A DNA stretch of 64,000 nucleotides from NCBI RefSeq assembly GCF_013376105.1, contig NZ_JAAMFM010000019.1:1-64000 (forward strand), read 5' to 3'. Both the position numbers and the translations under genes were made by a program. Shown one piece after another: positions 1 to 64,000 of the stretch. The notes below the pieces were generated by a model, which saw only the letters and a program-made list of their open reading frames with translations, had not been told where the DNA came from and ran no database searches. Position 1 is the first letter of the stretch; each line of letters starts with the position of its first letter. The stretch comes from Arthrobacter wenxiniae. Lineage in GTDB: Bacteria; Actinomycetota; Actinomycetes; Actinomycetales; Micrococcaceae.

Positions 1-2
1 CC

Positions 3-896
3 CTATGCCGTGGCCGCCCGGTCGTATTCGGCCCGCCCCGCGGCGTCCAATTCGCCAAACGTTTCCTCATCAAGGCGCAGCGCCGCGGCGCCAAGGTTTT
101 CTTCCAGGTGTTTGACCGAGGACGTTCCCGGAATGGGGAGCATCGCAGGGGAACGCCGGAGGAGCCAGGCGAGGGCCACCTGGGAGGGTGTGGCACCCAG
201 CCGCCGGGCCGCCTCGTCCACCGGGCCGCCGGGCTCGGCCAGCCTGCCCGCGGAGATCGGTGCCCACGGGATGAAGGCAATGCCGTGCTGCTCCGCGTAG
301 TCCAACACGTCCTCGGAGGAGCGGTCGGTGAGGTTGTACCGGTTTTGCACGCTCGCTACGGTGAAGTACCCGGCGGCGGTTTCCAGTTCCGCCACCGTTA
401 CCTGGGAGAGGCCAAGGGCCCTGACCTTGCCTTCGTCCTGAAGTTGGCGCATGGTCCCGAACTGCTCCTCAGCCGGCACCTTCGGGTCGATGCGGTGCAG
501 CTGGAACAGGTCCAGGGCGTCAACCTTGAGCTTGCGCAGGCTCAGCTCAACCTGTTGGCGCAGGTATTCGGCCCGGCCCAGGGGTACCCATTTGTGGGGT
601 GCCGGGCGCGCCTGGCCGGCCTTTGTGGCAATGCGCAGCCCGGCGGGATAGGGATGCAGCGCCTCGGCGATGATCCGCTCGGACACGTCGGGCCCGTAGG
701 AGTCCGCCGTGTCGATGAAGTCGACGCCCAGTTCCACGGCGCGGCGGACCGTGGCCAGGGCGGCCGCATGGTCGGCGGGTTCGCCCCAAACGCCTTCCCC
801 GGTAATCCGCATGGCGCCGTACCCCAGCCGCTGGACGGTCCCGAGATCCTTGATGTCGATGGTGGCCGCTAAGGCCGATTCTGTGTTTTGGGCCAT
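3..896 (-). CDS. Aldo/keto reductase family oxidoreductase
   Basis: A complete 297-aa protein with the aldo/keto reductase TIM-barrel layout. It has the N-terminal region ending in [12 protein letters not shown], where the Asp and catalytic Tyr sit, then the active-site Lys region (IATKAGQ), the His region (LFQLHRID) and the C-terminal NADPH-binding segment ([14 protein letters not shown]). The family reduces aldehydes and ketones with NADPH in the cytoplasm. The substrate cannot be read from the sequence. It lies 3' of a small monooxygenase gene and the hpa operon on the same strand, but a large palindrome at 940-1026 separates it, so it is probably a separate transcript. No convincing Shine-Dalgarno sequence precedes the ATG. 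Confidence 0.9.
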
Positions 897-939
897 GTTC
901 GGGCCAACCAGTGCCGCGCCGGCAATATTCCGGGACGTG

Positions 940-1026
940 CCTTGAACTTGCGCACCGTTGGCAGTGGGCCGTGCGCCACTTTAGAAGTGGCGCACGGTTG
1001 GCAGTTACCGGTGCGCAGGTTCAAGG
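940..1026. repeat. Nested inverted repeat (REP-like intergenic palindrome)
   Basis: Two inverted repeats are nested in 87 bp. The outer arms are 940-957 (CCTTGAACTTGCGCACCG) and 1009-1026, matching at 17 of 18 positions. The inner arms are 969-981 and 985-997 (CCGTGCGCCACTT and its exact complement) around a 3-nt loop. Each spacer between outer and inner arms begins with TTGGCAGT, so a direct repeat is also present. It lies between two leftward genes and could act as a terminator or mRNA-stabilising structure. The double nesting resembles a mobile intergenic palindrome more than a simple terminator. Confidence 0.75.
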
Positions 1027-1038
1027 TTCATGCCGGCC

Positions 1039-1329
1039 TCAGCCCAGGTCGACGACGTCGAACTCGAGCAGGTCCATGCCGCTGGCCACCGGCGCCTGGG
1101 CGGCGTGGTCGTGGCCGGCCCGCTGGGCACGCCAGTTCTCGAAATCCTCCCGGGTGGCCCACTGCGTGTAGACGAAGTAGCGTTCCTCCCCGGCGACGGG
1201 GCGCAGCAGCTGGAAGCCCTCGAATCCGGGGGAACCGTCCACAGAATGCTTGCGGGCCGCGAAGCGCGCCTCCAGTTCGGAACCGGCCTCGACGGGGACC
1301 TTGAGGGCGTTAATGACAACGATGGACAT
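1039..1329 (-). CDS. Antibiotic biosynthesis monooxygenase (ABM) domain protein
   Basis: A 96-aa single-domain protein of the dimeric alpha/beta-barrel ABM type. It starts SIVVINALKVP and has the conserved GFEGFQLLRP and YFVYTQWATREDFENW segments. Family members include small heme-degrading or quinol monooxygenases that need no bound cofactor. Which of these applies is not visible. The start is supported by an AGGAG box just upstream on the minus strand. It follows hpaI on the same strand after 136 bp, so it may be the distal gene of the aromatic catabolic operon, where such proteins often oxidise or detoxify intermediates. Confidence 0.8.
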   Translation of the reverse strand: MSIVVINALKVPVEAGSELEARFAARKHSVDGSPGFEGFQLLRPVAGEERYFVYTQWATREDFENWRAQRAGHDHAAQAPVASGMDLLEFDVVDLG

Positions 1330-1465
1330 GGGTGCTCCTTCCGGGCCCGGAACGGCCGGGCCGCATACTCCTCCACGCTAGCGCAATGCACGCCATGATG
1401 CCGCCGGCAGCCCCACTGCGCGGTCAATGGCGGTAGCCACGGAAGTGCCCCTTGGGACGGGCGGG

Positions 1466-2281
1466 TCAGTAGCTGGCAGGGGTTTGGACAGGCTCCCCCA
1501 GCGGCGGCAGATAGCGGGCAGCGAGGGCCTCGCTGCCGCGGGCCAGCATCGCCACGTCCGCACCAACGAGAATGAAGTCCACGCCGGCCGCCAGGTAGCG
1601 GCGCGCCGTGGCCTCGGCGAAGGCGTTCACGCCCACCGGCTTGCCGGCCGCCTTGGCGGCCTTGATGCAATGCTCGACGGCGGCCGTGACGTCCGGGTGT
1701 TCCTGCTGTCCCAGCACGCCCATGGAGGCGGCGAGGTCGGAGGGTCCGATGAAGACGGCGTCGACCCCGTCCACGGCGAGAATCTCCGCCACGTTGTCCA
1801 CGGCCTGGGCCGACTCGATCTGGACGATCACCGTGATGGTTTCCGAGGCGCGGGCCAGGTAGTCCGGGATGCGGTTCCACCGCGCGGAGCGGGCCAGGGC
1901 CGAGCCCACGCCCCTGACACCGAGCGGCGGGTACCGGGCGGCGGAGACCGCGGCAGCGGCGTCGTCGGCCGTGTGGACCATGGGGATCAGCAGCGACTGC
2001 ACACCAAGGTCAAGGTACTGCTTGATGACCACGGTCTCGTTGACGGGCGGGCGGACCACGGCCTTCACCGGGTAGCCGTGCACGGCCTGGAGCTGGGCCA
2101 GCACGGACTCGAGCCCGTTGGGGCTGTGCTCGGCGTCGATGAGCAGCCAGTCCAGGCCGGCGCCCGCGCAGATTTCGGCCACCAGGGGGCTGCCGGAGCA
2201 CACCCACATGCCGGCCAGCGGGCGGTCCGAGGCGGCGAGGGCGTCCTTGAACGACGGGTCGGGGTTCAGCTGAACTGGCAT
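1466..2281 (-). CDS. hpaI: 4-hydroxy-2-oxoheptanedioate aldolase (HpcH/HpaI family)
   Basis: A 271-aa class II pyruvate aldolase. It cleaves 4-hydroxy-2-oxoheptanedioate to pyruvate and succinic semialdehyde, the last step of homoprotocatechuate meta-cleavage. The metal ligands of the family are visible: Glu in VQIESAQAV and Asp in IGPSDLAAS. The catalytic-site segments DAEHSPN and VVRPP are also present. The first 16 bp overlap the end of hpaH, which implies translational coupling. Its position at the 3' end of hpaE-hpaD-hpaH supports this exact role over other HpcH/HpaI aldolases. Confidence 0.92.
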   Translation of the reverse strand: MPVQLNPDPSFKDALAASDRPLAGMWVCSGSPLVAEICAGAGLDWLLIDAEHSPNGLESVLAQLQAVHGYPVKAVVRPPVNETVVIKQYLDLGVQSLLIPMVHTADDAAAAVSAARYPPLGVRGVGSALARSARWNRIPDYLARASETITVIVQIESAQAVDNVAEILAVDGVDAVFIGPSDLAASMGVLGQQEHPDVTAAVEHCIKAAKAAGKPVGVNAFAEATARRYLAAGVDFILVGADVAMLARGSEALAARYLPPLGEPVQTPASY

Positions 2282-3051
2282 GTGATGGTCCCCAGCTTCC
2301 CGTAGTCGGCAAAGACGGTGTCCCCTTCATTGACCCACAGGGGCCGCGTGAAGGAGCCGGCGAGGATGAGCTCGCCGGCCTTGAGCGAGTCGCCGTGCGG
2401 GGCGATCTTGTTCGCCAGCCAGGACACGCCCTGCGCCGGGTGGTTGAGCACGCCGGCGGCCACCCCGGTCTCCTCGACGGTCTGGTTCTTGAACAGGATG
2501 GCCGCCACCCAGCGCAGGTCCAGGGCGTCCGGCTTGACCGGGGTGCCGCCCACCACCATGGCGCCCATGGCCGCGTTGTCGGAGATGGTGTCCACTATGG
2601 TGCGGCCCTCCATCTCAATCCGGGAGTCGAGGATTTCCAACGCCGGAGTGACGTACTCGGTGGCGCGCAGCACGTCGAAGAGGGTGGCGTCCGGGCCGCT
2701 GATGTCCTCCTTGAGCAGGAACGCCAGCTCCACCTCAACGCGCGGGTGTGAATACTGCTTCCACTCCACCGTGGCGCCGTTTTCCAGGATCATGTCCTTG
2801 AAGATGATCCCGTAGTCCGGCTCCGTGATGCCGGTGGCGTACTGCATTGCCTTGGACGTCAGGCCGATCTTGTGCCCGCCCAGCACCCGCCCGGCAGCCT
2901 CGCCGCGCCGCCGCCAAAGGTTCTGGACCCGGTAGGAGTCCTCGACCGTCATCTCCGGGTACCGTGCCGTCAGCCGCGGCACCGGCACCCGGCTCTTTCC
3001 GGCGTCGACCAGTTCATCGGCGATGCGCGCGATGGTTTCATCATCAAGCAT
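2266..3051 (-). CDS. hpaH: 2-oxo-hept-4-ene-1,7-dioate hydratase
   Basis: A 261-aa hydratase of the FAH-related HpaH/MhpD family. It adds water to 2-oxohept-4-ene-1,7-dioate to give the HpaI substrate. The conserved segments GHKIGLTSKAMQ, EPDYGIIFKDM and VEVELAFLL (metal-ligand glutamates) are present, with the family's usual length. The ATG at 3051 is chosen over an upstream start at 3078 because a GAGGAGA ribosome-binding site sits just before it. The 3' end overlaps hpaI by 16 bp, and hpaD ends 36 bp upstream. Confidence 0.92.
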   Translation of the reverse strand: MLDDETIARIADELVDAGKSRVPVPRLTARYPEMTVEDSYRVQNLWRRRGEAAGRVLGGHKIGLTSKAMQYATGITEPDYGIIFKDMILENGATVEWKQYSHPRVEVELAFLLKEDISGPDATLFDVLRATEYVTPALEILDSRIEMEGRTIVDTISDNAAMGAMVVGGTPVKPDALDLRWVAAILFKNQTVEETGVAAGVLNHPAQGVSWLANKIAPHGDSLKAGELILAGSFTRPLWVNEGDTVFADYGKLGTITCQFS

Positions 3052-3087
3052 GGTGTCTCCTCTATCGCTGGTCCCCAATGGCGGATG

Positions 3088-4185
3088 TTAGAGCTGTGAG
3101 CCCATCTTGAAGCCGATCTCCTCGGCCGGCTCGCCGTTGATCGCGTCGCCGGGGGCACGGGTGTAGGAGAAGCCGTCGGCGCCGACGGTGACGGCCATTT
3201 CGGACGATTCGGTCCGCTTGATGACCGGCTGCGGCTTGCCGTCCAGGTCCAGGACCAGGGAGGCCTCGGTGTACCAGGAGGGGACCACGGGGTTGCCCCA
3301 CCAGTCGCGGCGCTGGTTGTCGTGGACGTCCCAGGTCACCGTGGGGTTGTCCGGGTCGCCCGTGTAGTAGTCCTGCGTGTAGATCTCCACCCGGTGGTCG
3401 TCCGGGTCCAGGATGTACAGGTAGAAGGCGTTGGAGACGCCGTGCCGGCCGGGGCCGCGCTCGATCCGGTCGGAGATGCGCAGGGCACCCATCTTGTCGC
3501 AGATCTGGATGATGTTGTGCTTCTCGTGCGTGGCGAACGCGAGGTGGTGCATGCGCGGGCCGTCGCCGCCGGTCAGGGCAGTGTCATGGACGGTCTGCTT
3601 GCGGTGCATCCAGGCCGCGTAGGTGACGCCGTCGGAGTCCTTGATGTCCTCGGAGACGCGGAAGCCCAGGTCCTCAAGGTACTTCCGGCCCTTCGGCACG
3701 TCCGGGGTGACCTGGTTGAAGTGGTCCAGGCGGACAAGCTCGCCGGCCGTGTAGAGGTCGTAGCGCTGGGTCAGGCGCTCCACGTGCGTGGTCTCGTAGA
3801 AGAATTCGTAGGGGAAGCCCAGCGGGTCCTCGACGCGGACGGCGTCGCCGATGCCCTTGACGAAGCCGTCCTTGCGGCGTTCGGTGCGGCAGCCCAGTTC
3901 CTTGTAGTAGGCCTCGGCGGCGTCCACCTCTTCGGGGGACTTCACGCGGAAGGCTGCGGCGGCGATGGCGGCCACGGGGCCCTGGCGGAGCACCAGGTTG
4001 TGGTGGATGAACTCCTCCAGGGAGCGCAGGTAGATGGTGTTCCCGTCTTCCTCGGTGACGTGCAGGCCCAGCACGTCCACGTAGAACTCGCGGGACCTGG
4101 CCAGGTCGGTGACGACCATTTCCATGTAGGCGCAGCGGACGATGTCCGGTGCGGGGACGGAGGGTGTGGGGATGAAGTCGGTCAT
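3088..4185 (-). CDS. hpaD: Homoprotocatechuate 2,3-dioxygenase (extradiol, type I)
   Basis: A 365-aa ring-cleavage dioxygenase of the VOC superfamily. It opens 3,4-dihydroxyphenylacetate to 5-carboxymethyl-2-hydroxymuconate semialdehyde. The metal triad lies at His155 (LDHFNQ), His214 (RMHHLAF) and Glu267 (HRVEIYT), with the acid-base His at 200 (QTVHDT). These are the same residue numbers as in the characterised Brevibacterium fuscum enzyme, so length and alignment match throughout. The ATG at 4185 has a GAGGAG box 6 bp upstream. A 69-residue upstream extension of the open frame overlaps hpaE and is rejected. The metal (Fe or Mn) cannot be told from sequence. Confidence 0.96.
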   Translation of the reverse strand: MTDFIPTPSVPAPDIVRCAYMEMVVTDLARSREFYVDVLGLHVTEEDGNTIYLRSLEEFIHHNLVLRQGPVAAIAAAAFRVKSPEEVDAAEAYYKELGCRTERRKDGFVKGIGDAVRVEDPLGFPYEFFYETTHVERLTQRYDLYTAGELVRLDHFNQVTPDVPKGRKYLEDLGFRVSEDIKDSDGVTYAAWMHRKQTVHDTALTGGDGPRMHHLAFATHEKHNIIQICDKMGALRISDRIERGPGRHGVSNAFYLYILDPDDHRVEIYTQDYYTGDPDNPTVTWDVHDNQRRDWWGNPVVPSWYTEASLVLDLDGKPQPVIKRTESSEMAVTVGADGFSYTRAPGDAINGEPAEEIGFKMGSQL

Positions 4186-4214
4186 TTCAGTACTCCTCAG
4201 TGAGCAGGGGGTGG

Positions 4215-5720
4215 TCAGTTGACGGCGGAAGCGCCGAATTTGGGGGTGTGGACGGTGCCGAGGGTGATGTGCACGGCCTGCTGGTCGGTGTAGAAGTCGA
4301 TGGAGCGGAAGCCGCCCTCGTGGCCCAGGCCGGAGGCCTTGACGCCGCCGAAGGGGGTGCGCAGGTCGCGGACGTTGTGGCTGTTCAGCCACACCATGCC
4401 GGCCTCCACGTTTTGGGCAAAGTTGTGGGCGCGGGTGAGGTTCTGCGTCCAGATGTAGGCGGCCAGCCCGTACTTGACGCCGTTCGCCAGGGCGAGCGCC
4501 TCGTCGTCGTTCTCAAAGGGCGTGATGGCGACGACGGGGCCGAAGATCTCCTCCTGGAAGATCCGCGCGTCGGGCTTCACGTCGGCGAAGACGGTGGGGG
4601 CGACGTAGTTGCCGGTGTCCAGGCCCTCGGGGCGGCCGCCGCCGGCGAGCAGGCGGCCCTCGGACTTGCCGATCTCCACATAGCTCATGACCTTGTTGTA
4701 GTGTTCCGGGTGCACCAGGGCGCCCACCTCGGTCTTGGGGTCGTGGGGGTCGCCCACCACGATGTTCCTGGCCCGGGCCGCGTACTTTTCGCAGAATTCA
4801 TCGTAGACGGATCGCTCCACCAGGATGCGGGAGCCGGCCGTGCAGCGCTCGCCGTTGAGGGAGAAGACGCCGAACAGGGCGGAGTCGATCGCGGCGTCGA
4901 GGTCGGCGTCGGCGAAGACCACGCAGGGGCTCTTGCCGCCGAGTTCCATGGACAGGCCCTTGAGGGACGTGGCGGCGTTGCGGAAGATGGTCTGCCCCGT
5001 GGTGGTCTCGCCGGTGAAGGAGATCAGCGGCACGTCCGGGTGCTTGACCAGGGCGTCGCCGGCAGCCTCGCCGAGGCCGTTGACCAAGTTGAACACGCCG
5101 TGCGGCAGGCCGGCATCCTCAAAGATGGTGGCCCACAGCGACGCGGACAGGGGGGTGAACTCGGCCGGCTTGAGCACCACGGTGCAGCCGGAGGCCAGCG
5201 CGGGGGCCAGCTTCCAGGACTCGAGCATGAACGGCGTGTTCCAGGGGGTGATGAGGCCTGCGACGCCGATCGGCTTGCGGTTGACGTAGTTGATCTGGGC
5301 GCCGGGAACCTTCATGGCGTCGTCGAACTGCGCCACGATCAAGTCCGCGAAGAAACGGAAGTTTTCGGCGGCGCGCAGCGCCTGGCCGCGGGCCTGGGTG
5401 ATGGGCAGGCCCGAATCAAACGTTTCCAGCTCGGCCAGCCGGCCCTCCTGGGCCTCGACGGCGTCGGCGATCCTGTTCAGGACGCGGGCGCGTTCGCGCG
5501 GCTTCATGCGCGGCCACGGGCCGTCGGTGAATGCCTTGGTGGCGGCGGCGACGGCGAGGTCGATGTCCGCCTTCTGGCCGGCTGCGGCCGTCGCGTAGTT
5601 GCCGTTGGAGACCGGGTCCAGGACGTCGAAGGTCTCGCCACCGACGGAGTCGACGAACTTGCCGTCGATGTAGTGCTGGATGTGGGTGGGCAGGTTCTCC
5701 GGAAGGTAGTGCTCAGCCAT
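4215..5720 (-). CDS. hpaE: 5-carboxymethyl-2-hydroxymuconate semialdehyde dehydrogenase
   Basis: A 501-aa NAD-dependent aldehyde dehydrogenase. It oxidises the ring-cleavage semialdehyde made by HpaD to the dicarboxylate. The catalytic Cys is in NGERCTAGSR, the general-base Glu is in MELGGKSP, and the cofactor loop is TGETTTGQ. The ATG at 5720 follows an AGGA box. The gene lies 29 bp upstream of the hpaD start and shares its strand, so the two are cotranscribed. Length and context fit HpaE better than a generic aldehyde dehydrogenase. Confidence 0.93.
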   Translation of the reverse strand: MAEHYLPENLPTHIQHYIDGKFVDSVGGETFDVLDPVSNGNYATAAAGQKADIDLAVAAATKAFTDGPWPRMKPRERARVLNRIADAVEAQEGRLAELETFDSGLPITQARGQALRAAENFRFFADLIVAQFDDAMKVPGAQINYVNRKPIGVAGLITPWNTPFMLESWKLAPALASGCTVVLKPAEFTPLSASLWATIFEDAGLPHGVFNLVNGLGEAAGDALVKHPDVPLISFTGETTTGQTIFRNAATSLKGLSMELGGKSPCVVFADADLDAAIDSALFGVFSLNGERCTAGSRILVERSVYDEFCEKYAARARNIVVGDPHDPKTEVGALVHPEHYNKVMSYVEIGKSEGRLLAGGGRPEGLDTGNYVAPTVFADVKPDARIFQEEIFGPVVAITPFENDDEALALANGVKYGLAAYIWTQNLTRAHNFAQNVEAGMVWLNSHNVRDLRTPFGGVKASGLGHEGGFRSIDFYTDQQAVHITLGTVHTPKFGASAVN

Positions 5721-5762
5721 GGGGAAACGTCCTTTTTTCTGCGGTGTTCGGGTGGGGGTCTG

Positions 5763-6455
5763 TCAGTACGTGGGCGTCAGCGGGGTGTGCGCCCGCTGGT
5801 CGGGGGTGCTGCGGGCCAGATAGGCATGCAGGGTCGCCGCGCGGTGGGCGCGCGCCGCGCGTTCCACGGTTTCGGCGTCCGCCCCGGCTTCGAGCAGGTT
5901 CAGCAACGCCTCGTGCTCGGCCACGGATTCGCGGGCGCGGCCCGGCACATAGCTGAAGGTGGAGGAGCGCAGGGCCTGCAGCCGGTTCCAGCCGCGGTGG
6001 ACCAGGTCCAGGATGTGCGGGTTGGGACAGTTTTCAAACAGGACGCTGTGGAAGTCCAGGTTCAGCGCAGTGAACCGGACCGGGTCAAAATGCTCCAGGC
6101 ACTCGCGCATGGCCGCGTTGACGGCCCTTGCCCGGGCGATGTCCTCCGGCGTGATCAGGGGGGCGGAGAGGGCGGTGGCCGCCCCCTCCACAATGCTGAG
6201 CGTCTGCATCGTGTACAGGTACTCGGTGGGGTCGATTCCCGCGACCGTGGCGCCGACGTTGCGTTCGAAGGTGACGAAGCTTTCGGCCTCCAGGCGGCGG
6301 ATGGCCTCGCGAACGGGCACCACGCTGAAGCCGAGGTCCTCGGCCAGCTTGGCCAGCACCAGCCGGTAGCCGGGGGTGTATTCGCCGCCGAGGATTTTCT
6401 CCTTGATGGCGGCGTAGGCACGCTCCGACTTGCTGCCGGCTTCCTGGGTGGTCAC
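5763..6455 (-). CDS. GntR-family regulator with FCD ligand domain
   Basis: A 230-aa protein. An N-terminal winged helix (YAAIKEKILGGEYTPGYRL, VVPVREAIRRLEAE) is followed by an all-helical FCD domain. That domain carries the usual metal/effector residues (LDFHSVLF, VAEHEALL, ARAHRAAT). It probably represses the hpa operon until a pathway intermediate binds. The GTG at 6455 is chosen because it overlaps the upstream stop codon as GTGA; an ATG at 6491 would overlap the previous gene by 40 bp. The perfect palindrome at 7986-7999 is its best candidate operator, which would make the regulator autoregulated as the second gene of the operon. Confidence 0.9.
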   Translation of the reverse strand: MTTQEAGSKSERAYAAIKEKILGGEYTPGYRLVLAKLAEDLGFSVVPVREAIRRLEAESFVTFERNVGATVAGIDPTEYLYTMQTLSIVEGAATALSAPLITPEDIARARAVNAAMRECLEHFDPVRFTALNLDFHSVLFENCPNPHILDLVHRGWNRLQALRSSTFSYVPGRARESVAEHEALLNLLEAGADAETVERAARAHRAATLHAYLARSTPDQRAHTPLTPTY

Positions 6456-7924
6456 GGTTGCGCCGCCGGGTTCGGATGCGTGGCAGCCCACTCGGCGAAC
6501 TTGGCCTTCCAGGCTGCGTTCATCGGGTACAGGCCCTCCACGCTGTTGCCTTCGCCGACCTTCTCGGCAATGAAGGTTTCCTCGTGCTCCTGGGCGATGG
6601 CGCCGTCGGCCACTTCCTCCGCCAACGACGGCGGGATCACCAGCAGTCCGTCCGAGTCGCCAACGATGATGTCGCCGGGCTGGACGGTGGCACCGCCGCA
6701 GGAGATGGTCAGGTCGGTGTCCCAGGGGATGTGCTTGCGGCCCAGGACCGCCGGGTGTGCGCCGGTGAAGAAGGTGGGCATGTCCAGCGCCGCCACGGCG
6801 GCCACGTCACGCACGCCGCCGTCGGTCACGATCGCCGCGGCGCCCCTGACCTGGGCGCGCAGGGCCAGAATGTCCCCGACCGTGCCGGTGCCGGGCTCGC
6901 CGCGGGCCTCCATGACCAGCACGTCGCCGTCGTTCAGGTCGTTGATGATGCGCTTCTGGGCGTTGAAGCCCCCGCCGTGGGTCTTGAACAGGTCCTCGCG
7001 GTTGGGCACGTAGCGCAGGGTCCGGGCCGTGCCGGCGATCCGCAGCTCCGGGCGGGTGGACTTGAGCCCGTCGATGCTGACGTTGTTCAGGCCGAGCTTG
7101 CGCAGCTGGGCGCTGAGGGTTGCGGTGCCGACGCTCGTGAGCTTGCGCTTGAGCTCGGCGCTGAGGCCCTGCGGGGCGAGGCCCGCCGCCTCGGCGGAGC
7201 CCCAGGCGTCCTCGCGGTCGGCATCGGTGGCCTTCGGCCCGTTGCCAAAGTCCGCCAGTTCCGCGCTGCCTTGGACGACGGCGGTGCGCAGCCGGCCCGT
7301 GGACAGGCCGGCGCCCGGGGCGTCGACCTCGACCTCAATGAGATCCCCGGGGACGGCAACGGAGGAGCCGGCCGGCGTGCCGGTGAGGATGATGTCGCCC
7401 GGTTCCAGCGTCATCAGCTGGGACAGGTCCGCCACGATCTGGCTGAACGGGAAGATCAGCCCGGCCGTCGTGTCCTCCTGCACGAGCCGGCCATTGACCC
7501 AGGTGCGCACGCGCAGGGCGGCGGGGTCGACGTCGGCCGCTGGGATCAGGCCCGGGCCGAACGGGGTGAAGCCGTCGCCGGACTTGGAGCGGACGTTGGA
7601 GCCTTTGTCCGCGTACTTGAGGTCGTACACGCCGAGGTCGTTGCTGGCGGTGACGTGGCCGACGTGCTGCCATGCATTTTCAAGGCTGACGCGGCGGGCG
7701 GCCTTGCCGATGACCAGGGCAATCTCGCCCTCGTAGGCCAGCAGTTCGCAGCCGGCGGGGCGTTCGATCGCGGAGCCGCTCAGGCTCAGCGAGGAGGACG
7801 CCTTGAGGAAGTAGGACGGCTTGGCCGGGGTGCGCCCGCGCTGCTCGGCCCGCGACTGGTACGCAAGGTGGACGGCGATGACCTTGCCGGCCTGCTTGAG
7901 CGTGGCTGCAGTGACTTGTTCCAC
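6452..7924 (-). CDS. FAH hydrolase/isomerase domain fused to RraA-like aldolase/decarboxylase domain
   Basis: A 490-aa two-domain protein, first gene of the hpa operon. Residues of roughly 30-230 form a fumarylacetoacetate-hydrolase fold. Its ExE metal motif is in LAYEGEIALVIG, followed by VTASNDLGVYDLK and the signature LEPGDIILTGTPAG. Roughly 260-470 form an RraA-like domain with an intact D-X20-R-D motif (Asp of GDILAL, 20 residues, then RD of DGGVRD), the metal/substrate motif of HMG/CHA-type aldolases and oxaloacetate decarboxylases. In the classical pathway HpaG is two tandem FAH domains, one decarboxylating and one isomerising; here the second is replaced by RraA. I infer that the RraA half does the C-C bond step. 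The GTG at 7924 has AGGAG 7 bp upstream and is preferred to the ATG at 7963. Confidence 0.82.
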   Translation of the reverse strand: MEQVTAATLKQAGKVIAVHLAYQSRAEQRGRTPAKPSYFLKASSSLSLSGSAIERPAGCELLAYEGEIALVIGKAARRVSLENAWQHVGHVTASNDLGVYDLKYADKGSNVRSKSGDGFTPFGPGLIPAADVDPAALRVRTWVNGRLVQEDTTAGLIFPFSQIVADLSQLMTLEPGDIILTGTPAGSSVAVPGDLIEVEVDAPGAGLSTGRLRTAVVQGSAELADFGNGPKATDADREDAWGSAEAAGLAPQGLSAELKRKLTSVGTATLSAQLRKLGLNNVSIDGLKSTRPELRIAGTARTLRYVPNREDLFKTHGGGFNAQKRIINDLNDGDVLVMEARGEPGTGTVGDILALRAQVRGAAAIVTDGGVRDVAAVAALDMPTFFTGAHPAVLGRKHIPWDTDLTISCGGATVQPGDIIVGDSDGLLVIPPSLAEEVADGAIAQEHEETFIAEKVGEGNSVEGLYPMNAAWKAKFAEWAATHPNPAAQP

Positions 7925-7985
7925 GGAACACTCCTGGGATCGGTTGGCGTGCGGGCCCTTCATATGGTCCCGACATCAAGTACGA

Positions 7986-7999
7986 AATCGTATACGATT
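7986..7999. promoter_or_regulatory. GntR/FCD-type operator palindrome
   Basis: AATCGTATACGATT is a perfect 14-bp palindrome. Its core GTATAC flanked by matching arms is the usual form of operators for FCD-type GntR repressors. It starts directly after the -10 hexamer of the hpa promoter and so covers the expected transcription start, a good site for repression. The operon's own GntR protein (5763-6455) is the likely ligand. Confidence 0.75.
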
Positions 8000-8029
8000 A
8001 CCTTAGCGTGGTGGCCTTGGTCACGTCAA
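8000..8029 (-). promoter_or_regulatory. hpa operon promoter (sigma-70-like)
   Basis: On the minus strand, TTGACG (8024-8029) and TAAGGT (8000-8005) are separated by 18 bp. The operator palindrome follows at once, and the GTG start of the FAH-RraA gene lies about 70 bp further downstream. The remainder of the 254-bp gap (7925-8178) holds nothing else recognisable. Confidence 0.65.
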
Positions 8030-8178
8030 GCCCCCGGGACGGTCGTTTTCGGCGCCGCCGCTGGAGCACGTCGGCCGTTGCGGCGATTGAAAATGCAGCT
8101 GATGCGGGTTGGTGATCAGCTTGACCGCATCTGCTGTCATTTCGATTCGGGCCCGGGCCGGGCGTCAGTTGCCCGGGA

Positions 8179-8907
8179 CTACTGCAACTGTGCCTCAATG
8201 GTGCGGGCGCTGGCGGCGAGCCGCGCGCCGATGGCGGCCGGATCCGCACTGGGCCCGAGCGACACCACGCAGATGGCCGCCGGCATGCCGCCCGGGATGT
8301 GGATGGGTGCGGCGATGGCGGAGACGCCGGGGAGGACCTCGTCGTGGCTGGTGGCGTACCCCGCGGCCCGGGCGGCGCGCGCTTCGGGGCGGTAGGGCAG
8401 GCCCGGAGCGAGCCGCGCCCAGGTCTCCTCGCTGATGGCGGACTGGATGGCGATGCCGGGCGCCCCGGAGCTGAAGGAGTGGCGCGTGCCCGGGCGTTGG
8501 GCCAGGGTGGCGCCGGAATGCCGCGGCTCCACGGTCAGGAGGGTGACGGAATCCCGGTGGTCCCACACGGCGATAAACGCCGTCATGGCCAGCTCGTTGG
8601 CCAGTTCGGTGAGTTCCGGGAGCGAGGCCGTCTGCAGGTCGCGGTTGACGCCCCGCGCGAGCGCCGCCAGCCCGGGACCTGCCTGGACACGGCCGGCGTC
8701 GTCCCTCATCAGGAGGGAGTGGTCCTCGAGCGTGCGCAGGATCCGGTAGGCGATGGAGCGGTGCACGCCCAGCGCCTCGGACAGCTCGGCGATGGTCAGG
8801 GGGGACTGGGCCTCGGCCAGGATTTCCAGTGCACGGATGCCGCGCGAAAGGGTTTGCGAGTGTGCCGGGACCTTCGCCGCGGCGTCGTTGGTTGAAGCAG
8901 TGCCCAC
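8179..8907 (-). CDS. IclR-family transcriptional regulator
   Basis: A 242-aa regulator. An N-terminal winged helix (RALEILAEA, TIAELSEALGVHRSIAYRILRTLE) is followed by a GAF-like effector domain with RHSFSSGAPGIAI and the C-terminal GYATSHDEVLPGVSAIAAP segment, both typical of IclR proteins. The start is GTG, with AAGGA about 10 bp upstream; nearby ATGs are out of frame. It is the last gene behind the permease and aldehyde dehydrogenase on the same strand, so it may respond to an aromatic intermediate. A strong hairpin (9027-9054) precedes it, so it may be expressed separately. Confidence 0.9.
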   Translation of the reverse strand: MGTASTNDAAAKVPAHSQTLSRGIRALEILAEAQSPLTIAELSEALGVHRSIAYRILRTLEDHSLLMRDDAGRVQAGPGLAALARGVNRDLQTASLPELTELANELAMTAFIAVWDHRDSVTLLTVEPRHSGATLAQRPGTRHSFSSGAPGIAIQSAISEETWARLAPGLPYRPEARAARAAGYATSHDEVLPGVSAIAAPIHIPGGMPAAICVVSLGPSADPAAIGARLAASARTIEAQLQ

Positions 8908-9026
8908 GTCATCATCCTTGTCAGGGACCGGCCGGCAGGCGGCGGCGCCTGCGGTTCCCAGCAGCCATTGTTCCGTATTTGGAAAGCCGGTTCAACTACT
9001 GAACTCCAGGCGGCCCAGCAGCTGCC

Positions 9027-9054
9027 GGGCGGCCCGACACCTGCCGGGCCGCCC
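9027..9054 (-). terminator. GC-rich hairpin downstream of the APC permease
   Basis: A perfect 10-bp stem (GGGCGGCCCG at 9027-9036, complement at 9045-9054) surrounds an 8-nt loop, 40 bp after the permease stop codon. No T-run follows, as is common for actinobacterial hairpin terminators. Confidence 0.6.
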
Positions 9055-9093
9055 GGGCCGCCCGGGATGGCGGCGACTGCGTTGCGGCAAGCC

Positions 9094-10596
9094 TCACTCG
9101 GATGCGTCCGGCGCCCCGCCGAAGCCGATGCCCGCGTACACGTCAGGGCGGGTGTTCTTCAGCCGAAGGCCCCACAGCAGGCCCGCGATGCCCGGGACAA
9201 CCACGATCGCCGGCAGGATGACCGAAAGCGGGGAGAAGCCCGTTGAACCGATCAGCAGGTTGAAATTGAGCACAATCAGCACGAACACGATACCCAGCGT
9301 GATGGCCGAAAGTGCCGGGGCGATCAGCCGGGTCCAGGCCGAATATTCGCCCGTGTGCTTGCGGAAGTAGCCGATCACCGCCACCGAGATCATCACGAGC
9401 AGCAGCACCAGGCCGAACGCGCCGGTGTTCGTCAGCCACGTAAAGAACGTCAGCACCGGGTACAGCGTCCCGAGATTGGATCCGGTGCCGGCGATCGCGA
9501 AAATAACCAGCATGGCAAGGGCCACCCCGGACTGGACGAGGGATCCGGCCACCGGGGCATGGCGCCGGTTGACGCGGGCCAGGGACCGGGGAAGGACGCC
9601 CTCGCGGCCGAGTGAGAACGCATAACGGGCCACGGCGTTGTGGAAGGCAATGAGTGCGGCCAGCAGGCTGGTCACGAACAGCACCTGGGCGATGTCCGAG
9701 ACAACGGTGGCACCGTGGGCCGTGAGGAAGTTGAAGAGCAGGTCCGGGCCCTGCTTCTGGGACTCGGCGATGATTTTGTCCGGTCCTGTGCCGATCATCA
9801 TGGCCCATGAGGAGACAGCGTAGAACACCGAGATGATCCCGACGGCGATGAAGGTGGCCCGTGCGATGGAGCGCTTCGGGTCCTTCGCCTCCTCGCTATA
9901 GATCGCGGCGGACTCGAAGCCCATGAAGGCAGCCATGCTGAATGACAATGCGGCGCCCACGCTGGCCGTGAAAAGGTCCGACGGCGCGAGGCCGGCGCCG
10001 CTGACACCCTCCGGATGGACGGCGAAGGAGATGACGTCGTAAACGATGACCGCCAGGAACTCGCCGACCACGAGCACGCCGATCACCTTGGCTGAGAGGT
10101 CGACCTTGTTCACGCCAAGCCACCCGACAACCACAAAGCCAACGAGCGCCGCGGCCCACCATGGGATGTTGGTGCCGAGCTTGCCGTTGATGAATGACGC
10201 CAGTGCGAACCCGAACAGACCGTAGATGCCCACCTGCATGGCGTTGTAGGAAATCAACGCCACCCAGGCCGCCCCGACGCCCGCCGCCCGCCCGATGCCC
10301 TGGGCGATGTAGGCGTAGAACGCCCCCGCGTTGCGGATGTGCGAACTCATGGCCGCATAGCCGACGGCGAACAGGGCCAGGCACACCCCCAGCACGACGA
10401 AGGAAAGCGGGACACCCATATTGGCGCTGACCGCGAAGTTGCTCGGCACGCCGCCACCGACCACCGTCAGGGGGGCGGAGGCGGCGATGATCATGAAGAC
10501 GAGCGCGGGCACACCGAGCGTCCGCTTGCTCAATCCTTTGCTGGGCCCGGTGCCGGCGACGCTGTGGCCGACGGGAAGGGTTTGTTCGTGTGACAT
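9094..10596 (-). CDS. APC-family amino acid/amine permease
   Basis: A 500-aa integral membrane protein of the amino acid-polyamine-organocation superfamily with about 12 hydrophobic helices. The first is VFMIIAASAPLTVVGGG, with a conserved glycine-rich start. The segment GFESAAIYSEEAKDPKRSIARA is the family's hallmark cytoplasmic motif. It probably imports an amino acid or biogenic amine by cation symport. The ATG at 10596 is preferred to an upstream in-frame ATG, because that one is part of the GGAGG ribosome-binding site 5 bp before it. Its place between the aldehyde dehydrogenase and IclR genes suggests it brings in the amine or aromatic substrate of this island. Confidence 0.9.
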   Translation of the reverse strand: MSHEQTLPVGHSVAGTGPSKGLSKRTLGVPALVFMIIAASAPLTVVGGGVPSNFAVSANMGVPLSFVVLGVCLALFAVGYAAMSSHIRNAGAFYAYIAQGIGRAAGVGAAWVALISYNAMQVGIYGLFGFALASFINGKLGTNIPWWAAALVGFVVVGWLGVNKVDLSAKVIGVLVVGEFLAVIVYDVISFAVHPEGVSGAGLAPSDLFTASVGAALSFSMAAFMGFESAAIYSEEAKDPKRSIARATFIAVGIISVFYAVSSWAMMIGTGPDKIIAESQKQGPDLLFNFLTAHGATVVSDIAQVLFVTSLLAALIAFHNAVARYAFSLGREGVLPRSLARVNRRHAPVAGSLVQSGVALAMLVIFAIAGTGSNLGTLYPVLTFFTWLTNTGAFGLVLLLVMISVAVIGYFRKHTGEYSAWTRLIAPALSAITLGIVFVLIVLNFNLLIGSTGFSPLSVILPAIVVVPGIAGLLWGLRLKNTRPDVYAGIGFGGAPDASE

Positions 10597-10729
10597 TAAA
10601 ACCTCCATTGGGAGAATAAAGATACCTCTAGCGTGTCAGGGATCACAGCCGTCGGTTTGTTGCTGACGGCACCGGCGTTGTCTACCCGTGCAGATATTTC
10701 TCCCGCCCCGCGGTTCCGGGAATGACGCA

Positions 10730-10779
10730 GGAGGCTGCCGGGCCGCCGCCGCGCATGCGGCAGCGGCCCGGCAGCCTCC
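10730..10779 (-). terminator. Long hairpin terminator after the aldehyde dehydrogenase gene
   Basis: A perfect 17-bp stem (10730-10746 pairs with 10763-10779) surrounds a 16-nt loop that can itself form a 5-bp stem. It begins 11 bp after the stop codon of the dehydrogenase and lacks a T-run. It should separate that transcript from the permease gene. Confidence 0.8.
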
Positions 10780-10790
10780 CTGACCGGCGA

Positions 10791-12200
10791 TCAGCCGTTG
10801 ATGACCTGCGGCACGCCGAGGGCCTTGAGCCCTTCGACGCCGAACTCAAGTCCGTAGCCGGACTGCTTGGCGCCGCCGAAGGGGACGCGGGGGTCCACGG
10901 CGCCGTGCTTGTTGATCCACACGGTCCCGGCCTCGATGCGCGCCGCCACGGCGCGGGCCCGGGCGGGGTCGGAGGACCAGACGGAGGCGCCGAGGCCGAC
11001 GTCGAGCGCGTTGGCCATGGCCACCGCCTCGTCGACGGAGCTGTAGCGGATGATCGGCAGGGCCGGGCCGAACTGTTCCTGCGCGACGAGCGGGTTGCTG
11101 TTGTCAATGTCCGCAATGAGGGTGGTGGGGTAGAAGTAGCCGGGCTGCCCCGCCTCCGGGTTTCCACCCAGGAGCACCCGCGCGCCGGAGTCCTTGGCTG
11201 CCTGCACCAGGCGGGAGACGATCTCGAACTGTGCCTTGTTTTGCAGCGGGCCGAGCACGTTGTTCTCGTCCAGGCCCACGCCCATGGGCATGGCGGCGGC
11301 GACTTTCGTGAGGGCCTCGCAGACCGCGTCGTAAATGTCGTCGTGGACGTAGAGGCGCTTGAGGGCGGCGCAGGTCTGGCCGGTGTTGATGAACGCGCCC
11401 CAGAACAGGTCCTCCGCGATGGCCGCCGGATCGGCGTCCGGGAGCACGATCCCGGCGTCGTTGCCGCCCAGTTCCAGGGTGAGCCGCTTCACGGTGTCCG
11501 CGGACGATCGGATGATGGCCTTGCCCGTGGCGGTCGAGCCCGTGAACATGACCTTGCCGATTGCGGGGTGTTCGGCCAGGCGGGCGCCGACCTCCCGGCC
11601 GCCGCAGATGACGGAGAGGATGCCCTCGGGCAGTTCCTGGTTGATGACGTTGACCAGGGCCAGGACGCTCAGGGGGGTGTATTCGGAGGGCTTGATGACC
11701 ACGGCGTTGCCCATGCGCAGGGCCGGGGCGAGCTGCCAGACCGAGATCATCATGGGCCAGTTCCACGGGCCGATCGCGCCGACGACGCCGATGGGGCGGT
11801 AGTGGAGTTCGGCGTGCGTTTCGCCGTCGTCCACCACAGTCTCCGTGGACAGTTCGGTCGCTGCTGCGGCGCGCAGCCACGCGGCGCAGGCGCCCACCTC
11901 GAACCGGGCGTTGGGGCCGTTGAGCGGCTTGCCCTGCTCGCGGGAAAGCAGCACGGCCAGTGCCTCGGAGGAACGTTCGACGGCGTCTGCCGCCCGCAGG
12001 AGGGCGGCGCTGCGGGCCTCGTGGCCCAGGGCCGCCCAGGCGGGCTGGGCGGCGGCGGCGGCGGCGATGGCGCGTTCCAGGTCCTCGACGGTGTGCACGG
12101 GGGCTTCCCCGACGGGCTCGCCCGTGGCGGGATCCAGCAGCGTCCGGGTTGTGCCGGAAGCCGGTGATGTGGCGGTGAGGATGCTGGCGTACGTTTCCAT
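10791..12200 (-). CDS. Aldehyde dehydrogenase (probable arylacetaldehyde dehydrogenase)
   Basis: A 469-aa NAD(P)-dependent aldehyde dehydrogenase. The catalytic Cys is in NTGQTCAALKR, the general-base Glu is in LELGGNDAG, and the cofactor loop is FTGSTATGKA. The ATG at 12200 has GCGGAG upstream; a 61-residue upstream extension of the frame is rejected. Substrate is inferred from context: an AraC/FeaR-type activator lies directly upstream and a TPQ amine oxidase beyond it. It therefore probably oxidises (4-hydroxy)phenylacetaldehyde to the arylacetate, like FeaB in enteric bacteria. The sequence alone would only support a general aldehyde dehydrogenase. Confidence 0.85.
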   Translation of the reverse strand: METYASILTATSPASGTTRTLLDPATGEPVGEAPVHTVEDLERAIAAAAAAQPAWAALGHEARSAALLRAADAVERSSEALAVLLSREQGKPLNGPNARFEVGACAAWLRAAAATELSTETVVDDGETHAELHYRPIGVVGAIGPWNWPMMISVWQLAPALRMGNAVVIKPSEYTPLSVLALVNVINQELPEGILSVICGGREVGARLAEHPAIGKVMFTGSTATGKAIIRSSADTVKRLTLELGGNDAGIVLPDADPAAIAEDLFWGAFINTGQTCAALKRLYVHDDIYDAVCEALTKVAAAMPMGVGLDENNVLGPLQNKAQFEIVSRLVQAAKDSGARVLLGGNPEAGQPGYFYPTTLIADIDNSNPLVAQEQFGPALPIIRYSSVDEAVAMANALDVGLGASVWSSDPARARAVAARIEAGTVWINKHGAVDPRVPFGGAKQSGYGLEFGVEGLKALGVPQVING

Positions 12201-12413
12201 GAAAACTCCGCTTCGAGTCGGTGGGTGAAATGCGTTCGGCTGTTGCCGTGGGTGTGTCCAGTCTCTCCGGCCGCCGTCCGCCTGTCTTGTCATTCCGCGA
12301 ATGCCAGTTGGCCGCGGGCGAACGGGGCCGCCGTGGAGGGGGTGGGTGTCACATATTGCCTCTGAAAGGACGTTACGGGCCAAGGGAAAAAGCGGCGGTT
12401 GGGGGCGCGGCGC

Positions 12414-13457
12414 TCATGACGCCGACTGCGTTCGCGGTGCCGGCCGGCGGTAGCTGCTGGGCGGCTCGCCAAAGGCGGCCCGGAAAATGCGGCTGAAGTG
12501 GGCGGCGTCGACAAAGCCCCAGCGGGCGGCAATGGCGCTGACCGCGCGATGCGCCTGGAGCGGATCGCGCAGTTCACGCCGGCAATTCTCCAGCCGCCGC
12601 GTGCGGATCCACTGCGCCACCGTGGTGCCCGCCTCCTGGAAGACGTTGTGCAGGTGGCGGGTGGAAATGAAGTGCGCGGCCGCAACACTGGCGGGGGAAA
12701 GGGCGGGATCGGCCAGGTTGGCCTCAATGAAGCGGCGGATCCGGCCTAACAGTTCAGCGTGAGGGTGTTCCGTGTTGTCCGGGCGCCGGTCAAGCTCGGA
12801 GGCAAACATGGTGCTGAGCAGGTCCACCGTGTTGTGCGCCAGCCGGTGCCCGCTGGGCCCGGAGAGGACCTCGAGATTTTCGGCCAGTTGGGTCATGAAG
12901 GGGCTGATCATCCGGCCCAGGCCCTGGTCGGCGGCCATGCGCGTCGCGGTAAGTGCGCCCACGGAGCCGGCCGGCAGGTCCAGGGCGTCGTGCGGGAACA
13001 TGAGCACCAGGGTGCGGAAATCGGACTCGAAGGCCAGCGTGTAGGGGCGGTGCGTGTCATACACGGCCAGGTCCCCGGGGCGCAGGACGGCCTCGCGGTT
13101 GTCCTGGACCAGGATCGCGGTGCCGGCCAGCTGCAGGTTGAGCTTGAAGTACAGCCTGTCGGAGCGTGCGATCAGCGACGGGGTCCGGTGCACGCTGTGC
13201 CCCGTGGCCGTGACCTCCACGATGGACAACTCGTCCAGAAGCCGGGAACGGAGCCTGCCGTGGAAGTTGGAGGGGTCGCTGGAGCGGACATGGAGCGGGA
13301 CGAACGATTCCGAAATGAGGTCGTGCCAGTCGGCGAAGGAATGGGCCACGGCCGTCTGGACGGCGTCCGCCGTGCCGGCGTCGGCCGGGATGGCGGGGGC
13401 GGCCGGGATGGCGGGGGCGGCCGCCGTGGGGAATCTGGTGGCGGGGAAGGCGGTCAT
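12414..13457 (-). CDS. AraC-family transcriptional activator (FeaR-like)
   Basis: A 347-aa regulator. The N-terminal half is an AraC-binding-like effector domain (LRPGDLAVYDTHRPY, FRTLVLMFPHDAL) of the type found in FeaR. The C-terminal 100 residues are a double helix-turn-helix (ISTRHLHNVFQEAG, IAARWGFVDAAHFSRIFRAAFG). The ATG at 13457 is preferred to a 49-residue extension that reads as non-coding. Near the N-terminus is a short Pro/Ala/Ile repeat (PAIPA twice). In enteric bacteria FeaR activates both the amine oxidase and the aldehyde dehydrogenase. The same role is likely here because it lies between those two genes. Confidence 0.88.
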   Translation of the reverse strand: MTAFPATRFPTAAAPAIPAAPAIPADAGTADAVQTAVAHSFADWHDLISESFVPLHVRSSDPSNFHGRLRSRLLDELSIVEVTATGHSVHRTPSLIARSDRLYFKLNLQLAGTAILVQDNREAVLRPGDLAVYDTHRPYTLAFESDFRTLVLMFPHDALDLPAGSVGALTATRMAADQGLGRMISPFMTQLAENLEVLSGPSGHRLAHNTVDLLSTMFASELDRRPDNTEHPHAELLGRIRRFIEANLADPALSPASVAAAHFISTRHLHNVFQEAGTTVAQWIRTRRLENCRRELRDPLQAHRAVSAIAARWGFVDAAHFSRIFRAAFGEPPSSYRRPAPRTQSAS

Positions 13458-13671
13458 GGGCAAAAATCCCTGGGGGTGCGAGTGCCTGTGAGGCGGGAGG
13501 TTGCCGGCCGCCGTGGGCCGCGCGGGGACGCTGACGGCACCCGGGCGAAACTGTGGCGGACAACACTTTTTCATCACTTTAGCGGCTGGTGCGACCCCTG
13601 TCACTTATTTTCGACAATTGGCGAATAACCCGCCCACTGTTGTTGGAGATGACCACCTCCTTTGAGCGTTT

Positions 13672-14298
13672 TCAGGCGTCGTTTTCTCCAACCTCACCGC
13701 GGGCGGGGACGGGGCGGAGGAGGGTGAGGTAGGCGTCCAGGGCGGCGTCCAGCTGGGCTGGCAGGTGTTCCCCGGGGGACATGGCCGCGACGATTTGGGC
13801 CCCAAGCAGCATGCTCATCAATTGGTTCACAATGTCTTCTTCGCCGACGGCGGCGGTGACTTCCCCGCGGTCCCGGGCCTCGCGGAGGTGTCCCTGCAGC
13901 GCGGCGCGCCACTGGTTCATGGAGGTTTCGTGCAGCTCGGCCTTGGCGGGGTCGGTCAGGGCCTTCTGCCAAAAGGGGATGACGATCCTGGCCTCGTTGA
14001 TGCGGTCCTCGTCCAGCGGCAGCACCTCCTGGCAGAAGGCGCGCAGCGCCTCCAGCCCCGCCTTGCCGGCGGACCTGCCGGCAATGCGCTGGTTGGTCCG
14101 GTTGAAGACGTGGCCAAAGGCAAAGGTGATCAGATCATCCTTCGTGGGGAAGTAGGGCTTCAGCGCGCCGTTGGCGAAGCCGGCCTCGAGGGCGATTTCG
14201 CGCATCGTGGCACCCTCGATCCCGTGCCGGGCAATGATCCGCCAGGTGGCGTCCACCAGTTCAATCCGACGCTGGTCGTGGTCGACAATCTTGGGCAC
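13672..14298 (-). CDS. TetR-family transcriptional regulator
   Basis: A 208-aa repressor-type protein. The N-terminal DNA-binding domain includes TWRIIARHGIEGATMREIALEAG and the turn YFPTKDDLI, followed by a helical ligand-binding domain of the BetI-like kind. The GTG at 14298 is used: AGGAGA lies 7 bp upstream, whereas the open frame's first ATG lies 60 bp further up. It is divergent from the amine oxidase gene. The inverted repeat at 14371-14392 in the shared gap is its most probable operator, so it likely represses amine oxidation when no amine is present. Confidence 0.88.
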   Translation of the reverse strand: MPKIVDHDQRRIELVDATWRIIARHGIEGATMREIALEAGFANGALKPYFPTKDDLITFAFGHVFNRTNQRIAGRSAGKAGLEALRAFCQEVLPLDEDRINEARIVIPFWQKALTDPAKAELHETSMNQWRAALQGHLREARDRGEVTAAVGEEDIVNQLMSMLLGAQIVAAMSPGEHLPAQLDAALDAYLTLLRPVPARGEVGENDA

Positions 14299-14347
14299 TG
14301 AAGTTCTCCTGGTGGGCCGTGTCGGCAAACAAATGGGGACGGACCCC

Positions 14348-14376
14348 TTGTGATGCATCTTACGTGTGGGTATTCT
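14348..14376 (+). promoter_or_regulatory. Promoter of the copper amine oxidase gene
   Basis: TTGTGA (14348-14353) and TATTCT (14371-14376) are spaced by exactly 17 bp, a good sigma-70-like match. Transcription would begin near 14383, giving a leader of about 72 nt before the ATG at 14455. Confidence 0.6.
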
Positions 14377-14392
14377 CTACATTCATAGAATA
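14371..14392. promoter_or_regulatory. Inverted repeat over the amine oxidase promoter
   Basis: TATTCT at 14371 and its exact complement AGAATA at 14387 are separated by 10 bp. The site covers the -10 hexamer and the expected transcription start, so a bound protein would block transcription. The divergent TetR gene is the nearest candidate. Confidence 0.5.
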
Positions 14393-14454
14393 AAAAAATG
14401 TGGGCTGGCGCACGCCGGCCATCCCACTTCGGAAAGCCACTGGAAAGAGAAGCC

Positions 14455-16431
14455 ATGACAGCCGCCACCGTCACCGACGTTGCCCCCCACTCACTGGCCA
14501 GCGCCGCGGAAATCACCGCAGTGCGCGACATCCTGCACAGGGAAGGGCTGCTGGGGGAGTCGGCGCGCATCGCCTACCTCGGCCTGCTCGACCCGCCCCG
14601 CGGACAGCAGGAGGACGCGCCGGTGAACCGCCGTTTCCGGGTGTTCCTGCACGACGTCGCCGGCGCCGCCCCCAGGGACGCGGTGGTCTCCGTGACCCGC
14701 GGAACCGTGGAATCCACCGTCGAGCTTGACACCGCGGTCACGGGCGAGCTTCCCGTGCTGGCGGAGGAGTTCGAGGTTGTGGAGGAAATCCTGGCCAGCC
14801 ATCCCGACTGGCTCAGGGCACTGGAGGCCCGCAACCTCGACGTCGCCAACGTCCGCGTGGCCCCGCTCTCCGCCGGCGTCTTCGAGTACCAGGAGGAAAA
14901 GGGCCGCCGCATCCTGCGCGGGCTGGCCTTCGTCCAGGACTTCCCCGAGGACAGCCCGTGGGCGCACCCGGTGGACGGCCTCGTGGCGTACGTGGACGTG
15001 ACCGGCAAAACGGTCGACTCCGTGCTGGACTACGGCGTGGTCCCCGTCCCCGCCGAGCACGGCAACTACACCGACCCGGAGCTGACCGGGCCGATGCGGG
15101 AAACGCAAAAGCCCATCAGCATCACCCAGCCCGAGGGGCCCAGCTTCACCGTCACCGGCGGCAACCACGTTGAGTGGGAGAAGTGGAGCCTGGACGTGGG
15201 CTTCGACGCGCGCGAAGGCGTGATCCTGCACAACCTGGCGTTCGACGACGGCGGGCGCCGGCGCTCCATCATCAAGCGCGCCTCGATCGCCGAGATGGTG
15301 GTGCCCTACGGCGACCCCTCCCCGGTGCGGTCCTGGCAGAACTACTTTGACACGGGCGAATACCTGGTGGGCCAGTACGCCAACTCGCTGGAACTGGGCT
15401 GCGACTGCCTCGGCGAGATCACCTACCTGAGCCCGGTCATCGGCGACGCCTTCGGCAACCCGCGCGAGATCCGCAACGGCATCTGCATGCACGAGGAGGA
15501 CTGGTCCATCCTCTCCAAGCACTCCGACCTGTGGACCGGGATCGACTACACGCGCCGCAACCGGCGCCTGGTGGTCTCCTTCTTCACCACCATCGGCAAC
15601 TACGACTACGGCTTCTACTGGTACCTCTACCTGGACGGCACCATCGAGTTCGAGGCCAAGGCCACCGGCGTGGTCTTCACCAGCGCCTACCCCGGCAAGG
15701 GCTACCCCTACGCCTCGGAACTGGCCCCGGGCCTGGGCGCGCCGTACCACCAGCACCTGTTCGGGGCGCGCCTGGACATGGCCCTGGACGGCTTCGCCAA
15801 CCGTGTCGAGGAGGAGGAAGTGGTGCGCGTCCCCATGGGCGAGGGCAATGAGCGCGGCAACGCGTTCACCCGCAAGCGGACCGTCCTGGCCAGGGAGTCC
15901 GACGCCGTTCGCGAGGCGGACATGCGCGCCGGGAGGACCTGGGTGGTCACCAACCCGGCGTCCCTGAACCGGCTCGGCGAGCCCGTGGGCTACAAGCTGC
16001 ACCCCCAGGGCCAGCCCATGCTGCTGGCCGATCCGGCCTCCTCCGTGGCCCGGCGCGCGGCCTTTGCGACGAAGGACCTCTGGGTCACCCGCTTCGCGGA
16101 CGACGAGCGCTACCCGACCGGGGACTTCGTCAACCAGCATGGTGGCGGGGCCGGCCTGCCGGCGTACATCGAGGCGGACCGTGACCTGGACGGCCAGGAC
16201 ATCGTCCTTTGGCACACGTTCGGGCTGACGCACTTCCCGCGCGTGGAGGACTGGCCAATCATGCCCGTCGACTCCGTGGGGTTCAAGCTGCGCCCCGAGG
16301 GCTTCTTTGACCGCAGCCCCGTGCTTGATGTGCCGGCCAGCCGCAAGGGCGGGCACGGGGCCGCGGGCCAGGCGGATCATCACGCCGGCGACCAGGGCGG
16401 GGCCGACGGTGGCGATCACTGCCACTGCTGA
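14455..16431 (+). CDS. Copper-containing primary amine oxidase (TPQ enzyme)
   Basis: A 658-aa quinoprotein that oxidises primary aromatic amines (phenethylamine or tyramine type) to aldehydes, releasing ammonia and H2O2. The residue that becomes topaquinone is Tyr383 in the motif GNYDYG. The catalytic base is Asp299 (YFDTGEY), and the copper ligands are His432, His434 (YHQHLFG) and His593 (GLTHFPR). Each is one more than the published number in Arthrobacter globiformis phenylethylamine oxidase (382, 298, 431, 433, 592), so alignment is gap-free to that point. The start is the ATG at 14455, 6 bp after AGAGA. The C-terminus is long and rich in Gly, His and Asp, ending DHCHC. The product feeds the neighbouring aldehyde dehydrogenase. 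Confidence 0.96.
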
Positions 16432-16894
16432 CACGCGGAAGCGCGTCAGTCCCGTGCGGCGGGCGGGGTTCCCGGCCCGCCTGTGCGCCGCCGTCGCCCT
16501 GGGCTCCGTCGGCGTACACGCCTGGATGGCGTGGGAGCACCGCGCCATGCCGTGGGAGGGCGCGCTCATGCTCCTGATGGCCGCTGCCTGCCTGCCGTGC
16601 GCCGTTTTCGTGTGGCGCCGCGGCCACGAGCGGTCCGTTCAGCTGCTCTTCGTGATGGCCTTGGCCATGGTGGCCGTGCACGCCGTCCTGCTCCTGGCGC
16701 CGGGCTCCACGGCCGGGCGCGGCCACGGAGGAATGGACCCCATGGGCGCCATGGGAACCATGGGCGGGAGCATGGCCGGCGTCGTGATGCAGCCGGCCCC
16801 GATGCTGGGCGTCATCGCCCTGGAGCTGGCCGTGGCGATGCTTGCGGCATGGGCCATGCGGCGCTCGCGGGCCTGCGGGGGGCAGCCCGCCTGA
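16409..16894 (+). CDS. Small Met/His-rich membrane protein overlapping the amine oxidase gene
   Basis: A 161-aa protein with four predicted membrane helices ([71 protein letters not shown]). Between helices 3 and 4 is a loop rich in Met, Gly and His (residues [18 protein letters not shown]). I do not recognise a named family. The probable GTG at 16409 overlaps the last 23 bp of the amine oxidase gene, so translation is likely coupled; a later GTG at 16454 is possible. Met-rich extracytoplasmic loops commonly bind Cu(I). A role in copper supply to the oxidase is therefore my inference, not something shown. Confidence 0.65.
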
Positions 16895-16991
16895 GCTGTT
16901 CTGCGTCCCGCCCGGCGCGGGCAGTGCGCAGGACACTGTCATGCGCACGGCTGGGGGCGCCCGTCGCGCAATACAGGATGCCCCGGGCGGC

Positions 16992-17693
16992 TCACACCAG
17001 CGGCCACGGGTAGCGCATGCCGGTGGCGTCTTCCGGCAGCACGCCCTCGCGGAGCAGGCGCCGGGCCCTTCGCTCCAGGGCGGCGAGCTCGCCGCCGTCG
17101 AGCAGTCCGGCGAGCTCCGGCGGCGCCCCCTCGGCAAGCGGCGCAATGTCCGCCAGCAGGTCCGCCGGGATTGGCTCGCCCGCGAAGTCCCAGATCACGG
17201 TCCGCAATTTATTGCTGGCGGCAAAGCACAGGCCGTTGTCAATGCCCCAGATGTGCCCGCCGGGGCCGCGCAGCACGTGCCCGCTCTTCCGGTCGGTGTT
17301 GTTGGCCAGGGCGTCGAACAAGGCGATCCGTGCCAGCTCCGGATGGGTCTGCGGCGCATCCGCGTACAAAGTGAAGTAGTGCACGCCCGGGTCGGCTTCG
17401 ATGAACCACTGGAGGGAACCGGACCCCAGCGGCGGGTCTTCCCGGATCACCGTTGGCGGCACGATGCCCCAGCGCAGCGCCTCGCTGAGCAGGTAGGCCG
17501 CGCGCTCCCGCCGGTAAAGCCCCGGTTCAAAATCAGCCAAGGGCCGCTCCCCGGCCTCCGGCTTGTAGATCGCGTAGGCGCAGTCGCCCTCGGCGGACAG
17601 CCGGGCCAGGAAGGTCGCGTTGCTGCTGTTGGCAATGCGGCCCACCAGTTCCACCGCGCCCTCTTCCAGCAGCCTCAGCTCCCGCGCGGACAC
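16992..17693 (-). CDS. SCO1664-family protein (PI3/4-kinase-like fold)
   Basis: A 233-aa protein of the actinobacterial SCO1664 family, which resembles phosphoinositide-kinase/HipA catalytic cores. It has a nucleotide-binding-type Lys (YAIYKPEAGERPL), the catalytic-loop-like DALANNTDRKSGH, and a metal-site-like WGIDNGLCF. Its substrate is unknown. The GTG at 17693 follows a GGGAG box and lies 13 bp after the phosphomutase gene, with which it forms a conserved actinobacterial pair. The DUF3090 gene that often accompanies them is not seen here. A 92-residue upstream extension overlapping the phosphomutase is rejected. Confidence 0.85.
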   Translation of the reverse strand: MSARELRLLEEGAVELVGRIANSSNATFLARLSAEGDCAYAIYKPEAGERPLADFEPGLYRRERAAYLLSEALRWGIVPPTVIREDPPLGSGSLQWFIEADPGVHYFTLYADAPQTHPELARIALFDALANNTDRKSGHVLRGPGGHIWGIDNGLCFAASNKLRTVIWDFAGEPIPADLLADIAPLAEGAPPELAGLLDGGELAALERRARRLLREGVLPEDATGMRYPWPLV

Positions 17694-17706
17694 GCCGACT
17701 CCCGGT

Positions 17707-18357
17707 TCATGCCTGCCGCAGCCCGCCCAGGGGCTCCAGCGTCGAGTTGACCATGAGCACGGCCGGTGCCCGGCCCTCCGCCAGCGAGACGGCCGAAACC
17801 GAGCCGGGGCTGATGGTGATCCGCTGGAAGAGGTCCAGCGGCGTCGCCAGGTAGTGGGCCACTGCCGCCTTGATGGGGTCGGCATGCGAGACGCAGACGA
17901 CGGCGCCACCCGGGTGGGAGCGGCACAGCCGTTCCAGCGTGCCCACCATCCGTGCCTGCATCTCGGCAAAGCCCTCCCCGCCCGGGAAGCGGAAGGCGGA
18001 CGGCGTGTGCTGGACCGCGTGCCACTCGGGCAGCCGGGCCAGGTCCGACAGCGCGGCGCCGGTCCAGGCGCCGAAGTCGCATTCGGTCAGGCCGACGTCC
18101 TCCAGCACCTCGAGCCCCCAGCGGGCGGCCGTGGGCGCCGCCGTTTCCCGGGCGCGCTCCAGGGGGGAGGAGTGGACGGCGTCGAGGGTCAGGCCCCCCA
18201 GGCGGTCCGCCAGCCGTTCCGCCTGGACGTGCCCCAGGCCGGACAGGTGCAGCCCCGGCGCGCGGCCGGGCAGCACTGTGCCCGTGGTCGGGGTCTGGCC
18301 GTGGCGCACCAGCAGGAGCAGGGTGCGCGCCGGCTCGGGGGCTGGCGTTGCGCTCAT
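17707..18357 (-). CDS. Histidine phosphatase, MSMEG_4193-type putative phosphomutase
   Basis: A 216-aa histidine-phosphatase-superfamily protein. It has the phospho-accepting RHG motif (LLLVRHGQTP) and the second His (VVCVSHADPIKAA). The length and the segments CDFGAWTG and FPGGEGFAEMQARM match the MSMEG_4193 family, annotated as a possible phosphomutase but without a proven substrate. The ATG at 18357 is preferred to upstream codons in the same frame that run into the AT-rich inverted repeat. It is the first gene of a two-gene unit with the SCO1664 homologue. Confidence 0.88.
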   Translation of the reverse strand: MSATPAPEPARTLLLLVRHGQTPTTGTVLPGRAPGLHLSGLGHVQAERLADRLGGLTLDAVHSSPLERARETAAPTAARWGLEVLEDVGLTECDFGAWTGAALSDLARLPEWHAVQHTPSAFRFPGGEGFAEMQARMVGTLERLCRSHPGGAVVCVSHADPIKAAVAHYLATPLDLFQRITISPGSVSAVSLAEGRAPAVLMVNSTLEPLGGLRQA

Positions 18358-18423
18358 TGGAACCAAGCGTAGCGGCAGGGGTCCCCGCCCGAGCTTGCGA
18401 GGGGTGGGGGAGTCGCGTAGCCA

Positions 18424-18483
18424 GGATGCCGGTTTGGATATATGAGGTCGATATATCAGCCTCAAATATCTGAATCGGCATCC
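18424..18483. repeat. AT-rich inverted repeat in a divergent intergenic region
   Basis: Two 24-bp arms (18424-18447 and 18460-18483) match as inverted repeats at 20 of 24 positions around a 12-nt loop that contains the palindrome GATATATC. The block is unusually AT-rich against its surroundings, and GATAT-like cores occur three times. It lies between the leftward phosphomutase gene and the rightward AAA gene. That makes it either a multi-site operator and promoter region or the remnant of a small mobile palindrome. Confidence 0.7.
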
Positions 18484-18526
18484 CTGCCGGATAGGGTCCT
18501 TCGCCAGGGTCTCGATTCCGGGCACC

Positions 18527-19936
18527 GTGGGGGACTACCGTGGAGGTGTGAGTGACCATCCAGACATCTCCACCGTTGGTGAACTGCGGGCCGCCGGGCA
18601 CGTGCACAAGGACCTGCGCCAGGAACTCCGCGACAACCTGCTCGCCGCGCTCGCGGCCGGGCGCGACCCGTGGCCGGGCATCCACGGCCTGGATGAGACC
18701 GTCCTGCCCCAGCTGGAACGCGCCCTCCTCGCGGGCCACGACGTGGTGCTGCTCGGCGAACGCGGGCAAGGCAAGACGCGCCTGTTGCGCACCCTGGCCG
18801 GGCTGCTGGACGAGTGGTCGCCCGTGATCGAGGGCTCCGAATTGAACGAGCACCCCTTTGAGCCGGTCACGGGGCGGTCCTGGGCCCGTGTCCGCGAGGA
18901 AGGCGATGCGCTGCCGGTGGCGTGGCGGCACCGCAGCGAGCGCTACGTCGAGAAGCTGGCCACCCCGGACACCTCCGTTGCCGACCTCATTGGGGACGTG
19001 GACCCCATGCGGGTGGCCGAGGGGCGGCGGCTGGGCGATCCGGAAACCATCCACTACGGCCTGGTCCCGCGCGCCAACCGCGGCATCGTCGCCATCAACG
19101 AACTGCCCGACCTCGCCGAGCGGATCCAGGTTTCGCTGCTCAACGTGATGGAGGAACGCGACATCCAAATCCGCGGCTATGTGCTGCGGCTGCCCCTGGA
19201 CGTGCTGGTGGTGGCCTCCGCCAACCCGGAGGACTACACCAACCGCGGCCGGATCATCACGCCCCTGAAGGACCGTTTCGGAGCCGAAATCCGCACCCAC
19301 TACCCGCTGGAGCTCGACGACGAGGTCGCCGTCATCCGGCAGGAGGGGAAGCTGGTGGCCGACGTCCCGCCCGTCATCCTGGAAATCCTGGCCCGCTACA
19401 CCCGTGCGCTGCGGCAGTCGCCGGCCATCAACCAGAGCTCCGGCGTCTCGGCCCGGTTCGGCATCGCGGGCGCGGAGACCGTTGCCGCGGCCGCGCTGCG
19501 CCGGGCCGCCGTCCGGGGAGAGGCCACGGCCGTGGCGAGGATCGTGGACCTCGAGAGCGCCGTGGACGTGCTCTCCGGCAAGCTGGAATTTGAATCCGGC
19601 GAGGAGGGGCGGGAGCAGGAGATCCTCAACCACCTGCTGCGCACGGCCACGGCGGAGGCCGTGCGGGAGCACTACCGGGGCCTCGACTTCAGCCCGCTGG
19701 TGGCCGCGTTCGACGGCCGGACCACCGTGACCACGGGCGACGCCGTCACGGCGGCGGAGTTCCTGGAGAACCTCCCCGCCCTGGACGGCTCCGGCCTCTA
19801 CGACGCGATCGGCAGCCACCTGAAAGCGGGCAACGACGGGCAGCGCGCCGCCGCCATTGAGCTGGCTTTGGAAGGGCTCTTCCTGGCCCGGCGGATCTCC
19901 AAGGAGTCCGGCGGCGGGGAGACGGTTTACGGATAA
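18527..19936 (+). CDS. MoxR/ChlI-like AAA+ ATPase
   Basis: A 469-aa AAA+ ATPase. Walker A is LLGERGQGKTRLL, Walker B is GIVAINELPDL, and sensor 1 lies in VVASANPEDYTNRGR. An arginine-finger region follows in LKDRFGAEI. The architecture resembles magnesium-chelatase subunit I and MoxR proteins, which act as remodelling chaperones with a VWA partner. The partner gene follows after 9 bp. The start is uncertain: GTG at 18527 is kept because the GGAGG at 18542-18546 is only 1 bp from the in-frame GTG at 18548, too close for normal initiation. Confidence 0.88.
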   Translation: MGDYRGGVSDHPDISTVGELRAAGHVHKDLRQELRDNLLAALAAGRDPWPGIHGLDETVLPQLERALLAGHDVVLLGERGQGKTRLLRTLAGLLDEWSPVIEGSELNEHPFEPVTGRSWARVREEGDALPVAWRHRSERYVEKLATPDTSVADLIGDVDPMRVAEGRRLGDPETIHYGLVPRANRGIVAINELPDLAERIQVSLLNVMEERDIQIRGYVLRLPLDVLVVASANPEDYTNRGRIITPLKDRFGAEIRTHYPLELDDEVAVIRQEGKLVADVPPVILEILARYTRALRQSPAINQSSGVSARFGIAGAETVAAAALRRAAVRGEATAVARIVDLESAVDVLSGKLEFESGEEGREQEILNHLLRTATAEAVREHYRGLDFSPLVAAFDGRTTVTTGDAVTAAEFLENLPALDGSGLYDAIGSHLKAGNDGQRAAAIELALEGLFLARRISKESGGGETVYG

Positions 19937-19945
19937 GGAAGCATC

Positions 19946-21949
19946 ATGGGCGCCCACGAACACATGTCCCGGTACGGCCGGTACGCCGGAGGCCCCGATC
20001 CGCTGGCGCCGCCGGTGGACCTTGCCGAGGCCCTCGACGCCGTCGCGGAGGACGTCATGGCCGGCTATTCCCCCCGCCGCGCGCTACGGGAGTACCTGCG
20101 GCGCGGCGGGCCGCGCCGGCCGGGCCTGGACGAGCTCGCCGGCCGCGTCCAGCAGCGCCGCCACGACCTCCTGAACCGGCACCGGCTTGACGGCACCCTC
20201 GAGGAGGTCCGCAAGCTGCTCGAGGACGCCGTGCTCGCTGAACGCAAACAGCTGGCACGCGACGCCGCCATGGACGACACCGACCGCGCCTTCCGGGAGC
20301 TGCAGCTGGAGAACCTGCCCCAGTCCACCGCGGCCGCGGTCAACGAGCTCGACTCCTACGACTGGCAGTCCGGCGACGCGAGGGAGGCGTACGAACGCAT
20401 AAAGGACCTGCTGGGCCGGGAGCTGCTGGACCAGCGCTTCGCCGGGATGAAGCAGGCCCTGGAAGGGGCCACGGCGGAGGACCGCGAGGCTGTCGAGGCC
20501 ATGCTGCGCGACCTCAACGAACTGCTGGACAAGCACCGCCGCGGGGAGGACACCGAGGAGGACTTCCGCGGGTTCATGGCCCGCCACGGCGGATTCTTCC
20601 CGGAAAACCCGCAGTCCGTCGACGAGCTGGTGGACGCCCTGGCCCGGCGCGCGGCGGCGGCCCAGCGGCTCATGCAATCCATGTCGCCGGAGCAGCGCGA
20701 GGAACTCATGCGGCTCTCGGCGCAGGCGTTCGGCTCGCCGGGGCTCATGTCCCAGCTTGATGCGCTGGACTCCAACCTCCAGGCCCTGCGCCCGGGCGAG
20801 GACTGGTCCGGGTCCGAACGCTTCCAGGGCCGGGAGGGCCTGGGGCTCGGCGACGGCACGGGCGTGCTCCAGGACCTCGCCGAACTCGACGGGCTGGCCG
20901 AACAGCTGTCCCAGTCCTACGCCGGCTCCAGCCTTGACGACCTCGACCTGGACGCCCTGGCCCGCCAGCTCGGCGCGGACGCCGCCGTCTCGGCCCGCAC
21001 GCTCGCGGAGATTGAGCGTGCCATGCAGGACAGCGGCTACCTGCGGCGGGGTGCGGACGGGGACCTGCGGCTCTCGCCCCAGGCCATGCGGCGCCTGGGG
21101 AAGTCGCTGCTGCGGGACGCCGCCCGACAGCTGTCCGGGCGGACGGGGTTCCGGGACACGCGGTCGTCCGGTGCCGCTGGCGAGCCCGCAGGGTCCAGCC
21201 GCGAGTGGCAGTTTGGCGACGCCGAACCGTGGGACGTCACCCGCACCATCACCAACGCCATCACCCGCACCGCGGCCGACGGCGGCAACCCGGCGTCCGG
21301 CCTGCGGCTCGAGGTGGGCGACATCGAGGTCGCGGAGACCGAGGCACGCACCCGGGCCGCCGTCGTCCTGCTGGCCGACATCTCCTTCTCCATGGCCGCC
21401 GAGGGCCGGTGGGTGCCCATGAAGCGCACGGCCCTCGCCCTGCACCACCTGGTCTCCACCCGCTTCCGCGGCGACCGCCTCGAGCTGGTCACCTTCGGCC
21501 TCCGCGCCCAGTCGATGGACATCGAGGGGCTCACGGCCCTGCCCGCCGACAGGGAACAGGGAACCAACCTGCACCACGGGCTGCTGCTGGCCGGCCGCTT
21601 CTTCCGCCAGCACCGCGCCCTCCAGCCCGTCCTGCTAGTGGTGACCGACGGCGAACCCACCGCCCACCTGCTGCCGGACGGGGAGCCGTGGTTCTCCTGG
21701 CCGCCGGATACGGAGACCGTCGCCGCCACCGTCGCCGAGCTCGACCGCCTGGGGCGCGCCGGAACGCAGGTGACGTTCTTCCGCCTGGGCGACGACCCCG
21801 GCCTGGAGCGGTTCGTGGCGGCCATGGCCCGCCGGACCGGCGGCCGCGTGGTGGCGCCCGACGCCGGCGAGCTCGGTGCCGCCGTCGTCGGCGAGTACCT
21901 GCGTGCCCATTTCCACGGTCCCGCGGACGACGCCGGCTGGGTGCCTTAG
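19946..21949 (+). CDS. VWA-domain protein partnering the AAA+ ATPase
   Basis: A 667-aa protein. A long charged, mostly helical N-terminal region is followed by a C-terminal von Willebrand factor A domain. Its metal-ion-dependent adhesion site is complete: Asp-x-Ser-x-Ser in LLADISFSMA, Thr in EQGTNLHHG, and Asp in VVTDGEPTAH. The start ATG has AAGGA upstream, 9 bp after the ATPase stop codon. MoxR/VWA pairs work together in protein activation or metal insertion; the client of this pair is unknown. No clear client gene is adjacent. Confidence 0.88.
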   Translation: MGAHEHMSRYGRYAGGPDPLAPPVDLAEALDAVAEDVMAGYSPRRALREYLRRGGPRRPGLDELAGRVQQRRHDLLNRHRLDGTLEEVRKLLEDAVLAERKQLARDAAMDDTDRAFRELQLENLPQSTAAAVNELDSYDWQSGDAREAYERIKDLLGRELLDQRFAGMKQALEGATAEDREAVEAMLRDLNELLDKHRRGEDTEEDFRGFMARHGGFFPENPQSVDELVDALARRAAAAQRLMQSMSPEQREELMRLSAQAFGSPGLMSQLDALDSNLQALRPGEDWSGSERFQGREGLGLGDGTGVLQDLAELDGLAEQLSQSYAGSSLDDLDLDALARQLGADAAVSARTLAEIERAMQDSGYLRRGADGDLRLSPQAMRRLGKSLLRDAARQLSGRTGFRDTRSSGAAGEPAGSSREWQFGDAEPWDVTRTITNAITRTAADGGNPASGLRLEVGDIEVAETEARTRAAVVLLADISFSMAAEGRWVPMKRTALALHHLVSTRFRGDRLELVTFGLRAQSMDIEGLTALPADREQGTNLHHGLLLAGRFFRQHRALQPVLLVVTDGEPTAHLLPDGEPWFSWPPDTETVAATVAELDRLGRAGTQVTFFRLGDDPGLERFVAAMARRTGGRVVAPDAGELGAAVVGEYLRAHFHGPADDAGWVP

Positions 21950-22018
21950 GCGGCCGTCTCACCTTGTGGACGCGTGTGACCTCTCCCACACCTCGTGATA
22001 GGCTGTCCAAAATTCATT

Positions 22019-22036
22019 ACCGTCCGAACGGTCGGT
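22019..22036. promoter_or_regulatory. TetR-type palindromic operator upstream of the MFS transporter
   Basis: ACCGTCCGAACGGTCGGT matches its own reverse complement at 14 of 18 positions. It has the ACCGnCCG/CGGTnGGT arms typical of many TetR-family operators. It lies about 50 bp before the transporter ATG, and a similar site occurs at 40116-40129 before another transporter. A weak promoter (TGTGAC at 21975, TAGGCT at 21999) lies just upstream. Confidence 0.55.
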
Positions 22037-22087
22037 AACTTCCGGCTTCCAAGCAACCGCGTCCGCGCGCTGAACAATGGAGTTCGC

Positions 22088-23455
22088 ATGTCCCTCGCCC
22101 CACAAACAGCACCAGGAACCCGCTCCGAGGCCCGACGCGTCCTTGCCGGCACCCTGGTCGGAACCACCATCGAGTGGTACGACTTCTTCATCTTTGCCCA
22201 GCTCACGGCAACCCTGCTGACCCCGCTCTTCCTCAAGCCGCTGAGCGAGAACAATCCGGGCCTGGGGCAGATCCTGGCCTTCGCCATGATCGGCATCTCC
22301 TTCCTCTTCCGGCCGCTGGGCGCAATCGTCGCCGGGCACCTGGGCGACAAGTTCGGCCGCAAGCGGATCCTGGTGCTCACGCTCATCCTCATGGGCGCCG
22401 CCACGGCCCTGATCGGGCTGCTGCCCACCTACGGGCAGATCGGGCTGTGGGCTCCGCTGCTGCTGGTGCTGCTGCGCGTCGTCCAGGGCTTCTCCGCCGG
22501 CGGCGAATGGGGCGGCGCCGCCCTGATGGCCGTGGAGCACGCGCCCGCCGGCAGGCGGGGCTACTTCGGCGCCTACCCGCAGATCGGCGTGCCCCTCGGC
22601 ATGATTCTGGCCACCGGCTTGCTCTACATTCTGCGCACGGCCACCACGTCCGAGCAGTTCACCGCCTGGGGCTGGCGCATCCCGTTCCTGCTCTCCGTGG
22701 TCCTGGTCGTTGTGGGCTACCTGATCCGGCGTGCCGTGGAGGAGTCGCCGGTGTTCAAGCGGCTGGCCCTGCGCAAGGCCTCCGAGCACACCCCGCTCAA
22801 GCAGCTGTTCCAGACCAACACCAAGCAGGTCATCCAGGCCGCCCTGATCTTTGTCTCCAACAACGCCGCGGGCTACCTCGTCATCGCGTTCTTGATCGCC
22901 TACACCACCAAGGTCCTGCACATGCCCGTGGCGCCCGTGCTGCTGGCCACCACCGTGGGCTCCTTCGGCTGGCTGATCTTCACGTTGGTGGGCGGTTGGC
23001 TCTCGGACAGGATCGGGCGCCGGGCGACGTTCCTGGCCGGCTATGCCCTGGTCTTCGTCTGGATGATCCCCATGTTCCGGCTCATCGACTCCGGCAACGT
23101 GGTGGTTTACGGCTTCGCGGTGTTTGTGCTGACAATCGGCCTGGGCCTGTCCTACGGCCCGCAGTCGGCCATGTACGCGGAGATGTTCCCGGCGCACATC
23201 CGCTACTCGGGCATCTCCATCGGCTATGCGATCGGGGCCATCCTGGGCGGGGCGTTTGCTGCCACCGTGGCGGAGGTGCTCCTGCAGAAGACCGGCTGGT
23301 CCGGTTCGATCGCGCTGTACATCATGGCGCTGACCGTGGTGTCGGTCGCCGCCGTGCTGTGGGTGGGGGAGACGCGCGGGAACAACCTGCACGTGGAGGA
23401 CCTCGACGACGAACTGGTGCGCCTGGCCGCCAACGTGGCGCCCGAAGGAAAATAG
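22088..23455 (+). CDS. MFS transporter, metabolite:H+ symporter (MHS) type
   Basis: A 455-aa 12-helix transporter of the MHS branch of the major facilitator superfamily (relatives of ShiA, ProP and KgtP). It begins with the family start motif VGTTIEWYDFFIF. The loop motif GHLGDKFGRKRIL and the segment RVVQGFSAGGEWGGAALM are diagnostic. It probably imports a carboxylate or zwitterion with protons. The ATG at 22088 with GGAG 5 bp upstream is chosen over an earlier ATG that would cover the operator. The upstream palindrome suggests control by a TetR protein not encoded next to it. Confidence 0.92.
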   Translation: MSLAPQTAPGTRSEARRVLAGTLVGTTIEWYDFFIFAQLTATLLTPLFLKPLSENNPGLGQILAFAMIGISFLFRPLGAIVAGHLGDKFGRKRILVLTLILMGAATALIGLLPTYGQIGLWAPLLLVLLRVVQGFSAGGEWGGAALMAVEHAPAGRRGYFGAYPQIGVPLGMILATGLLYILRTATTSEQFTAWGWRIPFLLSVVLVVVGYLIRRAVEESPVFKRLALRKASEHTPLKQLFQTNTKQVIQAALIFVSNNAAGYLVIAFLIAYTTKVLHMPVAPVLLATTVGSFGWLIFTLVGGWLSDRIGRRATFLAGYALVFVWMIPMFRLIDSGNVVVYGFAVFVLTIGLGLSYGPQSAMYAEMFPAHIRYSGISIGYAIGAILGGAFAATVAEVLLQKTGWSGSIALYIMALTVVSVAAVLWVGETRGNNLHVEDLDDELVRLAANVAPEGK

Positions 23456-23465
23456 CGCCGCCTCA

Positions 23466-23499
23466 AGCCGGTGCCCGGCTCCCGGGCCGCGCACCGGCT
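23466..23499. terminator. Bidirectional hairpin between convergent genes
   Basis: A 9-bp stem (AGCCGGTGC at 23466, complement at 23491-23499) surrounds a GC-rich 16-nt loop. It lies between the convergent MFS and aminotransferase genes and could serve both. Confidence 0.6.
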
Positions 23500-23509
23500 G
23501 GCGCGCCGC

Positions 23510-24703
23510 TCACAGTTCAAGCCATGCCTTCAACCGGCCCAATCCCTCCCGGATGTCATCGACGGGCAGGCCGGAATAGGCAAAGCGGGCGTAGGAGCGG
23601 TCCTCTCCCGGCTGGGGCCGGCCAAAATGGAGGCGCGTGCAAAATGAGACGCCCGTCGCGTGCAGCGCCTCGGTGGCGAAGTCCGGCAGCTCCGTGATGC
23701 CCTTCGACGCCATGGCCCCGGTGACATCGGGGAACAGGTAAAACGTGGCGTTTGGCTTGGCAACGCTGACTCCCGGCATGGAGTTGAGCAGTTCGGCGGT
23801 GGCGTCGCGGCGGGCCTGCAGCTCGGCGAGGATGGCACGGGGTCCGGACTGGTCGCCGCGGATGGCCTCCACGCCGGCGCGCTGGACAAAGTGGGTGGTG
23901 CAGGACTCGTCGTTGGTGTTGAGCTTGGCGAATGCCTCGGAGACTTTCCGCGGGGCAACGGCGCACCCGAGCCGCCAGCCGGTCATCGCGAACTTCTTGC
24001 TGAAAGTGTAGAGGATGACGGTTCGCTCCGCCATGCCGGGCAGCGCCGCAATCGAGTGTGAGGAACCAGAATAGCGCATCTCAAAGTAGGCCTCGTCGGA
24101 AAGCACCCACAGGTTGTGCCGCCGGGCCAGGTCGGCAACTGCACGGCGCTCGGCCTCGGTGGATTCGGCCCCGATGGGGTTTTGCAGGTCGTTGTAGATG
24201 ATGGCCTTGGTCGCCGGGCCCACCATCGACTTGAGCTGCTCCAAGTCGATCGCGAAGCCGGCGTCCGTGGGGAGGTAGCGGTACGGGCGGGCGGTGCCGC
24301 CGTAGTATTCGATCTGGCTCTCATAGATGGGGTAGCCCGGATTCGGGTAGAGGACCTCGTCCCCCGGATCCATGAGCGTCTGGATGAACCGGCCGATCAC
24401 CGGCTTGCCCCCCGGATGCACCGTCACCTGTTCCGGGCCCACTGCCATTCCGCGCTTGGCGCCAATGTCTTCGGCGAGTGCTTCACGCAACAGCGGTATC
24501 CCGGCCGCCGGGCAGTACCCCGTCAAGCCGTCGGCAATGGCCTTGTCCAGGGCCTCGACAATGTTCGGCGGTGTTGGCAGGTCAATGTCACCGAGGTGGA
24601 AAGGATAAACCCGGTTTCCCTGTGCCGCCCAGTCGGCTGCGGCCTGGGAGACCGAAAATGCGGTCTCGGTGCCGAGCCGGTCCAATCGTTGCGCAAGCTC
24701 CAC
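23510..24703 (-). CDS. PLP-dependent aminotransferase, class I/II
   Basis: A 397-aa fold-type I aminotransferase. The PLP-binding Lys is in YTFSKKFAMTGWRLG. The cofactor-contact segments are NDLQNPIGAEST and VLSDEAYFEMRYSG, and the C-terminal substrate Arg is in YARFAYSG. The GTG at 24703 has GAGG 7 bp upstream and replaces an ATG 30 bp further up. The specific amino donor is not apparent; aspartate/aromatic-type or 2-aminoadipate-type relatives fit. It is divergent from a 2-hydroxyacid dehydrogenase, which could reduce a 2-oxoacid made by this enzyme. Confidence 0.88.
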   Translation of the reverse strand: MELAQRLDRLGTETAFSVSQAAADWAAQGNRVYPFHLGDIDLPTPPNIVEALDKAIADGLTGYCPAAGIPLLREALAEDIGAKRGMAVGPEQVTVHPGGKPVIGRFIQTLMDPGDEVLYPNPGYPIYESQIEYYGGTARPYRYLPTDAGFAIDLEQLKSMVGPATKAIIYNDLQNPIGAESTEAERRAVADLARRHNLWVLSDEAYFEMRYSGSSHSIAALPGMAERTVILYTFSKKFAMTGWRLGCAVAPRKVSEAFAKLNTNDESCTTHFVQRAGVEAIRGDQSGPRAILAELQARRDATAELLNSMPGVSVAKPNATFYLFPDVTGAMASKGITELPDFATEALHATGVSFCTRLHFGRPQPGEDRSYARFAYSGLPVDDIREGLGRLKAWLEL

Positions 24704-24787
24704 GTGGCGCCTCTTTCTGTTCGCTGGGCCCACGCGTCAGCGGGGCCCGGCTGAGAAACGAAGCCCGGGAGGGCGTGGGGACTAGTC

Positions 24788-24816
24788 CTGATCGTACGAC
24801 CGCCCTGCGCTATCCT
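24788..24816 (+). promoter_or_regulatory. Promoter for a leaderless transcript
   Basis: TATCCT at 24811-24816 ends 6 bp before the ATG at 24823, so the transcript probably starts on the initiation codon. A weak -35 (CTGATC at 24788-24793) lies 17 bp upstream. There is no spaced ribosome-binding site, in keeping with the leaderless mRNAs common in actinobacteria. Confidence 0.5.
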
Positions 24817-24822
24817 CAAGGG

Positions 24823-25749
24823 ATGGGTGAAGATCACGTACTTGTCAGTGTTCCCGATGCGGCCCTGCGCGAAGCGTTCGGAGCCGCGCCCGAGGGCGTG
24901 GAGATTGTCGAATGGGACATGGCCGGGCCCCCGCCCGCTGCCGTGATCGACATCGTGGTGCCGCCTTACATGGGCGGAACGGGGTTGCTGGCGGCCCTGG
25001 AGGGCGTCACCGCCAGGCTCGTGCAGAGCCAGTCCATTGGGTTCGACGGCGTTGCGGCCGCGCTTCCGCCGGGAAATGTGTTCGCCAATGCTGTCTCCGT
25101 GCACGAGACCTCGACGGCGGAGCTGGCTGTGGCGCTCATCCTGGCGTCCCAGCGCGGCCTGCCGGAATTTGTCAGGGCCGCCGGACGCGGCACCTGGACC
25201 CCGCTGCGACGCCCGTCCCTCGCCGACCGCACCGTGCTGCTTGTCGGCTACGGCGGCGTTGGCAAGGCCATTGAGGACCGGCTGCGCGGGTTCGAGACCA
25301 CCGTGGTGCGCGTTGCCACACGCGCCCGCGAGGAACCCGCCGGGCACGTGCACGGGATCGACGAGCTCCCGTCCCTGCTGCCGCAGGCTGACATCGTCGT
25401 GGTCGGGGTTCCGTTGAGCGACGCCACCACGCACCTGATCAACGACGGCTTCCTCTCACTGCTGCGCGACGACGCATTGGTGGTGAACATCTCCCGTGGC
25501 GCCGTCGCTGACACCCCGGCCCTCCTTGACCATGCCCGCCGTGGCAGGCTCCGGCTGGCCCTGGACGTGACGGATCCCGAGCCGCTTCCCGACGGGCATC
25601 CCTTGTTTGATTTGCCCAACGTGCTGATCACCCCGCATGTTGGCGGCGCCTCAAGCGCCATGATGCCCAGGATGGCGCGCCTGCTGCGCCGCCAGGCCGA
25701 GCGCATGCTCCGCGGCGAGGAGCCGCTGAACGTCGTTGTGCGGACCTGA
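24823..25749 (+). CDS. D-isomer-specific 2-hydroxyacid dehydrogenase
   Basis: A 308-aa NAD-dependent dehydrogenase. The Rossmann motif is LVGYGGVGKAIEDRL. The catalytic Arg is in VNISRGAVADTP, the Glu is in DVTDPEPLPDGHPL, and the catalytic His is in LITPHVGGASS. It interconverts a 2-oxoacid and a D-2-hydroxyacid; glyoxylate/hydroxypyruvate reductase-like activity is possible. The start is ATG 24823 directly after AAGGG, with no room for a normal Shine-Dalgarno, which points to a leaderless message. A 115-residue upstream extension into the aminotransferase is rejected. Confidence 0.9.
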   Translation: MGEDHVLVSVPDAALREAFGAAPEGVEIVEWDMAGPPPAAVIDIVVPPYMGGTGLLAALEGVTARLVQSQSIGFDGVAAALPPGNVFANAVSVHETSTAELAVALILASQRGLPEFVRAAGRGTWTPLRRPSLADRTVLLVGYGGVGKAIEDRLRGFETTVVRVATRAREEPAGHVHGIDELPSLLPQADIVVVGVPLSDATTHLINDGFLSLLRDDALVVNISRGAVADTPALLDHARRGRLRLALDVTDPEPLPDGHPLFDLPNVLITPHVGGASSAMMPRMARLLRRQAERMLRGEEPLNVVVRT

Positions 25750-25818
25750 CCGCCGCAGCCCGCCCGCCGCGCAGTTGACGGTGTTACGCTCCAAACAGCA
25801 TTTTGGTTGGGAGGCGTC

Positions 25819-26310
25819 ATGCCCGTGCTGAAGTTCACGGACTGGTGGGACAGGTTCTTCGCGGTCGGCATCATCTTCAAGGGGCTCGACGGCGTCCTGG
25901 AGCTGGTGGGCGGCGCGCTCCTGCTCTTTGTGGCCCCGGCCCAAATCAACCACCTGGCCATCCTGATCACCCAGCCGGAGCTGACGGACGACCCCAACGA
26001 CTTCATCGCCAACCACATCCTGCAGGGCGTGTCCGGGCTGACCACTCACGTGGTGCTCTTCACCGCCGCCTACCTGCTGGCGCACGGCATCGTCAAGGTG
26101 GTCCTGGTGACGGCGCTGCTGATGGACAAGCTGTGGGCCTACCCGTGGATGATCGGCGTCCTGGTGATCTTCATTCTCTACCAGCTGTTCCAGCTCACCA
26201 CCACCCCGTCGATCGGGCTGGCGGTCCTGACCGTGTTCGATATCCTGATCGTGTTGCTGACGTGGCACGAATTCCTCAGGCACCGCAAGCGCGGAAAAGA
26301 GTTGGCATGA
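25819..26310 (+). CDS. DUF2127 family membrane protein
   Basis: A 163-aa integral membrane protein with about four hydrophobic segments. It has the DUF2127 features of an N-terminal FAVGIIFKGLDGVLELVGG, a central HGIVKVVLVTALLMDKLWAYPW and a C-terminal basic tail. The function of the family is unknown. The ATG at 25819 follows GGGAGG by 4 bp. Its stop overlaps the start of the ketopantoate reductase gene (ATGA), so the two are translationally coupled, which gives no clear functional hint. Confidence 0.85.
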   Translation: MPVLKFTDWWDRFFAVGIIFKGLDGVLELVGGALLLFVAPAQINHLAILITQPELTDDPNDFIANHILQGVSGLTTHVVLFTAAYLLAHGIVKVVLVTALLMDKLWAYPWMIGVLVIFILYQLFQLTTTPSIGLAVLTVFDILIVLLTWHEFLRHRKRGKELA

Positions 26311-27233
26311 AGTTCCTTGTGGTTGGGGCCGGCGCCACGGGCGGCTACTTTGGCGGGCGCCTCGCACAGGCCGGGCGCGACGTGACCTTCCTGGTCCGAG
26401 AGGGACGGGCAGCGGTCCTGCGGGCCCATGGCCTGCGGATTTCGGGACTGGGCCAGGACGTCCGCCTTGAGCCGCGACTCCTCACGGCAGGGCAGCTGGG
26501 CGGGCCGTTCGACGTCGTCGTGGTCACCGTCAAGGCGTCCGGGCTGGCCGGCGCCATCGCCGACGCCGCGCCCGCGGTGGGCCCGGACACCGTCATCATC
26601 CCGTTCCTCAACGGCATGGCGCACCTCGACCGGCTCGCCGCGGCCTTCGGGGAGGAGAGGCTGTTGGGCAGCGTGGTCAAGGTGGTGACCACCCTGGACG
26701 ACGGCGGCGGCATCCTCCAGCTGGGCCCGCTCGCCCAGTGGGACCTGGGGGAGCTGCGGGGCGGTCCGGGCGAGCGTGTCCGCCGGATCCTCGCCGAGAT
26801 CGACGTCCCCGGCTACTCCGCCCGCGCGGTGCCTGACGCCCTGGCCGCCATGTGGCACAAGTGGGTGTTCATCGCCACCGCGGGCGTGGTGACGTGCCTG
26901 ATGCGCGGTCCCGTCGGCGCCATAGTGTCCGTCCCGGGCGGGCTGGAATTCACCTACGCGGCGCTGGCGGAGGCCGTTGCCGTCTCGACGGAGGCCGGCT
27001 TCCCCGTCCCGGACCCGGTCATTGCGGAGGCGCTGGCGTTCCTGACCCAGCCGGGCTCCACCTTTACCTCGTCGCTGTACCGGGACGTCACGGCCGGGCT
27101 GCCCAACGAGACCGAGCACATCCTGGGTGACTTTGCCCGCCGTGCCCGGGACATGGGGCTGGAAATCCCCCTCATCGACCTGGCCTTGATGCAGCTGCGC
27201 GTGCACGAGGCCGGCCGCCTTCAGGCCGGGTAG
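26307..27233 (+). CDS. Ketopantoate reductase family protein (2-dehydropantoate 2-reductase)
   Basis: A 308-aa NADPH-dependent reductase. The N-terminal Rossmann motif is VVGAGATGGYFGGRLAQAG, the central active-site Lys region is AAMWHKWVFIATAGVVTCL, and the C-terminal helical domain has SSLYRDVTAGLPNETEHILGD. True PanE makes pantoate for coenzyme A. Actinobacteria carry several paralogues, so the substrate of this copy is not certain. The ATG overlaps the preceding stop as ATGA. Confidence 0.88.
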   Translation: MKFLVVGAGATGGYFGGRLAQAGRDVTFLVREGRAAVLRAHGLRISGLGQDVRLEPRLLTAGQLGGPFDVVVVTVKASGLAGAIADAAPAVGPDTVIIPFLNGMAHLDRLAAAFGEERLLGSVVKVVTTLDDGGGILQLGPLAQWDLGELRGGPGERVRRILAEIDVPGYSARAVPDALAAMWHKWVFIATAGVVTCLMRGPVGAIVSVPGGLEFTYAALAEAVAVSTEAGFPVPDPVIAEALAFLTQPGSTFTSSLYRDVTAGLPNETEHILGDFARRARDMGLEIPLIDLALMQLRVHEAGRLQAG

Positions 27234-27442
27234 GTCGCCCGCGCCGCTTCCCCGTCTCGTCTGAGCTGGACCATGAAAAGCGCGTGGGCCGGCGGAATGG
27301 TCCGCATTTGGTGAGTCAACTTCAGCAGGATCGTCTTTCCGTAGTTGGCCCAAAACTGCGAATCCCGGTGCAATGGCCGGCGAGTCCGTTTGGTCCGTGT
27401 CCAGGGCGGCGGGTGTCCCGCAGGGGGAACGCTGAGCGGGAA

Positions 27443-27486
27443 ACACTGACCGAGCCAGTGTAAACTTGTCTTATGAAGCTGTACAG
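27443..27486. promoter_or_regulatory. Inverted repeats upstream of the toxin-antitoxin operon
   Basis: ACACTG-N7-CAGTGT (27443-27461) and the perfect palindrome CTGTACAG (27479-27486) lie within 60 bp of the antitoxin start. RHH antitoxins bind short inverted repeats over their own promoter, so these are candidate autoregulatory sites. A TAAACT at 27461-27466 could be the -10. Confidence 0.45.
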
Positions 27487-27498
27487 GAAACTGGCACG

Positions 27499-27720
27499 AT
27501 GACCATCTCAATTCGACTCACACCCGATGAAGAGGCCCGCCTTGATGTTCTCGCGCAGCGCACTGGCCGGTCTAAGAGCTTCTACGTCAGGACCGCTCTC
27601 CATGAGTACCTGGCGGATCTCGAAGACGCATTCGCAGCAGGTTCCGCCATCGAGGTTTTCGAAGCCGAAGGCCGGCGCAGCAGGCCGTTGGCCGAGTTGA
27701 AGGCTGAGACGGAACGGTGA
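27499..27720 (+). CDS. Ribbon-helix-helix antitoxin (RelB/DUF6290-like)
   Basis: A 73-aa protein. It starts with the RHH beta strand and helices (MTISIRLTPDEEARLDVLAQ, GRSKSFYVRTALHEYL). The acidic, flexible C-terminus would wrap and block the toxin. The ATG at 27499 has AGGAAA upstream. Its stop overlaps the toxin start as GTGA, which keeps toxin translation tied to antitoxin synthesis. It should repress its own promoter, alone and with the toxin. Confidence 0.85.
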   Translation: MTISIRLTPDEEARLDVLAQRTGRSKSFYVRTALHEYLADLEDAFAAGSAIEVFEAEGRRSRPLAELKAETER

Positions 27721-27983
27721 CGTCGCCGTGTCACGTTGAAACCACCGCAGAGTTCGATCGCGAGTATAAGAAGCTTGACCGGGCGGTCCAGAAACGCGTG
27801 ATGGCGTACCTCGAGGAAAGTGAAACACTTGACGATCCGCGTCAGCGCGGCAAAGGGCTTGCCGCCAACCACTCCGGCGTGCGGCGCTACCGCGTTGGCG
27901 ATTACCGCATCCTCGCCCAGATTACCGACAGCACCTTCACCGTACTGGCCATTCGAGTAGGCCACCGTCGCGACATTTATTGA
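27717..27983 (+). CDS. RelE/ParE-superfamily toxin
   Basis: An 88-aa small basic protein with the RelE core: EFDREYKKLDRAVQKRV at the N-terminus and VRRYRVGDYRILAQI with the closing VLAIRVGHRRDIY. RelE toxins cut mRNA in the ribosomal A site; ParE members poison gyrase, and the basic Arg pattern and terminal Tyr favour the RelE side. The GTG start at 27717 overlaps the antitoxin stop by 4 bp. Length is normal and no lesion is seen, so the pair appears functional. Confidence 0.87.
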   Translation: MTSPCHVETTAEFDREYKKLDRAVQKRVMAYLEESETLDDPRQRGKGLAANHSGVRRYRVGDYRILAQITDSTFTVLAIRVGHRRDIY

Positions 27984-28133
27984 TCCCTCAGGCCGAGCAG
28001 AGCATCCAGCGCCACTCGCTTTCGATGCACTCGGCAGCTCGAGTTGTTCCGCAAGGGGAACCTCCTGCGGGACATCCGCGACTCGCTGACGACGGAATCA
28101 GGATCGTTTCCGAGCCTCAGTTACTTTGAGAGC

Positions 28134-28575
28134 ATGCCCTCATATTTCATCACCCATCCTGAGGTCGACGTAGATCCTTGCACTCCGATTGAAGAGTGGA
28201 AGTTGTCCGAGGTCGGCCGAGCTCGTGCTGCCCGCCTCGCCAGTCTTGGGTGGACTAGTCAACTTGACCGCATCATCACCAGTTCGGAACATAAGGCGAA
28301 GGAAGCCGGGGCGATTCTCTCCAGCCTGACCGGGCTCGCCTTCACAGCCGCAGCGTCGAATTGTTGCCGCCATCCGCCACCTCAGTTCTGACTCCGCCAT
28401 TTCGACCGCATTTGTTGCTCACGGGGCCGTGGGCACCCTGCTCTTTTGCGATCTCATGGGCATGCCAATCAGCCGCGAACACGATCAACCTGGCCAGGGC
28501 AGCTACTTCGAATTCGACCCACAAATATGGACAGCCAGCCACAGCTGGCGCCGCATCCAACCAGCCGGCCTGTGA
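28134..28575 (+). pseudogene. Histidine phosphatase remnant (frameshift plus internal deletion)
   Basis: The first frame encodes MPSYFITHPEVDVDP to ILSSLTGLAF, the N-terminus of the variant histidine phosphatases that carry ITHPEV in place of RHG. Near 28340 the reading frame must change by +1 to continue with QRRIVAAIRHL, then FVAHGAVGTLL, where the second catalytic His lies, ending at the stop at 28573-28575. The two halves join directly, whereas relatives have an intervening segment I estimate at roughly 45 residues. So a deletion and a frameshift occurred together. The product would be inactive. The sequence from 27984 to 28133 shows no gene. Confidence 0.75.
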
Positions 28576-28701
28576 ACGCACGCCGAACCGTCAGCGGGAA
28601 CGCTTGGCACTTCCGCAGCTCGATTAGGGGCCGGGCCAGGACATCCTCCTCCGGGGAGGCGCGCGTGGTGCCCACGCGCCGCGAAGACTACGCTTTGGGG
28701 C

Positions 28702-29148
28702 ATGACCGGTTCGAAGATGTCTCAGAACTACACCGACGGTGCCCGGCGGGCGGTGGTCCTGGCCCAGGAAGAAGCAAGGGCAATGATGCATGACTCGTAC
28801 ATCGGACCCGAGCATCTACTATTGGGTCTTTTGCACGCATATCCGAACACGGTGCAGACGGTTGCTGGGCGTCTGGCCGGATGAAGTGCGTGATGCGATA
28901 ATGCGTTTCGCCTCCCCTGGTCCGCCAGGCACCTCAGAAGGGTTGCCGTTCACCCGCAGTCTCTGGAGGCCCTCGAGGCGGCGCAGCGCACCGTGCGGGA
29001 GCTTCATTCCGATCACGTCGGGATCAAGCACCTATTGTTGGGCGTGCTGAGTGTCCATGGCGACCGCCTGGATCGGGCGCTGGCCGCTGCGGTTGTGGAT
29101 CGAGACGGTGCGCAAAGTCGGGTAATGGCGGCGCTTACGCAAGGGTGA
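28702..29148 (+). pseudogene. Clp-N (ClpC-like repeat) domain protein with two compensating frameshifts
   Basis: The first frame starts MTGSKMSQNYTDGARRAV and contains the Clp-N repeat signature YIGPEHLLLGLLHA. Around 28857 the frame shifts to RLLGVWPDEVRDAIMRF, and near 28950 it returns to the first frame (PQSLEALEAAQRTVRE, then the second repeat VGIKHLLLGVL), ending with TGA at 29146. Each shift looks like one base gained or lost (an extra A in CAGACGG, one C missing in TTCACCCG). The ancestral product was a stand-alone two-repeat Clp-N domain protein of about 150 aa. Either a true pseudogene or two sequencing errors would explain it. Confidence 0.65.
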
Positions 29149-29525
29149 CCGGTTGCTCCGAGCTGGGCAACAGGCAGCGATCGCCCGCCGTCCTATCCTC
29201 GCAAGCACCCGCAAGGGGTCTGTCCGGATAGGCGTCACCGAACAGTCCCGTAAGCCGATCCACCAGCGGTGCAGCGACACCCAGTATTCTCAGGATCGCG
29301 AACGCCGCGTTGCCGCCGCCGGCCGATTCCCGCCTGACCGGCCCGCAATAATGCCCGGTGACCGGGTCCTATGGGGGACTGGACATGAAGGCGCCCAGAC
29401 ATGGACGGCTCACGTCTCGATGTCCACGCTTAGTGAGACAGGTGCACGCAATGGGCCCCGTACTGAGATTGGTTCACTGTGGATGAGGCAGGACACCAGC
29501 GGAAAGCTGCTGGCGCGCGTGGTGG
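29149..29525. other. Gene-free interval
   Basis: About 380 bp without a supportable gene. Open frames here lack the G/C third-position bias of real genes in the window. No RNA gene, repeat or terminator was recognised. It lies between decayed genes and the 434-aa leftward gene and may be degraded coding sequence. Confidence 0.5.
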
Positions 29526-30830
29526 TCAACCGTTGCGGAACAGCTCCGCGATGTGGAGCCCGGCGCCCGGGCCCACCGCCTTGATGTGGAAGTCCTCCTC
29601 CAGCATCACCACCAGGTCCGGGCGGAAGGCGGGCGGGACCGTGACGTGGCCGTCAACGGTGACGAGCCCTTCCGCGGCCCAGCTCATGACGTTCCTGGCG
29701 AGGACGTACAGGTCCGGATGGACTGTTTCGGGTGACTCCAGGGCGTGGACCAGGGGGGCCGATTCGGGCGGGTTTTCGGTGGCGCATTCGGCCATGAAGG
29801 ATGCCATGTCCACGTGCCAGCCGCTGTAGCTGCCGGGATCGGATCCGGTCAGGGTGGAGATGAAGATGAATTGGCCCAGCACGTCCCGAAACACCTCCAC
29901 CCTGGATTCCTCCACTGCCAGGCGCTCGTGGAGGCGCGGCGCGACGACCGCGCGACCGGCGTCGATCCTGACCAGTCCAAGGCTGACCAGCAGGTGCCAG
30001 TAGAGCCTGATCCGGTCCAAGGCCCCCATCGTGAGCTCGGCGGTCGAGGCGGAGGACGTGAAGGCCCGCTCGAGCATCCCGGCCCCGTTGTGGGTGAGGG
30101 CCGCGGCAGCCTGGGCCCGGTCCGCCTTTCGCAGCGCTCCCTTGGTGGTGACCTTCCGGCCGCCGCCGACCCACTCCAGGAGCGACTCAACGTTCTTCCA
30201 GAGCGGAGATGCCGCGGCCGTGCCCGTGAACTGTTCGGCGGTCAGCTCCGGAATGTAGACATCGGCAAAGTCATAGTCCCCGGGGTCAACGGAATCGGCG
30301 TCGATGTCGCCGGCGTTTTCACGGATGTCGTCATCGTTGGCGGCGGCCAGCGGCGGCGCCAAGGCGTCGAGGGCGCGGTCCAGGCCCGGCCACGCCGGCT
30401 GCCCGAACAATTCCTGCAGTTGCGCCAGTTCGCCGGGGGTGCCCGTCCAAAGGGAGCCCTGGGCCAGGTAACCCACATAATCCCGGACGCCGCTGCGCAG
30501 CGCGAAGGTGGCCTGCGGATTGGCAGCGGTGGCCGCCTCCAGGACCTCCCTCACCGCATCGGGCACCAGCGACCTCGCATCGGTTTGGGGCTGAAGCAGG
30601 CGGTACAGGTCGAAGAAGTCGTCAAGGATCATCAGGCTCTTGTCGATGCCGGCGTCGCCGCGCCCCTGGGATTCCAGCCAGAGCGCAAATCCCGGTGCCA
30701 GCGCCTCCATGGCGCGGTCCAGCCGAACATCGTGCAGCGGCATGGCATTCGCCCGTCCCGCTGTGTCGGCGGCGGCCTTGGCCGGGTTGCCGAAACGCGA
30801 CTTTTTGGTGGACTTGGACTTCTTGGACAC
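29526..30830 (-). CDS. Uncharacterised 434-aa protein
   Basis: I do not recognise this protein. It starts with a Lys/Ser-rich basic tail (SKKSKSTKKSRFG). The rest appears soluble and mostly helical, with an acidic stretch near the middle (ANDDDIRENAGDIDAD). The C-terminal part contains FISTLTGSDPGSYSGW and a likely winged-helix-like segment (DRIRLYWHLLVSLGLVRID). No signal peptide or membrane segment is seen. The GTG at 30830 has AAGGA upstream and is preferred to an ATG 33 bp earlier. Codon bias matches the confident genes, so it is a real gene. It stands alone on its strand next to the decayed alcohol dehydrogenase. Confidence 0.75.
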   Translation of the reverse strand: MSKKSKSTKKSRFGNPAKAAADTAGRANAMPLHDVRLDRAMEALAPGFALWLESQGRGDAGIDKSLMILDDFFDLYRLLQPQTDARSLVPDAVREVLEAATAANPQATFALRSGVRDYVGYLAQGSLWTGTPGELAQLQELFGQPAWPGLDRALDALAPPLAAANDDDIRENAGDIDADSVDPGDYDFADVYIPELTAEQFTGTAAASPLWKNVESLLEWVGGGRKVTTKGALRKADRAQAAAALTHNGAGMLERAFTSSASTAELTMGALDRIRLYWHLLVSLGLVRIDAGRAVVAPRLHERLAVEESRVEVFRDVLGQFIFISTLTGSDPGSYSGWHVDMASFMAECATENPPESAPLVHALESPETVHPDLYVLARNVMSWAAEGLVTVDGHVTVPPAFRPDLVVMLEEDFHIKAVGPGAGLHIAELFRNG

Positions 30831-30942
30831 GGTATTCCTTGCCTGGGGCGGGAGACTTTCCACTCAACCGTAGCCGCAGGGAACCCGGGCCGCACCCTGA
30901 GGGGCCGCGCCTCCGCCATTGACTGGACGGCCGCCTGCCGGG

Positions 30943-31877
30943 CTACGTCTGGCTGAATCCCGTCAGGACGATCTTCCCGCCCCCGTGCCCGGACATGCTG
31001 GCTTGGAACGCGGCTGCTGCCTGCTCCATGGGGTAGGTGGCGGACACGTCGACGGTGAGGACGCCGGCGTCGACCATGGCGCCGAGCCGAGCCGGTCCAG
31101 CCCACCGGCGTCCGGTCGGACCCAGACGTAGCGGCCGCCATGTTCGGCGACGGCCGCGTCGGCAATCGAGACGTGGCGGCCGGTGGCCTTGAGCACGGCC
31201 AGCGTCGTCGCGAGCACGCCTCCGGCAAAGTCGGCCACGGCGTCCACGCCCCCGGGTGCCAGGGCGCGGACGCGGTCCGCCAGCCCCTCGCCGTACTCCA
31301 CCGGCTCGGCGCCGAGCTCGCGCAGGCGCGCATGGTTCTTGGCCGAGGCCGTGGCAATCACGCGGGCTCCGGCGTGGACGGCCAGCTGGATGGCCGTGCG
31401 GCCCACCCCGCCGGCGCCGTTGTGGATAAGCAGCGTCCCGCCCTCCGCGACCAGGAGGGCGTCCAGCGTCCGCAGGGCGGTCAGGCCGGTCAGTGGAAGC
31501 CCTGCGGCCTGCTCCCAGTCCAGCGCCGCCGGCTTGCGTGAGACCGCCGAGGCGGGCAGGGCGACCAGCTCGGCAAAGGTGCCTCCATGGACGGTGTCGC
31601 GGCGGCCGTAGGAGTAGACCTCGTCGCCCACCTCGAACTCCGGCGTGTCAAGGCCCACGGCCTCCACGACTCCGGCCACGTCCCAGCCGGGCACCACCGG
31701 AAAGGTCACGTCCATGATGGGATCCAGATAACCGGCCATGACCTTCCAGTCCACCGGGTTGACCCCTGCCGCCTTCACCCGGATCAGCACGGAGCCGGGG
31801 GAGACTTTTGGCACGGGCTGCCCGGTCTGTTCGAGGACTTCGGTGCCGCCGTAGCGTGCGTAGGTCATGGCCTTCAT
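30943..31877 (-). pseudogene. Zinc-free quinone-oxidoreductase-type alcohol dehydrogenase, frameshifted near the C-terminus
   Basis: The first 260 or so residues are a medium-chain dehydrogenase/reductase of the NADPH:quinone oxidoreductase branch. It has VKAAGVNPVDWKVMAGY, the nucleotide-binding motif LIHNGAGGVGRTAIQLA, and no catalytic zinc ligands. The start ATG at 31877 follows GGAG by 7 bp. At 31081-31090 the 5-bp unit GCCGA is present twice. Removing one copy restores a normal C-terminus (GAMVDAGVLTVDVSATYPM, then GGGKIVLTGFSQT) ending at 30943. As written, the frame instead runs into an unrelated 35-residue tail stopping at 30963. The protein may be misfolded. Confidence 0.8.
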
Positions 31878-32051
31878 GGTGGTTCTCCGCTTCTGCCGTT
31901 GGATTCTTCTCTCATTGGGCCAACCGCGGGCGGCACGGGATGATTCCCGTGCTGCCCTGCGCGGTGTCCACACCGTCCGGTGCGCATGGCACTGCCCTGC
32001 GCCATGGCCGCCACGGGCGTTGCGCGGGACGGGGCGGCTACGCTGAGGCCC

Positions 32052-32801
32052 ATGACCCTGCAACGCCACCCCTACGGCCCGGATCCGTCCCAGTGGGCGG
32101 AGCTGCACCTGCCACAGGAGCGCCGGCATGCCGGCGTGGTGGTGGTGATCCACGGCGGCTACTGGCGCAGCACGTATGGCGCCGAGCTCGGCGCCCCGCT
32201 GGCACGCGACCTCGCGGAGCACGGGGCTGCCGCCTGGAACCTCGAATACCGGCGCATGGGCAATGGCGGCGGCTGGCCCGAAACGTTCCTGGACGTGGCG
32301 GCCGGCATCGACGCCCTGGCCCCGGCCGCAGCGGACCACGGCCTGGACCTCGCCCGCGTGGCCGTAATCGGCCATTCGGCCGGCGGGCAGCTGGGCGTCT
32401 GGGCGGCCGGCCGGGCCGCCCTCCCGGCCACGGCGGTCGGCGGGGGCCCCGCGGTGGGGGTGTCCGGCGTCGTCAGCCAGTCGGGGCTGCTCAACCTGGC
32501 AGAGGCGCAGCGGCTGGGACTGAGCAACCACGCCGTGACGGCACTGCTGGGCAGCCACGTGGCGCTCGCGGACCCCGTGTCCGCCGTCCCGCTGCCCGTC
32601 CCCGTCTACGCCGTCCACGCGGAGGACGACGACGACGTCCCGGCCTCCCAGAGCCAAAGTTACGTTGACGCCGCGGTGGCGGCCGGCGGCGAGGCGGCGT
32701 TCATCGCCGTTCCCGGCGACCACTACAGCCTGATCGACCCGGCCAGCGCCGCCTGGGCCGTGTGCCGGGGCCTGGCGCTGGGACTGCTGGAGCGGGCGTA
32801 G
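32052..32801 (+). CDS. kynB: Arylformamidase / kynurenine formamidase-like alpha/beta hydrolase
   Basis: A 249-aa alpha/beta hydrolase. The HGGYW motif (VVVIHGGYWRSTYG) is typical of kynurenine formamidases. The nucleophile is in VIGHSAGGQLG, and the catalytic His is in PGDHYSLIDPAS. It would hydrolyse N-formylkynurenine to kynurenine and formate. The assignment rests on the HGGxW motif plus the adjacent tryptophan 2,3-dioxygenase, whose gene starts 35 bp later. The ATG at 32052 follows GAGG and replaces an ATG 72 bp upstream. Confidence 0.83.
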   Translation: MTLQRHPYGPDPSQWAELHLPQERRHAGVVVVIHGGYWRSTYGAELGAPLARDLAEHGAAAWNLEYRRMGNGGGWPETFLDVAAGIDALAPAAADHGLDLARVAVIGHSAGGQLGVWAAGRAALPATAVGGGPAVGVSGVVSQSGLLNLAEAQRLGLSNHAVTALLGSHVALADPVSAVPLPVPVYAVHAEDDDDVPASQSQSYVDAAVAAGGEAAFIAVPGDHYSLIDPASAAWAVCRGLALGLLERA

Positions 32802-32836
32802 TGTGTGTTCATACCGCTTTGTGAAGGGAAACGGCC

Positions 32837-33679
32837 GTGCCACAGAACACCCGCAAGATCGAGTCGGGCATTGAGACGGACTTCAGCGACAAGATGAGCT
32901 ACGGCAGCTACCTTGCGCTGGACACCCTGCTCAGCGCCCAGCAGCCCGTCAGCCGGCACCACGACGAAATGCTGTTCATCATCCAGCACCAGACCTCCGA
33001 GCTCTGGCTCAAGCTCATGCTGCACGAGCTGCGGGCCGTGCGCGTCCAGCTCGCCGCGGACAACCTGCGCGCCGCCATGAAGGGCGTGGCCCGGATCAAG
33101 CACATCCAGCGCTCGCTGACTGAACAGTGGAGCATCCTGGCCACGCTGACGCCCAGCGAATATGTGCAGTTCCGCGGGGACCTGGGCGCGGCGTCGGGCT
33201 TCCAGTCCTACCAGTACCGGGCCGTGGAGTTCATGCTGGGCAACAAGAACGCCGGCATGCTGAAGGTGTTTGACGCGAACCCGCCGGCGCGGGCCATGCT
33301 GGCCGTGATCCTGAAGCAGACCAGCATCTACGACGAATTCCTGGCCCTGCTGGCCCGGCGCGGCTTCGCCGTCCCCGCGGAGCTGCTGGCCCGGGACGTG
33401 ACCAAGGCGCACGTCTTCAACCCGGCCGTGGTGGAGGCCGTCCGCGTGGTGTACGAACAGCCGGACGACCACTGGGACCTCTACGAGGCCTGCGAGGAAC
33501 TGGTGGACCTGGAGGACAACTTCCAGCTGTGGCGCTTCCGGCACGTGGCCACCGTCAAACGGATCATCGGCATGAAGGCCGGCACGGGCGGATCCTCCGG
33601 CGTCGGCTTCCTGCAGCGGGCCCTGGACCTGACGTTCTTCCCCGAGCTGTACGCCGTCCGGACGGAGATCGGAAACTGA
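32837..33679 (+). CDS. kynA: Tryptophan 2,3-dioxygenase
   Basis: A 280-aa heme dioxygenase that opens the indole ring of L-tryptophan to N-formylkynurenine. Family segments include the N-terminal substrate region YGSYLALDTLL and HDEMLFIIQHQTSELW, the Arg-containing RGDLGAASGFQSYQYR, and the heme-ligand His in WRFRHVATVKRIIG. The C-terminal GGSSGVGFLQRAL lies in the substrate loop. GTG start with AAGGGAAA upstream. It follows the formamidase, so the pair covers the first two steps of the kynurenine route; no kynureninase gene is in the window. Confidence 0.95.
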   Translation: MPQNTRKIESGIETDFSDKMSYGSYLALDTLLSAQQPVSRHHDEMLFIIQHQTSELWLKLMLHELRAVRVQLAADNLRAAMKGVARIKHIQRSLTEQWSILATLTPSEYVQFRGDLGAASGFQSYQYRAVEFMLGNKNAGMLKVFDANPPARAMLAVILKQTSIYDEFLALLARRGFAVPAELLARDVTKAHVFNPAVVEAVRVVYEQPDDHWDLYEACEELVDLEDNFQLWRFRHVATVKRIIGMKAGTGGSSGVGFLQRALDLTFFPELYAVRTEIGN

Positions 33680-33776
33680 TTCAGCCCTGGGGTGTGCCTA
33701 TGCTGGAGGGGCCGGACCCGCGGCCCCGCCCCGGACCTGGCAACTCGCTACCGAATTTCGAGGCAAGGATTCAACC

Positions 33777-34352
33777 ATGACGAGTTGGCGCGATTCACTG
33801 AACATCTGGGGACCGGCCTGGGCGGCCATCCGCGACGTGGAGGATCCCGCCGCCGAGCAGATCCTCGCCTGGCCCGTGGGTGCCGGCGCGATCGCCGCCG
33901 GCAGCGCCATGCACCTGGTGACGGAGGACGCGGCGGCCGCGCGCGAGTTCGCCGCAGCGGCGCGCCTCACCGAAACCGGCGCCGCCGTCCTGCTCTGCGC
34001 GCCGACCGACGACCTTGACCTGGTCCCCCACATGCCGCCCGAGACGAACCTCGCCGAGGTGCCGCTGGAGAACTACGACGCCGTTGAGGTCGCCTTGTTC
34101 GACCGCCCGGTGGCGGGCGGACGCGTCAAGGTGGCGGACGGACTGGCCGTCCTGGGCGCGCTGCACGTGGATCCGGAGGGGGCGGGGATGGAAGCCGAGC
34201 TGGAGTCCGTCATGATTGCCTCGCTGGGCGAGGAGGCGTTCCTGCACGGCGCCGACGTCCTGTATTTGGTGGCCGCTTCCGCGCAGGCCGCACGGCTTGC
34301 CGCCGTTGAGGGCTGGACCCAGGTGGCGGAGGTCCTCAGCTTCAAGAAATAG
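33777..34352 (+). CDS. GNAT-like protein of unknown function
   Basis: A 191-aa protein. The second half has an acetyltransferase-like layout: a beta-strand-rich stretch (GRVKVADGLAVLGALHVDP), a helix, then GADVLYLVAASAQAARLAAVEGWTQVAEVL. The last stretch resembles the end of GNAT domains, where a residue row and a final strand bind acetyl-CoA and substrate. The usual pyrophosphate loop is not obvious, so the enzyme may be divergent. It stands between kynA and a degenerate gene and has its own possible terminator. Confidence 0.55.
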   Translation: MTSWRDSLNIWGPAWAAIRDVEDPAAEQILAWPVGAGAIAAGSAMHLVTEDAAAAREFAAAARLTETGAAVLLCAPTDDLDLVPHMPPETNLAEVPLENYDAVEVALFDRPVAGGRVKVADGLAVLGALHVDPEGAGMEAELESVMIASLGEEAFLHGADVLYLVAASAQAARLAAVEGWTQVAEVLSFKK

Positions 34353-34356
34353 CTGT

Positions 34357-34397
34357 CCGGGGGGGCCCGCGGGGGACCCGGTTCCGGGGCCCCCGGG
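34357..34397 (+). terminator. Imperfect GC-rich hairpin
   Basis: A run of C and G from 34357 can pair with the complementary run ending at 34397 (CCGGGGG...GGCCC against GGGGCCCCCGGG), with a small bulge. It begins 5 bp after the stop of the GNAT-like gene. Confidence 0.4.
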
Positions 34398-34509
34398 CGA
34401 AAATACCTTGAGCCTGCGCCCCGCCAGCTTCTCCCGGCGCGGCGGCCTGCAACCACCGTGGGTAATACAGCTAGGCTGACGTGGCACGCAAGCGAAGTCC
34501 ACGCAAGTA

Positions 34510-34939
34510 GTGGTGAGCGAGAAATGGCAGGACGCGCCACGGCCCGACGGCTATGAGAAGCAGCTGGGCGAGCGCGACGACGGCTGGCTGGTGCGCACGA
34601 CGCCGCTGGCCGAGGGACTTCAGGTGCACCGTGAACGCGCCGGCGCGCCCGCTTATCGCCGGCTGCATCAAGCCGCGGCCGAACACGTCGGAGGAGGAGC
34701 GCCGGGACCATGCCGCTTCTTCCATGCTCACCTGCGCGTTGGGCTGCGACGCCCTGTACGAGTGGGGTTACATCGTCGTTGACGCCGGGGGAAAGATCCG
34801 CGCCGGCCAGCCCGCCGAGACCGGGCGGATCGAGGACGCCGTGAACAGGCTGGTGGGGCGCAACTGCACCGCGTTCAATGAACAGACCGCGGCGTGCTTC
34901 GGTGAAAATCAAAGGCTCATGTTGCCGCAGCAGCCGTAG
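34510..34939 (+). pseudogene. Frameshifted small conserved protein of unknown family
   Basis: Two frames with strong G/C third-position bias follow one another. The first (GTG at 34510) encodes VVSEKWQDAPRPDGYEKQL and DDGWLVRTTPLAEG. From about 34615 the downstream frame continues with RCTVNAPARPLIAGCIKP, then CALGCDALYEWGYIVVD and ends QRLMLPQQP at the stop near 34939. One base missing in the GGGA run at 34614-34617 would explain the break. The restored protein would have about 143 aa with several Cys residues (RCTV, AGCIK, LTCALGCD, GRNC). I cannot name its family. Confidence 0.6.
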
Positions 34940-35098
34940 GCGGGATCCCGCCGGCTCCGTCGGACGGGCCGCCCGGCACGGCATGGCAGAATTGGTGGTG
35001 GCCCGGGTGCAGACGGGCCCAGTGATAATACAGCCGGCCGCCACCTCATGCGGGGGCGGCTGGGCGAACCACTTACAACCGATTTGAGACTGCCTGCC

Positions 35099-35836
35099 AT
35101 GCCTTCGCTGCAAAACAATGCCACCACCCCCGAAACCGGCGCCACTGCCGGGGCTGCGGCCGCCCCCCAAGCCGGCCCCCGCTTTGCCGACGTCGGAAGC
35201 CGGTACTACGGCATCCTGCTGGCGAGCATGGCCGTGATCGTCATCCTCTCCAACATTGGCGCCTCCAAGGGTGTCCTTTTTGGGCCGATCGTGACCGACG
35301 GCGGCTTCTTCCTGTTCCCGTTCGCCTACATCCTGGGCGACGTGATCAGCGAAATTTACGGTTTCAAGATGGCGCGCAAGGCCATCTTCACCACGTTCGC
35401 GCTGTCCATTTTTGCGTCGCTGAGCTACTGGGTGATCATCGCGCTGCCCGGCTTCACCGACGACTACGGCGTGGCCAAGCAGCACGCCCTGGTGGACGCC
35501 CTTGGCCCGGTCCCGCAGATCGTGCTGGCCAGCCTGCTCGCGTTCCTGGCCGGACAGACCATCAACTCGCTCATCATGGTCCGGCTCAAGGCCCGCCAGG
35601 GGGAACGGAAACTGTGGATGCGCCTCATGGGCTCCAGCGGCGTGGGTGAATTCATCGACACGCTCATCTTCTGCACGATTGCCGCGCCGGTCATCGGCAT
35701 AGTCGGCTTTGGCATGTTCGCCAACTACGTGCTCGTGGGATTCCTGTACAAGGTGGGCGTGCAATACCTGCTGGTCCCCGTCACCACCCTGGCGATCGGC
35801 TGGTTCAAGCGGCACGAACCGACATACGCCGTCTGA
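35099..35836 (+). CDS. Queuosine-precursor transporter (YhhQ/VUT family)
   Basis: A 245-aa membrane protein with about six helices. The family features include the early LSNIGASKGVLFGPIV, the charged FAYILGDVISEIYGFKMARKA, and VGEFIDTLIFCTIAA near the end. YhhQ proteins import preQ0, preQ1 or queuine for tRNA modification. A tgt gene lies 2.8 kb away with altered substrate residues, which supports salvage. The ATG at 35099 is chosen because the earlier in-frame ATG at 35048 would add only basic residues. The N-terminal 45 residues are Thr/Ala-rich and unlikely to be structured. Confidence 0.88.
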   Translation: MPSLQNNATTPETGATAGAAAAPQAGPRFADVGSRYYGILLASMAVIVILSNIGASKGVLFGPIVTDGGFFLFPFAYILGDVISEIYGFKMARKAIFTTFALSIFASLSYWVIIALPGFTDDYGVAKQHALVDALGPVPQIVLASLLAFLAGQTINSLIMVRLKARQGERKLWMRLMGSSGVGEFIDTLIFCTIAAPVIGIVGFGMFANYVLVGFLYKVGVQYLLVPVTTLAIGWFKRHEPTYAV

Positions 35837-35852
35837 CGCTGCCAGTGCAGGC

Positions 35853-35899
35853 GGAGCCCTGCGGGGAAAGCGCAGCGCCACGCCTCCCCGCAGGGCTCC
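35853..35899. terminator. Strong hairpin between convergent genes
   Basis: A perfect 15-bp stem (GGAGCCCTGCGGGGA at 35853-35867, complement at 35885-35899) surrounds a 17-nt loop. It lies between the stops of the YhhQ gene and the leftward membrane-protein gene and can serve both directions. Confidence 0.8.
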
Positions 35900-35923
35900 C
35901 GCCGGCCGGGCCGGCGGCCCCCG

Positions 35924-36670
35924 CTATGAACCGTCCACCTCGAAGAGGGACCGGTGCGTCGGCATCGCCCGGCCCGGGGCCGCCGCCGGCGCGGCAGGCG
36001 CTGCATCCCTCGCCCGCAGCGCCAGCCCCATGGGCACGAACGTCGCCAACAGCGCCGCCGCCCCCACCAGGGTGGGCACCGGCCCGCCCATGAAGTTCGT
36101 GACGATGAACGCCACGGCTGCCACGGGGACCCACACGGGCACGGCCCTGGCCATCCGCAGTCCCAGTGCCAGCAGCAGCGTCCCGAACGTCAGGCCCGCC
36201 AGAAACACCCACAGCAGCACGGATCCCAGCACATAGCCGTCCTCGGCCGCGACCAGTTGTTCAACGGCGTCCGCCGGCAGCCCGCTGTCCGCTGCCGAGC
36301 CAAGGACGCCAAAGAACAAGGCAAAGTGCCCCACCCCGACGGCCATGCCAACGGCCAGCAGCAGCGAGCCCAGCGCGGCCAGCACGCGGGCGGGCCGTGG
36401 CGTGCGGGTCCCGGCCGCCGCTTTCGAGCCGGGCAGCGCTCCGGCCGCCAGGAGTCCCGGGATCCACAGGACAGGGCCGGCAATGGCCAGTGCCGCAGCC
36501 AGCAGCCACAGGCCGGGGCCGCCGGAGACCATGGCCAGCGTGTCAGCAAAGCTGCCGTCCCCAGGCTGGTTCACGAGGGCCAGAAGGTTGCCGGCCACCA
36601 GCGTGGCCGTTCCCGCCAGCAGGCTGGCGCAGGCAACGTTTCGGCTAAGCCAGGAAATGTTCATCGTCAT
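35924..36670 (-). CDS. Integral membrane protein of unknown function
   Basis: A 248-aa protein with about seven hydrophobic segments (for example ACASLLAGTATLVAGNLLAL, LWLLAAALAIAGPVLW, VLAALGSLLLAVGMAVGVG and VWVPVAAVAFIVTNFMGG). The C-terminus is a short Ala/Pro-rich soluble tail. No enzymatic motif is apparent. It is divergent from a histidine kinase/response regulator pair with about 150 bp between starts, so it is a plausible target of that two-component system. Two close ATGs (36670 and 36664) both fit the GGAAAGG box; the first is used. Confidence 0.7.
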   Translation of the reverse strand: MTMNISWLSRNVACASLLAGTATLVAGNLLALVNQPGDGSFADTLAMVSGGPGLWLLAAALAIAGPVLWIPGLLAAGALPGSKAAAGTRTPRPARVLAALGSLLLAVGMAVGVGHFALFFGVLGSAADSGLPADAVEQLVAAEDGYVLGSVLLWVFLAGLTFGTLLLALGLRMARAVPVWVPVAAVAFIVTNFMGGPVPTLVGAAALLATFVPMGLALRARDAAPAAPAAAPGRAMPTHRSLFEVDGS

Positions 36671-36818
36671 TGACCTTTCCATCAAATGCTCGGAGATTTG
36701 ACCTTCAGGATGACCCCGGTGCCCGGCCCGCGGCGTCCGCACTGCGGGCTAAATCGCGGCTTCGTTGTCCGCCAAAAGGGGGACGACGGCGGCCCCGCCG
36801 AGGTCCTAGGATGAGGGC

Positions 36819-37976
36819 ATGGCAGGCAGGCTGGCAGTGTGGCGGAACGCCCGGCCGGGAGGCTTTCCGGTCCCGGACGTGGCACTGGCCGCGCTCCTGT
36901 TCGTGATCGCCGTGGCGTCCGCCGCCACCGGGCGACCCGATGAGGGGCCGCTGGTAATCACCGTTCCGGCCGCCGTTGCCATGACGGCCCCGCTCGCCTG
37001 GCGGCGCAAGATCCCGCTGCTTCCCGCCCTGGCCGGTGCCGCCGCAAACCTCTTCCAGGGCTGGCTGGCAGAAACGCCCGGGTCGCTGTGGTCGCTGGTG
37101 GTGTTCGCCGTCGCCATGTACTCGGTGGCGGCTTGGAGTTCCGAAGGTTTCGCGGCCGTGGGCGGCGCCGTGCTGCTGGCTGCCCTGCTGGGAGGGGAAT
37201 GGCTGGCGCGCGGACCCGACTACCTGTTCATCGTCCTGGTCTTTGGCGGCATTTGGCTGCTGGGACGCGCCGGCCGCCTCTGGCGCAGCCGCCTGACATT
37301 CCAGCAGCTGCACGAACGCGATGCCGCCCGCCTGGCCGTGGCCGAAGAACGACTTCGCATTGCCCGCGAACTTCACGACGTGCTTGGCCACAGCATGAGC
37401 GTGATTGCCGTGCAGGCCGACGCCGCCGGCGCCGCGCTGGACAGCGTGCCCGATCTTGCCCGCGGGCCATTGCGCGTCATCCATTCCACGGCCAGGGGAT
37501 CGCTCGCCGAGATCCGCGCCATGCTTGACGTTCTGCGCGGTGAGGACGGCGGGGCCGCGCCCGGCCTCAGCCAGCTCGGGCCACTCCTGGACGGCAACGC
37601 GCTGGCCGGGCTGCCTGTGACACAACGGATCTCCGCGGATCTGCCGACCCTGGAACCGGCCGCGGACCTGGCCCTCTACCGGGTGGTGCAGGAGTCCCTG
37701 ACGAATGTCCTCAAGCATGCCGGCATGATCCCGACCAGCGTGTCCGTGCAGCGTGTGGGCGGCGGGGTGGAGGCAGAGATCCGCAACGCGCCGGGCAATG
37801 TACGCGCCGGGGGTCCAGGCAGCGGCTATGGCCTGCAGGGCCTGCGCGAGCGGATGCAGCTGGCGGGTGGAACGCTCGATGCCGGTCCCCTGGACGACGG
37901 CGGCTGGCGGGTTTGCGCGCGCATCCCCGGCCCGGGGTCTCCGCCCCGCGGCGCCGTGGGAGGGGAGGGCAGGTGA
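36819..37976 (+). CDS. Sensor histidine kinase (NarL/DesK-type)
   Basis: A 385-aa membrane kinase. The N-terminal part has about five membrane segments and no large external domain, so it probably senses a membrane or intramembrane signal. The dimerisation domain holds the phosphorylated His in RIARELHDVLGHSMS. The ATP-binding domain has the N-box-like NVLKHAGM and GYGLQGLRERM. The start ATG follows GAGG. Its stop overlaps the regulator start as GTGA, so the two proteins are made together. The divergent membrane-protein gene is a possible target. Confidence 0.9.
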   Translation: MAGRLAVWRNARPGGFPVPDVALAALLFVIAVASAATGRPDEGPLVITVPAAVAMTAPLAWRRKIPLLPALAGAAANLFQGWLAETPGSLWSLVVFAVAMYSVAAWSSEGFAAVGGAVLLAALLGGEWLARGPDYLFIVLVFGGIWLLGRAGRLWRSRLTFQQLHERDAARLAVAEERLRIARELHDVLGHSMSVIAVQADAAGAALDSVPDLARGPLRVIHSTARGSLAEIRAMLDVLRGEDGGAAPGLSQLGPLLDGNALAGLPVTQRISADLPTLEPAADLALYRVVQESLTNVLKHAGMIPTSVSVQRVGGGVEAEIRNAPGNVRAGGPGSGYGLQGLRERMQLAGGTLDAGPLDDGGWRVCARIPGPGSPPRGAVGGEGR

Positions 37977-38677
37977 CGACCGTCGTGCTCGTGGATGACC
38001 AGCAGCTGATTCGGGACGGGTTCAAGCTGATGCTCAACCTGGAACCGGACCTTGAGGTGGTGGGTGAGGCGGGCGACGGGAAGGCGGCACTGGCGCTGAC
38101 GGCGCAACTGCATCCCGACGTCGTCCTTATGGACATCCGGATGCCGGTCATGGACGGTCTGGAGGCCGTCCGGAGGCTTGCCGCGGCGCACACCGCGGCC
38201 GCCATTCTGGTCCTGACCACCTTTGACTTGGATGAATATGTTTTTCAGGCCCTGCGCGACGGGGCCCGCGGCTTCCTCCTGAAGGACGCGCCCAGGGAGC
38301 AACTGGTCCACGCCGTCCGGGCGGTCGCGGCTGGGGAGTCGCTGCTGGCGCCGGCCATCACCCGGCGCTTGATTGAGCGGTATGTGCGCCGGCCCGCACC
38401 CGGCTCCGCACCCGGTCTGCCGGCGGTCCTGACCGGGCGGGAGCAAACGGTGCTGCGGCTGCTCGCGGGCGGGCTTTCCAACGCCGAAATCGCCGCGGAC
38501 CTGGTGGTGGGCGAGGCCACGGTAAAGACGCATGTGGCCCGGCTCCTGGCCAAGCTGGGTGTCCGGGACCGCGTGCAGGCCGTCATTGCAGCCTACGAGA
38601 GCGGCTTTGTGGAGCCGGGACAGGAGCCCCTGCGGCCTACCGGTTCGGGTAGTAGCGCCGGAGCGTCTCGGCCTTGA
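37973..38677 (+). CDS. LuxR/NarL-family response regulator
   Basis: A 234-aa regulator. The receiver domain has acidic residues VLVDDQQLIRDG, the phospho-accepting Asp in VVLMDIRMPVMDG and Lys in GFLLKDAPREQ. A C-terminal LuxR helix-turn-helix follows (LTGREQTVLRLLAGG, NAEIAADLVVGEATVKTHV). The GTG at 37973 overlaps the kinase stop. Its last 41 bp overlap the convergent tgt gene, which is unusual; the final 15 residues (rich in Gly and Ser) are dispensable-looking. Confidence 0.92.
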   Translation: MTTVVLVDDQQLIRDGFKLMLNLEPDLEVVGEAGDGKAALALTAQLHPDVVLMDIRMPVMDGLEAVRRLAAAHTAAAILVLTTFDLDEYVFQALRDGARGFLLKDAPREQLVHAVRAVAAGESLLAPAITRRLIERYVRRPAPGSAPGLPAVLTGREQTVLRLLAGGLSNAEIAADLVVGEATVKTHVARLLAKLGVRDRVQAVIAAYESGFVEPGQEPLRPTGSGSSAGASRP

Positions 38678-39992
38678 AGTCGAAGAACGTGCCGTCCTCG
38701 ATGGCGAGCCGGGCGTCGTCGACCATCTTCACCACAAAGCGCTCGTTGTGGATGGACACCAGGGTCGCGGACACCATCTCCCTGGCCTTGAACAGGTGGT
38801 GGATGTAGGCGCGACTGTAGTTGGCGCACGCGTAGCAGTCGCAGCCGTCCACGAGGGGCGCGAAGTCACGCTTGAAGCGGGCGCCGGACAGGTTGAACCG
38901 GCCGTCCGGGGTGTAAAACGCCGAGGTGCGGGCCACGCGCGTGGGGGAGACGCAGTCAAAGGTGTCCGCCCCGTTTTCGATGGCCGTGAAAATGTCATCG
39001 GGTTCGGAGATGCCCAATAGGTGGCGCGGCCTGTCCTCCGGCAGTTCCTCCGCGCACCAGCGCACAATGGTGCCGAGGTTTTCCTTCTCCAGCGCCCCGC
39101 CGATCCCGTAGCCGTCGAAGTTCATGGCGCCCAGGTCGCGGGAGGCCTTCCGGCGCAGGTCCTCGTACTGGGCGCCCTGGATCACGCCAAAAAGTGCCTG
39201 GTAGGGCTTGCCGAGGCGTTCCTCCGTGAGCCGGAAGTGCTCCTCGATGCAGCGTTCGGCCCACAGCCGGGTCCGCTCCAGGGACATCTCCTGGTAGGCG
39301 CGGGAGTTCAACAGCGTGGTCAGCTCGTCAAAGGCAAACATGATGTCCGCCCCGATCTGGTGCTGCACCTGCATCGACACCTCGGGGGTGAAGCGGTGCA
39401 TGTCCCCGTTCAGGTGCGACTTGAACCAGACGCCGTCGTCGTCGATGTGGGCCAGCCGCTCCTTGCCCACGGCCACGGAGTCGTCGGCGCCGGCGTGCCG
39501 TGAGGCGGCCGCCGCGTCCATGTTGATGACCTTCTTGAAGCCGGAGCCCAGGCTCATGACCTGGAATCCGCCGGAGTCGGTGAACGTGGGGCCCTGCCAG
39601 TTCATGAACGCGCCGAGTCCGCCGGCTGCGTCGAGGATGTCCGCGCCGGGCTGCAGGTACAGGTGGTAGGCGTTGGCCAGCAGCGCCTGGGCGCCGAGCT
39701 CCTTCATGGATTCCGGCAGCACCGACTTCACGGTGGCCTTGGTGCCGACGGCGATGAACGCCGGCGTCCTGATGGTCCCGTGCGGGGTGGTGATGACCCC
39801 CGTCCGCCCCTGGAACGTGCCCCCGTTAAGTTCGGCGGCGGCGCCCGACGGCGCGCAGCGCCCACCCAGCCGGGTGGTCACCTGGAAACCGAACCCGCCC
39901 TGCGTCGCGGGCCGGCCGGGAACTCCAAGGGGGGCGGCGGGGGCGGTGGTGAGGAGGTCCGCGGCGGGATCGGGGGAAGGCATGGGATCCAT
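38637..39992 (-). CDS. tgt: tRNA-guanine transglycosylase (probable queuine/preQ1 base exchange)
   Basis: A 451-aa enzyme that swaps guanine 34 of GUN-anticodon tRNAs for a queuosine precursor. It has the general acid Asp in FTDSGGFQVMS, the nucleophile Asp in ADTFDCVSPTRVAR, and the zinc site CDCYACANYSRAYIHHL. The base-binding motif reads FDELT where preQ1-using bacterial enzymes have DECT: the Cys is replaced by Leu, and the GGLAVGE segment reads GGALEKEN. This suggests a different base, perhaps queuine, taken up by the nearby YhhQ transporter. The start is uncertain; ATG 39992 is used, as the extended frame to 40220 crosses the divergent promoter region. Confidence 0.88.
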   Translation of the reverse strand: MDPMPSPDPAADLLTTAPAAPLGVPGRPATQGGFGFQVTTRLGGRCAPSGAAAELNGGTFQGRTGVITTPHGTIRTPAFIAVGTKATVKSVLPESMKELGAQALLANAYHLYLQPGADILDAAGGLGAFMNWQGPTFTDSGGFQVMSLGSGFKKVINMDAAAASRHAGADDSVAVGKERLAHIDDDGVWFKSHLNGDMHRFTPEVSMQVQHQIGADIMFAFDELTTLLNSRAYQEMSLERTRLWAERCIEEHFRLTEERLGKPYQALFGVIQGAQYEDLRRKASRDLGAMNFDGYGIGGALEKENLGTIVRWCAEELPEDRPRHLLGISEPDDIFTAIENGADTFDCVSPTRVARTSAFYTPDGRFNLSGARFKRDFAPLVDGCDCYACANYSRAYIHHLFKAREMVSATLVSIHNERFVVKMVDDARLAIEDGTFFDFKAETLRRYYPNR

Positions 39993-40115
39993 TTTGCCAG
40001 TGTTTGCGCCCCGCCCCGTCCGGCCTGCGAAACAGCAGTGGGGGATCGGCGCGGGGATTGTCCCAAATTTCTGTGGGAATGTGAGCGGCGACACGGGAAA
40101 ATACTTTCGCCAATA

Positions 40116-40129
40116 ACCTACCGGTCGGT
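40116..40129. promoter_or_regulatory. Palindromic operator upstream of the DUF3311/SSS pair
   Basis: ACCTACCGGTCGGT matches its reverse complement at 12 of 14 positions and shares the CGGTCGGT arm with the site at 22019-22036. It lies about 70 bp before the DUF3311 start in the gap shared with tgt. A TetR-family protein encoded elsewhere is the likely ligand. Confidence 0.5.
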
Positions 40130-40196
40130 CGTTGGGAGTCCTTACCATGAACGAGTCAGGAAAATTCGAGGACTGCCGAGCCCAAAGGAGCCGCAC

Positions 40197-40505
40197 ATGT
40201 CCGCAGCGAACGTCACCCACGATTCCCCCACGAGGGGTCCGGCGAAACCCATGCCGTACGTCATCAGCGGCATTCTTCTGGCGGCGGCCATCATCCTGCC
40301 GCTACTGGTGCCCCTCTACGCCAAGGCCGGCCCCCACCTGTTCGGCTTTCCCTTCTTCTACTGGTACCAGATGATGTGGGTGCCCATTTGCGCCATCCTC
40401 ATCGGCGCCTCCTACTGGCTGGTGACGGCCGAGGACAAGCGCCGCCGGGCAGCCGTCAACCAGGCCGTCCGGGGCAAGCACGACGCCGGGGGTGAGGCGA
40501 AGTGA
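40197..40505 (+). CDS. DUF3311 membrane protein (accessory of the SSS symporter)
   Basis: A 102-aa protein with two membrane helices (YVISGILLAAAIILPLLVPL and WVPICAILIGASYWLVT) joined by a short loop with PFFYWYQMMW. DUF3311 proteins are regularly encoded directly upstream of MctP-type monocarboxylate symporters. ATG 40197 has AAAGGAG 6 bp upstream. The stop overlaps the symporter GTG as GTGA. Confidence 0.88.
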   Translation: MSAANVTHDSPTRGPAKPMPYVISGILLAAAIILPLLVPLYAKAGPHLFGFPFFYWYQMMWVPICAILIGASYWLVTAEDKRRRAAVNQAVRGKHDAGGEAK

Positions 40506-42214
40506 GCGCCGCACCCGGCACCCTGGCGGGTGCACTGGCCACCGCCCCGGCGGCGACCCGGGGCGTGGACGTGACGGCGCTCGTCGTCGTCGTCGTCCTG
40601 TTTGTCCTGGTGGGTGTCATGGGATTCTACGCCGCGCGCTGGCGCGGGGGCGGCACGGACGGGCTGCACTCGCTGGATGAATGGGGACTGGGCGGGCGCA
40701 AGTTCGGCTCCTGGATCACCTGGTTCCTGCTGGGCGGGGACCTCTACACGGCATACACCTTCGTGGCGGTGCCGGCGGCCATGTGGGCGGCCGGGTCGGT
40801 GAGCGGCTTCTTCGCCGTCCCGTACACGATCGTGCTGTACCCGATCGTGTTCCTGCTGATGGCCCGGCTGTGGTCCGTGTCCAAGCGGCACGGCTTCGTC
40901 ACCACGGCCGACTTTGTGGGCGGGCGCTACGGCAGCAGGCCGCTGTCGCTGGCCATCGCCCTGACCGGCATCATCGCCACCATGCCCTACATTGCGCTGC
41001 AGCTGGTCGGCATCAAGTCCGTGTTGACGGTGCTGGGCGTGGGGAGCCCCGGCAACTGGTTCCTCAACGACCTGCCGCTCATCGTGGCGTTTGTGGTGCT
41101 CGCCGCGTACACCTACACCTCGGGGTTGCGCGCCCCGGCCATGATCGCCGTCGTCAAGGACGTGCTGATCTACCTCGCCGTGATTGTGGCCATCATCTAC
41201 CTGCCCTCCAAGTTCGGCGGCTGGGACCACATCTTCGGTGCCGCCCAGGAAAAGATGACCACCGTGAACCCTGCCACCGGCAAGGTCCCCGGGCCGTTCA
41301 TCCCCGGCGCGGACAGCTACGCGGCCTACGCGACACTGGCGCTCGGCTCGGCCATGGCCCTGTTCATGTACCCGCATTCGATCACCGGTGTGCTCGCCAC
41401 CAAAAGCCGCAACACGATCCGCAAGAACGCCGCCGTGCTGCCGCTGTACTCCCTGGTGCTGGGATTCCTTGCGCTGCTGGGTTACGTCGCCATCGCCGCC
41501 GGGACCCGCCCGGTGGAGCTTAACGGCACGACCATCAACCCGCAGCTGGTGGTCCCGCAGCTGTTCCTGGACAACTTCCCGTCCTGGTTCGCGGGGGTGG
41601 CCCTGGCAGCCATCGCCGTCGGGGCACTCGTGCCGGCCGCCATCATGTCCATTGCGGCCGCCAACCTGTTCACCCGCAACATCTACCGGGACTTCTTCGT
41701 GAAGGACGCCACGCCGCGGCAGGAGGCCAAGGTTTCCAAGCTGGCCTCCCTCGTGGTGAAGTTCGGCGCGTTGATCTTTGTGATCGGCCTGGACGCGTCG
41801 GCGGCCATCAACATGCAGCTGCTGGGCGGGATCTGGATCCTGCAGACGTTCCCCGCGATCGTGGCCGGACTCTACACGCGCTGGTTTCACAAGTGGGCCC
41901 TGTTTGCCGGCTGGGCCGTGGGCATCGTCTACGGCACGTGGACCGCGTACAGCGTGGTCAACCCCGTCACGCACGCGCACTTTGGCGGGTCCATCGCGGC
42001 CATTCCCGGCACCAGCACCAAGGTCTACATCGCCATCACGGCGTTTGTGCTCAACGCGGTGGTGGCCGCTGTGCTGACCCTCATCCTGCGGGCGGCCAAG
42101 GTGCCCGACGGCAAGGACATCACGAAGGCGTCCGATTTCGGGGCCAACGAGGACGACCCCGAGGTGACGGCCTTCGCCGCCAGGTCCGTGGACACGACGG
42201 GCCCGGTGGTCTAG
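40502..42214 (+). CDS. Sodium:solute symporter, MctP-like (monocarboxylate uptake)
   Basis: A 570-aa 13-helix LeuT-fold transporter of the SSS family. It has the N-terminal substrate region EWGLGGRKFGSWITWFLLGGDLYTAYTF, the helix-1 break, and ALVPAAIMSIAAANLFTRNIYRDFF near helix 9. MctP relatives take up lactate, pyruvate or alanine with sodium ions or protons. The GTG start overlaps DUF3311. The stop codon TAG lies inside a 15-nt tandem repeat (42206-42250), so the 3' end has been duplicated. Confidence 0.92.
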   Translation: MSAAPGTLAGALATAPAATRGVDVTALVVVVVLFVLVGVMGFYAARWRGGGTDGLHSLDEWGLGGRKFGSWITWFLLGGDLYTAYTFVAVPAAMWAAGSVSGFFAVPYTIVLYPIVFLLMARLWSVSKRHGFVTTADFVGGRYGSRPLSLAIALTGIIATMPYIALQLVGIKSVLTVLGVGSPGNWFLNDLPLIVAFVVLAAYTYTSGLRAPAMIAVVKDVLIYLAVIVAIIYLPSKFGGWDHIFGAAQEKMTTVNPATGKVPGPFIPGADSYAAYATLALGSAMALFMYPHSITGVLATKSRNTIRKNAAVLPLYSLVLGFLALLGYVAIAAGTRPVELNGTTINPQLVVPQLFLDNFPSWFAGVALAAIAVGALVPAAIMSIAAANLFTRNIYRDFFVKDATPRQEAKVSKLASLVVKFGALIFVIGLDASAAINMQLLGGIWILQTFPAIVAGLYTRWFHKWALFAGWAVGIVYGTWTAYSVVNPVTHAHFGGSIAAIPGTSTKVYIAITAFVLNAVVAAVLTLILRAAKVPDGKDITKASDFGANEDDPEVTAFAARSVDTTGPVV

Positions 42215-42250
42215 GCCGGCGCGGTCTGGGCCGGCGTGGTCTGGGCCGGT
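42206..42250. repeat. 15-nt tandem repeat across the symporter stop codon
   Basis: Three units of 15 nt read GTGGTCTAGGCCGGC, GCGGTCTGGGCCGGC and GTGGTCTGGGCCGGT. The first holds the stop codon TAG; in later units the same codon is TGG. A slipped-strand duplication of the gene's end is the likely origin. Confidence 0.6.
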
Positions 42251-42277
42251 GGTCCAGACCAGCCGGGGCCCGGGCGG

Positions 42278-42994
42278 CTACGCGTCCGGGTAGTGGGTCT
42301 CCATGAACGTGTCCCACTGGGCGCCAATGCTGTCCAGGGCGGCGGCGCCCAGCCCAAACGTGGAGGCGAGGACCTGGGCGCCGGGATGTTCGCGCAGCCC
42401 TTCGACGCGGGGCCGCCGGGCCAGGATGAGCAGGCCGTCGCCATGCTCCGCGTAGTCCGCCACAGTCAGCCCCAGCTGGGTGTCGGTGCGGTACCAGACC
42501 TTGCCGCTGAGGGTGGCGCCCGTGGTGAGCGTGAGCTTGTAAGGTTCGCCGGGGTCCGGGAGCCAGCCGGTGTCAATGCCCAGCGCGTCCCACAGCTTGG
42601 TGTGGGCGGCGCTTGTTCCGTCCGCGTAGACCGTGCGGCGGGGCGTGTGCGGGTGGCGCTCCAGCTTGAACTTGAGCTGCTGGATGAACATGCACCAGCC
42701 CTCGGTGATGTCGTCGTCATACTTGGCCCATTCGCCGGTGGTCGTCCCGCGCGTCATGGTCAACAGGGTGCCGTCCGGGCGGGGCTCGAGCGTGAAGGCG
42801 TCGCCCCTGCTCATGTCCAGGCGGAGGTGGTCGGCACTTTCCTTGACGTTGTCGTAGTAGATCTGCCGGATCTCGTCGTCGAGCCCCTCCGTTTGCCAGC
42901 CGTGCCACTCGGCAATCCGGGCCGGTTCGCGCAGCATGAGCCACACCTGTTCCGCGTCGGCATTGATAAGGACTGAGAGCTGGGCAGTGTCCAT
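42278..42994 (-). CDS. SRPBCC-domain (START-like) protein
   Basis: A 238-aa protein. The N-terminal half has the SRPBCC ligand-binding fold common in AHSA1-like proteins (LINADAEQVWLMLREPARIAEWHGW, then TLEPRPDGTLLTMTRG and the helix ITEGWCMFIQQLKFKLERHP). A second similar half follows. It probably binds a hydrophobic ligand or assists folding; the ligand is unknown. A small convergent gap separates it from the symporter. Confidence 0.8.
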   Translation of the reverse strand: MDTAQLSVLINADAEQVWLMLREPARIAEWHGWQTEGLDDEIRQIYYDNVKESADHLRLDMSRGDAFTLEPRPDGTLLTMTRGTTTGEWAKYDDDITEGWCMFIQQLKFKLERHPHTPRRTVYADGTSAAHTKLWDALGIDTGWLPDPGEPYKLTLTTGATLSGKVWYRTDTQLGLTVADYAEHGDGLLILARRPRVEGLREHPGAQVLASTFGLGAAALDSIGAQWDTFMETHYPDA

Positions 42995-43048
42995 GGAACG
43001 TAATCTACGCCGCTTCCGCGGAACGGGCCAGCTTCCCGCCCCGGGGGA

Positions 43049-43588
43049 CTACCTCCCGAGGCCGGCGTACGAGATGGCCTGGCGGACCAGGGCCCCGCGG
43101 CCGCCCACGAACTCCGCCTGCACCCCGGGGCTGAGCACTTCCTCCGGCGTCATCCAGGTCAGTTCCAGGGCGTCCTGCCGCGGCTCGCACTCGCCGGTCA
43201 CCGGAATGACATAGGCCAGGGCGACGGCGTGCTGGCGCTCGTCGGTGAAGCCGGTCTGTGACGGCGAGGGCAGGTATTCGGCCACCGTGAACGGCACGGG
43301 GCTGACGGGCAGCTGCGGGAAGGCCAGCGGGCCCAGGTCCTTTTCAATGTGCCGGATCAGCGCGGCCCGGATGGTTTCGCGGTACAGGACGCGTCCGGAG
43401 ACCAGGGTGCGGACCATGCTGCCGTTTTCGTCTGCCTGCAGCAGCAGGCCCACCTCGTTGACGTAGCCCAGCGGGTCCAGGCGCACCGGCACGGCCTCCA
43501 CATAGACCATGGGAAGCCGGTTCCTGGCCTCGTACAGGTCCTCGTCGGACAGCCAGCCGGGATTCGGATCAGGAGTGCGGACGCTCAT
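43049..43588 (-). CDS. DUF4916 protein (NUDIX-like)
   Basis: A 179-aa protein of the DUF4916 family, related to NUDIX hydrolases. It starts NPGWLSDEDLYEARNRLP, has VEAVPVRLDPLGYVNEVGLLL and YRETIRAALIRHIEKDLG where NUDIX proteins carry the box helix, and ends PEEVLSPGVQAEF. The canonical metal-binding glutamates of the NUDIX box are not clearly visible, so activity is uncertain. It stands alone on its strand. Confidence 0.75.
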   Translation of the reverse strand: MSVRTPDPNPGWLSDEDLYEARNRLPMVYVEAVPVRLDPLGYVNEVGLLLQADENGSMVRTLVSGRVLYRETIRAALIRHIEKDLGPLAFPQLPVSPVPFTVAEYLPSPSQTGFTDERQHAVALAYVIPVTGECEPRQDALELTWMTPEEVLSPGVQAEFVGGRGALVRQAISYAGLGR

Positions 43589-43668
43589 GTAACAGTTCTA
43601 CCCCATGAACGCCCCCTGAACGCCCCCTGCATGCGCCCACATGCATGCGCCCCCGGCGTCCGGGAGGG

Positions 43669-44337
43669 TCAAGCACCTCCGGCCGCCCCGACGTGCAGGA
43701 CGGTTCCGCCGGGTGCCTGCACGGCGAAGCCGCCGCCACAGGCCGTAGCGGGCACCCCCGCCGCGGCGAGCAGGGCACCCAGGTCCGCCGGGCCGCCGTC
43801 GTACGCCAGGGCAAGCGCGACGCCGGACACCTCGCCGTGGCGGACCTCCACCAGCCCGCCGTTCCTGGCCCTGAACGGGCTGCGCCCGTCCGCGTCCGGC
43901 GGGCCGGGGCGGGCGCCAATGTCCGCCAGCACCTTCCGGGCGGCGGCCACGTCGGGCGTGTGCCACTGCTGGACCACCGACAGGGGGCCGGGCCGCCGGG
44001 GCGCGAGGTCCGCGACCGGGTCGGCCAGGAAGCTGAAGCCGTCCGGCGCCGTGACCCGGGCGGCGGGGCCGCGGCCGGCCTCGAGCAGTTCGGCCAGCGT
44101 GCCGTCGGCCAGGGTGCGGCGGACAAAGATCCCGCGGTCCCGGATTTCAAAGCCGAGCTGGACGGTGCCGTCCTCCGCGCTGCCCGCGGCCGCCCGGTGC
44201 AGGCCCACCTTGCCGTCGCCGGAGTCAAACACGAGCCAGTCGCCATGGTTTTCCGTGCACGCCAGGCCAAGGGCCGTCAGCAGCGAGGCATGGTCCTCCG
44301 GCCTGGAGGTGAAGACGATGGGGCGCACTCGCAGCAT
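43669..44337 (-). CDS. VOC/glyoxalase-family protein
   Basis: A 222-aa protein built from two betaalphabetabetabeta modules of the vicinal-oxygen-chelate superfamily. Module one covers RPIVFTSRPEDHASLLTALGL to DGTLAELL; module two begins VQQWHTPDVAAARKVLADIG. Canonical metal ligands are only partly present, so it may be a binding or resistance protein, not a glyoxalase. It is divergent from the YdeI-like gene with a 52-bp gap, which must hold both promoters. Confidence 0.75.
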   Translation of the reverse strand: MLRVRPIVFTSRPEDHASLLTALGLACTENHGDWLVFDSGDGKVGLHRAAAGSAEDGTVQLGFEIRDRGIFVRRTLADGTLAELLEAGRGPAARVTAPDGFSFLADPVADLAPRRPGPLSVVQQWHTPDVAAARKVLADIGARPGPPDADGRSPFRARNGGLVEVRHGEVSGVALALAYDGGPADLGALLAAAGVPATACGGGFAVQAPGGTVLHVGAAGGA

Positions 44338-44389
44338 TTTTTCTCCGACGTTGGTGGTGCCCCCACGCTACCAACGTTAGGGTATTGCC

Positions 44390-44977
44390 ATGATCGAGCT
44401 GCCCGAACTGCTGGTGCCGGATGCGGCGGCCTGGCGGGCGTGGCTGGCGGACAACCACGGGTCGAGCCCGGGCGTCCGGCTGGTGCTGCACAAGAAGGGC
44501 GGCGCCGTCACGGAGCTGGACTACGCCGCCGCGCTTGACCAGGCGCTCTGCTACGGCTGGATCGACGGCGTCATCGGCAGGCGCGACGCCGGCAGCTACC
44601 TCACGCGGTTCACGCCGCGGACACGGACCAGCAAGTGGTCGGGCAACAACGTGCGCAACATTGAGCGGCTCGCCGCGGCCGGGCTGCTGGAGCCGGCGGG
44701 GCAGGCCGCCGTCGACGCGGCCAAGGCGGACGGGCGCTGGGAGGCCGCCTACGCCAGCCAGTCTGAAGCGGCGCTTCCCCCGGACCTGGCCGACGCGATA
44801 GCCGCCAATCCGCAGGCCCAGGCCATGTTTGCAGTGCTGACGGCCGTCAACCGCTACGCCTTGATTTACCGCACCACTTCGGTGAAGACCCCGGCCGCCC
44901 GGGCCGCGAAGATCGCCCGCATTGTCCAGATGCTGGCGGCCGGACAGACCCCGTACCCGCAAAAGCGCCGCCCCTGA
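44390..44977 (+). CDS. YdeI/OmpD-associated family protein
   Basis: A 195-aa protein. Its N-terminal half has the YdeI signature (WLADNHGSSPGVRLVLHKK, YAAALDQALCYGWIDGVIG, and TPRTRTSKWSGNNVRN), and the C-terminal half is a helical repeat (LPPDLADAIAANPQAQAMF). The family has been linked to bacteriocin or peptide resistance, but no enzymatic mechanism is established. Short distance to the divergent VOC gene. Confidence 0.85.
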   Translation: MIELPELLVPDAAAWRAWLADNHGSSPGVRLVLHKKGGAVTELDYAAALDQALCYGWIDGVIGRRDAGSYLTRFTPRTRTSKWSGNNVRNIERLAAAGLLEPAGQAAVDAAKADGRWEAAYASQSEAALPPDLADAIAANPQAQAMFAVLTAVNRYALIYRTTSVKTPAARAAKIARIVQMLAAGQTPYPQKRRP

Positions 44978-44999
44978 GCAGCCGCGCGCCGGACGCGGG

Positions 45000-46103
45000 T
45001 CATCCGGCATCGACTGGCCTCCCCGCGGTTTCCGGGACCTCGCCGGCAAGGGCGGCGGCGGCCTCAAAAACGGTCCAGCGCTGCACGGCCGCCGAGAGGA
45101 TGGCGGGCCCGGGCGTTCCGGCAAGGCCGGCAGCCGTCAGCGCCACCAGCCGGGCCGCCGTGGACCGGGCGTCCGCCGGCAGCCGCCGGTCCCGGGCCGC
45201 GACGGCCAGGTAGCGGCACAGGATGCCGGTGAACAGGCTGCCGTCCCCGCCCGGTTCCAGCCGCAGCCCACCGCCCCCGGTGACCAGCCGCCGTTCGATT
45301 GCGGCCACGAGGTCCGCCGCCTGGCCCGCGTACCGGGGATGGTCCAGTTCCAGCAGGGCGGCCAGGACCGGCCCCTGGTTGTAGGTGTGGATGGTGCGTT
45401 CCACCTCCGGGCCGCGGGCGGACGGATGGACGCCGTCCAGGTACAGCCCGGAGTCGGGAGCGAACAGCCGCGCGCGCAGCCAGTCCACCACCGCGCGGGC
45501 CCGGTCCGTTTCGCCAACCCTCGCAAAGTGCAGGGCCGCGGGCCCGTTCACCGGGGTGTTCTTGTAGTCGCGCTTCCGGGACCAGTACAGGCCGCCGCCC
45601 AGGACGCCGTCGCCGGCCTTGCGCAGGTGGGCCGTCAGCGTGGCGGAGGCGGGGCCGGCGAGGGCTGCGGGCCTGCCCGCGGCCGCCCGCGAGAGCCGGT
45701 CGAGCCGGCTGGCCGCAAGGGCCAGCCAGGCCATGTCGTCGTAGTAGAAGTTGGGGAAGCGGCCAAAGTTGCGGACCATGATGCCGCGCAGCAGGGCCCT
45801 GCCCCGGGCCAGGTCCTGCGCGGCGGCCTCCCGGTTGCCCGCGCGCAGGCCGCGGAATCCGGCGTCCACCACGGCGTCGAGGTAGTGCGCCTGCCACCAG
45901 TAGTGCCATTCCGACCAGGGGGCGGGTGCCCGGGCCGGGGGGCTGGCGACGGCGCCGATCCAGGTGCCGGGCAGCCGCATGAGCCGGTGGCCAAAGCGGG
46001 CGTGCACGGCGTGCGCCGCCGCAGCGGCGAGCGCGCCCCAGTCGGCCGGCAGGCCTCCGACGCCCGGGTCCCCGGCACCGTGCCCCCCGCTGTTGCCCGT
46101 CAT
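45000..46103 (-). CDS. Glycoside hydrolase family 76 protein (alpha-1,6-mannanase-like)
   Basis: A 367-aa protein with the (alpha/alpha)6 barrel of GH76. The two adjacent catalytic Asp residues are in FYYDDMAWLALAA. Other conserved segments are SEWHYWWQAHYLDAVVD, RDYKNTPVNGPAALHFAR and TIHTYNQGPVLAALLEL. GH76 enzymes cut alpha-1,6-mannan backbones. There is no signal peptide, so this one acts in the cytoplasm on imported oligosaccharides or on a different linkage. The ATG at 46103 is used; a GTG two codons upstream is equally possible. Confidence 0.83.
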   Translation of the reverse strand: MTGNSGGHGAGDPGVGGLPADWGALAAAAAHAVHARFGHRLMRLPGTWIGAVASPPARAPAPWSEWHYWWQAHYLDAVVDAGFRGLRAGNREAAAQDLARGRALLRGIMVRNFGRFPNFYYDDMAWLALAASRLDRLSRAAAGRPAALAGPASATLTAHLRKAGDGVLGGGLYWSRKRDYKNTPVNGPAALHFARVGETDRARAVVDWLRARLFAPDSGLYLDGVHPSARGPEVERTIHTYNQGPVLAALLELDHPRYAGQAADLVAAIERRLVTGGGGLRLEPGGDGSLFTGILCRYLAVAARDRRLPADARSTAARLVALTAAGLAGTPGPAILSAAVQRWTVFEAAAALAGEVPETAGRPVDAG

Positions 46104-46209
46104 GTACACAGCGTACTGTTTGCCGTGGAGGCCATGGTTTTCAGTTAGTATGCATTAACGCAGTTCCGCAGCCCGGCAGCGGCCCGGCGGACCTCAACGA
46201 GGAGGAAAC

Positions 46210-46989
46210 ATGGACATTTCAAACAACGGCACCGTCGCGCTCGTCACCGGCGGCGCCTCCGGCCTGGGCGCCGCCACGGCGAGGCGCCTGCATGCGGCGG
46301 GGGCCGGCGTCGTGCTGGTGGACCTGCCCGGCTCCAGCGGTGCGGAGCTGGCGGCGGAATTGGGGGAGCGGGCCGTGTTTGCGCCGGCGGACGTCACCGA
46401 CGAGGGCCAGGTGCGCGCGGCCATCACGGCCGCGGCCGGACTGGGCACGCTGCGGATCGTGGTCAACTGCGCCGGCGTCGCGACGCCCGGCAAGGTGCTG
46501 GGGCGCGAGGGGGTGCTGCCGCTGGAACAGTTCAGCCGCGTGGTCCAGATCAACCTGGTGGGCACCTTCAACGTGGTCCGGCTCTGCGCGGAGGCCATGG
46601 CCGCGGCCGAACCGCTCGCCGGCGAGTACGGCCCGGAGCGCGGCGTGATAGTGAACACCGCCTCCGTGGCCGCGTTTGACGGGCAGATCGGCCAGCCCGC
46701 CTACGCCGCGTCCAAGGGGGCCGTGGCGGCCATGACACTGCCGCTGGCCCGCGAACTGGCGCGCTCCCTGATCCGCGTCGTCACCATTGCGCCGGGTATT
46801 TTCGAGACGCCCATGCTGGCCGGCCTGCCGCAGGCCGCACAGGACTCCCTGGGGCAGCAGGTGCCCCACCCGTCGCGCCTGGGCAAGCCCGCCGAATACG
46901 CCGCGCTGGTGGAGCACATCGCCGCCAATGCCATGCTTAACGGCGAGACCATCAGGCTCGACGGCGCCATCCGGATGGCGCCCAGGTGA
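46210..46989 (+). CDS. Short-chain dehydrogenase (3-hydroxyacyl-CoA dehydrogenase type)
   Basis: A 259-aa SDR enzyme. The cofactor motif is [15 protein letters not shown], the active-site Ser is in [10 protein letters not shown], and the Tyr and Lys are in [13 protein letters not shown]. It resembles the 17-beta-HSD10 type, which oxidises 3-hydroxyacyl-CoA, including 2-methyl-3-hydroxybutyryl-CoA of isoleucine breakdown. The following acyl-CoA dehydrogenase gene overlaps by 4 bp, so the pair probably works in one acyl-CoA oxidation route. Confidence 0.9.
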
Positions 46990-48167
46990 CGGAGCTCCCC
47001 GCTGCGGATTTTTACGACTTCGAATCCCTGCTGACCGCCCGGGAGGCCGCCAAGCTGGCGCAGCTGCGCGGGTTTCTGGCCGCCGAGGTGGCCCCGCACG
47101 CCACGGACTGGTGGAACGACGCCGAGTTCCCTGCCCACCTTCTGCCGCAGATCGCCGCGCTGGGGCTCGCCGCCCCGGACCGGCGCCACTTCAGCCACCT
47201 GTTCACGGGCCTGGTGGTGGCGGAGATGACGCGCGCCGACACCTCCCTGGCCACGTTCTTCCTGGTCCACCACGACCTCTTTGTCCAGGCCCTGATCGAC
47301 TTTGGCTCCGAGGACCAGCAGGACCGGCTCCTCGCGGACGCCGTGGCCCTGCGGACCACCGGCGCCTTCGCCCTGACGGAGCCGGACCACGGCAGCGACG
47401 TGGCCGGAGGCATGGCCACCACGGCCCGCAGGGTGGAGGACGACGCCGGCACCTCGTGGGTGCTCAACGGCGCCAAGCGCTGGATTGGCAACGGGACGTT
47501 CTGCGACCACATGCTGCTCTGGGCCAGGGATGCCGAGACGGGGGAGGTGCGCGGCTTCATCCTGGATGCGTCCCTGCCGGGCGTCACGCGGACCAGGATC
47601 GAGCACAAGATCGCGCTGCGGACCGTGCAGAACGCGGACATCCTGCTTCAGGACGTGCGCGTGGCCGACCGCGACCGCTTCACCGGGATCGGCTCCTTCC
47701 GCGACACCAACAAGCTGCTGCGCGGCTCGCGGATCTCGGTGGCGTGGCAGGCGGTGGGCCAGCAGCTGGCGGCGTTCGACGTGGCCCGGGCCTACGCCGT
47801 CGAACGCCTCCAGTTCGGCAGGCCGCTGGCCTCCTTCCAGCTGGTCCAGGGGCAGCTGGTGAAAATGCTCGGCAACGCCACGTCCTCGCTGGCCATGATG
47901 GCGCGCATCGCCGCGCTGCAGGACCGCGGCGGGGACACGGACGCCACCATGGCGCAGGTGGCGCTCGCCAAGGCGCACACCACGGCCGCCATGCGCGAGA
48001 CCGTGGCCATGGGCCGGTCCATCCTCGGCGGCAACGGCATCGTCACGGACTACAGGATGGCGAAGATCTTTGCCGACGCCGAGGCGATCTACACCTACGA
48101 GGGCTCGCACGAGGTCAACACCCTCATCGCCGGCCGCGCGGTCACGGGCATCTCCGCGATCGTGTAG
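46986..48167 (+). CDS. Acyl-CoA dehydrogenase (glutaryl-CoA dehydrogenase-like)
   Basis: A 393-aa flavin enzyme. The FAD and substrate segments are [28 protein letters not shown] and [15 protein letters not shown]. The catalytic Glu lies in [21 protein letters not shown], the ending seen in glutaryl-CoA dehydrogenases. The substrate is still open, because the neighbouring SDR would suit 2-methylbutyryl-CoA or similar. The GTG at 46986 overlaps the SDR stop as GTGA. Confidence 0.88.
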
Positions 48168-48176
48168 CGAAATGTT

Positions 48177-48220
48177 GGAGATCGTGACGCCCCGGGGAAC
48201 GAGGAGGCGTCACCATCTCC
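48177..48220. terminator. Hairpin between convergent genes
   Basis: A 15-bp stem with one mismatch (GGAGATCGTGACGCC at 48177-48191, complement at 48206-48220) surrounds a 14-nt loop. It lies 10 bp after the acyl-CoA dehydrogenase stop and 10 bp before the leftward DUF1684 stop, so it can stop both transcripts. Confidence 0.75.
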
Positions 48221-48229
48221 CACGGGCGG

Positions 48230-49033
48230 CTACCGCGGGTTCCGCTCGCCGGCCTCGATGGGGGCGTTGATGCGGTTGCCTTCCACGGGGGACGGGCAGG
48301 TGCCGTAGTCGGTGAAGGCGCTGGGGTAATTGATGGCGCGGTTGAAATCCACCACCACGGTGCCGTCGGGGCGCGGGCGGGAAAGTTCAAGCTTGCGCCA
48401 GTGCGGGCTGGTGACATTGTTGGTGTCGTCAAAGAAGGTGACCACCAGGGATCCGAGCCGGCCTTCCTCGGCGGCCAGGCGGTGCGTGGTGCCGCCCAAA
48501 TCGAACACGACCTCGCCCACCAGCACCGCCGTGCCGGGCACCTCCGGGTTGGCCGTCGCGATGTCCACCGCCCGTGGCTCCGCGTAGGGTTCGTACGTCC
48601 CGGTCAGCACCAGGTCCTTGTTGTAGCCGAACACGGGCACGCCGGTGAACTGTGTCCTGGTGGGCGACTGGGAGTCGCGGGTGCGGACCATGTACCGGTT
48701 GGCGCGCATGCCCAGCTCCACCACCACGGAGCCGAACTGGACCCACATCAGGGATTCCTCGTCCTGGAGGGTGGCCGTGATGGTGCCGGACACCGGGGCG
48801 CCGCCCTCAACCAGCGTGAGGTGGTGGTCCGGGGCGGCGGTGAGGGACGCCGTCGTGCCGTCGGAGCTCCACAGGCCGGGAACGCCGTCCAGGGCGGCCG
48901 GGGCCGTGGGGAGCCACTGGAATGAGGTCAACGCCAGCCAGCCGTGGCTTGCGGCGAGGGCGGTGTTGCGGCCGGTGCGGAAACGGTCCCAGCGCTCGGT
49001 CAGGCGGGTGAGTTCCGGGGTTTGCGTGGTCAT
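48230..49033 (-). CDS. DUF1684 family protein
   Basis: A 267-aa protein of the DUF1684 family. It has the C-terminal signature VVDFNRAINYPSAFTDYG and CPSPVEGNR, which resembles part of a cupin-like sugar or lipid-binding barrel, and the N-terminal WLALTSFQWLP. Function is unknown. ATG 49033 has AGGAG 4 bp upstream; an ATG 45 bp earlier is rejected. Confidence 0.85.
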   Translation of the reverse strand: MTTQTPELTRLTERWDRFRTGRNTALAASHGWLALTSFQWLPTAPAALDGVPGLWSSDGTTASLTAAPDHHLTLVEGGAPVSGTITATLQDEESLMWVQFGSVVVELGMRANRYMVRTRDSQSPTRTQFTGVPVFGYNKDLVLTGTYEPYAEPRAVDIATANPEVPGTAVLVGEVVFDLGGTTHRLAAEEGRLGSLVVTFFDDTNNVTSPHWRKLELSRPRPDGTVVVDFNRAINYPSAFTDYGTCPSPVEGNRINAPIEAGERNPR

Positions 49034-49149
49034 GGTGCTCCTGTCGGCGGGCCTGCTGTCGGTCCACTGTAGGCACAACGGGGGCGCGTGGGCCGCTATT
49101 CCGGCGCCCGTCCGGCGGTGCCGCGCCGGGACGGTGAAACAATGGTCCG

Positions 49150-49746
49150 ATGGGAACGAACAGCGGCGGCGGCCCGGACAACAGCCGCCTGAACAAGGAC
49201 ATGGCCCGCTTTGCGCCGGGCACCGTGGAACCCCTGGACGGGGACCGCGTGAAGCTGGTGCTCACGCGCCACTACACGGCCGCGCCGGAGGCGGTGTGGG
49301 CCATGCTCACGGACCCCGGCAGGACGGAGCTGTGGTGGTGCAGGGTGCGCGGGCAGGCCCGGACGGGATCGTCCTTCGACCTGAAATGGCTCAACGTCAA
49401 GGACGAGGGCCACGGGATCGAGACCGACTGGTGGAACGGGCGCGTCCTGGCCGCCGAGGCGCCGCACCTCCTGGAAGTCAGCAATGCCATGCACGGCACC
49501 ATCCGCGCGGAGCTCTCGCCCACGCCCGCCGGCACCAGGCTCGTGTTCACCAACACCATTGACGTGCCGGCGGACGTGGCGCTGATGTCCCTGGCCGGCT
49601 GGCACGTGCACCTGGACCACCTGGCCGAGGCGCTGAACGGCAAGGCCGTGGACTGGCAGCGCTGGTGGGAGGACTTCCACCCTTGCTGGGAGCAGGTCCA
49701 CGCCGCCTACGCGGGCACGGGGGCCGGGACGAACTGGCGGGTGTGA
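49150..49746 (+). CDS. SRPBCC/AHSA1-like protein
   Basis: A 198-aa protein with an AHSA1-type ligand-binding fold. It begins RVKLVLTRHYTAAPEAVWAMLTDP and has TELWWCRVRGQAR, WWNGRVLAAEAPHLLEVS and the C-terminal helix LAGWHVHLDHLAEALNG. The ligand is unknown. It is divergent from DUF1684 and precedes ppc, from which it is separated by the tandem repeats. Confidence 0.82.
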   Translation: MGTNSGGGPDNSRLNKDMARFAPGTVEPLDGDRVKLVLTRHYTAAPEAVWAMLTDPGRTELWWCRVRGQARTGSSFDLKWLNVKDEGHGIETDWWNGRVLAAEAPHLLEVSNAMHGTIRAELSPTPAGTRLVFTNTIDVPADVALMSLAGWHVHLDHLAEALNGKAVDWQRWWEDFHPCWEQVHAAYAGTGAGTNWRV

Positions 49747-49774
49747 GGGCGCGCACAGTAGTATCCAAGGGGCC

Positions 49775-49810
49775 CCACCTTGGGTGCCACCTTGGGCCCC
49801 ACCTTGGGCC
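49775..49810. repeat. 12-nt tandem repeats upstream of ppc
   Basis: Three perfect or near-perfect units read CCACCTTGGGTG, CCACCTTGGGCC and CCACCTTGGGCC, with a fourth partial CCACCG. CCAAGG at 49765-49770 pairs with CCTTGG of unit 1, so hairpins are possible. They lie 63 bp before the ppc start and may affect its transcription or leader. Confidence 0.75.
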
Positions 49811-49872
49811 CCACCGTATTCACCGCCGCATACGTGTCCCCCAGAACCACAGACCGTAAAGGACGCTGACAC

Positions 49873-52692
49873 ATGAGCCCTGAACCGCCAAACCCTCTCC
49901 AGGGAAGCGCCGGCGATCCGGCCGAGGACACCGACCTTCGCCGCGATGTGCGCCGCGTCAGCACCCTGCTGGGCGAGTCGCTGGTCCGCCAGCACGGCCC
50001 CGAACTGCTGGCCATGGTGGAACAGGTCCGGCTGCTGACCAAGGAGTCCAAGGAGGCCGCGCGCGGGGAAACGGGCACCGGCCCCTGGAGCGCGAACGAC
50101 GTCGCCGAGCAGGTCCGCGAGGTCCTCGCCTCCCTGCCGCTCGAGCAGGCAACCGACCTGGTGCGCGCCTTTGCGTTTTACTTCCACCTGGCCAACGCCG
50201 CCGAGCAGGTCCACCGGGTCCGCAGCCTGCGCACGCGGGCCGGGGAGGACGGCTGGCTCGCCAGGACCGTCACGGAGATTGCCGGGCAGGCCGGCCCGGT
50301 GGCGCTGCAAAAGGTGGTCAACGAGCTCGACGTCCGGCCCATCTTCACGGCCCACCCCACCGAGGCGTCCCGCCGCTCGGTCCTGGACAAGGTCCGCAAG
50401 CTCTCCGACATCCTGGCCACGCCGTCCGCCGAAGGCAGCAGCGCGCGCAACCGGCAGGACCGCCAGCTCGCCGAGATCATCGACCAGATGTGGCAGACCG
50501 ACGAGCTCCGCAAGGTCCGCCCCACCCCGATGGACGAGGCCCGCAACGCCATCTACTACCTGGACAACATCCTCACGGACGCCATGCCGGAGGTCCTGAC
50601 CGAGCTCAGCGGGCTGCTCGGGGCCCACGGCGTGACCCTCCCGGAAGACTCCTCCCCGCTGCGCTTCGGTTCCTGGATTGGCGGCGACCGGGACGGCAAC
50701 CCGAACGTCACGCCCGACGTGACCCGCGAGGTGCTGGTCCTGCAGAACGCGAACGCGGTGAAGATCAGCATCGCGATGGTCGACGAGCTGCTGAGCGTTC
50801 TCTCCAACTCCAGCTCCTTGTGCGGCGCGGACCCGGAGCTGACCGCGTCCATCGCGGAAGACTTGGCGAAGCTGCCGGGGATCGACCCCCGCGTGCTTGA
50901 GCTCAACGCCGAGGAACCCTACCGCCTCAAGCTCACCTGCATCAAGGCCAAGCTGCTGAACACCCGCCGGCGCGTGGCGGCGGACGCCTTTCACGAACCC
51001 GGCCGCGACTACGCGACCACTGCCGAGCTCCTCGCGGACCTGGCCCTGCTGGATGCGTCCCTGCGCAACAACGCGGCAGCACTGGTGGCCGACGGGGCCC
51101 TGGCCGCGGTCCGCCGCGCCGTCGCCTCCTTTGGCCTGCACCTGGCCACCCTGGACATCCGCGAACACGCCGACCACCACCACGACGCCGTCGGCCAGCT
51201 CATGGACCGCGTGGGCGAGCTGCCCGTGCCGTACGCCGCACTGGACCGGCCCGGGCGCCTGAAGGTGCTCGGCGCCGAATTGGCCAGCCACCGCCCGCTT
51301 TCCGGCCACCCCATCACGCTCGACGGCGCCGCGAACGGCACCTATGACGTCTTCCGCGTGGTCCGCCGCGCCCTGCGCACCCTTGGCCCCGACGTCGTCG
51401 AAAGCTACATCATCTCCATGACCCGCGGCGCCGACGACGTCCTGGCCCCGGCCGTGCTGGCGCGCGAGGCCGGGCTGGTCCAGCTCACGGGTGAGAACCG
51501 GTATGCGAAGATCGGCTTTGCCCCGCTGCTGGAGACCGTCGACGAGCTGCGCGCCTCCGCCGAAATCGTGGACCAGCTGCTCTCCGACCCGTCCTACCGC
51601 GAGCTGGTGCGCCTGCGCGGGGACGTGCAGGAAATCATGCTCGGCTACTCGGACTCCAACAAGGAATCCGGCGTCATGACCAGCCAGTGGGAGATCCACA
51701 AGACCCAGCGCAAGCTGCGCGACGTCGCGGTCAAGCATGGCGTCAACGTGCGCATGTTCCACGGCCGCGGCGGCTCCGTGGGGCGCGGCGGCGGGCCCAC
51801 CTACGACGCCATCCTGGCCCAGCCCAACGGGGTGCTGGAGGGCGCCATCAAGTTCACCGAGCAGGGCGAGGTCATCTCCGACAAGTACTCGCTGCCCGAG
51901 CTCGCGCGCGAAAACCTGGAGCTTTCGCTGGCCGCCGTCATGCAGGCCTCGGCCCTGCACCAGGCCCCACGCCACACGGAGGATGACCTGGTCCGCTTTG
52001 GCGAGGTCATGGAAATTGTCTCCGACGCCGCCTTTGCCAGCTACCGGTCCCTCATTGACGACCCCGACCTCCCCGCCTACTTCGTGGCCTCCACACCGGT
52101 GGAACAGCTGGGCAGCCTGAACATCGGCTCCCGCCCGTCCAAGCGGCCCGACTCCGGCTCCGGGCTGGGCGGACTGCGCGCCATTCCCTGGGTGTTCGGC
52201 TGGACGCAGTCACGGCAGATTGTGCCCGGCTGGTTTGGCGTGGGCTCGGGCCTGCGCGCGGCCCGTGAGGCCGGCCGGGAAGCCGACCTGAAGGAGATGC
52301 TGGAGCAGTGGCACTTCTTCTCCTCCACCATCTCCAATGTGGAAATGACCCTCGCCAAGACGGACATGGAGATCGCCGCGCATTACGTGCGCACGCTGGT
52401 GCCCGAGCCGCTGGCGCACCTGTTCGCCACCATCCGCGCCGAATACGAGCTGACGGTGGCCGAAATCCGGCGGCTCACGGGCGAGGGCGAGCTCCTGGAC
52501 AGGCAGCCCCTCCTCAAACGGTCGCTGACCGTGCGCGACCAGTACCTTGACCCCATTTCCTACCTGCAGGTGGAGCTGCTGCGCCGCGTCCGCGACGCGG
52601 ACACGGCCAGGGCGGACGTGGACGGGCGCCTCCAGCGGGCGATGCTCATCACCATCAACGGCGTTGCCGCCGGCCTGCGGAACACGGGGTAG
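49873..52692 (+). CDS. ppc: Phosphoenolpyruvate carboxylase
   Basis: A 939-aa enzyme that carboxylates phosphoenolpyruvate with bicarbonate to oxaloacetate, replenishing the citric acid cycle. The catalytic His lies in [12 protein letters not shown], and the glycine-rich loop and metal region are [18 protein letters not shown] and [19 protein letters not shown]. The C-terminal [18 protein letters not shown] and [11 protein letters not shown] are the usual ending with the aspartate-sensitive site. It has the family's full length. Three 12-nt repeats precede the gene. Confidence 0.97.
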
Positions 52693-52747
52693 TCAGCAAC
52701 CTCGCCGTCTTTTTCCATGGACGACGGCCGCAACTTAGAATGAGGCA

Positions 52748-53053
52748 ATGCCTTCCTTCCGCGCCACCCTCCAAATCACCGGGCTGCGCCCCGGCCACGC
52801 CCCCGGGGAGGTCATGGACCTGGCCGTGGCCGTGGTGGCCTCCCGCCACGTGGTTGAGGCGAACCAGCTCGACATCGTGGGCGGGGTGCCGCGGATCACG
52901 GTGCGTTTCATGGTGGAGGCCAGCGAGTACGACGCCGAGAACCACCTGGCGCGCAACGCGGCAGCTTCCCTGCGCCACGGTGTGGAAACGGCGGCCACCA
53001 CGGGTGCGCTGCGCACCTTCCGCCGCTCCGCGGGCAAGTGGCTGGCCCTCTAG
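52748..53053 (+). CDS. Small uncharacterised protein
   Basis: A 101-aa protein without a family I recognise. The composition is soluble, with strands in FRATLQITGLRPG and ITVRFMVEASEYDAENHLARN and an acidic/basic mix; a small alpha-beta sandwich is likely. The ATG has GAGG 2-3 bp upstream in a very short spacing. It follows ppc by 55 bp on the same strand. Confidence 0.6.
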   Translation: MPSFRATLQITGLRPGHAPGEVMDLAVAVVASRHVVEANQLDIVGGVPRITVRFMVEASEYDAENHLARNAAASLRHGVETAATTGALRTFRRSAGKWLAL

Positions 53054-53069
53054 CCGAAGAGGGCGCGGC

Positions 53070-53990
53070 TCAGCCCGGGAAGGCGGAGAGCTGCAGCCTT
53101 GAGGAGTACGACGCCGGCTCTCCCGTGAGGGGGTCGGTGAAGGAAATGCTGTGGGCCAGCAGCTGGAGCGGCCTGGTGTAGTCGTCGGGCGCCTGCTCGC
53201 GCAGGACCGGGTAGAACGGATCGTTGAGGATGCCGATGCCCTGCGTGGCCAGGTGGACGCGCAGCTGGTGCGTCTTGCCGGTGTGCGGCGCGAGGTCATA
53301 CAAGCCCAGCACTTCACCCGAGGCGGCGTCAACCCGCGTGTCCAGCAGCTCGATCCGGGTTTCCGCGTTGGGCTCCCCGGGGACTTCCTCGGCCAGCAGG
53401 TAGGTGCGCGACTTGACCATGTGGCTGCGCACCACCAGCGGGAATGCGAGCTCCGGCAGCACGGGCGCCACCGCCCGGTATGTCTTTTGGATGCGCCGCT
53501 TTTCAAACAACAGCTGGTACTGGCCGCGCGTCTGCGGGTTGGCGGAGAACAGCAGCACGCCGGCCGTCATGCGGTCCAGGCGGTGGATCGGCACCAGCTC
53601 CGGAAGGTCCAGGAGCACGCGCAGCCGCACCAGGGCGGACTCCTGGACGTACATGCCGCCCGGCGTCGTCGGCAGGAAGTGCGGCTTGTCCACCACCACC
53701 AGGTTTTCGTCCTGGTGCAGGATGGACAGCTCCACCGGCAGGCGCTTTTCCACGGGCAGTTCGCGGTAGTACCAGATGAACACGTGCTCGTTGAGCGGAG
53801 TGTGCGGCGTGACCACCTCGCCGCCGAGCGCCTTGACCTCGCCGCGCACAAAGCGATCCACAATTCCGGCCGGGTCAACATGGCTGAACGTGTCCAGGAC
53901 ATACTCCATGGCGGTGGCCCACGGGCCGGTGTCCGGAATCCGCATGCGCGTGGCGTTGACGCCGTCACGGACGGGAAGGGGGGATTTCAT
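53070..53990 (-). CDS. RluA-family RNA pseudouridine synthase
   Basis: A 306-aa enzyme that isomerises uridine to pseudouridine in rRNA or tRNA. The catalytic Asp is in VPIHRLDRMTAGVLLFS, with VVDKPHFLPTTPGG before it and the RNA-binding APHTGKTHQLRVHLA near the end. An N-terminal S4-like region is weak. The ATG at 53990 follows AAGG; a GTG one codon earlier is also possible. Target site is unknown. Confidence 0.92.
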   Translation of the reverse strand: MKSPLPVRDGVNATRMRIPDTGPWATAMEYVLDTFSHVDPAGIVDRFVRGEVKALGGEVVTPHTPLNEHVFIWYYRELPVEKRLPVELSILHQDENLVVVDKPHFLPTTPGGMYVQESALVRLRVLLDLPELVPIHRLDRMTAGVLLFSANPQTRGQYQLLFEKRRIQKTYRAVAPVLPELAFPLVVRSHMVKSRTYLLAEEVPGEPNAETRIELLDTRVDAASGEVLGLYDLAPHTGKTHQLRVHLATQGIGILNDPFYPVLREQAPDDYTRPLQLLAHSISFTDPLTGEPASYSSRLQLSAFPG

Positions 53991-54085
53991 CACCCTTCAA
54001 GGGTACCCGCGGGGGTAGTGTCGAGGATGACGGCCTGCGCCCCTCCCCGGCGCATCCACGGCCCGTCGTTGCGAAGGGGGCTGTA

Positions 54086-55273
54086 GTGGTGAATCGGCGC
54101 GGTGTCGCCATGATGTCCTCCGCCCACATGGTGGACGACCTCTACCAGGGCGTGGTGCCGGCAATGCTGCCCTTCTTCGTCTCCGAGCGCCACTACAGCT
54201 ATGCTGCGGTGGCGGGGCTGACGCTCGCCGCGACCATGCTCTCCTCCGTGGTCCAGCCCGCCTTTGGCGTGTGGAGCGACCGCAAGCCGCGGCGGTGGCT
54301 GGTGCCTGCGGGAATGACGACGGCGGCGCTCGGCGTGGGCGCGGCCGGCCTCTTCCCGGGTTATGCCGCCACCTGGGTGATGGTCGCCATCTCCGGCATT
54401 GGCATTGCGGCCTTCCACCCCTCGGCGGCCAGCGCGGCGCGGCGTGCGTCCGGGAGCAGCAACCGGGGCATGAGCGTCTTCGCGCTTGGCGGCAACGTGG
54501 GCTTTGCGCTCGGCACCTTCATGGCGACTCCGGTGCTGCTGTGGCTGGGGCTTCGCGGGACGGCGCTCCTGATTCTCCCGGCCCTCGTCATGGCGGCGAT
54601 ACTGGTGAAGTGGCTGACGCCGGTGCTCGACGGCCCCGCCGGCGCCCGCCGGCCGTCCGCCATGCCCACGGGCCCGGACAACTGGCCGGAATTCCTGAAG
54701 CTGACCTCCGTGGTCGTGGTGCGCTCCATCGTGTTCTTCGGCCTGAGCTCGTTCCTGGCCCTTTATTTCATCCACGGCCTGGGAACCTCCGAAGTGGTGG
54801 GCGGCGCCGCGCTGACGGTGTTCCTGGCCTCGGGCGCCGTCGGGACCCTGCTGGGTGGGTGGCTGGCGGACCGGTTCGGGCCGCTCGTTTCCATCCGCTA
54901 CGGCTTTGCCTTCTGCCTTCCCGCCATGGCCGGCCTGGTCCTGGCTCCGGGCTGGCAGCTGGCCATGATCTTCGTGGTGCTGACGGGCGTGGGCGTGTTC
55001 GTGCCCTTCAGCGTCTTTGTCATCCTGGGCCAGAACTATCTGCCCAACCGGGTGGGGACGGCCAGCGGCGTCACGGTGGGCCTCGCCGTCACCGTCGGCG
55101 GGCTGTTCAACCCGGTCCTCGGCACGCTGGCCGACGCAACGAGCCTGCACTTTGCGCTGGTGGCGCTCATCGGGCTCCCCGCGCTCGCCCTGGTGCTGGC
55201 CGCCTTCCTCCGGGACCCGGCCGCGGCTCCACGGGGCGGGACGGTTGCGACGGTGGTCCGCCCCAAGCCCTGA
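54086..55273 (+). CDS. MFS exporter, fosmidomycin-resistance (FSR)-like
   Basis: A 395-aa transporter with 12 helices. It starts with the Fsr-family segment AHMVDDLYQGVVPAMLPFFV and has PAFGVWSDRKPRRWLVPAGM and IAAFHPSAASAARRASG. FSR proteins pump out fosmidomycin and related compounds; this copy could export another small molecule. GTG start at 54086, with the next gene convergent and only 41 bp away. Confidence 0.9.
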   Translation: MVNRRGVAMMSSAHMVDDLYQGVVPAMLPFFVSERHYSYAAVAGLTLAATMLSSVVQPAFGVWSDRKPRRWLVPAGMTTAALGVGAAGLFPGYAATWVMVAISGIGIAAFHPSAASAARRASGSSNRGMSVFALGGNVGFALGTFMATPVLLWLGLRGTALLILPALVMAAILVKWLTPVLDGPAGARRPSAMPTGPDNWPEFLKLTSVVVVRSIVFFGLSSFLALYFIHGLGTSEVVGGAALTVFLASGAVGTLLGGWLADRFGPLVSIRYGFAFCLPAMAGLVLAPGWQLAMIFVVLTGVGVFVPFSVFVILGQNYLPNRVGTASGVTVGLAVTVGGLFNPVLGTLADATSLHFALVALIGLPALALVLAAFLRDPAAAPRGGTVATVVRPKP

Positions 55274-55314
55274 AGGCGCGCCGCGGCGGCCGCCCGCCGC
55301 CGGCCGTCCCGGAC

Positions 55315-56164
55315 TCAGCGTCCGGCGGCCGGCTGGCAGCGCGGGCACCAGAAAATGTCCCGTGCGGCATGCCTCGGGAATGCTGGGTCGCCCATTGTCG
55401 CGTGGCGGATGAGGGAGCCGCACCTCTTGCACGGTTTCCCGGCCTGCCCGTACACCCACAGCGAGGCGTCCCCGCGCGCCGGCCCGCCTGTGGTGCTGCG
55501 GACGGGCCGGTCCTTGTTGGCTTCGAGCAGCCGGCGGGCCAGGTCCACGATCCGCGGCAGCTCCGCCACGTCCGCCACGGGCGTTTCCGGGTGCACGCCG
55601 CCCAGGAGGCACAGCTCGTTCCGGTAGATGTTGCCGATCCCGGCCAGATTCCTTTGGTCCAGCAGTGCCAGTCCGATGGGCCTTTCCGGGGCCGCCCGCA
55701 GCCTGCGCAGGGCCTCCCGCGCGTCCCAGTCCGGTCCCAGCAGGTCGGGCCCCAGATGTTCGACGGCGGTCCTGGCTTCCCCGTCCGAGAGGACTTCCAG
55801 CGTGCCCAGTGAGAATCCCACGGCGACGGCCAGCTCCGTGGTGAGGACGGCCCGCGCGGTGTGGGCCGGGCGCCGCCACCGGGCGGGCCGCGCGCCCGAT
55901 GCCCGCCCCGAAAGATTCCCGACCGGGTATATGTCCCAGTGGCCTTCCATGGCCAGGTGGGAATGGATCACGGCGGCCGGGCCGTCCGCGCTGCCGGCCG
56001 CCAGGCGCATCATCAGGTGCTTGCCGCGGGAGCGGACGGACTGCACCATGCGGCCCGTGAAATCCGCTGTGGCCAGCTGCGGCACGCGGAAGTCGGACCC
56101 CGTGAGCAGCTGCCCGGCCAGGGCGGCGTCGAGGTCCCGGGCCTGCCGCCAGACGGTGTCTCCC

Positions 56165-56172
<8 letters not shown>
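55315..56172 (-). CDS. nei: Fpg/Nei-family DNA glycosylase (Nei2-like)
   Basis: A 285-aa base-excision repair enzyme. It begins VPEGDTVWRQ, giving the catalytic Pro and Glu after removal of the start residue. It has the helix-two-turn-helix LLDQRNLAGIGNIYRNELC and a C-terminal zinc finger CKRCGSLI...FWCPRCQ. It removes oxidised bases and nicks the strand. GTG at 56172 overlaps the lhr stop by 8 bp, which suggests coupled translation with the helicase. The lhr-nei arrangement also occurs in mycobacteria. A 59-residue upstream extension is rejected. Confidence 0.93.
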
Positions 56173-61183
<5,011 letters not shown>

Positions 61184-61374
61184 GGCAGGGACATTGATGC
61201 GAGAGCGTAACGATTCGCCGCCGCCTGCGGAATGCAGCCGAAAGTGTCCGGGCGGAGTTGTAATCTAGCGGTAGGAGTGGCAACGGTTGCCCTTGCTGTT
61301 CCACCGCGCGTGATGGCGCACGGACCAGCGTCCTGAAAGTTTTCGGTCCGGTCCGGTGTGGAAGGCAAGGCGCG

Positions 61375-61956
61375 GTGCAGACACGGCATGTGGGGAACAA
61401 CTGGGTCCCCCTTCTTTGTTTGTCCATCCTGTTTCTGGCCGGCGCCGCCGCGAGCATGGTGTCGCTGGCCGGCAACGGTGCGGTGTCCGCCGTGTTCTCC
61501 GTGGGCATCCTGCCCGCCGGAGGCGTCATGGCGCTGTGGCTGTGGCGGAACCCGTCGTGGTGGCTCGCGCCCCGCAACCACTACCTGTATCTGGCCGGAG
61601 GCACACTGGCGGGCGTGCTGCTGCTTGCCATGGTCCCGTTCCTCCATGGCTGCGGGCCGTGGCTGGTGCTGGGCGCCGCGGTGGCCACCTACGGCTACTT
61701 TGAACGGCTGCGCCTGCTCGTGACGGCGGGCGCCGGCGTCGCCCTGACCGGGCTCCTGGCACTGGTGATTCATGCCGAAGTGTGGGGCGGTGCGCTCCAC
61801 CTGCTGGCCGCGGCCGGCCTGGCGTTCTCCGCCAACCGGCTCTACGTGCTCCGCAACGGACGCCGCCGCGCCGTCCAGGACAGCGACCCCGCCTTCATCG
61901 GCCGCTTTGAGGAATTCGACGCCGAGGAGCCGGTGAACTTCTGGGAACGGCCGTAG
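61375..61956 (+). CDS. Uncharacterised membrane protein
   Basis: A 193-aa protein with five hydrophobic segments (VPLLCLSILFLAGAAASMV, AVFSVGILPAGGVMALWLW, HYLYLAGGTLAGVLLLAMV, LLVTAGAGVALTGLLALVI, ALHLLAAAGLAFSANRLYV). A basic and acidic soluble tail ends FDAEEPVNFWERP. No catalytic motif is apparent. GTG start with AAGG upstream; divergent from lhr. Confidence 0.7.
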   Translation: MQTRHVGNNWVPLLCLSILFLAGAAASMVSLAGNGAVSAVFSVGILPAGGVMALWLWRNPSWWLAPRNHYLYLAGGTLAGVLLLAMVPFLHGCGPWLVLGAAVATYGYFERLRLLVTAGAGVALTGLLALVIHAEVWGGALHLLAAAGLAFSANRLYVLRNGRRRAVQDSDPAFIGRFEEFDAEEPVNFWERP

Positions 61957-62068
61957 GGGACCGCCCCCGGCGGCCGGGCAGGCCGCGCCGGGCAGGATAA
62001 AGGAAGCACCTGCGCGCCGGGCTGCCTAAGCTGGGTCCCACGGGGCAAACCAGCGAAAGGAACAAACC

Positions 62069-62479
62069 ATGGGCACCACCTTCAGCAAAGAGGAAAAGGC
62101 TGCAATGCGGGCTGCGGCGGCCGAAGCAAAGGCCGCCAAGGCGGGCGCCGACCAGAACGCCGCGTGCCTGGCCGCAATCGCTGAAATGACAGGCACGGAC
62201 CAGGAATTGGCGCAGACCCTGCACGACCTCGTGCAGAAGCACACCAGCTTGGGCGCCAAGACCTGGTATGGCATGCCCGCGTACACCAACACTGACGGCA
62301 AGGTGGTGGTGTTCTTCCAGAGCTCGGCCAAATTCAAGGTGCGGTATGCGACCATCGGCTTTCAGCCGGACGCCCACCTCGACGACGGCAATTTCTGGCC
62401 GAGCGCATACGCAGTGACCAAGCTGACCGCCGCGGACAAGAAGCAGCTGGTGGAATTGCTCAAAAAGGCCGTCAGCTGA
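62069..62479 (+). CDS. DUF1801 family protein
   Basis: A 136-aa protein. An Ala/Lys-rich helix (KEEKAAMRAAAAEAKAAKAG) precedes a DUF1801-type domain (AKTWYGMPAYTNTDGKVVVFF, KFKVRYATIGFQP, and FWPSAYAVTKLTAADKKQLVELLKKA). The family resembles YdhG/frataxin-like small folds; function unknown. ATG follows AAAGGA. A strong hairpin lies directly downstream. Confidence 0.85.
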   Translation: MGTTFSKEEKAAMRAAAAEAKAAKAGADQNAACLAAIAEMTGTDQELAQTLHDLVQKHTSLGAKTWYGMPAYTNTDGKVVVFFQSSAKFKVRYATIGFQPDAHLDDGNFWPSAYAVTKLTAADKKQLVELLKKAVS

Positions 62480-62493
62480 CGACGTTCCCACGG

Positions 62494-62521
62494 GCGGGCC
62501 CGCCGCCACTCGCGGGCCCGC
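62494..62521. terminator. Hairpin after the DUF1801 gene
   Basis: GCGGGCCCGC occurs at 62494-62503 and again at 62512-62521. Because the unit is self-complementary, the two copies pair over a 8-nt loop. It lies between convergent genes. Confidence 0.6.
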
Positions 62522-62578
62522 TGCCCATCCACTCGTGCACCCGGCGTCAGGCAGCGGCCCGCTGACCCGGGGCCGCGG

Positions 62579-63292
62579 TCACGGCTGGAACGCGCCGATC
62601 TTCAGCAGGTGGTCGCCTTTGTTGCTGCAGGCGGTCAGCGGGTGGGGGATGGCCAGGTGGTCGTAGGCGCTGGGCGGGTACACCAGAACGCTGGCGGCCT
62701 GCACGCGCTGGCAGTCCTGGTAGTTGCCCGCCTGGGTGTAGACCAGCACGGCCGTGGCACTCTTGCCCGGCACCAGCGTGATGGGTCCCTTGGATGGCGC
62801 CGAGGTGTCGCGGTCCGCCGGGGCGCCGATCGCCGCGGTGGAGCCCGTCTTGACCAGGGAAACGCCCGGGTATCCATTCAGGATGCAGGCGGTGGAGGAC
62901 TTGTTGGTCAGGATCAGCTTCATGTATATGTGCCCGGCGGCGCCGCCGCCGGTGTCGTCCAGGGCGCCCCTCAGCGACGCCGCCGTGCACAGGGCGGGTG
63001 CCGCCGTGGTGGCTGACGCACTGACGTGAGGCGCGGTGCTTTCCATGGGCCGGGCGGTGCTGTCCATGGACGACGCCGTGGTCCCGGCGGGGGCGGAGGT
63101 CGTTGCCGCGGGGGTGGTGGCCGTTCCGTCGCTGGCCGTTCCGCCGCTGGGCGTCCCGCATCCGGCCAGCGCCAGCCCCAGCACTGCCGCCAGCCCGAGC
63201 AATGCGCTGGCGCGGTGTCTGGGGGTCGGTGTGGCGGCTGCGGCGGGACGCAGGGGGGATTTCCCGGGGAGGTGCTTCTGTGCGGACGTCAT
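62579..63292 (-). CDS. DUF4232 lipoprotein
   Basis: A 237-aa secreted protein. The N-terminal signal segment SALLGLAAVLGLALAGC ends in a lipobox Cys, so it is a membrane-anchored lipoprotein. A Thr/Ser/Ala-rich linker follows, then a DUF4232 domain (ASLRGALDDTGGGAAGH, LILTNKSSTACILNGYPG, SAYDHLAIPHPLTAC) with paired Cys residues that may form a disulfide. The function is unknown. Confidence 0.87.
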   Translation of the reverse strand: MTSAQKHLPGKSPLRPAAAATPTPRHRASALLGLAAVLGLALAGCGTPSGGTASDGTATTPAATTSAPAGTTASSMDSTARPMESTAPHVSASATTAAPALCTAASLRGALDDTGGGAAGHIYMKLILTNKSSTACILNGYPGVSLVKTGSTAAIGAPADRDTSAPSKGPITLVPGKSATAVLVYTQAGNYQDCQRVQAASVLVYPPSAYDHLAIPHPLTACSNKGDHLLKIGAFQP

Positions 63293-63416
63293 TGCTCAAC
63301 TTTTGCGCCCCCGCCCGCATGAGTCAACTGGCCCCGCCGCGGGAGGGCAGGAAATCGTCGGGGCTGCCCGAATTTCGCGGCAGGCCCCGGCGTTTGCCGG
63401 CCGCCCCTGCGTTTAG

Positions 63417-64000
63417 CGGGCGCCGCGGTGCTGGCCGATCGTGGCCGGCATGTCGACCCCCGGCACGGGCGGCCGCGTCCGCAACACCCTGCTGGTGGCC
63501 GGGCCGTCCGCCGACGCCCACTACGACAAGATCCATCTTGTCGACGCCTTTGGCTTCGCCGAATCCGAGGCGGTTGACCCGGGCGCGCGGGTGTCCACCT
63601 TTGGGCTCAACGGCACAACGCTGGCCGGGCCACCTGCTACGACGTGCGGTTCCCGCAGCTGTTCGTCTCCAATGCGGAAGCCGGTGCCGCCATCACCATT
63701 GTCTGCGCCTTCTGGGGCGCCGGCCCCGGAAAGGCCGAACAATGGGACCTGCTGGTCCAAGCCCGCGCCCGAGCCCGAGCCCGTGCCCGTGCCCGCGCCC
63801 GTGCCCTGGACTCGACGTCGTTCGTCCTTGCCGGCGGCCGGGGCGACCCCGCCACCGCCGGCGTCAAGGCGGCCGGCAGCGCGCCGACCGGAATCGGCCG
63901 CAGCGCCGTCGTCTCCCCTGGGGGAGGTGCTTGGCAGGCTCGACGGCGGCGAGGGCCTGCTGGTGGCCGATCTTGACCTGGCCGCCGTGGATCGGGTTCG
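63417..64000 (+). pseudogene. Nitrilase (carbon-nitrogen hydrolase) remnant, running off the window
   Basis: The N-terminal third is missing: an in-frame TAG lies at 63414. The first frame gives WPIVAGMSTPGTGGRVRN and the catalytic Lys in AHYDKIHLVDAFGF. The frame then shifts near 63630, where ATCYDVRFPQL holds the catalytic Cys and FWGAGPGKAEQWDLL follows. It passes through the RARARA repeat (63761-63802), continues LDSTSFVLAG and GVKAAGSAPTGIGRSAVVSP, and shifts again near 63915 to give EVLGRLDGGEGLLVADLDLAAVD. Carbon-nitrogen hydrolases cleave amides with a Glu-Lys-Cys triad; the Glu region is lost here, so the product would be inactive. Confidence 0.75.
63761..63802. repeat. Hexanucleotide repeat (GCCCGn)7 in the nitrilase remnant
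   Basis: Seven units of GCCCGC, GCCCGA or GCCCGT follow each other without interruption. They encode alternating Ala-Arg in the nitrilase frame, where relatives have only about one such pair. This is a typical slipped-strand expansion. Confidence 0.8.

Follow-up and report, generated by a model that had tools for sequence, protein, structure and literature searches.

The window, a 64,000-nucleotide stretch of an Arthrobacter wenxiniae contig, carries a gene for a YhhQ/QPTR-family queuosine-precursor transporter and one for a shortened-loop form of tRNA-guanine(34) transglycosylase (Tgt; Table 1). The two genes lie tail to tail, and the 2.8 kb between them, a distance that the first-pass annotation gave correctly, contain a two-component system and an open reading frame that matches no Pfam family. 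No tRNA genes were found in the 64-kb window. Positions 30000 to 45000 gave no Rfam match at gathering score, and we therefore conclude that this region contains no preQ1 riboswitch.

Table 1. Coordinates of the transporter gene, the tgt gene and the diagnostic stretches of Tgt within the window
Feature	Position	Strand	Remarks
YhhQ/QPTR-family queuosine-precursor transporter	35099–35836	+	245 aa; TIGR00697; substrate predicted
Tgt, tRNA-guanine(34) transglycosylase, shortened-loop form	38637–39992	-	451 aa; TIGR00430
CDCYAC, zinc-site cysteines	38826–38843	-	alignments
FDCV, second catalytic Asp	38949–38960	-	invariant in alignments A1 and A2
GGALEKEN, pocket loop	39078–39101	-	3 residues shorter than canonical GGLSVGE; alignments
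DELT, place of Cys158 of Zymomonas mobilis Tgt	39318–39329	-	alignment
Stretch with insert after DSGGFQVMSLG	39444–39545	-	alignments
DSGGFQ, one catalytic Asp	39561–39578	-	invariant in alignments A1 and A2

The transporter scored above the cut-offs of both TIGR00697 (97.6 bits, cut-off 50.95) and Pfam Vut_1 (154.5, cut-off 27.2), which places it among the queuosine-precursor transporters and upholds its earlier assignment to the YhhQ family. It fell far below the cut-off of the Escherichia coli YhhQ equivalog PRK11212.1 (43.1 bits, cut-off 252), and thus is not recognized as an E. coli-type preQ0/preQ1 transporter; three further actinobacterial YhhQ proteins were also under this cut-off (55.3–62.7 bits).

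Tgt, read here from the ATG at 39992 of an open frame that reaches further upstream, to 40220, passes the TIGR00430 cut-off for tRNA-guanine(34) transglycosylases (411.3 bits, cut-off 306.75). Its nearest named kin are from Arthrobacter species, as judged by the tree and by identity (83–84% for the first three loci listed). The catalytic Asp residues and the zinc site, described as intact from the outset, were located in DSGGFQ, FDCV and CDCYAC, together with the aligned His391 of alignment A1. We take the Asp residues of DSGGFQ and FDCV to be Asp102 and Asp280 of the Z. mobilis numbering.

Pathway genes in the genome and its relatives

Profile searches of the whole source assembly (4.33 Mb in 88 contigs, rated 100% complete) gave no match to QueA, QueG, QueF or QueC; among 14 named control genomes these proteins were recovered in 9, 7, 8 and 12, respectively. 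The organism appears unable to make queuine. The first-pass annotation had noted that no further que genes lie in the window, which by itself could not show absence; the assembly-wide search does so for these four. It had also proposed a genome search for queA, queG and queF, and held that a complete pathway with queA would contradict its reading; neither these genes nor such a pathway was found in the assembly. The genome carries tgt but neither queA nor queG, and in these three genes it agrees with direct queuine salvage. It does not correspond to indirect salvage through QueK/QueL, as in Clostridioides difficile, because QueA and QueG are absent.

The same pattern extends to the relatives. 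Across 58 genomes, the window's own included, Tgt was present in 43 and QueA in a single genome that lacks Tgt; QueA was thus found in 0 of the 43 Tgt-bearing genomes, and in 0 of the 23 genus members, among them the window's own genome. QueG and QueF each gave 0/58, and QueC gave 0/58 above the cut-off, with weak sub-threshold matches in five genomes, the window's own not among them. The model for Qng1 (PF10343), a queuosine nucleosidase that releases queuine and would be expected where the nucleoside is salvaged, matched 0/58 genomes and 0/14 of the controls. YhhQ was found in 40/58 genomes, all 40 of which have Tgt, and in none of the 15 Tgt-less genomes; it was missing from 3 of the 43 Tgt-bearing genomes (G028, G038 and G054). 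This association is strong by Fisher's test, at a P value (3e-11) that is overstated because the test assumes independent genomes.

Throughout the genus (23/23 genomes, counting the window's own), tgt and yhhQ are convergent on a single contig, with their matched domains less than 1 kb apart in 18 and separated by 2.8–6.6 kb in the other 5, including the window. Each of the 43 Tgts from the 58 genomes has the window's form. The idea that either the motif or the gene pairing is peculiar to this genome is therefore rejected.

These data also bear on the proposal that tgt is a relic, or serves a purpose other than tRNA position 34. Zinc cysteines have been lost in some members of this Tgt form outside the genus (L029, L030, L114, L177, L186 and L187), as such a proposal would lead one to expect. 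The window's Tgt, however, keeps its catalytic and zinc residues and exceeds the cut-off of the G34 model, and Tgt accompanies a queuosine-precursor transporter throughout the genus. We regard either alternative as extremely improbable.

Pocket loop and insert of the window's Tgt

Canonical preQ1-inserting Tgts carry a GG[L][SA]VGE loop and no insert. The window's enzyme reads GGALEKE, and 42 residues separate DSGGFQVMSL from DDGVWF, compared with 11–14 in canonical rows. The first-pass annotation presented GGALEKEN as standing in place of GGLAVGE; the pocket is indeed non-canonical, but the change is not a residue-for-residue exchange, as the loop is three residues shorter by alignment. The insert after DSGGFQ was absent from that annotation. 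The loop also departs from GG[LS][AS]G, the usual queuine-type pocket of bacterial Tgts in the text of PMC11570991, where a Nakamurella Tgt was modelled. Thus, the preQ1 signature and the published signature for queuine both fail to match it, an observation that sits uneasily with a queuine reading.

DELT in place of DECT had been proposed as a further mark of specificity. The motif is present, and we reject it as a specific mark: of the 115 rows with the window's form, 32 have Cys at this position (31 DECT, 1 DECV), and of the 135 canonical rows, two have Leu (L079 with DELT, L131 with DHLV).

The predicted structure has a Tgt fold (mean pLDDT 88.3, pTM 0.89), but confidence in the insert is low (block means of 46, 47 and 60 over residues 121–150 of a 427-residue construct). 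The best fold match in the PDB was Z. mobilis Tgt (37% identity, TM 0.81), and the human enzyme was not among the 50 matches listed. Human QTRT1 scored lower than Z. mobilis Tgt (218.7 versus 302 bits). The window's Tgt shares its fold, catalytic Asp and zinc site with the preQ1 enzymes of Z. mobilis and E. coli, and differs from them in their GGLAVGE loop and lack of an insert.

Distribution of the form and its link with QueA

The shortened loop always occurred together with about 20–40 extra residues after DSGGFQ. Among 263 aligned rows, which are loci rather than genomes and include some repeats (for example, WIN/L001, L035/L055 and L036/L052), 115 had the window's form and 9 a sister form, all with 30 or more residues in the stretch of the insert, and 135 were canonical, with at most 14; four (L115, L236, L237 and L262) were left unclassed. 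The sister form combines an insert with a GG[ST]LG loop. The chlamydial Tgt loop presumably resembles this sister form (type 2) and not that of the window.

A sample of 296 genomes from the phylum contained QueA in 197 and Tgt in 176, with both in 154 and Tgt only in 22. We read the Tgts of 88 of the 154 genomes with both (66 were left out), comprising 29 of the 30 top-scoring loci, 20 low-scoring loci and 39 others; the remaining top-scoring locus (G453) has no QueA match and hence is not among the 88, and two of the 39 others (G274 and G441) have Tgt scores within the range of the non-canonical form. The loop was GGxxVGE in 87 of these and GGLSFGE in one (L262), and none had the insert. The 22 Tgt-only genomes comprised 10 with the window's form, 8 with the sister form and 2 canonical, besides one Tgt too divergent to class (G148) and one fragment (G255, a 42-aa frame), both of which were dropped; L240 was dropped as a repeat of L100. 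Either non-canonical form was thus found in 0 of the 88 QueA-bearing genomes read and in 18 of the 20 classable Tgts without QueA (Fisher's test, P = 1e-18, overstated because genomes are assumed to be independent). The two genomes with canonical loops and no QueA match, G433 and G453, are 91 and 89% complete, and a QueA gene may have escaped assembly in them.

A quick tree of 130 rows separated the window's form from all other rows at one branch (SH-aLRT 99), and the two non-canonical forms together from the rest at another (SH-aLRT 96). Contigs labelled Patescibacteria (L178, L181–L185 and L187) likewise carry the window's form, as does one Bacillota species, on a long branch (L194). Eight Tgt loci came from viral contigs, six of them canonical and two cut too short to class. 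From the tree placement and this spread, we conclude that the form is an old branch of the Tgt family, and its association with the lack of QueA could reflect few events, perhaps one or two. Streptomyces lack Tgt, according to the text of PMC9262613.

GluQRS and the identity of the final base

GluQRS acts on the cyclopentenediol of queuosine. The enzyme attaches glutamate to the queuosine of tRNA-Asp, as described in the text of PMC3542578. In flanks of about 17 kb around tgt, taken from 20 genomes without a QueA match, GluQRS was found in 7 (G044, G059, G086, G103, G171, G182 and G236), each above the curated cut-offs of NF004315 and TIGR03838, and in none of the other 13. By tblastn it was found in 9 of 40 named loci of the form, many of whose flanks end at contig ends; six of these were scanned and all six exceeded the cut-offs. 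A signature search of mostly 4-kb loci and the window, with short flanks and a strict pattern, gave none, and tblastn then placed GluQRS at the edges of L069 and L114 and in longer flanks. Where a genome lacks QueA, a gene beside tgt for an enzyme that acts on completed queuosine argues that queuine is inserted directly in that genome. GluQRS was not found in the 64-kb window or in the flanks taken of its family, for which the argument would be indirect.

The serious rival to direct queuine use is that preQ1 is both the imported and the final base, with the transporter carrying preQ1 or preQ0 and Tgt leaving preQ1 at position 34. Such a route has been proposed for Bartonella henselae, which according to the text of PMC11570991 has Tgt and a QPTR transporter, no QueA, QueG or QueH, and traces of preQ1 in tRNA; its Tgt, however, retains GGLAVG, whereas that of the window has GGALEK and the insert. 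In Bifidobacterium breve, HlyIII carries preQ1 and preQ0, and the text of PMC11130926 suggests preQ1 insertion by a canonical bacterial Tgt and asks for further experiments. The bifidobacterial-type Tgts that we saw, from B. boum (L175), from UBA2724 (L174) and from two loci that group with them (L143 and L145), have the short loop and insert of the window's form, so 'canonical' does not fit them; their membership of this form, alongside the B. breve transport data, is a counterpoint to the queuine reading. Against a preQ1 end stand the GluQRS genes near tgt in QueA-less genomes of this Tgt form, which imply finished queuosine in those genomes, and the absence of QueF and QueC, which means that preQ1 too would have to be imported. 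Overall, we consider a preQ1 end unlikely.

Tgt could also have a broad or different specificity, taking queuine and preQ1 or another 7-deazaguanine according to what the community supplies. According to the text of PMC11570991, the proteins of B. henselae accept preQ1, and queuine as well when its concentration is high; shortening of the loop could also leave the pocket less tight. Strong conservation of both loop and insert among members of the form, however, points to a defined substrate. We judge a broad or different specificity very unlikely.

Discussion

We think it probable that this organism is a queuine scavenger, which imports ready-made queuine and inserts it directly with a remodelled Tgt. 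The YhhQ-family protein would bring in a precursor of queuosine, which is most likely queuine itself; Tgt would exchange guanine 34 of GUN-anticodon tRNAs directly for queuine, so that the tRNA would end with queuosine; because queuine would be inserted as such, the QueA and QueG steps would not be needed. Gene content and comparison make direct queuine use likely, with the substrates of this Tgt and transporter predicted from sequence. They likewise support the first-pass proposal of queuine import and insertion bypassing QueA and QueG, although the residues cited as its marks were partly wrong or unspecific.

The obstruction to queuine in published structures is Val233 of the pocket loop, according to the text of PMC3660597 and PMC6165067. 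We infer that the loop deletion opens the pocket: the shortened loop would remove the Val233 obstruction of canonical bacterial Tgt and admit the cyclopentenediol of queuine. Human QTRT1 (6H42, 6H45 and 7NQ4) inserts queuine directly and has no side chain at the Val233 place (text of PMC6165067), features that the window's Tgt probably shares; the human enzyme has Gly at this place, whereas the window's Tgt has a deletion.

By gene content, the window holds an ordinary actinobacterial queuine-salvage pair. Queuine salvage by Actinomycetota with tgt only is predicted in the text of PMC11130926, and direct salvage is a published prediction for most of the phylum; the tgt-only class is defined likewise in that of PMC10570037, and tgt-only is listed as a pathway variant in that of PMC6593275. 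The main conclusion of the first-pass annotation is therefore already known as a published prediction, of which the window is a further case with the same gene content. The build of this Tgt is not described in the literature text searched. Figures and supplements aside, the text of PMC11130926 describes no shortened loop, insert or GluQRS near tgt, and we found no description of GluQRS near tgt in QueA-less actinobacteria in the text searched, nor of an insert coupled to a short loop, although Fig. 3 of PMC11570991 may show the motif.

Among the closest known systems is that of Chlamydia trachomatis, which likewise combines a bacterial Tgt and a QPTR/YhhQ-family transporter with no QueA or QueG (text of PMC11570991). 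Direct insertion was tested in C. trachomatis, according to the same text, and is predicted for the window. C. trachomatis is a host-associated parasite, whereas the window's lineage is free-living.

We lean slightly towards the view that a separate bacterial Tgt branch, possibly of single origin and present in Actinomycetota, in some Patescibacteria and in a few others, turned to queuine insertion through a coupled deletion of the Val233 loop and insertion of about 20–40 residues beside the DSGGFQ strand, and not through the eukaryotic Val-to-Gly exchange. If so, there would be a natural queuine pocket of a different build from the human one, and the sequences of a large set of actinobacterial Tgts would tell which base they use. 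The assumption that the bifidobacterial Tgt is a canonical preQ1 enzyme would be wrong, and it would become possible to test whether queA-less actinobacteria such as B. breve end with preQ1 or queuosine, a question that published work has not settled. Free-living actinobacteria would resemble eukaryotes in consuming queuine, some with GluQRS acting downstream, and these bacteria would consume a micronutrient needed by eukaryotic hosts.

Forms of Tgt and their gene surroundings

A sister form of the short-loop Tgt encoded in the window, carrying a GG[STN]LG motif together with an insert (loci L106-L113 and L218), may resemble the queuine-inserting Tgt of chlamydiae. All eight Actinomycetota proteins of this sister form come from genomes without a match to QueA, the enzyme acting after preQ1 insertion. 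Within the window's own form, the zinc-site cysteines have been lost from six Tgts (L029, L030, L114, L177, L186 and L187) and are retained in that of A. wenxiniae. Additionally, contigs from the viral collection carry Tgts with the canonical loop (L230-L235).

The gap between yhhQ and tgt is shorter than 1 kb in 18 of the 23 genomes of the genus, and A. wenxiniae, with 2.8 kb, is among the other five; the genes lying between and beside the pair in the window are listed below.

Genes between and flanking yhhQ and tgt in the window
Feature	Position	Location
ORF without Pfam match, and histidine kinase/response regulator pair	35924-38677	between yhhQ and tgt
Tryptophan 2,3-dioxygenase	32837-33679	flanks yhhQ/tgt region
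Sodium:solute symporter	40502-42214	flanks yhhQ/tgt region

A short-loop Tgt adjoined by YhhQ also occurs in the Bacillota, in Longicatena caecimuris (L194). It forms a long branch inside the short-loop group of the tree, and was possibly acquired by transfer.

QueA matches without Tgt

Across the phylum sample, 43 of 296 Actinomycetota genomes have a QueA match and no Tgt match (for example, G039, G074, G120, G136 and G208), and several of these are large genomes belonging to a single genus (f37 g55), which we guess to be Streptomyces. The QueA matches examined in such genomes have E-values of about 1e-42 to 1e-76, scoring far below QueA encoded alongside Tgt. Thus, the QueA-like protein of Tgt-less genomes may serve a different function there.
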